DNA of 64,000 bases, from contig OZ025216.1 of assembly GCA_964019055.1 (NCBI GenBank), forward strand, positions 2,421,001 through 2,485,000, given 5' to 3'. Source of the DNA: Anthopleura xanthogrammica (lineage: Eukaryota; Cnidaria; Anthozoa; Actiniaria; Actiniidae). Position 1 is the first letter of the stretch. Every line of letters begins with the position of its first letter. The translations under genes and the position numbers were made by a program. The notes beneath the pieces were generated by a model. The model did not search any database, had not been told where the DNA came from, and saw nothing but the letters and a program-made list of their open reading frames with translations. This document shows positions 1 through 64,000 of this stretch, one piece after another.

Positions 1-1855
1 CATCATCAGCACCAGCATCAGCACCATCATCAGCACCATCATCAGCACCAGCATCAGCACCAGCCTCAGCACCAACATCAGCACCATCATCAGCACCATC
101 ATCAGCACCAGCATCAGCACCAGCATCAGCACCAACATCAGCACCAACCTCAGCACCAGCATCAGCACCATCATCAGCACCATCATCAGCACCATCATCA
201 GCACCAGCATCAGCACCATCATCAGCACCAGCATCAGCACCATCATCAGCACCAACATCAGCACCAGCATCAGCACCATGATCAGCACCATCATCAGCAC
301 CAGCATCAGCACCATCATCAGCACCATCATCAGCACCAGCATCAGCACCAACCTCAGCACCAACATCAGCACCATCATCAGCACCATCATCAGCACCAGC
401 ATCAGCACCAGCATCAGCACCAACATCAGCACCAACCTCAGCACCAGCATCAGCACCAACATCAGCACCAACATCAGCACCAGCATCAGCACCAACATCA
501 GCACCATCATCAGCACCAGCATCAGCACCATCATCAGCACCATCATCAGCACCATCATCAGCACCATCATCAGCACCATCATCAGCACCATCATCAGCAC
601 CAACATCAGCACCAACATCAGCACCAACATCAGCACCATCATCAGCACCATCATCAGCACCAACATCAGCACCATCATCAGCACCAACATCAACACCATC
701 ATCAGCACCATCATCAGCACCATCATCAGCACCAACATCAGCACCAACATCAGCACCAACATCAGCACCATCATCAGCACCATCATCAGCACCATCATCA
801 GCACCAACATCAGCACCAACATCAGCACCATCATCAACACCAACATCAGCACATACATCAGCACCAACATCAGCACCAACATCAGCACCATCATCAGCAC
901 CATCATCAGCACCATCATCAGCACCATCATCAGCACCATCATCAGCACCATCATCAGCACCATCATCAGCACCATCATCAGCACCAACATCAGCACCAGC
1001 ATCAGCACCAACATCAGCACCATCATCAGCACCAGCATCAGCACCATCATCAGCACCATCATCAGCACCATCATCAGCACCATCATCAGCACCATCATCA
1101 GCACCATCATCAGCACCAACATCAGCACCAACATCAGCACCAACATCAGCACCATCATCAGCACCATCATCAGCACCAACATCAGCACCATCATCAGCAC
1201 CAACATCAACACCATCATCAGCACCATCATCAGCACCATCATCAGCACCAACATCAGCACCAACATCAGCACCAACATCAGCACCATCATCAGCACCATC
1301 ATCAGCACCATCATCAGCACCAACATCAGCACCAACATCAGCACCATCATCAACACCAACATCAGCACATACATCAGCACCAACATCAGCACCAACATCA
1401 GCACCATCATCAGCACCATCATCAGCACCATCATCAGCACCATCATCAGCACCATCATCAGCACCATCATCAGCACCATCATCAGCACCATCATCAGCAC
1501 CATCATCAGCACCATCATCAGCACCAACATCAGCACCAACATCAGCACCAACATCAGCACCAACATCAGCACCAACATCAGCACCATCATCAGCACCATC
1601 ATCAGCACCATCATCAGCACCATCATCAGCACCATCATCAGCACCATCATCAACACCAACATCAGCACCAACATCAGCACCAACATCAGCACCATCATCA
1701 GCACCATCATCAGCACCATCATCAGCACCATCATCAGCACCAACATCAGCACCAACATCAGCACCAACATCAGCACCATCATCAGCACCATCATCAGCAC
1801 CATCATCAGCACCAGCATCAGCACCAGCATCAGCACCATCATCAGCACCATCATC
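1..1855. repeat. 12-bp CACCATCATCAG minisatellite in RLR-A intron
   Basis: The first 1.85 kb is an almost uninterrupted array of a 12-base unit (CAC-CA[T/A/G]-CAT-CAG). Variation is confined mainly to one position, and higher-order blocks recur: a block near 540-990 is repeated near 1050-1500. It lies just downstream, in gene sense, of the RLR-A Hel2i exon, so it is intronic. The long STIIST-type open frame across it is only the repeat read in one frame and is not a gene. The array continues past the left edge. Confidence 0.95.
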
Positions 1856-4800
1856 ATGCAACCATTATCAGTATTGTCATCCCCTAACCTCACAATTCCA
1901 TTAATTTTACTAAACAAATACCATCTCAATAATGATGTGCATGTCAATTGATTTCCTTCTTTCTTCTTTCCAAGTGTTTCAATCCACTGACGATAACTTT
2001 TTACCTGCCGATTCGTTGCTTTTGGAGGGGCTTCATTGATTAAAGCCTCGATTTCTTCCATAGCCTATTTGAATAGCACAAAATAAAATCAGAAGAACAC
2101 GAGAAAAGCTAATGAATTACAATGTCATACACTGCATAACAAAACAATAACGGTGTAAAATTTCTGATGTGTTCTGTGAATCTTAATCAAAATAAAAGCT
2201 AAAAGATAAATCAGCCTTGGCAGAACACGCACATAAGTTTGGACATGCCATATCATGGAAAGATCCCAACATCGTACAAGTTAACGTTGAGGGTAGATTG
2301 GTCCAACAAAAATGGGCTTAAAGCATGTTACCAGATAATATATTTTACAAAACTGCTTTTTAAAGCAGTTCGCTTTTATTGAAATACCTTATTTATTTCT
2401 TTTTCAAATATGTTAGGTTTCTTTTCGACTTGTGTCTTTTTCCTTTCGTATACATGACGAGAAAAAAGTTTCAGCTCCTCGAGGTTTCTGCGAACGGTGC
2501 TGATGTTAGAGGCATCTAAGTTAGCACACATCTGTAAGACTTGTTCCTCAGTAGTTACACCAAAAGAAGCAGTGAGACAAACCACCTGAAACAAGCATCA
2601 AAGATTGGATTAGCATGTCTCGCCAATTTTGTCAAACCCTGACCCAACCTCTGGCCCGATCCCAGTCAGTGCATTGTCAACTCACGTCGAATTGGAATCG
2701 AGCGTTTTGGAGTTTGCGGGGGAAGGAAAACCGGAGAACCCGAATTAAGGTATCAGGATACGTTTGAGGCCTTCGAGACTACTTTACGCGCGACCAAAAT
2801 TTCGCGCTGCCTATTCAATATTATTATGTAAAAGTATACATTTTCTGAAAGCTAAATAAACGTAGTTTTTAAAAATCAATTTGGAATTTTCTGTTTCGCG
2901 ACAAAAAAAGTTATTCGGGCTTTCTCCGCAGTTTTTGAGTGACCAAAATATAGTTTTAAAAACATTGCATCTCTTTCGGATTACATTGGATCGAACTGAA
3001 ACTTTGGATTGTGATAAATGACAATACAATCTAAAAAACAGTGTCTCACATTTTTGAAATGTATTTTTTCATTCAAAAGATATTGTCTATTTTGCAATCA
3101 TAACCACCAAAATTTCAAACTTCCGGATTTAACGCGTCATTGCGCACAATCTAAAAAGATATCCAAAATCTGAGACGCCGTTTTGAAGCTCATTATCCAC
3201 AGAGTATGCTAATGTAATTTTGATCGATATAGCGGAAATTCTGATCCTGCAGGAAGTCATCGAATGAAGTGAGGTAAAATGTCACTTTGAACCCAATAAC
3301 TTTTTGTGTGTTCCAAAACAGATATAAATAGATATTCGAAAACTACATTTGTTTAGCTTTCAGAAAATACTTTTATGGCAAAATGTTGTAAAGCCCGTGT
3401 GAAATTTGAGGTAGCGCGTAGAGGGGTCCTAATCATATCCTGATATCTTAAGAAAAACCCTCGATTCAAGGGAGAGAACCAACAAACTCTAGCTACTCAC
3501 ATGTGACGACAAACACTGCCACACCTACTACTACTTTGCACTCAATCTTTTTACGACCACAACCCTCCAAAAACTTTGATTAAAAATGATATAAGCTAGA
3601 CGAATCAGAGCATGAATGAACCTGCACCATTACCTGAGGAAGTTTTTTAGGCTCACTTGAAACATTTATTTTCAATTTCAAATATTCTTGCATAATCTGG
3701 TTGTATGGGTGATCCTTGTTGGCATGGTGACACTCATCAAACACAAGAAGTGATATATCAGTAATATCCACTGATTTGTCTTCCAAGGCGTTCACCAGAA
3801 TCTGTGCAGTCAACACGATTACATCATTATCCTGGATCATACGGTGAAGAGGGATCACATCTGAATGGCTTCCCGAGATCTCTAATATTTTGTAGTCAGT
3901 CAGGTACTCCTTAAAATCTGCTGCTCGTTGACACACCAAGTCCTGCTTATCCACTACGAAGACCACTTTAGGAATTTTCACTGCTTTAAAATGAATAAAA
4001 ACCATCAATACTTCAAGGAATGCCATTATAATGTAGGCAAAATGTATGATAAACCCTTAGTCATTCATTTGCACTCTCGACGTTTTTACAAAATTAAAGT
4101 AACTGCTTGCATGTAAAGTTGGTAGTTCTTTCAGTTGAAACTTTGAGAACCTGATACTCAGGTTAGATATTTCATGCATGCACACTTTTTCCCTCTTTAT
4201 TTACCTTCAAGGTGTCTTTTTGCAATCTCCATAGCAACGAAAGTCTTGCCACTGTTGGGTGGTGCACAGATGATGGTGTTCTTGCCTTCCAGGGCAGGTG
4301 CTGCAAGCTCTTTCTGGTACTCACGAAGCTGGAGTTCACGGATGGGTTGGTAGATATATTTGTTTCCTGTGAAAAACGGCAAAGGAAGATTGATAATTAT
4401 TGGCAGGCAGATCTTTCTATTCTGCTCTGGTGGAAGTGATGAATGATGATGACACTGAATAATGAATGATGATGACACTGAATAATGAATGATGATGACA
4501 CTTAATAATGAATGATGATGACACTTAATAATGAATGATGATGACACTGAATAATGAATGATGATGACACTGAATAATGAATGATGATGACACTGAATAA
4601 TGAATGATGATGACACTGAATAATGAATGATGATGACACTGAATAATGAATGATGATGACACTGAATAATGAATGATGATGACACTGAATAATGAATGAT
4701 GATGACACTGAATAATGAATGATGATGACACTGAATAATGAATGATGATGACACTGAATAATGAATGATGATGACACTGAATAATGAATGATGATGACAC

Positions 4801-7800
4801 TGAATAATGAATGATGATGACACTGAATAATGAATGATGATGACAATGATGGTGATGATGATGATTGATGATAAATATTGATGAATGCGCTTTAAAATTA
4901 TGATCAGTTAGGGCATGTCGTTTATTTTTATCAGTTTGTTGTTGCTTGTAATCGGAAAGAATGGCTACTATGTGAAAACTGATTTTCAATAACTTGTACG
5001 AGTCATAGATAAAACAGTGATGCATTCCAAAATCAGTCATTAGCATATGGCATGGAAAAACCTTCATAACTTCAAGATGCTGCGCTCAAACTGAATTGTT
5101 TTATTTTTGGTCAGTCAACAGCTCACCTCATGTAGAATTATAATAGGGAGCCTTCTAGGGAGCCTCAACGGGTTAATAAACTTAATTCAGGCCGTAAGAA
5201 ATATACAGACGCCAAACATCTATTATATACCTTGTTTGTCAACCCTTGACTCGAATGTTGATCTAGACTTCAACTGAACAGATTCCGGAGATCTGGGGTA
5301 TTCGCGAAGTCCTTCTGCTTCTTTCACTCTGATCTCCGTGAAACCTGTCGCGGCTAAGGAATTAATGAAAAAAAATTCGCAGATTAGGACAAACGCCTCC
5401 AATATAATGAGCCAGTTTACCGGGTTAGGAAAGAGTTGGGAGGAAGAGACTACGATTTATCTGCGGTTCTATAGACTTGAAAGTCCAACCATTTGTAGAT
5501 TTAATATAGCTTTTAACCGTGACGTATTTCCAGGTCCAACTGCTCACAAAAACCGGCAATAAAATAAAGCGAAAATGTTCTTGGTGATTTAACTTCAACC
5601 TTTAACAATGGAACTATGGGACAAAAAATCCTCTGATGAAGAAAAATAACAAAAATGTATATAAAATAGCAGATATCAGAGTTACACTCAATTGCTTTCA
5701 AACAATTTTTTTAAGAAGCAGGGTGTTGGCCCGCAGCGGCCTTAATTGAGGACCGCGTTTCACGAATGTACGAACTGTAAACGTTAACTTTTCATGACAT
5801 CGTGGAAACTGATGCATTGCTTTATTCTACTGATTAATGTTACTATACCTAAAAAGATTTCCATCTCCGATAACTGTCTTCTTATTTCAGATAGTCTTTG
5901 CTCTTCGAGTTTGACGATTCTTGACCATTCAAAACATGGACCAAAACTTTTTGTTAGTTTTTCTTTGAGCCCTGAATCGAAAGAATAACGTTATTCGAGG
6001 CAGTACATTTGAAAAGTATGGTTAATATAACGTCGATAACAAGCCACGACTTCCCGCGTAACAGACTGATACTCGGCCGACCCAACAGATTATTCGTCTT
6101 GATATGATGCAAAGTTTTCCCATTACAGACCACTTGTCATTCCCTAGAGTATCATTTCTTTGTTTAACGGTTGTGCATGAGGAGACACATGAATATATCG
6201 ATACAACTCAAACAAAGAATCTTATTCTCTAGAGAACACGGTTTGAAATGGGAAAAAATATTGCACCAAGGTCTATCAGAAAGCATACATATACCTATTT
6301 CAAATTATACATTAATGGAAGAAAAATCAGACTTACATATACGTTTCATATTGTCTATCGATTTTTTCAGTTCTGTAACAGGTCTTCCTACTCGTAATTG
6401 TATCTGTGTGACATCCATCTGTTTACTGCTCTCTTCAGGAACATCTCGTTCACAGCACACTGAGTGTCTGCGCTGTCTTTTAGTACTCTTCACTGAATTA
6501 CCTTTGCCAATACATAAGAAAAAAAATATGGAAGAGCAATAGTTCAAATTCTCAGCTCAATTTGCTGAAATGGATAACCTGCTTTGCAAAGGAAGTCAAT
6601 CCCTGTTTCAGGTTCTCCCTATAGCTTTTAATACTTGATTTTCCGTCACATGGTTGCCACAGGTCAGGTCAATGAAAAGTCAGGGAAAAGTCAGGGAATT
6701 TTCCTTTCAGTCGGGAAAAAATTAGATTTTGAGCAAAAGTCAGGGAAAATTCAAGGAATTTAATTGTTCAGACAGTAATTGAAAATTGGTATGGTCTCTC
6801 ATAGTTGGTATGATGGAATTTTGTGATTCGATTGTTGTGGCAACCATGTAATATATTAACTATTTTACTGTATTATTTGCTGTGAAAAAAAGCATGAAAT
6901 CAAAACGATATTTTGTGAGAAATGTATTCTACCTTTCACCTCCAAGAGCATAAGATCCAAGAGAGCTTCACGGTACTCCGTCTCATCTATCGTAACCTCC
7001 ACATCAATCTCTTCTCCTTGGCTCACTTCCTTCAATTCTTTCATCTCATTGAAGGCTTTTTTCAGCTTTTCTAGCAACGAGCCATCCTTGTAGCTCTGCC
7101 ATAGCCGTTTCAGCGATGAAATGCTTGAGACTTTCAAGACGAAAACAACCGAGCCTCTAAACACTGCAACTAATTTCGCCCCGAAATCCAAAAATGGTTG
7201 AAGCTTTTGGAGTTGTTCAGGATTCGTCCCAAATATATACATAAGAGCTGTACCTGCTAATGTCATTTGAACTCCTCTTGCTGATAACAAAGTCTTCAAA
7301 TGTATAGCTGTAAAACCATAATCATAAGTTTAGGTAACGCATATGTATTTTTAAAACGACGTAATATTTCAGAGTTATTGTGATTTCCCCTGTCAATGAT
7401 GTGAGTAGCAACATCGTTTTGTAGTAGTTTGGTTAAGTATAGACCCTTGCAGCACGTGGGAATGCTGCAGCTCAATTTGGAGGACAAAACAATAGGTTCT
7501 AATTCTCAGGAGATTGGAATTCTTTTGTTTTGTCCTCCAAATTGAACTGCTTTGACGTCACATTCAAGAGGTCTATAGACCCCTTGCAGCACGTCAGAAT
7601 GCAGCTCAATTTGGAGGACAAAACAGGTTCTAATTCTCAGGAGATTGAAATTCTTTTGTTTTACACATCATGGCATATAGCTAATTCAAATAACGTTGTC
7701 GCTGAAACAGCCTAAAGCTTTAAAAAGCCTAAAGCCTGTCATTTATCTTTTGTTTACCAACAAACTTCACTGTAGGCTATCCTACAGTGGAAGAAATATA

Positions 7801-10800
7801 TGTCCAAGTCATAGACTTTGCAAGTATACAGTGAGTCTCTTATTGTAATAATGCAACGGTGAATTACATTTCATTATTCCCTCTCAAAGCTTTTTTTCGC
7901 CTAGGCTTTTTCAGTGACAACGTAAATTGAATAAGCTATATATTCTAACTAACCTGAGGTACATACTCCTCCTGTTAAAATCAACAAAAGATATGTTACA
8001 ACTATGTACAGTTGTACCTGTAAAAGTGGACACTTTGGGGACCTTGCCTGGTGTCTGCTTAATAATTAGATGGATGTCTACTGAAAAGAGGTTCGCTTTT
8101 CAGTGAATATACGTGAGCAAAGAATATTTCATTGGGACCTGACAACAGTCCATTAAATATAGGTAGGGCATCTACTTAATAGAGGTATCACTGTACCAGA
8201 ACAGAGACATATCAGGGTTGCTTCAAAGTGGGGCATGAGACCCATGCAGATGGAGGTCCAAAGCATTTTTTAATTGGGGGAGGGGAGGGGTCTTGCTCAC
8301 GCCCTAAAATCTCACCTTTGAATGTTTGCCATACAAAACCTATGGAAAGAACAAATTGAAAATATAGAAAGTAACAGCTTATTATGAATACATGGTCATG
8401 CAATTTTGTAAAATCACTCGTACATATAGTACACTATAAGTTTCCTGAGCAATCTTGAAAGGTAACATGCCTTTCAATCAAAGCAAGACGAACGGTGACC
8501 TTGCAATGATAGAGACATTTGAATAATTGTCCAAGGTGTTAATTAAAAGGTCTCTATCATTGCAAACACTCAAATGGCTTCCTTGATATGATTGGCTAAG
8601 AAAATAACGTCTAGCTTGTTATTGGGTCGAATCAGATGATGAGCTAAAATTTATTGATCAAAGTACTATTAAATCCCATCATTTTAACCAATCAGATTGC
8701 AGGATTTGGAAGTGAAACAACTGATTTTTTTCATAAGTCAAGAGACCTTTTTAAATGTACAATAAAATAATGTACCCATATGCATAATACAACAATAATA
8801 AAACAACTTACCTGGAGCTTTTGCTGCAGCTATAAAAAAATTAAGTCATATTTATATCACTATCTTAATTGATTAACAGGTAATAATTTAGGCAGTAGAT
8901 AAAAAAACAAACAAATAAAACAATAAATTCATTACAGATTTGAAATTTACCATTGAGTGTTCTCTGGAATATTCCTGAAAGATGATACAAAAATACATAA
9001 GTATAATGTGTAAGGTGAAATATGTAATACGTCTATGCAGGTAAGTTTAGCAAGTCAGATGTTTGCATGAGCACAGCCTTTTATAAGATAACTGTAAGTT
9101 ATAAATCTTACTTTCTGATTTGTTGATGGCACATGCGAATAAGAGAGCAAACAGTATACAAATGCATTTGTATTTTATAAAAGAAATAAAAAAACATGTT
9201 GCTGTGTGAAGTTATAAAGCACTTGGGGATTATCAGAACACTCAAGGAAAGTTAATATATTAAGCACTCCACTACGCATAATGCATGCTTCTCCTAACAC
9301 TTCTCTTGTGTTCTACTTATACACACAGCATGCTCGTGCATTTTCTATTTCTTCATTTTGGATCCTTCTATTGTTAGGGTCCTTTTTATCCTAAATCACT
9401 ATATACTAGATAGAGCTAAGAAAAGAAAAGTCATATAGTCAAGCTAGTATAAGTATTTTATCCCTGGCCCTACATTCTAAATACATGACCCTTGAAGAAA
9501 AAATGGGTGTAAGAAAATATTTAACACTTATTGAATGGGGCTGAGGGGAACAGTGTGTTTTGTGGTCCCGAGACCATGATGTTTCCCGAGGTGTAGCAGA
9601 GGGAAACATCACCGTCGAGGGACCACAAAACACACTGCTTTCCAAAGGTTTCAGTCAATAAGTGTTTTGTTATATACCAAGTGTCAAAGAAAACGACGAG
9701 ATTATTTGATTTTTTGATTATGTGACTTTAAAAACGTTTCCGGTGAAATCACTTCTGGTCTTGTTATTTCCCGGTAGATAACCTATTATTGCCCGCTGAG
9801 AGCAGTTGCCAGGGAAACATTGAAACTTGTTCTCGTTCACGTGTTACCCTCTCACCCAATCAGATTACGAGAAAAATGTACTTTGACAGTTGGTTTATTG
9901 TCCCTCCTAGCTATAGCTGATTCTTATATGCAATTTAAAACTTTTGTCCTCTCCCAAAAATATATATATATTGAAGAAATAGAAAATGCATGTGTGTGCT
10001 GTGTGCAGTTATAAAGCACATGGGATTGGAAGAACATGAGAGACGTGTTAGGAGAAGCAATGACATGTAGGGCCTTTAGCATACTAGTCTTTTATATTTT
10101 CTAATCTTAGATCTTAGCCTCCCTCTACTCCCCCCTCCCACCCCCACCCCCCTTCACACACACACTTTGAGATGTGCTCTGTCATCCCTGTCTTACTAAT
10201 GATGAAATGCTCTTTTCATTTTATATGGAGTTCATTTTGACACTGGTGCGTGATTCAAAGGGAGAGTTGTGGTCACGTCACCTGTTAGTGCATAATTATT
10301 GCGCACCTAATGTAAACTGATGTGTGTGTTTGATGCATGCAGGACGTCTTTTATAAGAATACGGTAGTCTTGGGTAGTTTTTAATCATGAATACTCTTCT
10401 GAAGTTGAATCTTCTGTTAACTGTGAACCTAGCTTATAAAAGATATCCAAGGTGTTAATATATATACATTGTATGAAATAGGATATTATCATGATTTTAC
10501 CTGAACACTTCGTTTCGAATTCCTCAATGTTTTCCTTCAGTTCTCGTAATTTAAGCGCCTCAGCTAACAATTTTAATACCCTCACTTTGTTAGGTCCTAT
10601 AACACTTCTTTCTTCCAAGGTATCTACGAGTTTTTTTACAGTTCTAACTCTTCTTCGTTCTTCTTCAGGGAGAGATCGACGAAAGCGTTCTTTTAGTTCA
10701 GCCAGAGTGCCTCTTTCGCTTTTAATATAATCCTCAAGGTAACGTATAGTTTCAACCCTAAGCTGGTCATATAAGAAACACACTGTCGAATCTTGAAGCT

Positions 10801-10804
10801 CCAT
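1..10804 (-). CDS. RLR-A: DED + TRADD-N-like + RIG-I-like helicase (3' part outside window)
   Basis: RIG-I-like receptor on the minus strand, about 667 N-terminal residues visible. Exons in transcript order: 10501-10804, 8951-8974, 8812-8829, 7954-7971, 6933-7307, 6337-6501, 5849-5971, 5231-5353, 4205-4366, 3634-3983, 2388-2585, 1922-2064; every phase joins. The ATG at 10804 opens a death effector domain (residues about 1-100, six-helix pattern ending LEERSVIG...IEEFE). Three micro-exons lead to a TRADD-N-like exon (residues about 122-246; GSVVFVLKV...[10 protein letters not shown]). A charged linker follows, then Hel1 with Walker A PNSGKT (K near 424), DECH (near 520-523) and motif III LTAS, then the start of Hel2i. 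The rest of Hel2 and the RNA-binding C-terminal domain are off the left edge. The Hel2i exon ends LLR plus a split codon instead of the paralogs' LRRY and is 9 nt shorter, so its 3' boundary is the least certain. Known RLRs sense cytosolic viral RNA. Confidence 0.8.
2690..3530. mobile_element. SINE-like fragment split by a fold-back element
   Basis: Sequence at about 2700-2745 (GGAAAACCGGAGAACCCG) and about 3452-3520 (AAAAACCCTCGATTCAAGGG) are the two halves of a stretch that is continuous in the SINE at 52508-52803. Between them lies an imperfect inverted repeat with arms near 2783-2880 and 3320-3423; both arms contain a TTTCTGAAAGCTAAA block. This looks like a roughly 700-bp fold-back element inserted into an older SINE copy, all within an RLR-A intron. 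Exact ends and target duplication are not resolved. Confidence 0.55.
4438..4850. repeat. 23-bp tandem repeat in RLR-A intron
   Basis: About 17-18 near-identical copies of a 23-base unit containing GAATGATGATGACACT. Because 23 is not a multiple of 3, all three frames stay open over long stretches, which explains the apparent overlapping minus-strand open frames. It lies in the intron between the linker exon 5231-5353 and the Walker A exon 4205-4366. Confidence 0.9.
6115..6256. mobile_element. Palindromic MITE, TTTTCCCATT family (RLR-A intron)
   Basis: Inverted ends TTTTCCCATTACAGACCAC and GTTTGAAATGGGAAAA, with an internal CAAACAAAGAATCTTATTCTC block shared almost exactly with the copy at 50754-50898. 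A third, diverged copy is at about 45166-45290. No transposase is encoded. Confidence 0.65.
7441..7650. mobile_element. Two adjacent copies of a GGAGGACAAAAC palindromic repeat
   Basis: A CCCTTGCAGCACGT...TCAATTTGGAGGACAAAAC arm occurs at about 7441-7490 and again at about 7575-7630, with the inverted arm TTTTGTCCTCCAAATTGA at about 7529-7548. The same family recurs at 42566-42680, and a diverged form is at 50921-51058. It lies in the RLR-A intron between the TRADD-N exon and the last micro-exon. Confidence 0.6.
8975..10500. other. RLR-A first intron, with palindrome at 9522-9668
   Basis: The intron between the DED exon and the first micro-exon. It contains an inverted repeat (about 9522-9668) with arms AACACTTATTGA...TGTGTTTTGTGGTCCC, ending with the reverse complement TCAATAAGTGTTTTG. 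It also contains one of three copies of a dispersed repeat at 10078-10190 (ACTAGTCTTTTATATTTTCTAATCTTAG). No further coding sequence was recognised. Confidence 0.6.
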
Positions 10805-11126
10805 GTTTGCAAACGTCTGCAAACGCTTCACGGCGACCGACGGCGACCGACTTTCAAAAGTTCGTGGCCGCCCACAGGTAGCCCAATCGTAGAATTAGTG
10901 GGTTGTGACGTCATTAGCTTCGGTGAGTGATCTATTCAAATTTCATATGGTTTGAAAATATGCTTTCAGAAAGACTTAAATTATTTAATGCTTTTGAATA
11001 AAGTCTCTACAAATGTTGTTTGATAGTTGAGGAACACTTTGGCGATGAAATATTGGCATGCCATGAAATTGTGTTTTTTAAGAATTGTAAACTTCTCTCT
11101 GTGGAATATTCTTGCTTGGTGTGCAG

Positions 11127-11612
11127 CATGTGTCATTACTAGTCCTTTTAGATCTAAGTGCAGCATTTGATACTGTGGACCACGCTATCATGCTTCAGAG
11201 ACTGTCATCAAAACTTGGGATGTGTAGTACTGCGCTCAGATGGTTCCATTCTTACTTATCCGGAAGGTCTCAGCGCGTCTCCGTCAATGGTTCTCTTTCA
11301 GATAGGTCCGACCTTGATTGCGGAGTTCCCCAGGGTTCTTGCTTAGGCCCACTATTGTTCACAATATACGCTGGCAAACTATTTGACATCATAGAAGGGC
11401 ATTTACCAAACGTTCATTGTTATGCAGATGACACACAGCTGTATGTGTCATTCAGTCCAAGAGAAGAGGATGGGCAATCTGATGCTGTTAACGCCATGGA
11501 ACGTTGTGTCGCGGACATAAGGAAATGGATGTCAGAAGATAAACTTCTCATGAATGATGAAAAAACTGAATTTCTTCTTATTGGGACAAAGAAACAGCTT
11601 TCTAAGATTAAC
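11127..11612 (+). pseudogene. Truncated non-LTR retrotransposon reverse transcriptase
   Basis: A 5'- and 3'-truncated reverse transcriptase domain, about 160 residues. Visible hallmarks are [16 protein letters not shown] (the first catalytic Asp region), [13 protein letters not shown], and the active-site box [11 protein letters not shown]. This pattern is typical of CR1/L2/jockey-type LINEs. The frame opens directly in the domain with no upstream endonuclease and breaks into a T-run at about 11625. Downstream sequence to about 11990 ends in an (ATT)n tract that resembles a LINE 3' end. It is a dead fragment. Confidence 0.85.
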
Positions 11613-11992
11613 ATTAATAATATTATTTTTTTTTTTTATTTTACTTATTTATTTTTGTTTTCATTTTAACATTTTTAGACAATATATTTATTTTGTGTAT
11701 ACTGCCGCTATGTTCATGACTGCGCGCGCTGTCGCCGCTTCGGGTCGCATTGCAGACTTGGAGAATCGCCGGGTCTGCGGTGCGATTTGGGATGGTGCCG
11801 GCGCGTGGTCGTGAGCATGGTGGTAGTATAATAAATTTCATAGATAATCATCTTTTACATTTATATTGTATTATATCTTATATACTGATTTTATATTGTA
11901 AATATTGTAATGCGCAAATGAAAATTCGCCAAGGATTGAGATTTGCGCAATATAAATTAATAAAATTATTATTATTATTATTATTATTGTTA
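11613..11992 (+). repeat. AT-rich retroelement 3' tail ending in (ATT)n
   Basis: A poly-T start, a GC-rich internal patch near 11720-11820, and an AATAAAATTATTATT end with about nine ATT units. It is probably the 3' end of a non-LTR element or SINE abutting the reverse transcriptase fragment; the junction at about 11615 may be between two elements. Confidence 0.45.
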
Positions 11993-13981
11993 TCTGTGGT
12001 TTCTGGTTGCTGGTTTCTATTTCATCTACTTTATTAATTACTGTGTTGACTTATTTTGAAATAAGTTTGAAAATTTGCTTCGCTCTCCCTATGTATATAT
12101 TTTGGGTAGGTATGAAACAGCGCCTCCAAATTTTTACACCGACCCTTACTTTCAGCTCCATATCTCCACAACAACAAACGTATCGGAAAATGTAGCCCTA
12201 GAAATCAATTCTCCAATAAATTTCCTTTAATCTGAAGCTTTAGAGAATTTTTTTTGTCCACACGATGCCGAGAAATAATTTTTTGAAATTCGAAAAGCAA
12301 GCCGTGGCTATGCGCGGAAATTCAATACAGCCAAAAATCAAGAAAAATATTCGGCGAAAAATACAAAACATACACGTAGTAGGGAGGGGAAAGGCCAAAT
12401 GTTACCGGAAATAAGACCGGACTTTCGGTCGCATTACGCATCAACACGACCCGTAGCGCAATGACTATCCAGTTGAAGCTATGCCGCTTCAGCTGCTGTA
12501 ATCTTATTCAAAACAAGAATGCCGGAGCGAAGTGAGAAAAAAACGACTGCGAATGTACAAGCACGTGCGAAATTATCTTTTGGCTGTGTTTTTTGGGCGG
12601 AGCATCCCCGTATAGTCCATTATAGGCCTAGGGAGTAACCCCCCCCCCCCCCCCCAGGGTTTTAACACATTTTAATTGCTAAAATTTTCAATTAAAATTA
12701 TGAAACAACCTCTGGAAAGATCTTATCACCAGGGCATGGTTAACTTGAGAAACAAATCGTGGAAAATAGGAATAGCATGCTGGGTTTTGTGGAGGGAGAA
12801 AACCAAAACTCGAATCAAGGGAGACATCCCTAGTCATATGCGATGCTGTATCCAGGACTGAATAGAACGCAAACGGTAAGTAACTATTGCTACACAACCA
12901 CCTTGATTCTCCAAATGAATTTATGATCCATGGACAGGCACAGTGATCATCTATACGTGTCAACATCAAAAATTATCTAAAAAGAAATTTCAATATACGA
13001 AAAAAGAAGATAAAATGTAATCCCCTACTTTGAATCAGCAAACCAGGCTCAGTTTTCATTTCAAATGTGAAAATTATAGTCCTAATTTTACAACAATTTG
13101 TACAGTACAAGAGTGCCCATCATTAAAGGCGTGAGAACACATGACATGACTGATTTCTTTGTTTTATTATGTTACACGTTTTTCAGTATTCTCTAAAATC
13201 TGTTTACAGGTTCTCTCCTTTTTCTTTATCCTCCCCTTCACCGAGAGACTCTTCACATGCTAATCGTCTACGTATGCCGTCCCTCCTTGACCTGAATCGG
13301 GATGTCATGGAAGTACACGTTTATCAGAGTTAAAATCTAATAGCATTTTTAAGATGCCGAATTGCCACGGTAATTGGTTTGCAAACCGATCGGAACAAGT
13401 TTCATAATTAGTTAAAAAGAACATTACCGCATAGGATTAAAATAATGGTCTTCCAACCATTAAAACTGGTACTGTATTACTGTTTGAACTAGAAACGTAG
13501 ATAAAACAATTACTGCAACCATTTTTTATCCAAATTATTACTATAGCAGATATCTGATCAGAGTTACACTCCATTGCCTTCAAACACTTGCTTTTGGGTC
13601 AGTTTCAATACATTTACTCTGATTGACTCCGACGAAGGACTAACGTCCGATACGTCAGTTCCTATTTTCACTACGGTGTAAAATTTATTAATCTACGATA
13701 ACTGTTTCATTAGAAACACCGACGCAGTCCACGCTAGTGTTTACTAGCCATCATCCATTTACTCTATTGTTGACCACCCAAATACCTCGACTTGAAACAA
13801 TTGTTTAAAGGTCATGCAATGGAGAGTAACTCTGATAACTGCTATTTGCTTGTATTGTAGTAAAGCCATCGTGAGCCACGTTGTACCAGACAATCGCGCA
13901 TGGTGCACGTGCATTTTAAACATCATTTTTCTCATCTACACAATGAAATGAAGAGAATTCCGAATATAATAACTTATTTCC

Positions 13982-16900
13982 TTAATTATCATCATCTTCA
14001 GCTTGTATAATTTCCTCCAAGGTAGCTTTACATATCTTGAATGGCAGGTCCTTCCACTTTTTGAAGAGCTTTCTTACTTTGCCATGGTTGAGGGTTGTCA
14101 CCAAACTAGCGACCTTCAGACACGGCCATTCTGTTTCTTCAACTGTTATGATAACTCCCCAGTCATGGCCACATCTCTTACAATAAATCTATATTCGAGA
14201 TGATAAAGAAAAGAAAAACCCGCAGAAAAATTCAACACTCTGGTAAGATGAAATACCAAAATAACATGTTATTTTGACATGTGAAAATATCAAATTTTCG
14301 AAATAGAGAAATATAGGTATTTCATTGATAATCATATAATAAATGCTATTATTGCATACCTAACACGGTTTTCTTTGTCAGTTATTCATCGGGTTGTATA
14401 TCTGATACAAACCCGATGAATACGGTAAGTAGGTCTTTATCTAGATACAAACCTTGAATTTGTAATGAGGAATTTTTCCTCATTACATGCAAACTCAACG
14501 TACCCGATGAGCAGAGTTGCAGAAGCTCGCCTACATGGCGTTGCTTATAGTAGACTATAGTACATTCCAAGACCGAAATGCATTTTGGGTCATATAATAT
14601 TATCTAAAGTAAAATAAATAATAATTATTTCTTTTATTTCTAGTGCATTCCATCCGAAACAATATACTAGCTGACATATAGAGATTAAATCGCTGTATAT
14701 TTACTTTTTATTTCAAATTAATGAGACCCACAATGCCCTTTGGTCTTGGAATGCACTATTCAGTATGCAGTATTCAAAGTTTTTTGAAATAGCTGTATAC
14801 TTAAAGGGAAAATGTGAAAATTTGTGCCGATTCTATTGTTTGAATACTCAATCGTGATTGGCTAATTTGTATAAAAATTTGCTTGGGTGGCCTTGGTTGG
14901 AGTAGTCGCACTGTAACACTTAATGATAATTACCTTTTTACCAAAATAAATGCCATCTAAAGTTTTTGGTTTTTTGTGTGGTTTGATGTCAATCCTTTCA
15001 AATATTTCCTTGTTGATAACCACGTGAAGGACCTTTTCAAACCTACATAAATACATACATACATATCTTTAATAGAAGTTCTCATTGACGACTCTTAAAA
15101 CTCCAGTGTATGCGGGCTTAGCCTCGAATCCAAGACTTGCTTCTTTTGTTATTCTAATTTCTGTTTTTGTTTTCCGATCTTAGAAGTGAGGCTAAGCCCA
15201 CATACACTGGAGTTTTAAGAGTCGTCAATAGGGGCTTTTCAACAACTATTTGTAAAATTAATTGATAGGGACTTGATTTGCATAAACCTAATGTAACTAA
15301 CTGTAATTTAAATCATTAATAGTTAAAATTAATTTAACTAGCTATATTTACAATATGTTGGCTCTGGGCTATGGAGACTATGGACATTGAATTAGACTAG
15401 TGATATGCTAGAAAAACTGCCTTTAGTTGTTTCTTGAATTTAGGCAGATTGCACTCCCTTTTAGGTCAGATTGTAGCGAGTTCCATATCTTAACTCCCCT
15501 ATACGTGAAACATCGTTGTCCGCTTAAGGAACGGAGTTTTGGGATGTTTAGATCGTTACAAGACCTAGTGTTGCGTGTATCAATATCCGATCGCTTAGAA
15601 AACTTACTGGCCAGATAGTCAGGAGCAAGTCCGTTGATACACTTGAAAGTCATTGAATTATCTCTGTAAACTAAATTATCTCTTACGGGAAGCCACTGTA
15701 GTTGGCATAAGCCTTGAGAAATATGATCATACTTATGTATACCTAAAACAATTCTAGAAGCAAAATTCTGTACAAGCTGTAATTTTCTGATGTTTTCGTC
15801 TGAGGTGTTTGCCCACACGGACGAACAATAAAACAGTTTACTTAATACTAAAGCGTTCGTAATCATCTTCAGTGAGTCAGAGCTAAATAAATGTTTAACT
15901 CTTACCTACGAATGTCTTGAGCGTTACAAACCAATGCGTTACACTTCCTACAGTAAAATGTCACACCATCAGCATCTTTTGGCGTTTCCTTTTCACTGGC
16001 AACACTTTTGATCTGCCGGCTTTTGATCTGTCAAAAAGTCGTAATTGTAAATATTAAATTCATATAAAATTTTATGGTTTATTCATTATAACAACATCCT
16101 TTGCTTAGCTTACCATTTTTTGAAACTCGTCTGTGGGAATGTCGCTGATATCTCCTAAAACTAATTGCAACCGCATTTTTTTGTATTGATGTAGTCGTTT
16201 ACCCTTCTTGGCCCTGATACGATAATGTACACTAGTAATCTCATTTCCCAGCATTCCATAGCGAATCACATAGTTACATTTAGGGATATCCAGTCCTTCT
16301 TCTGCAACGGTTGTTGCAATGATGATGTTGACTTTGCCTTCCTTAAAATCATTGATGACTTGTTCTTGTTGAGCTAGAGCTGTTGTAAATTTTGAAAAGA
16401 TAAAATGTTTTCTCTTATCTACTCAATATATCAATAGTCTACCATAAACTTGCTTAAACTTACTGCTATCGCTTTCAAAAGTTGCCTGTCTTTAAGGTAG
16501 TTCCAGACCTTTGCTAATGCGCATCCATTTCACGCATCTCAATTTTTACCCTTTCAAGTTGGGTTGTTTTGAAAATACATCCAAATAATATAATAATTCG
16601 AATCCTTTTCCATAACCTAACAAAAGATTTCGTAATTTCATGCAAATTTTGAGGTAAAATGGGACATTTTACTTCCGAGGAATTTTTTGAGGTATTTTTT
16701 TTAGCAACGTGAGTTATCCCAAGACAAGTGGCAAGGTAGGAATGCTCGGTGGCGAGCAGCTCTGACTGAAAGCCATTTTTCTAGTCAAAATTGCTAACTC
16801 GAAGAATTATAATCCCATAACCTCTTAGAACGATACATTTCCTTCATGGAATCGATAAAAAGCTTCCGAAATTCGACTGATATCGCTCGTACAGAACTGA

Positions 16901-19900
16901 GAAACTTCGCCTTCGCCATTTTGGAGATCAGATAGGTTTTGTAACTAGGCGACCACTATATATGTGTGGTGTTAGCCTGGCTGCCAAACTGTCATGCACA
17001 TGCAAGTTATACTGGACTCCCTTTCCTCCGTGACTAATACTCTTATTAATTATATCATCACTCTATAATCCCATATCTGCAACTATGGTATCAATAATAA
17101 TCAAAATTACGAGAAGACTTGCTATTTTTTCATAATTTGAGTATATTTTGTTTATTATCAATCTATATGCCCATTATTTTCAAATTTTCATCCTGTCCAA
17201 ATTAAAGATTAATTTGGATCGTTTTCGTTCGCATTTTTCTTGAGAAAACTGAAACTGTCCAATTACTAATAATTGGATAGTTTTTCTCAGCCAATCAAAA
17301 CTCGAGCAAAACACAATAGCAATTACCTTTCAACCAATCAGCGCGCAGCTTATGCTTGTCGGCTTTGTTTACTTTGTCATGAATTCAAGATGGCGGATCG
17401 AGGAAGAAGAAAATTGTTCTTTATTTTTAACGATGTTTTAGTCAAAAATTATGAAAATTTCCTTAACATAGAACTGCCAAAAGCTTTTACTAGACTCCCA
17501 GAAGTATCTTCAGAAAATTTAAGTCCCATGCGAGAAGTAAATATGGACAAAAATACACAAAGAAGTCACGCGACATGGATAAAAATATTTGACTGCTCGA
17601 GTGTTCAACTGCTTGTGGAAACCATAAAATCTTGCAAAACATTGCACCACAGAAAAGTCTCAAAAGTAATAGAGTGGCCGACTGTTGGTATATAGCCAGT
17701 CAAGAAGCAAGGTAATATTGTTATATTTGAACTATTTTCTAACTTTTTATTCGTGTGTTTTTATGATCGTGAGTTTGTCATGATATAACTAATCTGCAAT
17801 AGGACTACATGCTTGTCCGATTTGGAAATAATTGAATTCAAAAAATTCCTCTGACTGCCAAATTGGCCCCGGCCTATCGGTCTCGTCCATTTGATTTTGG
17901 CAGTCCTTGGAATTTTTTTCATCCACTAATTATTTCCAAATCGGACAGCATGTATTCCTATTACCTGCACTGATTGGGGGGGGGGGGGGGGGGGGGGGGC
18001 TTTTTTCGTGAATAGGCAACTGAAGATCTTTAAATGACCGAATTTCTTTTAAAAGATTCACGTATTAATTCTTTCAAGTGAAAAACGGGAGAAGAAAGAT
18101 TTTAATTCAGATTTTAACCGGTTTAATATTAATATTGTATTCAGTTTCGGTAAAAATAAAAAAAATAAAAAAAGGAAAAAGAACAGGAAAGGTAATCATA
18201 GCCAGAAATTCCGAACCCATTCTCGTTCCCAGACCCTACTCATTTCGCGGAAAATCGCACGATTTTCCGCGAAATGAGTAGGGTCTGGGTACGAGGATGT
18301 TCCGAACCAAAGTGGGCGGGCACTATTATGCAAAATTTGAATTATGTAAAATAAATGCCAATCATTCTTATTGTCTTATCTCAATTGTAATTGGTTCATA
18401 CATCACAACTTCGCATTGAGCAATATGGCGGCTCGAAAGAGGAAGATAAAGGTTTCTACGCTGCTTTAAATTGTTTATCTACGGCAGATATTTTGCCAGA
18501 AAAACATTCTAAAAGATCAAGAGAAAGCGGATCAGTTTGGGAAGTTCGAAATATTCATTTCGAGACGTAAATCTTCGGCAGGGGTGAGAGAAAGATCGTC
18601 TACGACTGTAGAATCGCGAAGTTAATCATTAAGTTAGCTTATGGAATAATTCTATGTTTTCCTCATTTAATAAACGTTAATTTATCATACGAGGATTCAG
18701 AGTTCTTAGTGCTGTGGAAGGGATTTTCGCCGTTCGATGCTTCAAGGGAACTCGAGAATAATATCATCCCAGAGTGTATTCGGTGCGTTATAACTCCTTA
18801 GTAGATAGAGTGTACATTCATTCGTACTGGTCAGATATAAATATAAGAAAAAGTTTAACGTTTGATACTCAGTACAACTTACTAGGATCGATGATGAGCT
18901 TTCGACTCAAGCTAACGTGATCAAGACTCTAGCTTGAGTCGATCGATCGTCATCGATCCTAGTAAGTTGTACTGAGTATCCTTAGTACAGATAGTTTTTC
19001 TGTGTTATGAAGCTTATTATTCCACAACAATGTCCCGAAGCCCCAACTTTCTATTCTTCTACGAGAAGTAGCTAATATAAGAATCCGGCGCTGAGGAACA
19101 GCATCTGCTTTCGAAATCTCGACCTTCCATTTGGATTTGTTTACAATCTCGAACCCAGAGTCCTCCAGCGCCTTTCTTTTGAGAACTTCGAAGTCTAATG
19201 ATTACAAGTAGTTGAGAGCCGGAGTAAAACCGCAATGAAATTGTGGCCAAAACATTTAAAACTTGGCAGAAATATTGACGAAAGTCCAATCCTTCAAACA
19301 AGATACGAGGTAGAGCTATACGTACCCGATGACCATGATTTTCAGACCAAAATAGTTGAGGGACTTCGCGCTCTTCCAGGTCTTCTTCACTAAAATGGCC
19401 ACTTAAAACCCTAGTATTTTTGTTGTTGTCAAACCGAATTGTAGTTTAAAGTTCTGGTTCTGATTTATTAGCTTTATTAAAGCTTGCAAGTTAGTTCTAA
19501 CTTGTAAGCCGTGCAGCTGTTGTAGTTAAAACTCTAGCCCCATACATTTTCTATTAATTTGAGAACTGTAAGTATAGGATTACTCCGTAAGTATACCGCC
19601 GCTAATACGCATGTCCGTTCGGAATTTCTGGCGATGTAATATCTAGGATTTATTATATGATTATCAATGAAATACCTATATTTCTCTATTTCAAAAATTT
19701 GATATTTTCACATGTGAAAATAACATGTTATTTTCACATGTGAAGATATCATCACTATGGTAACATACTTCTTATAGCAGAAAAAAAGCTCAAAAAATCT
19801 TTCTTTTGTTTTTCATTGATAATTATATAATAAACAGAATATTACATGGGCGCTTCGCTTCGCTCACTCGTGAGAGATCTTTTCAAAACTCGAAGATAAA

Positions 19901-22900
19901 ATTCGTATCTCCAAGCGCCCATGTAATATCCTCTATATATATAATAGACACTAGTGTTTTACTGAGAATTACGTCACTCGTGTTTTGCGTACGAACTACC
20001 TCAGTGACTTTTTTTCCATATCCTCACACGTGAAGATATCGATGACGTTACATGTTATCTTTTCTCACTCAGAATCAGTCAAAATGGACGCCAAATGTCG
20101 GGTTTTTTACCGGATGTCTATATAATAAAAAGAAAATTACACGTTGGCTTGAAGATATGAAATTTATCTTCTCGTGTTGAAAAATATTTCACTCATGCGC
20201 TCACTTGTGAAATATTTTCACCACTCGAAGATAAACTTCATATCTTCTCGCAACCGTGTAATATCCTCTATTTATGCTATAAGGAACCATTCAAGTGAAT
20301 GCCATTATGGAATGACGATATTTTAATTTTTAATCTCCCATCAATTGCAAAAAACTCACCGCAAGCTGCTGTCAAAACTTTGGGTTTCAGAATTTCCTTG
20401 AGCTCCACAGTTTCTTCCATCCATCTCTTTAGCGCATATGCGTAATCCCTCGAACGAGCGATCAAGATTCCTTTAGCTTTCCATTTTCTTGGACTTTCAG
20501 TTGTTTGGAAATCTATCAAATGCTTCTGTAAAGCGATAAGACGCGGATTTTCTGGCATACCAACTTCTTGGATGTGCTTTTCGATTCGCTCCTTCGTTTT
20601 CAGAAACAATTCTTGCAACCATGATTCGGTTTCATTGAATTTTGATTTGTCAAGGCCATTGAAGTGCTCGTCCAGGTAAAGAAGTGCGTCTTTTGTTCTA
20701 ACATTGTTGTTGATTAGCAGAGCCTCGTGATAACTACAAAATAAACAAAAAACTCTTGAACACCATACAATGAACACTATCCATTACGTTACCGCTGAAA
20801 CCACAGATGTCATAACTTGTAGTGTAGGTCCTAGTGGTGGTGATCATATGACTCTCAAGACCATCACTGCCATGACCACCACTACCATGACCACCACTGC
20901 CATGACCACCACTGCCATAACCACCACTACCATGACCACCACTACCATGACCACCACTACCACTACCATAACAACCACTACCATGACCACCACTACCACT
21001 ACCATGACCACCACCACCACTGCCATAACCACCACTACCATGACCACCACCATAACCACCACTACCATGACCACCACTACCACTACCATGACCACCACTA
21101 CCACCACCACCACTACCATGACCACTACCACCACTGCCATAACCACCACTACCATGACCACCACCACCACAACCACCACTACCATGATCACCACCACTGC
21201 CATAACCACCACTACCACTACCATGACCACCACTACCATGACCACCACCACCACTGCCATAACCACCACTACCATGACCACCACTACCACTACCATGACC
21301 ACCACCACCACTGCCATAACTACCACTACCATGACCACCACTACCATAACCACCACTACCATGACCACCACTACCACTACCATGACCACCACTACCACCA
21401 CCACCACTACCATGACCACCACCACCACTGCCATAACCAACACTACCATGACCACCACCACCATTGCCATAACCACCACTACCATGACCACCACCACTGC
21501 CATAACCACCCGTACCACTACCATGACCACCACTACCATGACCACAATTACCATGACCACCACTACCATGACCAACACTACCATGACCAACACTACCCTG
21601 ACCACCACTACCATGACAACCAAAAAAAAATAAGAATACGTACCGTCTGAGTTGCTGTGCGCATATAAAATGATCCCTGTTTTCCGACTTGACAGCATCA
21701 CTTTCAAGTGCTTCAATCCACTGACGATAACTCTCAACTTCACGGTCCATTGTTTGGGGAGTTATTTTAAGGAAGTTTTCGATTTCCTCCATATTCTAAT
21801 TTAGAAAATAAAAGTTTTGTAAGAAATTTTAAAATATTGAATACTTCTACTGCTACTGCTACTAATAATAAGAATACGAAGTACACAAATATATGCAAAT
21901 TGACAAAAGGAGGTGCACAACAGGCTCTATGGGATGTATAGACAATCTCATTAAATAAAGGCTTTATTATTATTATTATTACTAGTAGTTTCTAATAGAA
22001 AGGGGAATGCTGCGAACAGCACTGTTTTGGCCTTCGAGTGGTAGGAAGCGCTGTTATCTTAAGTTAGAAAACAAGTATGGCAATAATTGCTTGTTTTTTT
22101 TCAGACACTGAGGCGAGCATAAACTGAGAAAGCAACCCTGTTGTACTTAAGACCTTGTTATAAATACAAATAGATCTTTTTGAAACGTTAACAGGAACCA
22201 TGTTTTAATGTGTTTAATAAGTTTAAGCGCACGTGGGACTTCGTTTATATAGTCTTGGTGACGGTCGGGTCTTGGTTTGGTTGGCGCTGAGGAAATCAAA
22301 ACAAGTAAGTATTTTTTTTCGCATTCTAACTGTGTCCAGCTCAAAATTATTTGTTGCTGGAAGCATTCATCAAGGTCAAGAACGATTTAGTGACATATCA
22401 CGAGGACGACAATGTTCATTTATGAGTTTTTCGGCGCTACTATGTGCCCAGACATTATCGATCGAAAGCTGGACTGACGCCATTGTTGATCAGATTCTTT
22501 TTGAAGGAGATAAAATGTACTTAAATGTACTTAATATGTCAGAAAAGACTAACGATATCTATAAGTCATGGAAGAACATACCTGAAATAGTTTAAAGCGT
22601 GAACAGGAGCATTACACAACAGCTCTTGTCAACGAAAACTTACCACCAAAGCAAGCAACAAGCACAAAGTACCGATGATAATGATGATTTATATAGCGCC
22701 CTTTCTATGTATATATTCAAAGGCGCTTTACAATCATGAGCGGTGGTTAGTATGAGGTGTAGGCACTGAGGGTGGTCACTGCCAGGGTTTCTTTACGTCC
22801 TCAGTGGTTCTTTTACGTCCCTCTGATATTGGTTAGTGATGAAGTGTGGAAAGACGGGACCGCCATTTAAAGTGGTCATCCGAGCCACTTGAAAGTCTAA

Positions 22901-22921
22901 CCGTTTGCAGATGTAATTACG

Positions 22922-22976
<55 letters not shown>

Positions 22977-25900
22977 ACTCGAACCACGACCTCCCGCACG
23001 AAAGTCCGGTGCTCAACCAACTGAGCCAACCGGGCGGCGGTACGGGCTTCCTGATTTTTCATTGAATTCATCTTTTCAGACTGCTATCAAACATTCTTCG
23101 TTTTTATAGCAAAATTCGCTTTTTAACAAAGTTAACTATTTCCATTTATATTCTTTGCAAACTAATCTTCTTCTTTTGATCGTTTTTTAATGCCATACGT
23201 TAAGAAAATCAAGTGATAATAAGACAAAAACAATTTGTTTATTTTGTGATATGGGATTCTAATAAAAACTCTACTGTGATCTATTCTTAAGAATACAAGA
23301 CTTTACAATAAAATTATTTTTAAATCATTTTGTTTTGCATGCTGGAACATTGTAGGACATGAGAGGACGTCTTAAATTATACTTTGAACTATATTGGGAT
23401 GGTAAAAGACTGTGAAGACGGTGATCTTGATCCTGTACTATATTAATGACTGTGACGTCTACCCAGGCTTCATTTAATATACAAACTTTAACAGGTTCAC
23501 ACAAACAGTATTTAAAAAGCATCATCATTATACTCATGGTTTCCACAATGTTTACTGTAAATTTGGTGTCTCGTAATGGCCAGTGTTTAGTATTACAAGT
23601 AAAACAAATATACCCAAAAGCCTGGGTAGACGTCACACTCATTAACATATTGGAAGTATAAACCTTTATAACTTAAAGACGCAACACCCAAATCAAGAAA
23701 TATTTCACAATTCAAATATTCACTTCATGTAGAATGTTATAATAATGATGATTGATAATGATAATGATGACGATGATGATAATAATAATAATAATAATAA
23801 TAATGACCACAACAACAACAACAACAAAAAAACTCTAATGGATAGACCCAATTACTAGAAATCCAGTAGTTTTTATATGTGGTTCTTAAAGGTTGCAACC
23901 ACGATATTACGCGTCTTTCTTCCCACCATCGAGCAGAAAACAAATTGGTAAGATAACTTTGATAGCTGTTTTAAAAGAATCCCAATACCTTACATTCCCA
24001 ATCACAAAACGGCATTTTCTAAATGAAGTTTAAAAAAATAAAAATTAAAGTACCTTATTTATTTCTTTTTCAAATATGTTGGGTTTCTTTTGAACCGAAG
24101 TCCTCTTAATTACGGGAACTTGACCACCAGAACGTTTCATGTTTTTGCGAACGGTGCTAATGTTAGAGGCGTCTAAATTAGCACACATCTGTAAGACTTG
24201 TTCCTTATTGGTGGTATTTGTACTAAGAGAAGCAGTGAGACCTACCACCTGAAATGAGTATGAGATTATTTTGTCACATGGGCTGATATAAGTAATCTTA
24301 AGTCTTAATCTTAAGTCTTAATCTTAAGTCAAGGCACGGCTAACTCACAGATCGATACCCTGAAACAACCCCTGGACTGATCCAGTATCACTAATGAAAT
24401 TGAAATTTAACGTACGTGTTGGCTGGTTTTCGAGGGGAAAATCTCTCTAAATGAAGGACGAGACCGAGAACCCAAGAGATGAGAAGTGAGAGGCAAGTGC
24501 GCTACAACTGCATGACTTCTGCGTACCGCGATGATTACTGCTACACCTACTATTTTTTTGCAATCAATATGATACAACACACATTTCTCCCTCCCCACCC
24601 CCTTGATAAAGACTTCACGGCAACAAACTTTGCATAAATTTAAAAATAAACTAAGCTAAACGAAATTAGAGCGGAATGAACACTATTACCTGAGGTAATT
24701 TTTTTGTTTCACGCTCGTATAATTTAGTCTTCAAGTACGCCTGCATAATCTTGTTGTAAGGATGCTCTTCTTTGGCATGATGACACTCATCAAACATGAG
24801 AAGTGATATATCAGTAATATGGTCTGATTTGTTTTCCAGGGCGTTCAGCAGTATTTGTGGCGTTAACACGATTACATCATTATCCTGGGTCAGGTGGTTC
24901 ACACCTAAAAATCTTTCCGAGATACCTGATATACTGTAGCTAGACAAGTACTCCTCAAAACGTGCTTGTCGAAGCAACACTGTGGTCGGCATATCTACCA
25001 CGAAGATTACTTTATGTCTTTTCACTTCTTCAAAATAAAAATACATCAACAATTTAGGAACAATAGTAGATATAAAAAGAGAGTTCTGTATCAGGGTCCA
25101 TTCCAGATCCATGGATTCGATTCTAGAGATTCCGGATTCACTCGGATGCGCTCGACTGAATCATTAGGATTTGTTCCGGACTCATAGATTTTGAATCCAT
25201 CCGGTGGATCGGTTGTCATCCGTCGGAATCCATTCGGATCCAGTTCCAGAAACAGCATTACATCTGTATAAGTTGGCCTAACGCTCGATGATGATTATCA
25301 TTTCACTTGCCTAACTGGAGTGAAGAAATTTTTACTGTTTCAAAGAGAATCCCTCGAAATCCTCCAGTATATAGTTGAAAGAATTTGACGTCATTCTCAT
25401 GTTGCTGTGATACAATCAACCCGAGTCTAAAAATAAACGTGATCTCAAGAAACCCAAACGGTTTCTGGCGGATGACATCGGAACTGGATCCGAATGGATT
25501 CCGATGGATGACAACCGATCCACCGGATGGATTCAAAATCTATGAGTCCGGAACAAATCCTAATGATTCAGTCGAGCGCATCCGAGTGAATCCGGAATCT
25601 CTAGAATCGAATCCATGGATCAAGATAGGTCACAAGATAGTCGCATTGTCAGGTATATTTGTAGTCTCCTTTGCAGCCGTTTTTAGTGTCGGTCTCGATT
25701 TCGAATCCCTCCCCACTAACGGCTGCTTACTGTAGCCAGACATTCCATTCCAATTGTTTGATTTAAGCCAATCAGGAGACAGGCCCATGACAGGCGCCTA
25801 GGCCGCCCTGTTGATTTCCCGCCAAATATAATAAACAATGAGCCGCCGGCTTTTCGCTAGCATTCAAAACGATGAATGAAACACCTAAGAAAGTGGTCAA

Positions 25901-28900
25901 TAGTGGAGAAAATTGTTTTATTTGTTCGGCAGCTGTTATCAAGAATAACAAAATATTTGTTTTTGGCAAAAGTTCTTACGATATTCCTGGTCTGATAAAA
26001 TCTGCGATCGTTAACGTTGATGTGAAGAAATATTCTGATAGTGACGATTTGTTCGTTTGCAAAGAAATCTGTTACAAACAGCTTTTGAAATTCAAGGGAG
26101 CCTTGGAGAAATATCACAGGATCAAGGAAGAAATAAGAGAAAAATTTGAGAGGAAACGAGTGAGGGCCAAGAGATTATTACGGTCAGACGACAAGCAAGA
26201 AGAAGAAACGACACTGATACGAAGTTCGCTTCTATCGCCGTCTTCACACCTTTCTTCTACCAGTACTGAAGGAAGGACAATTTGCAAAGCTTCTAAATCA
26301 CTGCACTTTTCAGACGACAATGCAAATCCTACCACTTTTACTTCTTCTAGTGACTCTATCATCAACACAGTTGTGGAACGGTCTTCATTTAACCATGACT
26401 CACAGTTGTACTTCAATCGACCAAGCTTTTCTCAACTGCATGCCCCTAACGCCGTCGGAAACCCTTGTAGTGGGTTTGTTTTGAATGCTTTTCCAAATCT
26501 AGTTTTTGCTGGTCCAGCTGCGATACCAACAAGTGAAGGCAGTTTATACACTTCTACACCCAAGAAAACGGGACAGGTCTCAGGAAAAGTTAAGTTAACT
26601 GTCTATCATCCCTCTAGAACTGTGAATAAAACTCTAGATGAAACATACGAAACACTGGGAAAAGCTTTAATGTACGGTCCTCCATCGCGCATCGCTACAG
26701 CTGTTATGAAGTGCGACACTCTCCGTAAGCAGGTCATAGAAAAAGTCCTTGGCATCATTTCTAAAGAAGTCAGTTGCCTGTGTTCGAGAAAGAACCCGTC
26801 AATGTTACGAAGAGTTAGCAAGGATGATCTTGAGAAATTTGATCTACAGGGTCTATGCGAAGAGTGGAAAGAAAGAGCCCCTCTTTTCTACTCTATCCTC
26901 CTCACTTCTTGTTCTACAAAGAGTACAACAAATGCTACTTGGCTTCCGAGTGTCGCACTTTCTGGATCTATACTCCTAAAGCAAAGAAACGGTGAAATGA
27001 ACGCGACCTCTTTTGTGATGGGTATACTTCTCAAGACTCGATCAACTGAGGTGAGTGTAAATGAACAATTCTAAACTTGCTGGCTATTATCCTCTATTGG
27101 TGATTAAGATAAGGCCCAAACCCCCTTCCACCAAAAAAAATTAGCTCTGAATGTGAGCTAAAAATGTTATTTCATGTTTCATTAGGCAAACCTTGCAAGA
27201 TTCACAAAGTTGAAGCTGACATGCTCCAACAGAGCAACACTGTCTAAACTTGATGAACTTGGTGAGAAACATGACATGACGCTACAGAAAGCACAAGAAA
27301 CCATAACACATGGAAACATTCTAATTAAAGAAAAGCTTGAAACTCTGGAGGTGCTTGAATCTAGCCACAATTCACATGCTATATGCCCTACAAGTTGTTC
27401 TGAAAGTATGCTGAAGGCAAGAAATGAAGTATCTGATCAACAGAAAGCATCCCATCCTGGATATGTCATTGCATTTGACAACATTGATGTCCAACTGAAA
27501 AGGAAAAGCATGACCCTTTCTGCCCAAAACAGAGACTTTCACTGGGTGAACCATAAGATGGTGATCAACCGTGTCTCTGGTTGTTCACTACCAGCAAATG
27601 GGGAAAAAGCAGATTTGCTTGAAATTAGAAACCTGAAGTTCCTTCCAAGCATCGAGGACCACCAGCGGCAGAGGCTCAACTATGTGATACTTGTATCCAG
27701 AATGCTGGTTCAATACTTTGATGCCTTTGAACCTCTGAAGAAGACATGTATACAGCACATTCCTCACAAGTATACAAATGAAATGTCAAATAAATCAACG
27801 AAGGTACATTTGCTTTGTAGTTTGCTTTGCAATATGTTTCACAAGAAAAATTCGCAAGAAAAATCATCATATTTAATAATTTAATTGCAGATTCAATCTT
27901 GAGTTACATGAACTTTAGATATTTAGAGACTTTTCAATGATCCTTCTTTTAATATAAAATGAATTGTCAACAATGCTGTCTGAGACTGTTTGGGTACCAT
28001 TGATCAATAGTTAAGTCAGCGATAATCACAAATAATGTAATTACATATTTCCATGCACTGCCTTTTGCTGCCAAACAAGCTTTTTTCATACCTTATTTTG
28101 TAAAACTAGTCAGCTTTGCATTGAATATTGTATGTGAATACATAAAATGTGATTATAGCTGCATGAATGTGAGGCTAAGGACTTCATGAATAGATATTAA
28201 GAAAGGCCTACAATTTTAATAAGTCTTAAAACCATAAACAAATATCAATTTCATGCTAAATATAGGTTTAATAATAGGTTTATTTCTCCTAGGTGCCCCT
28301 TGGAGTTCTCTTCAAGAATGAAAATCTAAATGAGGACATGTTATCCATATTAAAGCATTTCCACTCCTATATTCCAAAAAAAAGTGATGGTGACTATGAT
28401 GGTCAACTGTTTGCTGGGGACCAGCTCACTCTTGAGAGAGCTGTTAATGTTGTGGCATCAGTGGCCAATGGTTACTCACCAGAAGATCGCTTAGAGGGAA
28501 TCAACCTGCAACTTGGGGATTGGCATGCTGCTGTTAAGTTATTGACTGTAAGTATATTTTTTTACCCAGGGTTTATAAATTATGTTTCTGCAGACAGTAA
28601 GAACGATAGGCTTTTTACTTGGTCTTAGTCTCCTTCAATGTGTTTACTATTATTTTTTTAGATGATTTACAGCAGATTCTATAGTGGAAAATCAGATGGA
28701 GAAAGTTGTACCCTATTTTCAGATCGCACCCTCATTAATCGACGCAATGTCACTGGTGACCCCCATGCTGCATATCGACCCAATAGAGACTTTCTCCTCA
28801 TTGTTATCAAGTCTAGAGTAATTGCAGCAGCAATGGAAGTTTTGGGTTTTGAGAGCAAGTCAGGAATGCCAACCAAGTTTCTACTACCCAAAAATTTGGA

Positions 28901-31900
28901 TACAGCAACCAAATCACAGAAGCTGAAATATTTAATGGAAGCTTCATCTAAGATTGTAGATACATATATTTTTGAAAATGGCCATGTAAATCAGCTTATT
29001 GATGGTGTACTCACTGAACAAGAAAGGGAAGATCTAGTAAATGAACAAGAACTAACTCAGGAAGGACGGTTTCCCTGCAGATTCCAAGGATGCAACAGTT
29101 CATTTCGGTACAATGGCAAAAGTAGAATGAATCATGAGCTGACACATGATCCTCCTCCAGACATTCCAGAGCAGCAAATGTCTAGTTCTTCTTCCAAGAG
29201 AAAGCCATTGTCAGAGAAAGCATCAAAGAAAGATGACATGTTTGATTACAATTGTGCTCTTTTATCTGATGGATTTCTATTCCTGAATTTCCTGGATGCC
29301 ATTAGTGAGGGGGATGGTCTGAGAATCATGCGGCAATATAAATACATAATGGTATACTGCAAGGCAGATGGTTCTCATAGTACTAAGTATGCCCTTGAGT
29401 GTTTGTACCAGTCTTTTCTTGTTGATGCCTTGCTATCACCAAGAGACAGTGAACGCTTCATTTGGAACCGATCTGTTAACAATACTTGCCAAAAAGGTAA
29501 GAATATCCCCTTGGATCTAGATGTGGAACACAGCAATAACTTCATCAAACAAGGTATTAAGAATCTTGGCCCGAATGTTACAGAGAAAGCCATTTCACGC
29601 ATCAGTCGTGCTGAAACTGCAACAAGAACCATAATGGACAATCTGGATGACAATGTTCAAAGATTTGCAAGATCAGGCAGACATTCTCAAAGTTCAACAG
29701 AAAAAGATCTTCAAGAGCTTGTGAAGAGAGTATTGGAAGCAGATGTACTCACACAGAAAGATGAAAGGAAATACAACCACTTTGTAAATTTCAAAAGAGA
29801 CAGACTTCAAAATTTGGATATGTCAGAAGTATTCAAATGGATTAACAAGCACAAGAAAAACATTTCCCTGGGTGTACGAGCTAGATAAGAAGTTATTTTT
29901 ATCATCTCATTTGATCAACACATATTAGCTCTAAGTGAGTTTCATATTTAGGGACAAGTCATTATTTACAGGGAGGGCTGGTGGAAATAGAGGGGCACCA
30001 GCATTTTTTATGCTTCAGAAAGGATGGGGCTAAGACAGATAAAGGGCAAATAAAATTTCAAAAAAATGCACCAGCCGTATGGCCCATGCTCTCCCTGTAA
30101 CTAATGACTTGTCCCTTAAATAATAATTTAGTTTCCTCTTTTAGAAAATCAATTGATATGTTAAATAATTAAGACTTTACCATACAAGTATATAGTTTCA
30201 GTTTAATGCCTTTTGAAGTTGACAGCCCAATGGTGCTTTGAATATAATATATTACGTTAGATATAGAACTGATTAATAACATATGAGTGTTATATCACTG
30301 ATACAGACACTGTATCATTAATCAGTTCTGGTACATCAAATAGGCATTAAGTAGCTGGCAGAATACAGAGTTTTATAATAGACAAGCTACATAATACAGC
30401 TTGTCTCAACATATCTGCTAGGAAATATCTTTTTGATGCACGATGACAATTCTTCTGATTTAATGTGTGGAATACTCAAGATAACTTAGTCAAGTCTTAG
30501 GTCATTTAGAAGCCATTGTTTGAATAATAGCAAGCAATTGAAGGTGTTTATTTGGAATTCACACAGGTTTTTTTCAAAACATATTATTGAAAGTTTGATA
30601 AGTAATTCTGGCCCTCACTAGCGACATAAGCATAAGAGTTTACATCCTTACTGTAAATTCAGCAACATAAGCACAAGTACAAGAAGAACAGAAGGTTTTG
30701 ATCCTTGTGCTTGTGCTTAAGTGCTAGTGAGAACCAGCCTGTAATATACACATTTAGAAGTATTAATGATCACCTACATGGACTCTTTCTAGTGCTTCGA
30801 ATACAGCAGCAGGTACACCAGTATCCAGGGATGTATTTGAATTAGCTTCCAGTTCAGTGAAAGATTCCTCCAGCTGTGACAATGATAAGTTATCAACTGC
30901 CATTTCGAAAAGTTCAATGTCCTCAATAATAGCTTCCCAGTCTTCAAGCAACAAATCATCCATTTCAAAATTATCATCTCCTGTATAAGAGCAGTCTTGC
31001 ATGTCTTGAAACACATCCTTTAAAATACATAATATTTTATAAGCATGTGTCTTGTCCCAGATCTCAACAAATTTATGTATATCACATAAAGAAAATAAAT
31101 GTTGTAAATTGTCCAAAACTTGTTGTATTTGAACCCTCGAGAAACCAAGAAGTAAGGGAATACCAGTAAGTGTTTTCAACTCAGTTTTGGCAGTAGTACT
31201 TAGGAGGTTTGCAAGCAATTTTTTATGATATTTGGTGAGTTCATTATGTACAAGTTCCTTCTGCTGTTCGGTAATGTGTCTTGTTTTCAATTTAATTCCT
31301 GGTTGTTTTTTTGCTGCCCTCGAAGGATAGGTAGTAAGTTTACCACATTCTGGTGACCCACATTGACATGTCGAAGCACAATGATCACAACACAAGTGAA
31401 GCTCATGAGGGGGTGTTGACTCTTCTTCGAAATGCTTCAGAATAGTTTTTCGCCTACACTGGCGACTGCTAGCATAAAGCTTGATATTCCCTTCCACGTG
31501 ATTAAGTAGTATTCCATTGTACAGAACAAATGCTACAGCTTGTGCACCATCTCTCCCAGCTCGTCCTGTCTCTTGAGTATAACTCTCAATGTTCTTAGAA
31601 GGTCCAAAATGGATAACCCTTCTCACAGCTTTACAGTTTATGCCCATTCCAAAAGCTATAGTAGCAACTAACACTCGGATCACACCCCTTTCTTCGGCAA
31701 ACGACTTGACAATATTTTCCTTATTAGCCAATGGGGTGCATGAGTGTAGCATTTCTAAAAGAACATTCTTAGGATCTCTATCGACATAGATATCCTTCCC
31801 AAGCATGCCTTTCAAAGTTGCATACACCAAACCACATTGTTTAATTGTCTGGCAATAAATGATGGTTCTATCACAAAGTTCTTTTTTTTCCCTCAGCTCT

Positions 31901-34900
31901 TCACCTAGCCAGCCAAAATAATGATCCAGATCTGCATCCATAGTAGGCATGTACTCAACTGCATATGCTATATTATTCTTGTTTGGACTCTCGTATATCA
32001 CATGAGGGTTAGCCATCATCAAAACCTCAAAGATTGACTGTCTTGTTGCCTTGGTAGCTGTAGCAGTCAGGGCAATCATGTGGACTGTAGGTGCTAGAGT
32101 TCTAAATTCATGCAGCCGAGAGTAGCAATCCCTAAATGCTGCTAGCTTCTTTGTTGTTGATGTACCCCTAGAAAATTCAAATGACAAAAAAAATTCAATG
32201 ACAAGGCTGTTTGGTTGGGACTTTATTTAAGCTTAATGAGGACAAACACATTCATTACAGTGACAATTAAACGACAAGGTAAATGTACTTTATTATTTAT
32301 TAGTTACTTTTATTTTAACTTTATAATCATCTAAAGACTACCTGTAGCTATAGCCCTTTTATCGTAAATATTGAAAATATATCTAGATCTGAATCAATCA
32401 CTCGAACTTAACATTTTGAAAGACAGGTTTCGAACCCTGCTATTCCTCTTTAATCTAAGATTAATTACAAAGATTCAAGTATTGGCACCTACCACTGTTT
32501 GATGACATGTGCTTCGTCTATTGCCAATGCACAGAGTTTCGAAGAATACGTCGAATTGGTAAGCATATCACGCCAGCGTTGGTTTAGGAGCCATGCTTCA
32601 GGTGTTCCATAAACGATCGAAAAAGATCCCTTCTCAACCTCTTGCCGTTCCTCCTCGCTTTCAATATCGCTTATACTAACGGCCTTTATACCTAATCCTG
32701 TGAGAATCTTGACTTGATCTGCGATGAGGTTGACTAACGGTGATACGACGACAACTATATGTCCTTGTTGGTCCAACAGATAATCAAATATGAGCGGTAA
32801 GGCTTGAAATATGAGCGATTTTCCAAAGCCCGTAGGCAGATTTACGAAGACATCTCTCTTGTCTTGTATAAATTTAAGAATGGCGTTCTTTTGGTGATCA
32901 TTAAACGCAGGAATTTGGAATTTTGTAGCCACGTATGAAAACGCTTGCTCATACGACGCCATTTTGTTTTTCGTATGGCGCGCTTCAGTTCTCGATTTTA
33001 GAACTAGAGCCGTGATTGGCTAAGCCGTTGGAATGGAATGTCTGGCTACAGTAAGCAGCCGTTAGTGGGGAGGGATTCGAAATCGAGACCGACACTAAAA
33101 ACGGCTGCAAAGGAGACTAGTATATTTGCGCCCGGTTTGAATAATTTTTCCAAGCACTAGTCAAGTTCTTTAATCAAGGCCGCAACTACCCCACATGACT
33201 GATTTGAAGTGTTTACAAAATTAAGCGAACTACTTGCATTTAACGTTCACTTGGTATGCATTATAGTGTACTCTAGCTTGTTTAGCTTGTAGTGTATGCT
33301 CCGTATTGATGGGTGAGATAACTGGAAATCGAACAAGAAACATGACAGTTGTTTTGAGGTGGTGACGGTTGAAGTCAAGAGTGTTTAGAAAACGTTAAAA
33401 CAATGTGAAGTTTATCAACGGAGGTAAGCTTACCATTGCTTTTAGGAATTTTGTAAGCATCAAGGTGTCTTTTTGCAATCTCCATAGCAACAAACGTCTT
33501 GTCGTTGTTGGTTGGTGCATATATGATGGTGTTCTTGCCTTCCAGGGCAGGTGCTGCAAGCTCTTTTTGGTACTTACGAAGCTGGATTTTGGGTTTGTAA
33601 GCTGTGAAAAAAGGCACAGAAAAACAGTGTTTGCGATAATTACTGGCCAGCAGCTTTAAAGTATGCCGCATGCTCTGTCTGGTTTTGTATGTGGTGACAT
33701 AGTTCTTAATATAAATAACATTGGTCCTTGTATAAAAACACTTTAAGATCTAACCATTTATACGGTTAATTATAAAGGCAGACCTTCTAATCAGTTATTT
33801 TAATACCCAGATTGCTGGATCAGCCTTGTTAGGATCGCGTTTCACTATAAAGTCTAAAATAGGACTGTGTGGGTTGCCAATAAAAATAAAGCAAAAACAT
33901 GTTCTTAGTGATTTAACTTCCACCAGAAACAATTGGAACTATGAACACAAAATCTTAATATAAAGAAAATTTTTTATACAACTGCTTTTGTTTTTCCTGA
34001 ATTGGACGAATAACGGTAATGGAAGTAGTGGTACATTTTAAAAGTAAGGTTAATGGAACGCGAACAACAACCCACGATCTACCGCTCAACAGGCCAACTA
34101 CTAACCGAACCATTGAGGCAGGATATACATGCATACACCTATTTCACAAAAGGTTATTGGAGCAATAGGACATAGGCGATAGAAGATAGATCATTCCGAG
34201 ACCCAAGGGCAGTATGGGTATACAAAATTTCCCATTGCCTATCGTCTTTCTCCTCTGGCTTGAACAACCTTTTTTTGCAATACTGTAGGTATATACCTTC
34301 TTCATTATCCTCTGACGAGCATGTCGAGCTAGATTCCCAGTTTTTCAAGCCAGAATCCGCGGACGATATCCCTTTCATAAGCGGTGTGTATGGACGTCTC
34401 TTTTCTGTCTCTTTAAATCTGATGTCCGAGAAACTTGGCGCAGCTAAGGAATTAATAAGTAATTTGAAAAAAAGGCGTATAAAAAATTACAGTTCAGTAT
34501 TTTTTACCATCGCTAAAAGCGTTGACGTTTTGTCCTCCTAATAATAGAATTAGAACTACAACAACGCAAAACGTCTATTACCTGACACACCTTCAAGGTC
34601 TGACAAGGATTCCCAGGATTGCCAGCCAGATTCCGCGGATATCGATGATTCCTCTTTCATAAACGGTATAAAGCTTTCGTCTTCGGCGCGACGTATTTTT
34701 TCTGCTGCCTCTTTCAATCTGATCTCCGAGAAACTTGCCGCAGCTAAGGAATTATTAAAAAAAAAACCCGGTTATTTTGGAAGTGGATATCGATTTTCAA
34801 TATTTGGAAATATGTTATTAAATGGTTGTATACTTTTTAGTCAAAATCTATATTTGAAGGGATTCCCAGAATGAATAAAATTTACATTATCCTAAATGGA

Positions 34901-37900
34901 CGATTTGCTGCAGCTTACAATAATGAGATGGGATGGGATTACCACTGGGTTAGTGAAGGGTTGGGAGACAGAGGCTACGATTTAACTTCGATCTTACTAC
35001 ACTGAATAGACTTGAAGGTCTAACCCTTTGTAGATATTAAAAATATGTTAACCGTGCCGTATTACCGGGTCCAGAACAAGAGTTGCAAAGTGGCAATTTC
35101 ACTTTTTCATCAAATTCGAAACTCCAAGGTTAAAAAATCGAGTTTCAGCTTTCAGAGGTGTCAAAGTGCTTTACATTTCACAGCCTTTTTGCTCATTTTT
35201 GAAAAAAACGAAGCACCTTTCTTTCGAGGATTGAAATAGTTAAAACTGAAAAGGCACCTTTTTGCTGTTGGATCTTCCTAGACAACGCTTTAAACAAGGC
35301 ACCTTTGTGTCTGCTTAGCGGTTTTCACTCCTTTCTCCCTCCCCCTCCCCCTCATCATCGCCAAAAATTCTGAACGGACATGCGTATTAGCAGCGGTATT
35401 CTTACGGAGTAATCCTATACTTACAGTTCTCAAATTAACAGAAAATGTATGGGGCTAGAGTTTTAATTCCTCGATATCTTACAAAATATTTAACTACAAC
35501 AGCTGCACGGCTTAGAAGTTAGAACTAACTTGCAAGCTTTAATAAAGCTAATAAATCAGAACCAATACTTTAAAATCGTATCTTGTGTGAAGGATTGGAC
35601 TTTCGTCAATATTTCTGCCAAGTTTCAAATGTTTTGGCCACAATTTCATTTCGGTTTTACTCTCTGGCAACTATTTGTAATCATTAGACTTCGAAGTTTT
35701 CAAAAGAACGGCGCTGTTGCTTTATTCTACTGATTAATATTACTATACCTAAAAAGATTTCCATCTCAGATAATTGTCTTCTTATTTCAGATAGCCTTTC
35801 CTCTTCAAATTCGGCGGTTCTTGACAATCCTTTCGCTAATCTTTTTTTAAGCCCTGAATCGAAAGAATAACAGTACATCTTAAAAGTAAGGGTAATGTAA
35901 CCCGGACAACAACCCACGACCTCCTGCCAGAAGTCCATTGTTATGGACTTCTGCTCCTGCTCAACAGACTGATAATCAAGCGACCCACACCAGACGGCAT
36001 ACCTACACCATGACACTGAACTCACCAAATAAAGGAAATAAAGCTATTCCCATACTTGGGATACTTGAGTTTATTAGATCCAACACCCAATAACCACAAC
36101 TTAAGCTTTACAGCACAAGGAAAGTAATGAGAAGCGAAATACAACTATTTCAAAAAAAAGGTTGGCGAAGGTTTTGTTTTTTTGTTGCATACCAAGCCCG
36201 AAATGCAGTATTGGTGATGTCAATTCAAGCAGCGAAAGGTCACAACAATATGTCATTTCCCCAGACTTTGTCTGCAGGATTTTCCAGCAGATTTACTTTG
36301 CTGACATTATTTACATATGAATATGATACATTTCAAGCTTGGTAAGCAACATGCAACAAGAAACAAGCAATAAACAACAAAACCTTCACCAACCTTTTTT
36401 GAAATAGTTGTATATAAAATCGCTTCTGTTTCATGAATCTTATTTGCAAGCAAATGATCCACATTTTTTTGAATGTTAATTAGTCAAAAAAAAGTGGAGC
36501 ACGCCATGGCCAAGACAAATAGAAAAAAATCAACGCGACTTACGCTTTATACTATCTATCGATTTTCCCAGTTCCATAATAGGTCGTCCTACTCGTATTT
36601 GTATCTGTGTCACATCCACTGGTTTACTGCTCTCTTCATCCGGAACATCTCGTTCACAGCATATCGAGTGTCTGCGCTGTCTTTTAGTATTCTTCGTTGA
36701 ATTACCTAAGAAAATACAAAATATATATAAATGTGATTATATCTAATGTGGAGAGAGTGGTAGTCAGTGGTTATGTATCACAACATCATGCGTAATGGAT
36801 CATGGGTAGTGTTGGGTAATTTTTCCATTTTGTCGCGGAGGAAAAAAAAACCCAAAGGTAGTTTTAGACTGGTTTGTCACAGGCAACCCAGTAACAATGC
36901 TAACAGTCAACATGCAACCACCAAAGCAATCAAAACGATATTTTGCACATGCAAGAAATATATTCTACCTTTCACCTCCAAGAGGATAAGATCCCAGAGA
37001 ACTTCACGGTACTCTTTCTCATCTATAGTGACCTGCACATCAATCTCTTCTCCTTGGCTCACTTCCTTCAATTCTTTCGTCTCATTGAAATATTTTTTCA
37101 GGTTTTCTTTAAACGAGCCATCTTTGTAGCTCTGCCATAGCCGTTTTAGTGACGAAATACTTGAGACTTTCAAGACAAAAACAACTGAGCCTCTAAGGAG
37201 TGCAATTACTTGTGCCCCGAAATCCAAAAATGGTTGAAGATCTTTTAGTTTTTCAGGATTCGTGTTATATATGTACATCAGAGCTGCACCTGCTAATATT
37301 GGTACTCCTTTTATTGATAACACAGTTGTCAAACGTATAGCTGCAAAATCATAATTGTAATTTTAGGTATGGTATGGTATGGTATGGTATGGTATGGTAT
37401 GGTATGGTATGGTATGGTATGGTATTGTATTGAGATCCAGGGGGGTGATTTTGGTGACTATAATAAGAATAAAGAACATAATAAGAATAAAGGATAAGAT
37501 AAGACCAAAAAATAAGTAATGCCTTGCTAGGTACCAGTCACCCCCCTAGAAATCATTCTGGATCCACCACTGTCCCTGTGCCATTAAACACGTACTACAC
37601 AAATTGTATGTTAGAATTTAGTCATTGGATTTCTTAAACTAACCTGAGGTACATACTCCCCCTGTTAAAATCAACAAAAGATATGTTACAACTATGTACA
37701 GTACCTGTAAAAGTGGACACTTTCGGGACCTTGCCTCGTGTCTGCTTAATGATTAGAAGGGTGTCTACTGAAAAGAGGTTTGCTTTTCTGTAAATACAGC
37801 CAGCTATTTCAAAAAAGGTTGGTGAAAGTTTTGTTGCATGTTGCATGTCAAGCTTGAAATGTATCGTAGATCATATGTAAATATGCTGGATAAACCTGCA

Positions 37901-40900
37901 GACAAAGTTTGGGGAAATATGTACCATATTGTTGTGATCTTTTGTTGCTTGAATTCACATCACCCATACTGCATTTCGGGCTTAGTTTACCACATGCAAC
38001 AAAACCTTCACCAACCCTTTTTGAAATAGCTGTATATGTAAAGAAAAGTTTGGGACCTGAGCAGCAGTCCATTAAATAAAGGGTGTCTGCTTGATAGAAG
38101 TTTACTGTACCTAAACAGAGACTATATCAGGAATGTTTCAACTTGGGGCATGGGACCCATGCAGTTTTTCAAATGGAGGTTCAAAGTATTTTTTATGGGG
38201 GGGGGGGGGGTTCTCGCTAATGCCCTAAAAACTCACCTTTGAACTTCTGCCATATAAAACCTATGGAAAGAATAAAAAAAGAAAAAACATAGAACAGCTT
38301 ATCATGAATAGGTGGCCGTGCAATTTTGTAAACTATCACTCATATGATTTCACACCAAAAAACTGCATGGCACAAAGTTCAATTATAAGCTTACCAATTC
38401 AAGTTAATTATATCAATTTCATAATGTCTTTAGATAAAGAAACATTATAGATCATGTCTAGTATTCTGATTATCAAGCTTCAGTATTGATTTTTACTTAC
38501 ATTTAATAGAAGATTTGCACCATCACGTGATGGCAGCCATGCCACGAGGCAGGAACAATTGAATCTGGTCTGATCTGGTTTACATGAGAAAGAATTCAGT
38601 TTCCCAGGGGAAAAAGACTGTTTTATTGTGCCTCCTGTCATGGCTGCGAGCAATCACGTGAAGGTGCGAAGCCTCTAGCAAAATAATAAAAATTTAAATA
38701 AACACTCAAATACAGATAATTCCTTGATATGATTGTCTAGGATATGACGTCTCTAACATGTCTAATGTACGTGATTGGTTTGAATCAGATGATGAGCAAG
38801 TATTATTAAAGGGGCACTTGGATAAAAATGCCCCATATTTTGAAAGTCCGAATAGTTCAAGTATTTAAGAATAATATGACTCAATCATGATTATGAAAAC
38901 CAGATTGGCAAAAATTTTAGCCTGGGAGCCACTTGCAGTTGAGAAATTTTGGTTTAAAAACTAAAAGAACAATAGGGTTGAGTAAATGACGTCATTTACT
39001 CACAATTTAGATGCGGAAAAATATATATAACTTTTATCCGCAAATTTTGACTGTGAAGAAAATATGTTGCTTGGCTACTATTGGGGCCATATAGATTAGT
39101 TTATTAATTAACCAAGTTTCAAGGCATTTCCAATTTTCATCAATTTTCATCCAAGTGCCCCTTTAAATTGCACCATTTTTAACCAATCAGGATTTGGAAG
39201 TGGTTACAAATGGATATTTTAAAATGCTAGAATTCAATCATGTTCACTTCTTATAACTTTGACCAAAAACATCAAACTACGATAAAATAAAAATGACTGC
39301 AAAAACTTATGATATTTCAAAGGTCAGAGACAAACCTTTTAAATGTACAATAAAATGATATACCAATATACAGTCATTAAATTGTCAAAAAGGTTGTTCT
39401 ATGAAAAAAGACTTAAAGACCAAAAGAAGTATCACTTGATGATTTGTTTAAATTTGTTTTAAACAATATAAATTCTGGTTCAAACTCTATAATGAGTAAC
39501 AATGAACAGAGAATAATAATTATGAACTCTACTTATACATCTATCTATACATCTACCTATCTTACCACCCGACCTCACAAAGCCACTACCATAAAAACTC
39601 ACACTAGCTAGGTGAGCACAACTTGTTTGTGACTCACCTGACAAACTTCAAGACGAGAAAGAATATCTGCAACATGTATTTGCCAAGAACAAAAACAGCA
39701 CGAAATTCGTTAAACAGAACAATACAACAACAAATCTACTAACAAAACTACTGACGAACCTACATTACTGCCACCATGCCCTACATCAAAGGCACCTTGG
39801 AGAACAATAGCACAAATTCTTCAACCTCACAACATTTGTGTTGCTCACAAACCTGTTACGACCCTATGATGCTTGTTAACTAACGTTAAAGACAAAGACC
39901 CACCACTTAACAGACAAGGAGCTGTTTACAAAATACAACTACTCCTGGGTTCAAACCATTTACTCTTCTACTTATACAATGATTGCATGCTGGTATTGAG
40001 CATTTAGAGCGAGTGTATTAGGTATCACATGACATTTCTTTTGGTCTAAATGTCTTTTTTGGTGGACAACCTTAATGACATTGACTGTATATAATCATAT
40101 GCAACATAACAGAACAAAACAACTTACCTGCAGCACTTCCAGCAGCTATGAAAATTAAAAAGACATATCAATATTTTAATTAAGGTAATAATATTAGGCA
40201 GCAATTAATAAAAAAAAAAAAGTATAATTTATGAGGCAATAAATTCATTACAGATTTTAAATTTACCATTGAGTGTTCTCTGGAATATTCCTGAAAGAAT
40301 ATCAGATACAAAAATATAAGTGAATATGGTATTCAATGAATTCACATGAATGGGGTCACATGAGAACACTGTAAACCCCATACAGCTCAGCCAATTAGTA
40401 TTCTGTATATTCAATACAGAATACTGATTAGCCTGTAGGTCCAGCTTAATTAGGAGGATGGTTTCCCGGAGCCTTTTCAAAAGCTAGTCCCACAAACTAG
40501 ATCAAAAACCCTGCACCTTGCTTTGTCAACCTAAACACAATAATCAATGTGATATGCCCGTACCAAACAATATTCGACATCAGAAAACATTGTACCCATG
40601 CTCCTTAAAACATCAAACTGTATTTTCTTAAATGACACTACTTTTGAAATCTATTTTTCAGAATTCAGCATCTTCATTAAAAATGAATATGATAAGAAAG
40701 ATACAATATGAGTGATAATGTTGTATGGGATATACAATCACTCACCACCGGCTAGCTAGTGATTGTTTATCCCATACAACATTGCCACTCATATTGTTTC
40801 TATTACTTAATTTAATGTGCATTCTAAGCTGTACTGCATGCATGCTAGTATTACATGAAGTCTCTGGCATTACCTTATTAGGGACCAGTCATTATTTATC

Positions 40901-41995
40901 TAGAGGGGGGGCTGGGAGAAAAATAGGGGGGGTCAAGGCAATTTTAAATTAGCAAAGAGGGGGGGCCATTGTATTTTAGGTACAAGAAAGGGGGGGCCTT
41001 GTTGTTCAGCATGATTTTCAAATAATTTCATAGTAAACCAGTTGGATGAGATGTAGGTAAAAAAAAAATTAAAACACTGACAGTTTATGAAAAATAAGGA
41101 ATTTCTAAAGGAGTCATGCAAGAAAACACTTGGTGATCCATGCGAGTATTGTCTGAAAAATCCTTGGAGTGGTCCAGTAATGACCCGTATACCCAGACCA
41201 TTTCCAATAAATGCCTGGGAAAATTTCTTGATTTCTTCATTGTCTTCAAGGGACAATTTCTTTTGCTCAAACAACTTCTTTATGTTAGCTCTTGGCTGCC
41301 AGTCATCTGGAACACGCTCATCTCCATTGCTGTCTGTGAGTGGAGTGCTATGAACATGCATTTATATTATATTGAAAAAAATACGTCAGATCCTATTTAG
41401 AACATTATATCGTCTTTGGAAACCATCTCCAAAGTCCGACAAAAGCAACGCAAAGACGCAAGGCAAGAACGAGAAAAGAAAAAGGTTTCAGATTACAACT
41501 GGCAGGATATTATTGAGATTAATGGCAACGTCTTCCCAAATATTAACCCTAGGTTTAAACCTAACCCCAAGCTACCTCATTCCGTAGGCGTAGGCAGCCT
41601 ACTATGAATACTTTTACCCTGCGGGGTATTCTATAGTTGTGCCACAATAATTGTTACATCTGGATCATGACTGAACTTCTCGTGACATTACCTGCACAAT
41701 CCGCTTCGAATTCCTCAACTTTGTGCTTCATTTCTGGTAATTCAAGCTTCTCCGCTAACATTTTTAATAACTTCACATTGTTATCTCCTATAACACCTCT
41801 TTCTTCCAAGGCATCTACAAGTTTTTTTACATTTCTGACTCTTCTTCTTTCTTCTTCAGGAAGAGATCGACGGAAGCGGTCTTTAAGTTCAGCCAGAGTG
41901 CCTTTACCGCTTTTAATATAATCCTCAAGGTAACGGATAGTATCAACCCTAAGCTGGTCATATAAGAAACATACTGTCGAATCTTGAAGCTCCAT
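13982..41995 (-). CDS. RLR-B: DED + TRADD-N-like + RIG-I-like helicase + CTD, helicase motifs I and VI degenerate
   Basis: Complete 18-exon gene, about 1080 aa. Exons: 41692-41995, 40267-40290, 40128-40145, 37644-37661, 36969-37340, 36544-36705, 35749-35853, 34582-34743, 34297-34443, 33434-33601, 24690-25027, 24054-24248, 21644-21795, 20360-20733, 16114-16379, 15906-16027, 14934-15042, 13982-14188. All phases agree and no internal stop is seen. Order: DED (about 1-101), TRADD-N-like (about 122-245), linker, Hel1 (DECH 573-576, LTAS), Hel2i, Hel2, and a C-terminal domain with CxxC pairs YCRKC and YCKRC. Walker A reads PTNNDKT where RLR-C has PTNSGKT. Motif VI reads VHYRIR where RLR-C has VQSRGRIR, an in-frame loss of 6 nt. 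Both changes should abolish ATP hydrolysis, so this is either an RNA-binding, ATPase-dead receptor or a gene decaying without frameshifts. Exons 34582-34743 and 34297-34443 look like a tandem exon duplication. Confidence 0.85.
14230..14345. mobile_element. MITE end repeat, CATGTGAAAATATC family
   Basis: The block TGAAAATATCAAATTTTC...GGTATTTCATTGATAATC is present here and in inverse orientation at about 19655-19740, where it is next to repeated CACATGTGAAAATAACATG palindromes. Both copies lie in introns of RLR-B. No coding capacity. Confidence 0.5.
14561..14757. mobile_element. About 197-bp MITE with CATTCCAAGACC ends
   Basis: Imperfect inverted ends: GTACATTCCAAGACCGAAAT at the left and TTTGGTCTTGGAATGCAC at the right, each flanked by TA. 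The interior is AT-rich and noncoding. It resembles a TA-inserting mariner-like MITE. It lies in the last intron of RLR-B. Confidence 0.6.
15047..15903 (-). mobile_element. 5'-truncated LINE with 6-bp TSD, now an intron of RLR-B
   Basis: An 857-bp insert flanked by direct ACCTAC copies at 15041-15046 and 15904-15909 (GTAGGT in gene sense). From its first gene-sense base it reads as the C-terminal part of a LINE reverse transcriptase ([20 protein letters not shown], then ...[23 protein letters not shown]) down to a stop at about 15425. A 3' UTR follows with a stem-loop (arms about 15089-15130 and 15184-15230) and a short (TATG)n tail. It has the same orientation as the gene. RLR-C and RLR-D have an uninterrupted exon here. 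Confidence 0.85.
17387..17695 (+). other. Possible exon remnant, ATGGCGGATCGAGG start
   Basis: A short open frame begins at ATGGCGGATCGAGGAAGAAG and reads ...[16 protein letters not shown] and [17 protein letters not shown]. This loosely resembles the N-terminal exon of cnidarian DUF3504/Crypton-related proteins, which carry a K-x-T-x-x-A-x-x-W pattern. No matching downstream exon was found, and it lies antisense in an RLR-B intron among repeats. It is probably a transposon-derived remnant; family assignment is a guess. Confidence 0.2.
18201..19632. mobile_element. 1.4-kb non-autonomous element with GCCAGAAATTCCGAAC ends
   Basis: Perfect 16-bp terminal inverted repeats (GCCAGAAATTCCGAAC) at 18201-18216 and 19617-19632. 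Inside are two strong palindromes: 18222-18295 (36-nt arms, 2-nt loop) and 18864-18980 (about 50-nt arms). A second, truncated and inverted copy of its right part lies at about 35360-35720 within the same gene. No transposase frame was found, and no clear target duplication was identified. Confidence 0.6.
20860..21630. repeat. ACCACTACCATG minisatellite in RLR-B Hel2i intron
   Basis: About 770 bp of ACC-ACT-ACC-ATG and related triplets in 9-, 12- and 15-base units. It lies in the intron between Hel2i exons 21644-21795 and 20360-20733. Antisense to the gene it reads MTTTT-like; in gene sense it reads GHGSGG-like, and that frame happens to be continuous with the upstream exon. Confidence 0.95.
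22674..23040 (-). mobile_element. tRNA-derived SINE (RLR-B intron)
   Basis: The minus-strand head at about 23040 contains an RNA polymerase III A-box-like GGCTCAGTTGGTTGAGC and a B-box-like GTGGTTCGAGTTCCGACC at the expected spacing. An unrelated body follows, then a tail GGGCGCTATATAAATCATC with short ATC/ATT repeats. It is therefore a tRNA-headed SINE and not a functional tRNA, since no complete cloverleaf follows. Confidence 0.75.
23425..23665. mobile_element. Palindromic repeat with TGACGTCTACCCAGGCTT arms
   Basis: Arms TTAATGACTGTGACGTCTAC (about 23443) and AAGCCTGGGTAGACGTCACA (about 23619-23638) are inverted around an AT-rich centre. The related sequence AATATGTTAATGACTGTGAC occurs near 60990-61010 in RLR-D. 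It lies in an RLR-B intron. Confidence 0.55.
23738..23835. repeat. GATGATAAT / AACAAC simple repeat
   Basis: A run of TGAT/AATA triplets followed by ACAACA triplets, intronic in RLR-B. It yields a spurious poly-Tyr/poly-His minus frame. Confidence 0.85.
25106..25621. repeat. Near-perfect inverted repeat, 142-bp arms
   Basis: Arms 25106-25247 and 25480-25621 are reverse complements with one or very few mismatches, around a 232-bp spacer. They are rich in GGATCC/TCCGGA/GAATCC motifs, so each arm itself has dyad character. It lies about 40 bp outside the left end of the 7.46-kb transposon, in the same RLR-B intron. It probably represents a fold-back MITE; no coding capacity. Confidence 0.85.
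25872..29888 (+). CDS. DUF6589-type transposon protein with C2H2 finger
   Basis: Four exons with good splice sites and matching phase 0 (25872-27050, 27186-27803, 28293-28547, 28662-29888) give about 1092 aa. The N-terminus has a cysteine cluster (ENCFICSAA...[10 protein letters not shown]) that may bind zinc. A short coiled stretch follows ([20 protein letters not shown]). The C-terminal half has a C2H2-like finger (CRFQGC...NHELTH) and the block [20 protein letters not shown], which I recognise as DUF6589, common in cnidarian repeats. By position in an element with terminal repeats it is the best transposase candidate, but catalytic residues are not established. It starts 210 bp from the left terminus and converges on the RecQ-like gene. 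It looks intact. Confidence 0.75.
29951..30115. mobile_element. 165-bp MITE with GGGACAAGTCATTA ends and TTA TSD
   Basis: Inverted ends GGGACAAGTCATTA and TAATGACTTGTCCC, flanked on both sides by TTA, which fits a 3-bp Harbinger-type duplication. The inner arms ACAGGGAG/CTCCCTGT are also inverted. It lies between the two transposon genes, so it inserted into the larger element or an ancestor of it. A related end (AGGGACCAGTCATTATTTA) occurs at 40880. Confidence 0.7.
30116..30762. other. Spacer between the convergent transposon genes
   Basis: AT-rich, noncoding. It contains a hairpin at about 30262-30330 (AACTGATTAATAA / TTAATCAGTT) and an inverted GCACAAG/CTTGTGC pair at about 30670-30715. 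No canonical AATAAA was found close to either stop codon. Confidence 0.5.
30763..32962 (-). CDS. RecQ-like DNA helicase carried by the transposon
   Basis: Two exons (32493-32962 and 30763-32167; 325-bp intron, phase 2) give about 624 aa. Superfamily 2 RecQ motifs are all visible: motif 0/Q region [12 protein letters not shown], motif I LPTGFGKS, motif Ia [15 protein letters not shown], motif II DEAH, motif [10 protein letters not shown], motif [21 protein letters not shown], and motif [13 protein letters not shown] cysteine-rich zinc region follows ([18 protein letters not shown]). The C-terminal tail is acidic and unlike RQC/HRDC domains. RecQ enzymes unwind DNA 3' to 5'; here it probably assists transposition or repair of excision sites. 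The ATG is 157 bp from the right terminus. It is not the host WRN/BLM/RECQL gene, because it lies wholly within terminal repeats. Confidence 0.85.
34444..36968. other. RLR-B linker-exon region with repeat copies
   Basis: Introns around the small linker exons. The stretch at about 35360-35720 is the inverted truncated copy of the 18201-19632 element: GCCAAAAATTCTGAACGGAC at its end and AACTTGCAAGCTTTAATAAAG internally. The remaining sequence is AT-rich without recognisable coding content beyond the RLR-B exons. Confidence 0.5.
37366..37430. repeat. GGTAT pentanucleotide microsatellite
   Basis: About 12 tandem GGTAT units just upstream, in gene sense, of the RLR-B TRADD-N exon acceptor. Confidence 0.95.
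38518..38670. mobile_element. Palindromic MITE with CACGTGATGGCAGCCATG ends
   Basis: Left CACCATCACGTGATGGCAGC and right CATGGCTGCGAGCAATCACG are inverted, with inner arms GGCAGGAACAATTGAA and ATTGTGCCTCCTG. Intronic in RLR-B and noncoding. Confidence 0.6.
38810..39162. mobile_element. 353-bp MITE with AGGGGCACTTGGAT ends and TTAA TSD
   Basis: The terminal inverted repeat AGGGGCACTTGGAT is flanked on both sides by TTAA (38806-38809 and 39163-39166), the target preference of piggyBac and Kolobok elements. The interior is AT-rich and noncoding. It lies in the large RLR-B intron 37662-40127. Confidence 0.75.
40707..40796. repeat. Hairpin, AATGTTGTATGGGATA arms
   Basis: ATGAGTGATAATGTTGTATG...ACAATCACT is inverted to AGTGATTGT...CATACAACATTGCCACTCAT around a short CACCGGCTAG-type loop. 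It lies in the first RLR-B intron. Confidence 0.6.
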
Positions 41996-43822
41996 GTTTG
42001 CAAACGCTTCACGACGACCGACTTTCAAAAGTCATCCCCCATCCAAGGTCGTGGCCGCCATTTTCTATATTTAGGTACTTCGCGGAAATCACACAGGAAG
42101 ACCATAAGTCGTAAAACGATCGTAAATCACAGGCAGCCCAAACCGCGTTGTAAAACAATAATTTAAGACTTTTTAGTCTGTGTGTTTTCTTAATCAGCTT
42201 GCCCCTTCTTAAATTTAAGGGGTCGGGAGAGGCAATATTTGACTGACCACGCATTCGTTCTCGTACGCAGACCCTACTCATTAGACAAATCATCACCCCC
42301 TGATTAGGAGGGCGGGTAATCTTAGAGTTACGCGCTTCCAGGTTCGAGTTACGCGCATCGAGCTACGCGCTTTTTGAGTAAGGCGCTCGGACACACCCGA
42401 AATGGTCTTTGCCACACCCAGCGCGTAACTTGATGTGACTAAGAAATTTTAGTGAGTTCGAGTTACGCGATGGGTGCATAACTCAAACACAGCAATATCC
42501 TCTCAAAAACTCGATGTGCGTAACTCGAAGAGCGTAACTCGAAGATTACCCGATCCCCCTGATTAGACCGCTTGCAGCACTTCAGAATGCCGCTCAATTT
42601 GGAGGACAAAACAGAAGATTGAAATTCTTTTGTTTTGTCCTCCAAATAGAGCTGCTTTGACGTCCCTGAAAGGGTTCTATAGGGACGTCGGAGCACTTTT
42701 TAAGTGGGGAGCTATAGTATGCAAATAAGAGGGGGTAAGTGGGGGGGTCGTTAAGATTAGAAAATTTAAAAGACTAGTATGGAAAAGTTAAAAAAATGGA
42801 GGGGGGGGGGGGGGGGGGTCATACGTCCCTGGTCTATAGCTGTTACTAAAGTTGAGCCCGGAAAGAGATATTTTTGTTTGTTTTAAGAATATTCATAGAA
42901 GTGAGGCATCTGGTCGTTACAATGCCTGTTTTGCATGCACCCGTAATAGCTGCTATTACCGTAGTCCCGCCCCCGATTAAGCGCTGCATGAGAAAAAAAA
43001 TATCAGAGTCGAGCACCGCCGCAAATAAGGGCTTCACCGAATAAGCGCCGCAACCGAAATACTTAAATTTAAAGAGCGCCGCGGCGCTTAATCGAGTAGA
43101 TACGGTAGTTTTACAAGTGCTGATCATGACAATACTATTAACTGATTAATCAAAATAATAAAATGTCACAAACAATAAAATGTCACTTGTCAGACCCATC
43201 CACACTCTCTATGACAAACAGTCTCCGAGCTTATCTTTTGGCCGTGTTTTAACACATTTTAATTTCTAAAATTTTCATTTAAAATTATGAAACAACCTCT
43301 GGGAAGATCTTTTTCAGAGCATGGTTAACTTGAGACACTTTGTACCCGGTACCGATCGGAACGAGTTTCATAATTAGTAAGATAAGATTGGTCTTCCAAA
43401 CAATAAAACTAAACCTAACGATATTGGTTCTGTATTACTGTTTGAACTAGAAAGGTACATAAAACAATTGCTGCAACCATTTTTTATCCAAAAATGTTAA
43501 TTTATCAATAGCAGATATCAGAGTTACATTCCATTGCGCATGCACTGCCTTCAGACACTTGCTTTAAGTCGTGACATTTGGGTCAGTTTCAATACATTTA
43601 CTCTATTGTTGACCACCCAAATGCCTCGACTTGAAACAATTGTTTAAAGGTCATGCAATGGAGAGTAACTCTGATAACTGTTATTTGCTTGTATTGTAGT
43701 AAAGCCATCGTGAGCCACGTTGTACCAGACAATCGCGCATGGTGCAGGTGCATTTTAAACATCATTTTTCTCATCTACACAATGAGATGAAGAGAATTCC
43801 GAATATATTAAAACTTATTTCC
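41996..43822. other. Intergenic region between RLR-B and RLR-C
   Basis: About 1.8 kb holding the RLR-B 5' side and the RLR-C 3' flank. It contains the CGAGTTACGC element (42313-42552), a GGAGGACAAAAC palindrome (42566-42680), a copy of the three-copy dispersed repeat with G-runs (42690-42832), and a 3' flank homologous to that of RLR-B (from about 43250). No core promoter motif was identified with confidence. Confidence 0.6.
42313..42552. mobile_element. 240-bp element rich in GAGTTACGCG motifs
   Basis: Ends CGGGTAATCTTAGAGTTACG and CGTAACTCGAAGATTACCCG are inverted. At least six direct or inverted copies of a GAGTTACGC-like decamer lie inside. The flanks share CCCCCTGATTAG on both sides, separated from the inverted ends by a few bases, which may be a long target duplication or a small flanking repeat. 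Confidence 0.55.
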
Positions 43823-46800
43823 TTAATTATCATCATCTTCAGCTTGTATAATTTCCTCCAAGGTAGCTTCACATATCTTGAATGGCAGGTCCTTCCACTT
43901 TTTGAAGAGCTTTCTTACTTTTCCATGGTTGAGTGTTGTCACCAAACTAACGACCTTCAGACACGGCCATTCTGTTCCTTCAACTGTTATGATAACTCCC
44001 CAATCATGGCCACATTTCTTACAAAAAATCTAAGGGGAAAATGACGTTATCTTAATTACAACGTTATATTTCATTACATTGTAAATAACGTTAATGCCCC
44101 CCCCCCCCCCCCCCAAGAAAGGTAGACAGGCAGACCAGCAGACAGTAATCTTATTTATACTTGAAATATACACTGACCCCGAAACTCGTATGCGATTGAC
44201 TGTATTCGAGGTACATAAGAACATAAATGAATATAGATATAATTATGGCGAAGAAAACAAAAACAAACGTGACAAAAACCGGCCGAAAAACTAAGGGCCC
44301 TGTTACACTGTGCAATTTTCCCAGCAGAATTGCACAGTGTATAACAGCCAGCTGAGTTGACCTTGAGAACAAACTCAAGGTCAAACAATCAGAATTGAGG
44401 ATTCAACATCATATTTTGATTAGCATTTCCCATTATTCTGCTAAAAGAATTTATGAAATACGAGTTCTTCCTTCTTTAAATTAATCGTAAACGCTAGTCG
44501 AACTCGTGGCGGAATTTTATTTCAATCAACAAGAAAAGTCTACATTGTATACTCAGAAAATGCTAACCAAAAGTAGTGACCCATAGTTTCTTTCGGGGAA
44601 GGCGATCAACTCAGTTGGAGGGGTTTTCTCGCAATTTATTGTTGTTGCACAAGTAGAACTCAGTTCTACTTTTCGCAACACATTGCAGCAACTGGCAACG
44701 CCATTGCACAGTGTATCACCCCTCCAGTAACTTGTCTCGCAATTTTAAGTCATATTTTTCAAGTCGTTGCAAGTTGTTGAGATTAAGTTGCATGGTAACA
44801 TGGTAATACCTAGGCAATGAACAATTACCATTTTAAAACCTAATTGATAATTACCTTTTTACCAAAATAAATGCCATCGAAAGTATTTGGTTTTTCGTGT
44901 GGTTTGATGTCAATCCTTTCATATATTTCCTTGTTGATAACCACGTGATGGGCCTCTTTAAACCTACGAATGTCTTGAGCATTACAAACCAATGCGTTAC
45001 ACTTCCTGCAGTAAAACGCAACACTTTGGTCGACGACAAATTGGAGTTGAGACTTCTTTTTTTCTTCAAGCTGTTGTTTCTTCTTCACAATACGTACACT
45101 GCTGTTTTGAAGCAATTCAATCTGTCAGAAAGAAACCATAATTAATAGACTGCTTTAGCTTCGTATGGAAATTGCTCATTTCAGACCACATGACATTCCC
45201 TTGAGAAATGCTCTTTTATTAAAATATTTACACATGAAAGAATCAACTCCCAAAAGTGGCCGGCATCACATGGTCTGAAATGGGCACAACAAACAACGAA
45301 GCTAACGAGGTCTACTCATTTGTAATGACTGAACAAAGATTCCGTTTTTTTAAAAATTTTAATATCATTTTACCTTCTTCAAAAATTCTTCTTTTTTCAT
45401 ATTCTGGGCATCTTGGACAGCAAGTCTCATTAGCATTTCTCTGTACTCGTTTCGTTTTTCATGCTCAGCCCCCCTTGACTTGGCGTCACTCAGATGTACA
45501 TAACCACCCTCTTCAGCCCTGATACGGCCACGTGACTGTACGAAAGATATCTCATTTCCCTTCACTCCATAGCGAATCACATAGTTACATTTAGGGATAT
45601 CCAGTCCTTCTTCTGCAACGGTTGTTGCAATGATGATGTTGACTTTGCCTTCCTTAAAATCATTGATGACTTGTTCTTGTTGGCTTTGCGTTAACGCAGC
45701 TGTTGTAGAATTTGAAAAGATATTTTTTTCTCTCATTTACTCATTGGTTTACGTAAAAAATATATGTCATGCATTAAATAATCTTCCTCGTGGAAGGTAG
45801 AAAATAGCGAGTCCAGTAAGAGGGCTTAAGGATGCAATTTCAGCCCCCTGCATGCATCCCTCCCTAGGGACATTTTTGAAACGTCTTTAGTGTCCAGGGC
45901 TCCTATGGATACCAGCTGTGTGCTGAATGGGTTACCCTCTTGAAATAAAATTCATCTATCTATGGTAAAATAAGCCGCTGGAAGATGAGTCAAACAAACT
46001 ACGCTGCCCTTACCACTTCCAAGCAAGACCCGAGGTATTAACATTTCCTTGAGCTCTTCAGTTTCTTCCATCCATCTCTTTAGTGCGTGTGCGTAATCCC
46101 TCGTGCGAGTGAATAAGATTCCTATGGCTTGGCATTCCTTTGGGGCTTTTTCATGAAAACCTTTTATTTGCTCCTGTAGTTTTTTAAGCAATGGGTTTTC
46201 TGGCATACCAGCTTCTTGGGTGTGCTTTTCGATTCGCTCCTTCGTTTTGAGAAACAAGTCTTGCAACCTTGATTCAGTTTCATTGAATTTTGATTTGTCG
46301 AGGCCATTGAAGTACTCGTCCAGATAAAGAATGGCGTCTTCTGTTCTAACATTGCTGTTGATTAGCAGAGCCTCGTGATAACTACGAAATAAACAAAAAA
46401 CTCTTGATGACCATACGATAACACCAATTCGTTTCGTGACACTACAGATATCCATCCATGACCACCACTACCACATCTACCATGACCACCACTACCATGA
46501 CAACCACTACCATGACAACCACTACCATGACCACCACTACCATGACCACCACTACCATGACCACCACTACCATGACCACCACTACCATGACCACCACTAC
46601 CATGACCACCACCACCATGACCACCACTACCATGACAACCACTACCATGACCACCACCGCCACTACCACCACCACCACTACCATGACCACATCTACCATG
46701 ACAAACACTACCATGACCACCACTACCATGACCACCACTACCATGACCACCACCACCATGACCACCACTACCATGACAACCACTACCATGACCACCACCG

Positions 46801-49800
46801 CCACTACCACCACCACCACCACTACCACAACCACTACCATGACCACCACCACCACCACCATGACCACCACCACTACCATGACCACCACCACCACCATGAC
46901 CACCACCACTACCATGACCACCACCACCACCATGACCATCACCACTACCATGACCACCACCACCACTACCATGAGCGCCACTACCATGACCACCACTACT
47001 ATGACCACCATCGCTATTACCACCACTACCATGATCACCAAAATATATATAAGGATATATACCGTCTGAGTCGTTGTGCATATATAAAATGATTGCTGTT
47101 TTCCAACTTGGTAGCATCACTTTCGATTGCTTCAATCCACTGACGATAACTCTCAACTTCACGGTTCGTTGTTTGGGGAGGTTGTTTTATGAAGTTTTCG
47201 ATTTCTTCCATATTCTAATTTAGGAAACAAAACGTTTCTAAGAAAGATAACAAGATAAGGATGCCAACCACGATTTCAAGTGTCTTTCCTCCCACCATCG
47301 AACAGAAAACAATTTGGAACGTGCAATACCTTATTTATCTCCTGCTCAAAGATGTCAGGTTCCCTGCTAACTTGTACTCTCTTACATTCAAGCATATTAT
47401 CACCAGTAGTTTTCTGGAGTTCCTCTGAGTTTTTGCAGACAGTACTTATGTTAGAAGCGTCCAAGTTTGCGCACATGCGAAGGACGTGCTCCTTTGCCTT
47501 TTCTTCTTTGCTCGATTGTCCAACACCAAGAGAAGCGGTAAGACCAATGACCTGAAATGAAGCAATTATTGGACAATAGATGTTAGTACAGTTGCGAGCA
47601 AGCGATTATTTTCCGATGCCGAAGGCAGAATTATTGTTGCGAGACACTAACAAATAACAATATTTTGTGATAACCGACTTCAATAATTGTTTTATCATTC
47701 AAATTATTTTTTGTGTTCAGGCTGTTTTTGCTGTCTATCAAACATGCCAAGTCAATTTTCTGACAGCTCAGGGAAGCGAGCCATCATTTGACAAATGCAA
47801 CGTTACTGTGCATGAGTGGACAGCTCAGTTGGCACCGTAATGCGCATGAGCAGATCATTATTTGTAGGCCGATATTTGTAGTTATCTTGGCCAATCAAAA
47901 CGAAAGAAAAAATAATTTTCATGATAATAACAGGTATTTTTAAAAGCCATTTCAATGTTACAGCATTTCATACCGTGTACTAGCTGTATCAGTACCGTAT
48001 GTTACCCACTGATACGATAACCATTCTTATGGGAAGCCATTTGAATGTTACGGCATGTCGTACCGTGTACTAGCTGTATCAGTACAGTACGTTACCCACT
48101 TATACGATAGCCATTCTTATAGGAAGCCATTTGAATGTTACGGCATGTCGTACCGTGTACGTATTGTAGGTCAGTACCGTATGTTTCCCACTCAAACGAA
48201 AACCTTATTGCCACACTATCAATGTCTATAAGGGAACTACCAGTTATAACCGAATAACTAAAATTATAATTACCTGTGGAAGTGTTTTAGGCTCGCTTGA
48301 ACCATTCAATTTCAATTTCAAATATTCTAACATAATCTGGTTGTAAGGGTGGTCCTTGTTGGCATGGTGACATTCATCAAACACAAGAAGTGATATATCG
48401 CTGATACTGACTTTCTTTTCTTTCACGGCGTTCACTAGAATCTGTGCAGTCAACACAACGATGTCATTCTCTTGTAGCAGTATCTCAAGAGGGACATACT
48501 GGGTCTCTGAACCGGCTCCAGTTATATCCGCTGTGCTGTAGTTCGTTAGATATTCCTCGAAACGTCCTTTTTGTTGAAGCACCAAGTTTTGTTTGTCAAC
48601 GATGAAGGCCACCTTGGGTTCTTTACCCTTGTTCTCTATACAGCAAGAAAAATGTTATAAAAATCATTTCAAAACCCTAACACTTCCTAATTCTCCAGAA
48701 CCCAGTCCTCTGTTGGTCAGGGTTAGTCTCGATTTTATGTAGAATATTCATGTGTTCCAGTGAAGGTCCGTGGAATTTCAAAGTGTTTGTATTGTTGAAG
48801 TTTGGCATTCTTTACTTTACCGTTGGTATTTGTGAATATTTTGACACTAAAGTGAGGCTTACCCTGAGTAAATGAATTTGTCTTTTAGGATGTATTTCAG
48901 ATGAAAATATACATTTTATCATGATCAATTTTTGCACTGTTTCGCCATTTAAGCATCATTTTGCACATCACTTTGCTGCTGTGATGCTCATTTAATCAAC
49001 ACATTATCATCATCTGAGGCACAAATATTGCTTTATATTTCTGAGACCCAAGTATCTCTGGATGTTGTGCTTTTTTTGGCGATTTGCACCAACATCTAGG
49101 AAACTACGGAAATGCAAAAAAACTGGATGTAACCCATGCACACTCTTTCATTTACCTTCCTTGCTATCTTTGTAAGCATCAAGGTGTCTTTTTGCAATCT
49201 CCATAGCAACGAAGGTCTTGCCACTGTTGGTTGGTGCACAGATGATGGTGTTCTTGCCTTCCAGGGCAGGTGCTGCAAGCTCTTTCTGGTACTCACGAAG
49301 CTGGAGTTTACGGCTGAGATTGTAGTTGTCATCATCTAGATAGACTGGTCAATTTGAAATGACACAAAATAATGATAGTTAGGATAACAGCTGGTTGATA
49401 TACTATAAAATACTCCTGTCATACTACTAAGTAATAGATAAGAAAGAAATATAGAAAGAAAGAACGAAAGATAGATAGAAAGAAAGAACGAAAAAAAGAG
49501 AAAGAAAAAAAGTTCAAAAGGAAGGAAGGAAGGAAAGAAGTGAACGAACGATAAAATGAAAAAAGAAAGTACCAGTCCTTGCTTTATCTTTATTTTAAAC
49601 CAATACTTTCCTCCAGTCTAATCTTATACAAAACAAAGTTATTTTCCATAAACTTTAGAGATCTTTACTACCTTTCCGTCGAGGAATTCTCGTAGGCAAG
49701 GATACTTTCTTGGGTTCGGTTACCATGGCTTCGGTTTCCATGGCTTCATCAACGACAACATCTACAAAAATACAATTACAGTGAACATAGTTGGTGAGAT

Positions 49801-52800
49801 ATTTGTGTGGTATAGCATTATATAGACCATTGATTTTGAAACAGAATGGTCAAAACAATGTGTGCATTGACGAGGCGACAATACGAAAGTAGAACGTGAT
49901 CATGGTTATTTCACGTCGCGCGCCCGCCACTACAGTAGAGGAGAGCACTGGAAAAGTGGTGTAACGCGTTTTCTCAGAGCTTTTATCCTTTTGTTTGCTA
50001 TTAGAAAGTAAAACTGCATTTCGTAAAAAGTGGCACCAATCGTAAGCATTCCTTTAAAATTCTGCTCAACACTTAGCTATGCTAGATAACTTTCTTACCG
50101 GCTTCAGCAGAAGTCCCAGGTTCTTCTACGGTCTCACTGTCTGGATAAAAAAAAAAAGATAAATATCTTGGAGTTTACTCGACGTTACTTCTCATATACT
50201 TATTGTTTCAATATAGGATAGCCATGCAAACAGCAAGGTAAGTATGGTAGTCAAAGATAGTCACATTATTAGCATAATGTAATTAGGATGGTAAAGGGTG
50301 TCATTTCAACACTTTACCAATGAAATTACCTTCATTGAAAATGCGCTTGATTGCCTTATAATCCTTCTCCTGGAAGGCTATTTTTAAAACCAAATCCTCT
50401 TCTTTCTCTCCATCTTGTCTTTCTGCTAGGACTTTGGGTAGTAGGTGCTTTTTCAAAAGCACCTCAAGCGTTTTTTCTTTGTATAAGCTCCATATTTTGT
50501 CAAGATGCTCAGCCTTCTTTGCAACTCGAAAAATGAGGTGAACGCCACCACGGGGATTGCTAGACATCTTGATGCGGGCAAAATAGACTCCCGTTGGCAA
50601 TTCCTCAAACACAAAAAAGTGAATAATTTGATTTCATATTCTAAGTTTGGCAAAAGCAGTTTCTATAAAATTACATGTACTCTTTATCTGGAAGTTCACT
50701 ATCTGTTCAAGTGTTCTACTGGCAAGGTAGACCTCTTTATCTTGGGCGTAATGTTTTCCCATTTCAGACCACGTGTCATTCCCTAGAGTATCATTTCTTT
50801 GTTTAACGGTTCCGCATGAGAAGACACATGAACATGGATACAACTCAAACAAAGAATCTTATTCTCAAGAGAATGACACGTGGTCTGAAATGGGAAAACA
50901 TTTCACCCAAGCTGGAGAGGTCTATAGAACCCTTGCACTAATTCCCAACCTGGGGGACAAAACGATGTAAAACATTGACATAGGATTTCAATCCTCAAGA
51001 GAAGGCAGTTCTTTTGTTTTGACCCCCAGGTTGGGAATTAGTGCAAAAGGTCTATTAGAGAAAGTTCGCAGGGAAACAAAATATATAAGGAAAATTGTGA
51101 AGAATAGGGACACAAGAATGGGAATATCAGCTCTTATAACTGAATGTGATGTTTTGGTACTAGCCCTTACCTCCTCAAAAATGCTTCTCAACTCCTTGAG
51201 TTCAGAAGAACGGCTATTTTCAAATAATGTAGCAATTTTCCTTTCCAAATGCGGCTGTCTTTCATCCTCTTTTTCTTCGTCGTCATCCTTGCACCTCAAA
51301 ATGTGGACTGTACCACGAATATCTGAAAAAAGACATTAAAAAATTCTAAGCGCAAGAGATTTGAATGTAAAGAAAGATAAAATTATCTATTAAGGCTGTT
51401 TCGAAACCAGCTTAAGGTCCGTTTACATGCACTAGCGATTTTTGAAAATATAATAAATTTGTTCAGTTAATCTTGGTGTCCGACATAAAACTTTACAAGT
51501 TAATCCTTTACTATTCTTGACCATGACCAAAATCGCCGCAAAAATCGCACCTCAAATCGCAGGAAAAATCGCCCGTGTAAACAAGCCTTTATCTAGGGCC
51601 TTTTATACCCGGGGCCCCCGGGCTTTTATATTTTACTTGCCAGCAACTCGGGCTTGCTTGTAAAAAATATAACTAGATTCTTCTTCATCAGATTTTTCTC
51701 CTTTGTCATCATCATCATTGCCTGCCGGAGAGGGAGAAAAAAGGATGGTCACTCCAAGGTTAAAAAAGAAATAAAACAAAAAACTACAAAATACAGTGCT
51801 TGTTTTTTTTTTTTTTTTTTTACAGTTTTGGTTAACGGTTTTAAACTAACCAGAATCGCCATCTAGTAGTACTGCTACGCTACCGAGACCAGCTTTACGC
51901 AGGGCACGTAGGAACTGCTTGAAGCCTTCTTCATATTCTTCTAGTTTTTCCACCAGTGTTTTTACAGCCTTTGAATTAAGGTAGTTTTTTTCATCGTATG
52001 ATATATCATTTTTCTGTTCGTCAGTCAAACATGGCAGGTTGTCCAATAGCTCAGTAGCCTTGAAATCATTTTGGAAATGACGAATATTTTCCTGAAGAAA
52101 TTGCCGATGATCTTCTTTCATCTGTAGACGCTAAAAGGCGATTAAAATCAGATAAAATGGCCAATTAAAATCACCTACTACTCTATCAAAGCACAGTAAT
52201 TAAAACAACAACAACAACAACAACAACAACACAACTAAAATAAATGCATACCCTGAGTTTGGAAGCTTTCGGTTCATTTGTCTTTCTTTCTGTGCTTAAG
52301 GATTCAACTAAAAGAAAAAATTGAATAGAAAAAAGGATATTGAATTTTCTTAACAGTGACAGAAACCAAATAACTATGGAGGGCATATCCAGGTGAGGAG
52401 GGTGTTGAATACTGTGTTGTCGAATCCCTAGGTGCTTTCGCCCTGGATGTTCAATCAGACAGAGGAAAATCAGGAAATAATTTGTCCTTGATTCAAAATT
52501 TTATTTAATGATGATGATGATTTAAATTTAAATTTATTTATGCCACTTTACCACTCTGGGGTGGACGGAAAGCCTTACAGGTCTAGGACCCAATTACAAG
52601 GCAACCGATAGATCGAATTAGAATTTGAAAGGTGATTTTTGCGGAGGGAGGAAAACCGGAGAACCCGGAGAAAAACCCTCGAAGCAAAGGAGAGAACCAA
52701 CAAACAACTCTACTCACATACGACACCGAGCCCAGAGAGGCTCGAACCCTGGTCGCATTGGTGAGAGGCGAGCGCTCTCACCGCTACGCCACCTGTGCTT

Positions 52801-55800
52801 CCCTAAATGATGGCGGTGGTGGTAGTGGTGGCAGTGGAGAAGGTGGATTCATGATAATGACAATGGTGGTGGTGGTCATGGGGAAGATGGTGATGATGAT
52901 GGTAACGGTGGAGAAGGTGGATTCATGATAATGACGATGGTGGTGGTGGTCATGGGGAAGATGGTGATGATGATGGTAACGGTGGAGAAGGGGGATTCAT
53001 GATAATGACGATGGTGGTGGTGGTCATGGGGAAGATGGTGATGATGATGGTAACGGTGGAGATAGTGGATTCATGATAATGACGGTGGTGGTGGTGGTCA
53101 TGGGGAAGATGGTGATGATGATGGTAACGGTGGAGAAGGTGGATTCATGATAATGACGATGGTGGTGGTGGTCATGGGGAAGATGGTGATGATGATAACA
53201 GTGGAGAAGGTGGATTCATGATAATGACGATGGTGGTGGTGGTCATGGGGAAGATGGTGATGATGATGGTAACGGTGGAGAAGGTGGATTCATGATGACG
53301 ATGGTGGTGGTGGTCATGGGGAAGATGGTGATGATGATGGTAACGGTGGAGATGGTGGATTCATGATGACGATGGTGGTGGTGGTCATGGGGAAGATGGT
53401 GACGATGATGGTAATGGTGGAGAAGGTGGATTCATGATAATGACGATGGTGGTGGTGGTCATGGGGAAGATGGTGATGATGATGGTAACGGTGGAGAAGG
53501 TGGATTCATGATAATGACGATGGTGGTGGTGGTCATGGGGAAGATGGTGATGATGATGGTAACGGTGGAGAAGGTGGATTCATGATAATGACGATGGTGG
53601 TGGTGGTCATGGGGAAGTTGGTGATGATGATGGTAACGGTGGAGAAGGTGGATTCATGATAATGACAATGGTGGTGGTGGTCATGGGGAATGGTGATGAT
53701 GATAGTAACGGTGGAGAAGGTGGATTCATGATAATGACGATGGTGGTGGTGGTCATGGGGAATGGTGATGATGATGGTAACGGTGGAGAAGGTGGATCAT
53801 GATAATGACGATGGTGGTGGTGGTCATGGGGAAGATGGTGATGATGATGGTAACGGTGGAGAAGGTGGATTCATGATAATGACGATGGTGGTGGTGGTCA
53901 TGGGGAAGATGGTGATGATGATGGTAACGGTGGAGATGGTGGATTCATGATAATGACGATGGTGGTGGTGGTCATGGGGAAGATGGTGATGATGGTAACG
54001 GTGGAGAAGGTGGATTCATGATAATGACGATGGTGGTGGTGGTCATGGGGAAGATGGTGATGATGATGGTAACGGTGGAGAAGGTGGATTCATGATAATG
54101 ACGATGGTGGTGGTGGTCATGGGGAAGATGGTGATGATGATGGTAACGGTGGAGAAGGGGGATTCATGATAATGACGATGGTGGTGGTGGTCATGGGGAA
54201 GATGGTGATGATGATGGTAACGGTGGAGATAGTGGATTCATGATAATGACGGTGGTGGTGGTGGTCATGGGGAAGATGGTGATGATGATGGTAACGGTGG
54301 AGAAGGTGGATTCATGATAATGACGATGGTGGTGGTGGTTGGTGTTGATAGTGGAAATGGTGATGATGGTGGTAATGGTGGAGATAGTGGATTGATGGTG
54401 GTGATGATGATAACGGTGGAGAAGGTGGATTCATGATAATGACGATGGTGGTGGTGGTTGGTGTTGATAGTGGAAATGGTGATGATGGTGGTAATGGTGG
54501 AGATAGTGGATTGATGGTGGTGATGATGATAACAGCAGTGGAGATAGTGGATTGATGGTGGTGATGATTGTCAGGTGGTGGTGATGGTGATGATAATGAT
54601 GGTGATGACAATGACGAGGTTTGAAAATGGAGAAAATCAATGTCGTATTTTGGACAGATGGGTGCTGTTCCTGTGGATTGAGTTTTAAAAAAATTATCCT
54701 TTTCTTTCCCTTACCTTTTTCTGTTATTTTTGATAGTTCACCCATAACTTCTTTGTGTCGTTCTTTAGCATTTTCTTCCGCTAAAGACATAAAATTTGAT
54801 TATTTCAAATATAAGCTCATATTCTTCAGTTGCACATGACGTCATAGAGGCCATCTTGGTTGAATTTAACAGGACCTAATTGTCAATTAATTATTTTGTC
54901 ATGACAACCAACATGATATGGTCGCCATGTCTTTTGTTTTTTCTCTCCCTTGGGAATTGAAAACCAGCAATAGTTGTATCCCCCCCAAAAAAATTTTTCA
55001 TGGTGAACAAATCCACTCCCACACTGCAAACTGTCTTCCACTGCATTCAATATTCTATGCATGCATCCAACTCTCAACTCATATATTAGTTTTTGCTGTT
55101 GAGAAGAGGAAAACTTGAGAATCCAGAGAAAATCCCCTTCGCAATTTAGCCTCCTTTGAAGGTGTTCTTTGTGTCAGTCCCCTGTGTTGTCCCTCCCCAC
55201 TAAACACATTAGCGGGGAAAGATAAGGGGACTGATACAAAGAATGTCTCAGTAAATTAAAGGAGGCTATACCTAAAGTTTGCAAGGGAGAGAACAGTTAA
55301 CAAGTCAAATTCATGTAATTCCATCACATTAACATCTCCAGGAATTGAGCCAGCTAGCAAACCGCGCAAACCATATGGTTCTCATGGGGTGAAAGGTGAA
55401 TATTTTAATATATTTATGTTTTCTAACTGCTGTCTGCTTTAAAGAGCAGTCAAAATCACTTACAATCAATAACAACTTTAAGTATTTCATCTTCCATTTT
55501 ACAGCACTCCTTCAGAATAGGATACAAAATGTCAACTGGCTTCTTTATATCTGAAAAAATTAGAAAACATTATTTACCGCAATCCCAATATTCAACAATT
55601 GTATGTAAATGTATGCATCTTGGAAACTGAGAATTAAGATTTCATCTTAGCTTGCTTTCAAAAAAAACCCGAACTGTATGTAGTAATATATATTTCAATT
55701 GCATGCCATATCGATCATTATTATATAACATCTATATATATATGAATATCAGCTAGTGTTCTATATTTTCATCAGGGACGTAGGAGTCGGGGGGAGGGGG

Positions 55801-58169
55801 GCTTTTTTTACCTTTTCCACACTAGTCTTCTAAATTTTCTAATCTTAGCCCCCCTCTTTTTCCCTCTAATTTGCATACTAGCCCCAGCCCACTTTAAAAT
55901 GTGCTCCGATGTCCGGCCCTGCATGTTCATAGGTAAAGCAAAGCCACCCTATATTAAATATGTGTATCCATATAACTGTAAAGCATACAAATTTGTCAGA
56001 ATGATTACAGGGGCAGATCTAGGAGAGGGGTGTAGGAGGTGCGCTGAGCCTCCCTAGGTCAACTTTAATTTGAAGATAACCAACACAAAATAGTACTTTC
56101 ATCCTTTGATTATAAGGGTTGTATCCCACAGTTTTTTCTTAGATTGTTTATTTTTTTTCCAGGGAGATGGGTACCCCCTGCACAATGCTGCACCCCTCCC
56201 TGAACAAAACTCTGGATCTGTCCCTGCAATCTGAAATGGCAAAACATACCTTCTAATTAGAAAATATTTTGTTCTTTTTGATTTGCCAATAGTCCCCTTC
56301 ACTGCCCTGCGTCATCTTGAAAGGTGGCTGCATCAAAGTGAGACGAACGGTGAGCTTGCAATATATGACAGAGACCTATTTTCGGACAATTATTCACATG
56401 TGTCTATCATTGCAAGCTCACTACTTGTGTTGCTTCAATGCAAAAGCCCAGCTACTTTTCAGAATGGCGCAGAGAACTGTACATGTGAAGGGGACTATTC
56501 ATAAGGGTTTCTTCATAAGTATAAATTCCATTATGCAGTGATACAGTATGGATAACAGCTAGTACCTTCTTCTACAGCATCAAATTCTTCTTGAGTTGCA
56601 TTGAATTTTTCCAGTGCTTTGCAAGCATTTTGCCATTCTGTTTTAAACTTTGTATTTGATATCCTAGCATCTGGTGCATGGCCAATCAGCGTGTTACGGA
56701 TATCTTTCATCTCTTTCAATGCTTTAGTTTCTACTGGACTTAAAACAGCACTATAGGGTCTAGATAACAGCACCAAACTTAAAAGGGAAAAATCCCAGTC
56801 ATTTGTGCTACGAGAATCAAATTGCTTTTCTTGTTTTTTAAACTGGAATTTTAGTTTTAGAATTGTTTTCAGTGTAGCAGCATCCGATGGTTTGTCATCC
56901 CAAGGTGTAGTAGGCAGGGTACCATTTGCATTTTGGTGTACTGTTGGCCATTGTGACTTCAAACACTCCCTGAGCTTGGAATTCCCGAGACGAAACAAAA
57001 GCAATGTCAAACTAAAAAAATTGTCTCTGCAAAAAAAAAAAAAAAAAAGGTAAGAAGAAGAAAAGAAAGAAAGACATTTTTGTTATTTTTGAGGAAAATT
57101 TAAGTTTGCAGGGATCAGAAGACAAGAAAATTAATATTCTCCTTACAGCCACCTTTCAAAGCTGTATGCATGAGAAGGCAGCTAGCACAAGCAAGACATA
57201 CTGATCCCCACCCCTTTTTATTTGTTTTTATTTATTTATTTATTTTATTTTTTCTGTCTGACCCACCCATGTGAGACCCAGGGTGACGGGAAATGAAAAC
57301 AAATATGAGGATGGCCATACAGGTATGAGTATAAAAAATTCATCATTCTTAATTTTCTTTTACAGTGAGGATCGACACTCAAACCGTGAACACTTTGAGG
57401 TTTTTTCATACTTTTTTCCTCCTTTATCCCTTGTGTGAATCGATTGGAAATATGATTTATTTTGACGATAAGATTATTTGAGTTCAGTGCTTCATTTTCA
57501 GAAGGTTTGAAGCAGTAGAAAGTTCATAAAATAAAAAATATATAAATATCAAGTGTTCATGGTTCGAGTGTCCTCACTGTAAAACTGTATAAAAAAAATG
57601 CTCCCTTCAATTAGAAATATGATCAAAATATGTTTGCTTTGATTAACAGCGAAACTACCCTCTCCCCCTCACTATCCAAAACTGCATTAAAACTGCATTA
57701 AATTTTTTTTAAATTTTTTTAATTTTATTTAACTTCGTCTTTTAAAACAAAATCAGTGATCAGTTTGGTAGATTGGTAACTGGGAGGAAAAAATGAAAAA
57801 AATGAAAACAAGAAATAGTGAATTGAATGGCGGGGACGCCACAACAGCTTTCGCCAATTACTGTGGGCCCTTAAACAACTACTATTATAGTTACATATGA
57901 TATTATGTTATAAGTTTTCGAAAAAGAAAAAAAATAGAAAAAAAAGATCATGTCAAGTGTCTATGAATGGAACATCTAAATGGACAATGTAATAGACAAC
58001 ATGAGTGGTGTTTTCAGTCAGTAGATGGTTTTCCAGATGTCGAGGTCTTCAAGCAATTATATGTTTCGGTTTTGACTGACATAAACTTATATATGCAAGA
58101 ACCACTATAAGAATAAATTACACACCTCTCCTCGCAATCTTTTTCAGCATCCGCTGAAGTAGCCATCAT
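43823..58169 (-). CDS. RLR-C: HEPN + CARD + TRADD-N-like + RIG-I-like helicase + CTD
   Basis: Complete 19-exon gene, about 1224 aa. Exons: 58126-58169, 56566-57026, 55464-55550, 54715-54780, 52252-52307, 51851-52121, 51674-51721, 51171-51322, 50330-50603, 50099-50140, 49672-49761, 49156-49335, 48274-48635, 47330-47551, 47063-47214, 46014-46381, 45374-45699, 44855-45121, 43823-44029. All phases join. A DZIP3-type HEPN domain (about 15-168) carries RNTLIGH (R125-x5-H131). A CARD (about 239-328; FLQENI...[12 protein letters not shown]) and a TRADD-N-like domain (about 345-486; GGVHLIFRV...WSLYKE) follow. The helicase has PTNSGKT (K near 570), DECH 677-680, LTAS, and motif VI QSRGRIR (1013-1019). 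The C-terminal domain has Zn pairs YCRKC and FCKKC. It is predicted to be an active cytosolic RNA sensor. The weakest exon is 51674-51721 (donor GTTATA). Two adjacent genes instead of one is possible but less likely given the phase continuity. Confidence 0.82.
46452..47040. repeat. ACCACTACCATG minisatellite in RLR-C Hel2i intron
   Basis: About 590 bp of ACC/ACT/ATG triplets, the same motif class as in RLR-B, in the equivalent intron between exons 47063-47214 and 46014-46381. The apparent His-, Thr- and Val-rich open frames on both strands are products of the repeat. Confidence 0.95.
49441..49570. repeat. GAAA-rich purine tract
   Basis: Imperfect (GAAA)n/(GGAA)n on the plus strand, intronic in RLR-C upstream of the Walker A exon. 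Pure purine over more than 100 bases, so it could form triplex-type structure. Confidence 0.85.
50754..50898. mobile_element. 145-bp MITE, TTTTCCCATTTCAGACCACG ends
   Basis: The terminal inverted repeat is about 29 bp (TTTTCCCATTTCAGACCACG, then TGTCATTCC) around a CAAACAAAGAATC core. It is the same family as the copy at 6115-6256 and is better preserved. It lies in the RLR-C intron directly before the TRADD-N exon. Confidence 0.75.
50921..51058. mobile_element. 138-bp palindromic MITE with CTAATTCCCAACCTGGGGG arms
   Basis: Left CCTTGCACTAATTCCCAACC and right GGTTGGGAATTAGTGCAAAA are near-perfect inverse arms flanked by GGTCTAT. It is related to the GGAGGACAAAAC family at 7441-7650 and 42566-42680. 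Intronic in RLR-C. Confidence 0.7.
52508..52803 (-). mobile_element. tRNA-derived SINE (RLR-C intron)
   Basis: The minus-strand head at about 52803 has A-box-like GTGGCGTAGCGGTGAGAGC and B-box GGTTCGAGCC, then a body and an (ATC)n-type tail at 52508-52523. The same body sequence is split in the RLR-A copy at 2690-3530. It is not a functional tRNA. Confidence 0.75.
52806..54600. repeat. About 75-bp minisatellite, over 20 copies, in RLR-C intron
   Basis: A roughly 75-base unit (GTGGATTCATGATAATGACG, GGTGGTGGTGGTCATGGGGA, GATGGTGATGATGATGG and so on) repeats through 1.8 kb with small indels. The last 300 bp shift to a shorter variant (GGTGTTGATAGTGGAAATGG). It sits in the intron between the coding exons 54715-54780 and 52252-52307. 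The open frames across it are repeat artefacts. Confidence 0.95.
55147..55268. mobile_element. 122-bp MITE related to the 7.46-kb transposon
   Basis: Ends TAGCCTCCTTTGAAGG and TTAAAGGAGGCTA. The left half matches the transposon's terminal repeat in the same order: TAG-C/T-CTCCTTTG, then TGT-C-A/G-GTC, then TCCCTCCCCACTAA. It is therefore probably a non-autonomous derivative of the same family. No clear 9-bp duplication is visible. It lies in an RLR-C intron. Confidence 0.65.
55780..55925. repeat. Copy of a three-copy dispersed repeat
   Basis: Contains CACTAGTCTTCTAAATTTTC...TCTAATCTTAGCCCCCCTC and AATGTGCTCCGATGTCC. Inverse or direct copies occur at 10078-10190 and 42690-42832, each with C/G-rich runs. 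Noncoding and intronic or intergenic in the RLR array. Confidence 0.55.
56291..56496. mobile_element. 206-bp MITE with AGTCCCCTTCA ends
   Basis: Inverted AGTCCCCTTCAC / GTGAAGGGGACT ends with inner GAACGGTGAGCTTGCAAT-type arms. The start of another copy (AGTCCCCTTCACAGTTCCCT) runs off the right edge at 63941-64000, and a partial relative lies at about 8480-8575. It lies in RLR-C's second coding intron. Confidence 0.7.
57240..58125. other. First coding intron of RLR-C
   Basis: AT-rich noncoding sequence between the start exon (58126-58169) and the HEPN exon. It contains a repeated TTTGATTCGATCCTCACTGTAAAA-like pair at about 57357-57385 and 57560-57590, inverted around a short unique stretch, and poly-T/poly-A runs. 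No gene was recognised. Confidence 0.5.
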
Positions 58170-59132
58170 TCAATCTAAAACAAAATCACAAAAAATAATC
58201 AACATCAAAGAGTTAAAGTATCATTAGTGTTTCTACTTAAGCTTAACTATTTCACAATTCAAAGAAAGGACAAACTTAAGTTTGTTTGTTCACGATTCCT
58301 AGAAATATAATTTAATATATATGCAAATCAGACACCAACTTCTTAAATCTAAATTTCAACAGAAAGAATATCTGCCGGTAGGAAATCTTTAAATCTGATA
58401 GGATATTGAAATAAAGACGGAATATTTTTGTAAGAAATTGTAACTTGCTTCCAAAAATTAGATCTAAAATTTTAATCTTCATTGACTGAACTCGCAAATA
58501 TTATTAGACGATTTGACAATGACTCGAATATTAAATAAATTTGAAGCAATTTTCGACTCGATTTAAGTTTCGCTAGGTTGTGTTTGTAGCGTTAGTGTCT
58601 GAGAAAAATGATGGAAATGTGAATCGAATTGATCTATGTCGATACATGTAAAGGTAAGCTATTTAGAAGTGAAATAAACTAAGAACAAAGAAAGGTGTTA
58701 ATCGATTTCTCACCTTGTCTGTTATTGCCAATGTCTTCCACCACGATCGTACGACTATACTGGCGATCGAAAGACACCTTTTCCTTCGTAAAGTATACCA
58801 AACGACCTAGGATCTTTAATATATACGAACCAAGGCCAAACTAAAGCAAATAATTTCAGTTCTAAGATCCAATAGATGACTTTCTCGGACGATCTCGAGT
58901 AAAAAACAAGCGCAAACTCTAGTTGTATTTCTGGGAATTATAATCGGAAGTCGATATGTTCACGACCTCTGACTGGGTTCTTTGTTCACCGTTAATTAAT
59001 GCTCGTTAATTTTTCTCTTAAGCTTTGAGCTGACGATACATAATTTTCTTTTGTATTTAAAAAGAACTTTTAAAATCGGAGATGATGAAAATATACACTC
59101 GTAAAAGTTTTAAGTCATGTAAATGGTTTCAC

Positions 59133-59142
59133 GGGAAATCCC
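59133..59142. promoter_or_regulatory. NF-kB-type site upstream of RLR-C
   Basis: GGGAAATCCC is an exact match to the GGGRNNYYCC kB consensus. It lies 964 bp upstream of the RLR-C start codon. Cnidarians have NF-kB and use related sites. A single 10-mer match in 1.8 kb is only suggestive. Confidence 0.35.
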
Positions 59143-59862
59143 CTAAAGAGAAAATCCCGTACAATGGCTCTTCCATTTTTTTGTTTTCATTTGCATAAAT
59201 TAGTAAATTTCCATCGATATAAAAGATACACGATTCGTATTTTCTTCTTCATTTTTATATCGATCTATTCCAGCAAAAAAGAAAAAATTCCCTTTATAGT
59301 AGAACCGCGAAATTGCATTTCTGTATTCTTTTGACAGAATTTTGTAAAACGTTCGAAATCGAATAAATATAATTTATTATAAAATTTTCAGCTATCGAAA
59401 AAAGCCCAACTTTCACCATATGGATAGACAAGAGCGAGAACAAGTAGAAGATTTACTTGAACATTTCGTGGGATACCAGCTGATATGTTGCCTGCGTGTT
59501 TTTGACACCTTTTTGGTCACAATTTTGAACAAAAAATAATTATATATATATTATTATGAAGTACTATTTATGGTGTATTGGATACAGTGTAAGTTAATTT
59601 CGTAGAAATGACAGCCACATAACCCAGGTCTCATACCTTAATAAGACTGTATGGGGTTTTCTCGGCGCGTACTATTCAACTTCAAATCGCAAAATCGCTG
59701 GTGCAAACAATTCACTGCAAAAGAAACGTTTCTGAGATTTTAAAGAGAAAGATGACATTTTCGAATAAGCAAGTTTTTATTGAGATCTGAACAAGAGACC
59801 ATGAAGGACAGTGTCCCTCATGGTCTCTTGATCTGAATTAATATACAATCACTTTTAATTGT

Positions 59863-59868
59863 TTTATT
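59863..59868 (-). terminator. Poly(A) signal for RLR-D
   Basis: AATAAA on the minus strand about 110 nt beyond the RLR-D stop codon, within an A-rich context (AAAAATAAAACAAT). It is the only canonical hexamer seen close to an RLR stop in this window. Confidence 0.5.
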
Positions 59869-59978
59869 TTTCCAATCTGGCCCTTAAAATTAATATTAAT
59901 TCAGTTAAAATTAATTAATTAGTAATAATTAATTATTAATTAAAATTTTTCTATTACATTTTTCTTGTACGAAAATAA

Positions 59979-62900
59979 TCAATTTGATTTCACCGTTTCA
60001 GACTCCATCAACCGCCTTCGTACATCATTCAACTCCTCCACTTCAGCTTTGGGAATCGTGAATGAAACATCCTTCCACTGTTTGAAAAGAAGTCTCTTCT
60101 TCGTATCGTTGAACTCGGTTATAAAACTTTTAATTTTCAAACTTGGCCAATCTGAACCTGTTACGGTGATGACGATACCCCAATCAAAGTCACACTTTTT
60201 ACAATGAATCTAAAAGCAGAAAAACAGAGAATTAACTTTTTTTGGAAAATATGAATGAAAAGGCGTGCATACGTACGTAAGAACGGACGGACGGACGGAT
60301 GCACTTGAAGAACGAACGAATGAACGTACGAAAGAACGAACAAGAAAACGAACGAGCAAACGAACCAACGAAAGAACGAAAGAATAAACAAACATTCATA
60401 CAAACAAGCAAACAAGCAAACAAACAAACGAACGAACGAACGAACGTATGTAAACACAAGCGATACCATGAATGAACTGAATGGACGAATCAAAACCAAT
60501 GAATAAACAAAGAACCTGAAAGAGCTCGCATTTCCACCAACATACCTTTTTATTAACAGTAACCTCATCTACTTGTCTTGGATTCGTGTGCTGCTTTATG
60601 TCACTACGTTCATAGATGCTGGGATCCATAACCACACGATAGTCCCCTTTAAACAAACGCATATCCTGGGCGTGGCAGACCAGTTTGTTGCAGCCCTTGC
60701 AATAAAACGTGACACCACCTGCGATGTCTTGGATGACGGGTTTGGAAGCATCTATATCTTCTCTTGCTTCACGTGCACTGATACTTCGAATTTGAAGACT
60801 TTTTATCTGTGATATGTGATTTTATGATTGAGAATTTGAAAAAAAATGGAACTTAACTTGACTTAAAAATACATATAATTCCTAATTCAATACTGTCAGC
60901 ATTGATTCTACATGAAGTGAATAGTTGAATGGCGAATTATTTCTTGATTTGAGTGTATGCGCCCTTAATCTATAATGGATTATACTTTCAATATGTTAAT
61001 GACTGTGACATCAGTTTCCCTTCACTACCGTTTAATAATAATAATCTTTATTGCACATGTAATAATTAAATATGCTCCAAGAAAACTCTCTCACATTGGT
61101 GATTTTCAGAGAGGTCCTGGAATTTACTTAAAATGAAATAAAAGGAAAAAATAGGACAATATATTAAAATAGAAAATAAATAAAAATAATAAAAATAAAT
61201 TAGGCTAATGTATAAAAAGCTAAAATTTGTAAAATATATTGTAAAAAGAATATATGAATTTGTGAAGCTAACTAAAGATATTGCGTTTGAAGACTTGAAC
61301 ACTACTAGAGTTCCTTAATTCTTGACTTAGGATCTGTGTGTAAGCCCAGAGGTTGTTTCAAGGTTTGATCTGTGAGTTAGCCGTGTCCTGACTTTAATCA
61401 GCCCAGAGGTTGTTTCAGGGTTCTGTCTGTGAGTTAGCTGTGCCCTGACTTATATCAGTCCAGAAGTTGTTCCAGGGTTTGATCTGTGAGTTAGCCGTGC
61501 CCTGACTTAGATCAGCCCAGAGGTTGTTCCATAAAATTGATTACCTCGTTAGCAAACTCTTCTTGATCCATATCCCGTACTTCTTCAACAACAGAATTCA
61601 TCATTTTCTCTTTAAATTCGTTCATTAACTCATGGTCAGCGCCTCTTGATCTCGAGTCTCCTATATAAACATAGTTGCCCTCTTTGGCCCTGATACGACC
61701 ACGGGATTGTACGCTGGAGATTTCGTTCGTCTTGACGCAGTAACGAATGACGTAGCAACAATCAGAGATGTCCAATCCTTCTTCTGCTACAGTTGTGGCA
61801 ATGATGATATTGATATCACCATTTTTGAATTTTTTGATGACACTTTCTTGTTGGGACTGGGTTAAACCAACTGTGAAGTGATGAAAAATAGTTAAAGATC
61901 GAACAAGCTTTTGAAGAACGGAGAGAGGGAGGGAGGGAGGGAGGGAGGGAGGAAGGGAGGGGGAATGGGGAGGGGGGGGGGGGGGGAGGAGGAAAGGAAG
62001 TGGAATTTGGAAGTGGAATTTGAAGACTTACTCTCCGAATCACCAGAACCCACTAAAATATCAGGCTTTAAAATCTCATTAAGCTCTTTCGTCTCATTGA
62101 CCCATTTCCTCAAAGCGACAATGTCATATCTTGTTTGAGCAAATAAAATCCCTTTAGCGCCTGATTCTTTTTCCTTCTCGTGGAAGACAATTATCTGTTT
62201 CCTGAGGGTTTCCAGTAAAGGATTTTCTGGAGCTTCTTGTTTGTGTTTCTCAATCAGTTGCTTGGTCTTTTGGTAAAGATTTTGAAGCCAAGAGCCAGTT
62301 TCAGTCAATTTGGACTGATCGCGTTTGGCGTAGAACTTTTCCAGGTACGTCATTGCGTCATCGATTCTGACAACGTTGTTGATAAGAAGAGCTTCGTGGT
62401 AACTATTGAGTAATAATAATAATATCTCATTATCATTGTCATCGTTGTTTATCATAATCATGTCCTCACATCAATATCGTCAATATGATGTATGTACCTT
62501 TCAATCGCTATAATGATCATAAGTAGTCATTGGTCATCACTATTCTGGTGCCACCACAACCACTACTATTCAACAACTAACACCACCACCACCACCGCCA
62601 CCACCACCACTATTCAACAACTAACACCACCACCATCACTATTCAACAACTAACACCACCACCACCATCACTATTCAACAACTAACACCACCACCACCAT
62701 CACTATTCAACAACTAACACCACCATCACTATTCAACAACTAACACCACCACTACCATCACTATTCAACAGCTAACACCACCATCACCATCACTATTCAA
62801 CAACTAACACCAACATCACTATTCAACAACTAACACCACCACCACCATCACTATTCAACAACTAACACCACCACCACCATCACTATTCAACAACTAACAC

Positions 62901-64000
62901 CACCACTACCATCACTATTCAACAACTAACACCACCACCACCATCACTATTCAACAACTAACACCACCATCACTATTCAACAACTAACACCACCACCACC
63001 ATCACTATTCAACAACTAACACCACCACTACCTTCACTATTCAACAACTAACACCACCACCATCACTATTCAACAACTAACACCACCACCACCATCACTA
63101 TTCAACAACTAACACCACCACCACCATCACTATTCAACAACTAACACCACCACTACCATCACTATTCAACAACACCACCACTACCATCACTATTCAACAA
63201 CTAACACCACCACCACCATCACTATTCAACAACTAACACCACCACTACCATCACTATTCAACAACTAACACCACCACCACCATCACTATTCAACAACTAA
63301 CACCACCATCACTATTCAACAACTAACACCACCACCACCATCACTATTCAACAACTAACACCACCACTACCTTCACTATTCAACAACTAACACCACCACC
63401 ATCACTATTCAACAACTAACACCACCACCACCATCACTATTCAACAACTAACACCACCACCACCATCACTTTTCAACAACTAACACCACCACTACCATCA
63501 CTATTCAACAAATAACACCACCACCGCCACCACTATTTAACAACTAATACCACCACTAACACCTCCACCGTCACCATCGCCTCCACCTTTTCAGTTTTTT
63601 TTAGATAATATATTATGTAAAGTGTTGTTGGGCAAAACGGAAACAACGCTATATAAATAAATATCATACCTCCTCAGGTATTCTCCGCACAAAAAGTTGT
63701 TGCTATATTTTTGAATACTGGCATGTTGTGAAAGTTGTTCGATCCACTGACGATAACTTGTGATCTGTCGATCTGTGGTTGGAGGTGGGCAATACGTGCC
63801 TGTATCGTAAATAATGCCTTCAATCTCTTTCATTGCCTGCAGAAAATAGCACAAAGAAATTTTTATAAATTGGAATAGGATCATGTCAGTTGTCAACGGA
63901 AGGTTGTAGCATCTATTTCAGTTGCTTAACACCCCTGAAAAGTCCCCTTCACAGTTCCCTGCGCCATCTTGAAAGGTAGCCAGGCCTTGCATCGAAGCGA
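59979..64000 (-). CDS. RLR-D: RIG-I-like helicase C-terminal half + CTD (5' part outside window)
   Basis: Fourth paralog; the visible exons are 63670-63836 (Hel2i start, SYRQWIEQL...EYLRR), 62032-62402 (Hel2i, YHEALLINN...AQTRYDIVALRKWV), 61545-61870 (Hel2), 60546-60806 and 59979-60209 (C-terminal domain). They code for 451 residues in continuous phase, ending at a TGA. Motif V region [14 protein letters not shown] and motif VI QSRGRIR are intact. The C-terminal domain has zinc pairs YCKGC and HCKKC as in RIG-I/MDA5 regulatory domains. It is more diverged from A, B and C than those are from each other, for example Hel2i DDAMTYLEKFYAKRD. N-terminal domains and Hel1 lie beyond the right edge, so the class of signalling module is unknown. 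Confidence 0.88.
60275..60445. repeat. GAAC/AACG tetranucleotide-rich repeat
   Basis: Imperfect GAAC, GGAC, AAAC tetramers on the plus strand in the last intron of RLR-D. It gives rise to Arg/Phe/Ser-rich antisense frames (SFVRSFVR type) that are not genes. Confidence 0.85.
61340..61532. repeat. Three tandem copies of a ~62-bp unit
   Basis: Unit contains CCCAGAGGTTGTTTCAGGGT and TCTGTGAGTTAGCCGTGCCC, repeated three times with about 90% identity and ending at the RLR-D Hel2 exon donor. A single inverted copy of the same unit occurs at about 24312-24382 in RLR-B, so the unit is dispersed as well as tandem. Confidence 0.75.
61916..61997. repeat. GGGA repeat and poly-G run in RLR-D intron
   Basis: (GGGA)n leading into an 18-base G run, in a 161-bp intron between the two Hel2-side exons. 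The G-runs have quadruplex potential on the nontemplate side of the plus strand. Confidence 0.9.
62560..63590. repeat. ~30-bp minisatellite in RLR-D Hel2i intron
   Basis: More than 30 copies of a unit made of CACCACCACCATCACTATTC and AACAACTAA, with deletions of CAC triplets and higher-order blocks. It occupies the intron between 63670-63836 and 62032-62402, the same intron as the arrays in RLR-A, B and C. Confidence 0.95.
63941..64000. mobile_element. Start of an AGTCCCCTTCA MITE, cut by the window edge
   Basis: Matches the left end of the 56291-56496 element (AGTCCCCTTCAC, then CATCTTGAAAGGT). It continues off the window. It lies in or near an RLR-D intron. Confidence 0.6.

What the first reader, a model, noticed from the sequence alone, without database searches (positions are those of the whole stretch)
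43823..58169. RIG-I-like receptor with an N-terminal HEPN domain plus CARD and TRADD-N-like domain
Seen: nineteen exons join without a phase break into one 1224-residue frame. It begins with a DZIP3-type HEPN region carrying RNTLIGH, passes through a CARD-like exon and a TRADD-N-like region, and ends in a full DECH helicase and zinc CTD with intact motifs. Known: vertebrate RLRs have only two CARDs, and HEPN R-x4-6-H domains are often RNases. Inference: a single protein could couple RNA sensing to RNA cleavage and to death-fold signalling. I know of no described receptor with this exact order.
Basis: partly seen in the sequence, partly recalled or inferred. Interest (0 to 1): 0.88.

Follow-up and report, generated by a model that had tools for sequence, protein, structure and literature searches.

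The report
RNA sensor with RNase-like head
An invertebrate virus-RNA sensor of the MDA5/RIG-I family carries a probable RNA-cutting domain and a signalling domain at its front end, and two neighbouring copies share this build, so one protein may both detect viral RNA and cut RNA.

Summary
Helicase, CTD and CARD match Pfam clearly; the HEPN is borderline (24.1 bits in the whole protein, 27.4 in the N-terminal piece; cut-off 27) but profile-profile comparison with controls supports it. Twelve of 12 aligned sequences, this one included, keep R-N-x-L...H. The TRADD-N region has no direct Pfam match; it is supported through paralogues. The gene sits in an array of six RLR genes; a seventh lies 9 Mb away. 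Two neighbours repeat HEPN-linker-CARD-TRADD-N-helicase-CTD in order; one has linker and CARD in a single exon, which argues against two genes. Two others carry a DED-like head and damaged helicase motifs. The HEPN exon plus the next 87-nt exon also lies upstream of NACHT-LRR frames: probably a shuffled cassette. Kaur et al. 2021 already report TRADD-N fusions to RLRs and to HEPN in cnidarians, so this is a new variant. RNase activity and the full transcript are untested.

The parts
58126..58169 (-). exon 1; start, probably the second ATG
   Evidence: 44 nt, conserved in neighbour D with the same donor
56566..57026 (-). exon 2: HEPN domain (res 15-168), RNTLIGH at res 125-131
55464..55550 (-). 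exon 3: 87 nt, phase 1-1, travels with the HEPN exon
54715..54780 (-). exon 4: linker, coil-like by eye
52252..52307 (-). exon 5: linker; in neighbour A its counterpart is fused to the CARD exon
51851..52130 (-). exon 6: CARD (res 242-328); internal Met242
   Evidence: CARD_2 1.1e-12
51641..51721 (-). exon 7: acidic linker, GC donor
51171..51322 (-). exon 8: TRADD-N-like region, first part
50330..50603 (-). exon 9: TRADD-N-like region, main part
50099..50140 (-). exon 10: linker
49672..49761 (-). exon 11: linker
49156..49344 (-). exon 12: helicase motif I (APTNSGKT)
48274..48635 (-). exon 13: helicase motif II (DECH)
47330..47551 (-). exon 14: helicase motif III (LTAS)
47063..47214 (-). exon 15: helicase insert region
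46014..46381 (-). exon 16: helicase insert and start of second helicase lobe
45374..45699 (-). exon 17: helicase motifs V and VI
44855..45121 (-). exon 18: CTD, first CxxC
43823..44029 (-). exon 19: CTD, second CxxC, stop
41657..42031 (-). paralogue B: DED-like exon (open frame; splice ends not fixed)
   Evidence: DED 1.7e-6, 28.6 bits, below cut-off 35.9
36970..37308 (-). paralogue B: TRADD-like_N region
   Evidence: PF20694 2.2e-3, 18.2 bits, below cut-off 23.7
13985..33590 (-). paralogue B: helicase and CTD exons; motif I reads NNDKT, motif VI not found
10388..10894 (-). paralogue B': DED-like exon (open frame)
   Evidence: DED 8.6e-6, 26.4 bits, below cut-off 35.9
6934..7278 (-). paralogue B': TRADD-like_N region
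   Evidence: PF20694 1.6e-4, 21.9 vs cut-off 23.7
1889..4352 (-). paralogue B': first helicase exons; the rest lies left of the window
60030..63836 (-). paralogue D: last five exons (helicase, CTD); its HEPN-CARD head lies right of the window

Best explanation
One gene encodes an MDA5-type RIG-I-like receptor whose head is HEPN - 87-nt exon - linker - CARD - TRADD-N-like, followed by the usual helicase and zinc CTD. Shown from sequence: order, open frame, motifs, recurrence in two tandem neighbours, and the same HEPN-plus-87-nt exon pair upstream of NACHT-LRR frames. Inferred: the helicase/CTD binds cytosolic double-stranded RNA and multimerises on it as MDA5 does; crowding pairs the HEPN domains, which like other HEPN RNases would act as dimers through R-N...H and cut RNA; CARD and TRADD-N recruit CARD- or death-fold partners towards NF-kB or apoptosis. 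It would work like OAS-RNase L folded into one chain, with a signalling arm. The head arose by exon shuffling within a recombining RLR array and, probably, with NLR genes.
For: Frame and sites. Domains: (best PDB match MDA5, 406.8 bits). HEPN: hhalign 96.8% against eight DZIP3-type HEPNs of this genome, 60 column-shuffled controls at most 3.1%; R, N, L and H invariant in 12 of 12 aligned sequences, the window's own included; 11 of 12 match PF18738 at E<=1; dN/dS 0.47-0.52 between the three RLR copies. One gene: same order in D and A, same phases at the HEPN and 87-nt exons; linker and CARD in one exon in A. TRADD-N: 94.1% against four TRADD-like_N sequences, 60 controls at most 8.8%. Cassette: 87-nt phase 1-1 exon after HEPN in three NLR loci, NACHT-LRR frame in the one scanned.
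Against: No transcript data. HEPN below the Pfam cut-off in the whole protein and matched over its C-terminal half only; the window exon is absent from the 63 genome matches of PF18738. TRADD-N has no direct Pfam match; the genome search with PF20694 lists two loci, neither in the array; the focal sequence alone gives only 25.1%. The linker, residues 198-238, is only 32% identical to D and 22% to A. The one structure obtained is uninformative (pLDDT 41.6). The conserved CARD-exon Met allows a HEPN-less product. dN/dS near 0.5 is only moderate constraint. RNase activity, dsRNA binding and signalling are untested.
Confidence: 0.6

Rival explanations
1. Two products: a HEPN-headed long form and a short CARD-TRADD-N-RLR started at Met242 in the CARD exon, or two adjacent genes copied together.
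For: A Met at the start of the CARD is conserved in the focal gene, D and A, in Z and in the seventh RLR, as if the CARD exon was once a first exon. The linker is poorly conserved. Nematostella RLRs were once predicted as separate CARD and helicase genes (PMC2686710, passages).
Against: In A the linker and CARD share one exon, open upstream of that Met and resembling D's separate linker exon; acceptors lie just before the Met in the focal gene and D; linker exons 3-5 stay in frame.
Confidence: 0.25
2. The HEPN is a catalytically silent oligomerisation or RNA-binding module, and the receptor signals only through CARD and TRADD-N.
For: HEPN families that have lost the motif and are labelled inactive exist (PMC3710099, passages); only half of the profile aligns; no usable structure.
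Against: R, N and H are invariant in 12 of 12 aligned sequences; Anantharaman et al. list the motif as mostly conserved in DZIP3 HEPNs and predict RNase activity wherever it is kept.
Confidence: 0.4
3. Ordinary CARD-RLR; the HEPN exon is a stray neighbour joined by the reader's chain.
For: Published cnidarian RLRs are described as one CARD plus helicase (PMC8998645, passages); similar HEPN exons lie elsewhere in the genome.
Against: Three of the seven RLR genes found here carry the HEPN on the same strand, with matching phases at the HEPN and 87-nt exons.
Confidence: 0.08

Closest known systems
MDA5/RIG-I (vertebrate RLRs)
   Same: SF2 helicase with DECH and zinc CTD; best PDB match is MDA5; CARD upstream
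   Different: one CARD, not two; HEPN and TRADD-N-like regions added
Cnidarian C-type RLRs (NveRLRa/RLRb; PMC8476169, PMC8998645)
   Same: one CARD plus helicase plus CTD; Z and the seventh RLR here resemble this kind
   Different: no HEPN mentioned in either main text (0 occurrences)
DEDD2-clade TRADD-N fusions (Kaur et al. 2021, PMC8195603)
   Same: TRADD-N fused to RLR-like receptors and to HEPN in cnidarians; TRADD-N at the junction of constant and variable parts
   Different: the full HEPN-CARD-TRADD-N-RLR order is not stated in the passages and section read; source data not read
HEPN-NACHT receptors of anthozoans (Emery et al. 2021, PMC8260672)
   Same: in this genome the same kind of HEPN exon and following 87-nt exon lie upstream of NACHT-LRR frames
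   Different: NACHT-LRR instead of helicase-CTD
RNase L / OAS pathway (pathway recalled; RNase L as a HEPN RNase in PMC3710099)
   Same: double-stranded RNA leading to a HEPN-type RNase is the inferred logic
   Different: sensor and RNase on one chain, no 2-5A messenger; not tested
Lophotrochozoan RLRs with grafted N-termini (PMC8998645)
   Same: N-terminal domain grafting in tandem RLR arrays; DED heads
   Different: 'HEPN' does not occur in that main text

Membership tests
RIG-I-like receptor | SF2 helicase with RIG-I-type insert and intact motifs | tested here: met
RIG-I-like receptor | RIG-I_C-RD zinc C-terminal domain | tested here: met
   2.3e-31; two CxxC pairs
RIG-I-like receptor | N-terminal CARD | tested here: met
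   CARD_2 1.1e-12; one CARD only
RIG-I-like receptor | binds dsRNA and signals | not testable with these tools
   needs assays
HEPN, DZIP3 type | profile match over the curated cut-off | tested here: inconclusive
   24.1 bits whole protein, 27.4 N-terminal piece, cut-off 27; not among 63 genome matches
HEPN, DZIP3 type | profile-profile relation to DZIP3-type HEPNs | tested here: met
   96.8%, 60 controls at most 3.1%; 62 columns of the C-terminal half only
HEPN, DZIP3 type | Rx4-6H active-site motif | tested here: met
   RNTLIGH; 12 of 12 aligned sequences keep R, N, H
HEPN, DZIP3 type | four-helix fold | tested here: inconclusive
   helical model, pLDDT 41.6
TRADD-N domain | direct profile match | tested here: not met
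   no TRADD family for the focal region; genome search lists two loci, none in the array
TRADD-N domain | profile-profile relation to TRADD-like_N sequences | tested here: met
   of the four reference sequences, two (B, B') are below the Pfam cut-off and two loci are over it
TRADD-N domain | RRM-like fold | not tested
   the structure job was never accepted

The most novel reading that the evidence does not exclude
A single-chain sensor-effector: an MDA5-like receptor that, when multimerised on viral dsRNA, switches on its own HEPN RNase while its CARD/TRADD-N arm signals; and a HEPN exon cassette that moves between the NLR and RLR families, with a tandem array swapping HEPN-CARD, CARD and DED heads on one helicase chassis, some with disabled helicases as decoys.
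Probability: 0.4. Interest if true: 0.82.

Novelty: new variant of a known kind. Interest (0 to 1): 0.64.

Why it matters
Vertebrates split dsRNA sensing (MDA5, OAS) from RNA cutting (RNase L) (recalled). A receptor holding both would show a shorter circuit and, if this animal is a cnidarian (not tested), suggest how animals in which Emery et al. note the absence of MAVS could act on viral RNA. The array gives natural head swaps on related helicases, so head function can be compared directly. The HEPN E-values obtained here (3.5e-5 for the whole focal protein; 7.3e-4 and 8.1e-5 for the head pieces of D and A) miss the 10^-4.9 domain cut-off of the Emery survey, though the focal N-terminal piece alone (3.2e-6) would pass; such receptors could have been overlooked.

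Full report
What was checked. I located each exon by its splice sites and joined them. Every junction keeps frame; acceptors of exons 2-19 are AG, donors GT except exon 7, which has a GC donor. In the right-hand neighbour D the first exon is also 44 nt with the same donor, and its second codon is ATG while its first is GTG, so translation probably starts at Met2.

Domains. Pfam finds helicase lobes, the RIG-I insert region, the RIG-I C-terminal domain and one CARD with strong scores. The closest solved structures are MDA5 (406.8 bits), then RIG-I (380.8) and LGP2 (357.4). Helicase motifs and the two zinc CxxC pairs are present. HEPN_DZIP3 scores 24.1 bits in the whole protein and 27.4 in the N-terminal piece against a cut-off of 27, over the C-terminal part of the profile only. 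A genome search with the same family lists 63 matches but not this exon.

Is it really a HEPN? A genome search with the N-terminal 238 residues gave 33 matches, three of them the window's own exons. I aligned the 12 for which loci were held, the window exon among them: R, N, L and H of R-N-x-L-(x)-x-H are invariant in 12 of 12, eight with five residues between R and H and four with four. Eleven of 12 match PF18738 at E<=1, best 7.6e-7. Against eight of the 63 DZIP3-type HEPNs of the same genome hhalign gives 96.8%; reversed alignments give under 1% and 60 column-shuffled controls at most 3.1%. By eye, both groups also share an invariant Asp in a W/F-D-x-S/T-L segment upstream, which may be the acidic helix-2 residue described for HEPN RNases (PMC3710099, passages). 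Pairwise dN/dS of the HEPN exon is 0.52 (focal-D), 0.47 (focal-A) and 0.49 (D-A). A single-sequence AlphaFold model is helical but of low confidence (pLDDT 41.6).

One gene or two? The window is C11:2421001-2485000 of a 290-Mb, 125-contig genome. Exon-by-exon searches of 157 kb around it show six RLR genes in a row on the same strand. D and A have HEPN, the following 87-nt exon, linker, CARD, TRADD-N-like region, helicase and CTD in the same order, with the same phases at the HEPN exon, the 87-nt exon and the end of the CARD exon. Read directly, D has a linker exon 5 (HLTRKAIEEINKPKSPEIR) and then a separate CARD exon; in A the matching stretch (QLTRSLFKELLEDQSSRH) runs on into the CARD within one exon. 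This is hard to reconcile with a gene boundary between HEPN and CARD. Two points weigh the other way: the linker (residues 198-238) is only 32% and 22% identical to D and A, and a Met at the start of the CARD is conserved in all three, so a second start is not excluded.

The TRADD-N region. Pfam finds nothing for it directly. In paralogues B and B' the same position before the helicase holds TRADD-like_N at E 2.2e-3 and 1.6e-4, both below cut-off, after an exon matching DED at 1.7e-6 and 8.6e-6, also below cut-off. A genome search with TRADD-like_N lists two loci over the cut-off, neither in the array. Profile comparison of the focal, D and A regions with those four sequences gives 92.8%, 60 shuffled controls at most 1.3%; with Z and the seventh RLR added, 94.1%, 60 controls at most 8.8%. 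The focal sequence alone gives 25.1%, and Z plus the seventh alone 28.2%, so the case rests on the family, not on one sequence.

The array. A genome search with RIG-I_C-RD gives 12 matches, which fall into seven genes: six in this array of about 112 kb and one at C11:11.88 Mb (the tool calls such counts lower bounds). Heads: HEPN-CARD-TRADD-N in focal, D and A; DED-TRADD-N in B and B'; CARD followed by a TRADD-N-like stretch in Z and in the seventh gene. B has NNDKT for motif I and no recognisable motif VI; B' has a changed motif VI. The helicase of the focal gene groups with B and B' (support 99/97) rather than with the HEPN-headed D and A. At DNA level its last exon and 3' flank are 96.4% identical to B, while its first exon with upstream flank matches D at 69.8%. 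So head and tail seem to have different histories within the array. The models used for the tree were guided by the focal protein, and the B model takes in a retrotransposon-like stretch, so the tree is rough; the DNA comparison does not depend on it.

The cassette. Five loci on C18 and C6 carry the closest HEPN exons outside the array (52-55% identical to the focal exon). In three of the five the next exon is again 87 nt with phase 1-1, in the fourth the aligner ended it at 91 nt, and the fifth was read only to the end of the HEPN exon. At L031, the one locus scanned with Pfam, a NACHT-LRR frame (2.1e-28) follows on the same strand; similar long frames lie near the other four. That these belong to one gene with the HEPN is inferred. 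In the HEPN tree focal and D pair (100/99), and A falls outside a group that includes the NLR copies (94/90, just under the program's star), so a single capture is not required and exchange between the families is possible.

Mechanism. Shown: anatomy, motif conservation, recurrence. Inferred from family knowledge: MDA5-like multimerisation on dsRNA, HEPN pairing and RNA cleavage, CARD/TRADD-N recruitment. Nematostella RLRb binds long dsRNA and poly(I:C) induces apoptosis there (PMC11251625, passages), and Emery et al. note the absence of MAVS in cnidarians (PMC8260672, passages). A HEPN arm would give a direct effect on RNA without a known adaptor. Whether this HEPN cuts RNA is open.

Compared with print. 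Kaur et al. 2021 (PMC8195603; passages and section 11) report DEDD2-clade TRADD-N domains of cnidarians and brachiopods fused to HEPN RNases and to RLR-like receptors, and place TRADD-N at the junction of constant and variable parts, as seen here. A 58-species RLR survey names CARD, DED, Death, IG, SAM and caspase heads, and 'HEPN' does not occur in its main text (PMC8998645, passages). Emery et al. report HEPN-NACHT fusions as common in anthozoans. Six literature searches (2 of 2, 15 of 24, 1 of 2, 14 of 15, 3 of 4 and 10 of 26 papers listed) returned no paper whose listing or read passages state HEPN-CARD-TRADD-N-RLR; supplementary files could not be read. Hence: new variant of a known kind.

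Noticed in passing
window 13985-42031 and 1889-10894 (on to C11:2408356): Two DED-TRADD-N-RLR paralogues with damaged ATPase motifs (NNDKT; motif VI lost or changed): decoys, LGP2-like regulators or decaying genes.
   Followed up: partly
L022:6880-7140 (C11:2495280-2495540, + strand): A CARD_2 exon (6.9e-21) divergent from gene D, with no helicase exon found on that strand in the 157 kb searched; a stand-alone CARD protein here could be an adaptor.
   Followed up: partly
window about 59420-59540, + strand: A short copy of the start of that divergent CARD exon, which soon departs from it and runs into a stop; it lies upstream of the focal gene, suggesting that the duplicated unit included the CARD gene.
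   Followed up: partly
window 43592-44032 vs C11:2434753: Last exon and 3' flank 96.4% identical to paralogue B while other exons differ more: recent exchange between array genes.
   Followed up: partly
window 52834-54339 and 46456-47040: A 74-bp minisatellite of about 20 copies in intron 4 and a simple-repeat tract in intron 15 of the focal gene.
   Followed up: no
window 52526-52803: tRNA-Val call inside intron 4; the stretch has a 95.3% copy in gene A and further copies in the array, so probably a tRNA-derived SINE.
   Followed up: no
window 50728-50926: A short repeat in intron 8 present many times along the array in both orientations.
   Followed up: no
C2, C9, C20 of G000: Clusters of DZIP3-HEPN in long open frames (12 of the 63 rows over 1100 aa), apparently a large HEPN gene family.
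   Followed up: no
window 15643-15847, - strand: A stretch inside paralogue B's CTD region that looks like retrotransposon coding sequence (recalled, not searched), fitting the idea that B is decaying.
   Followed up: no
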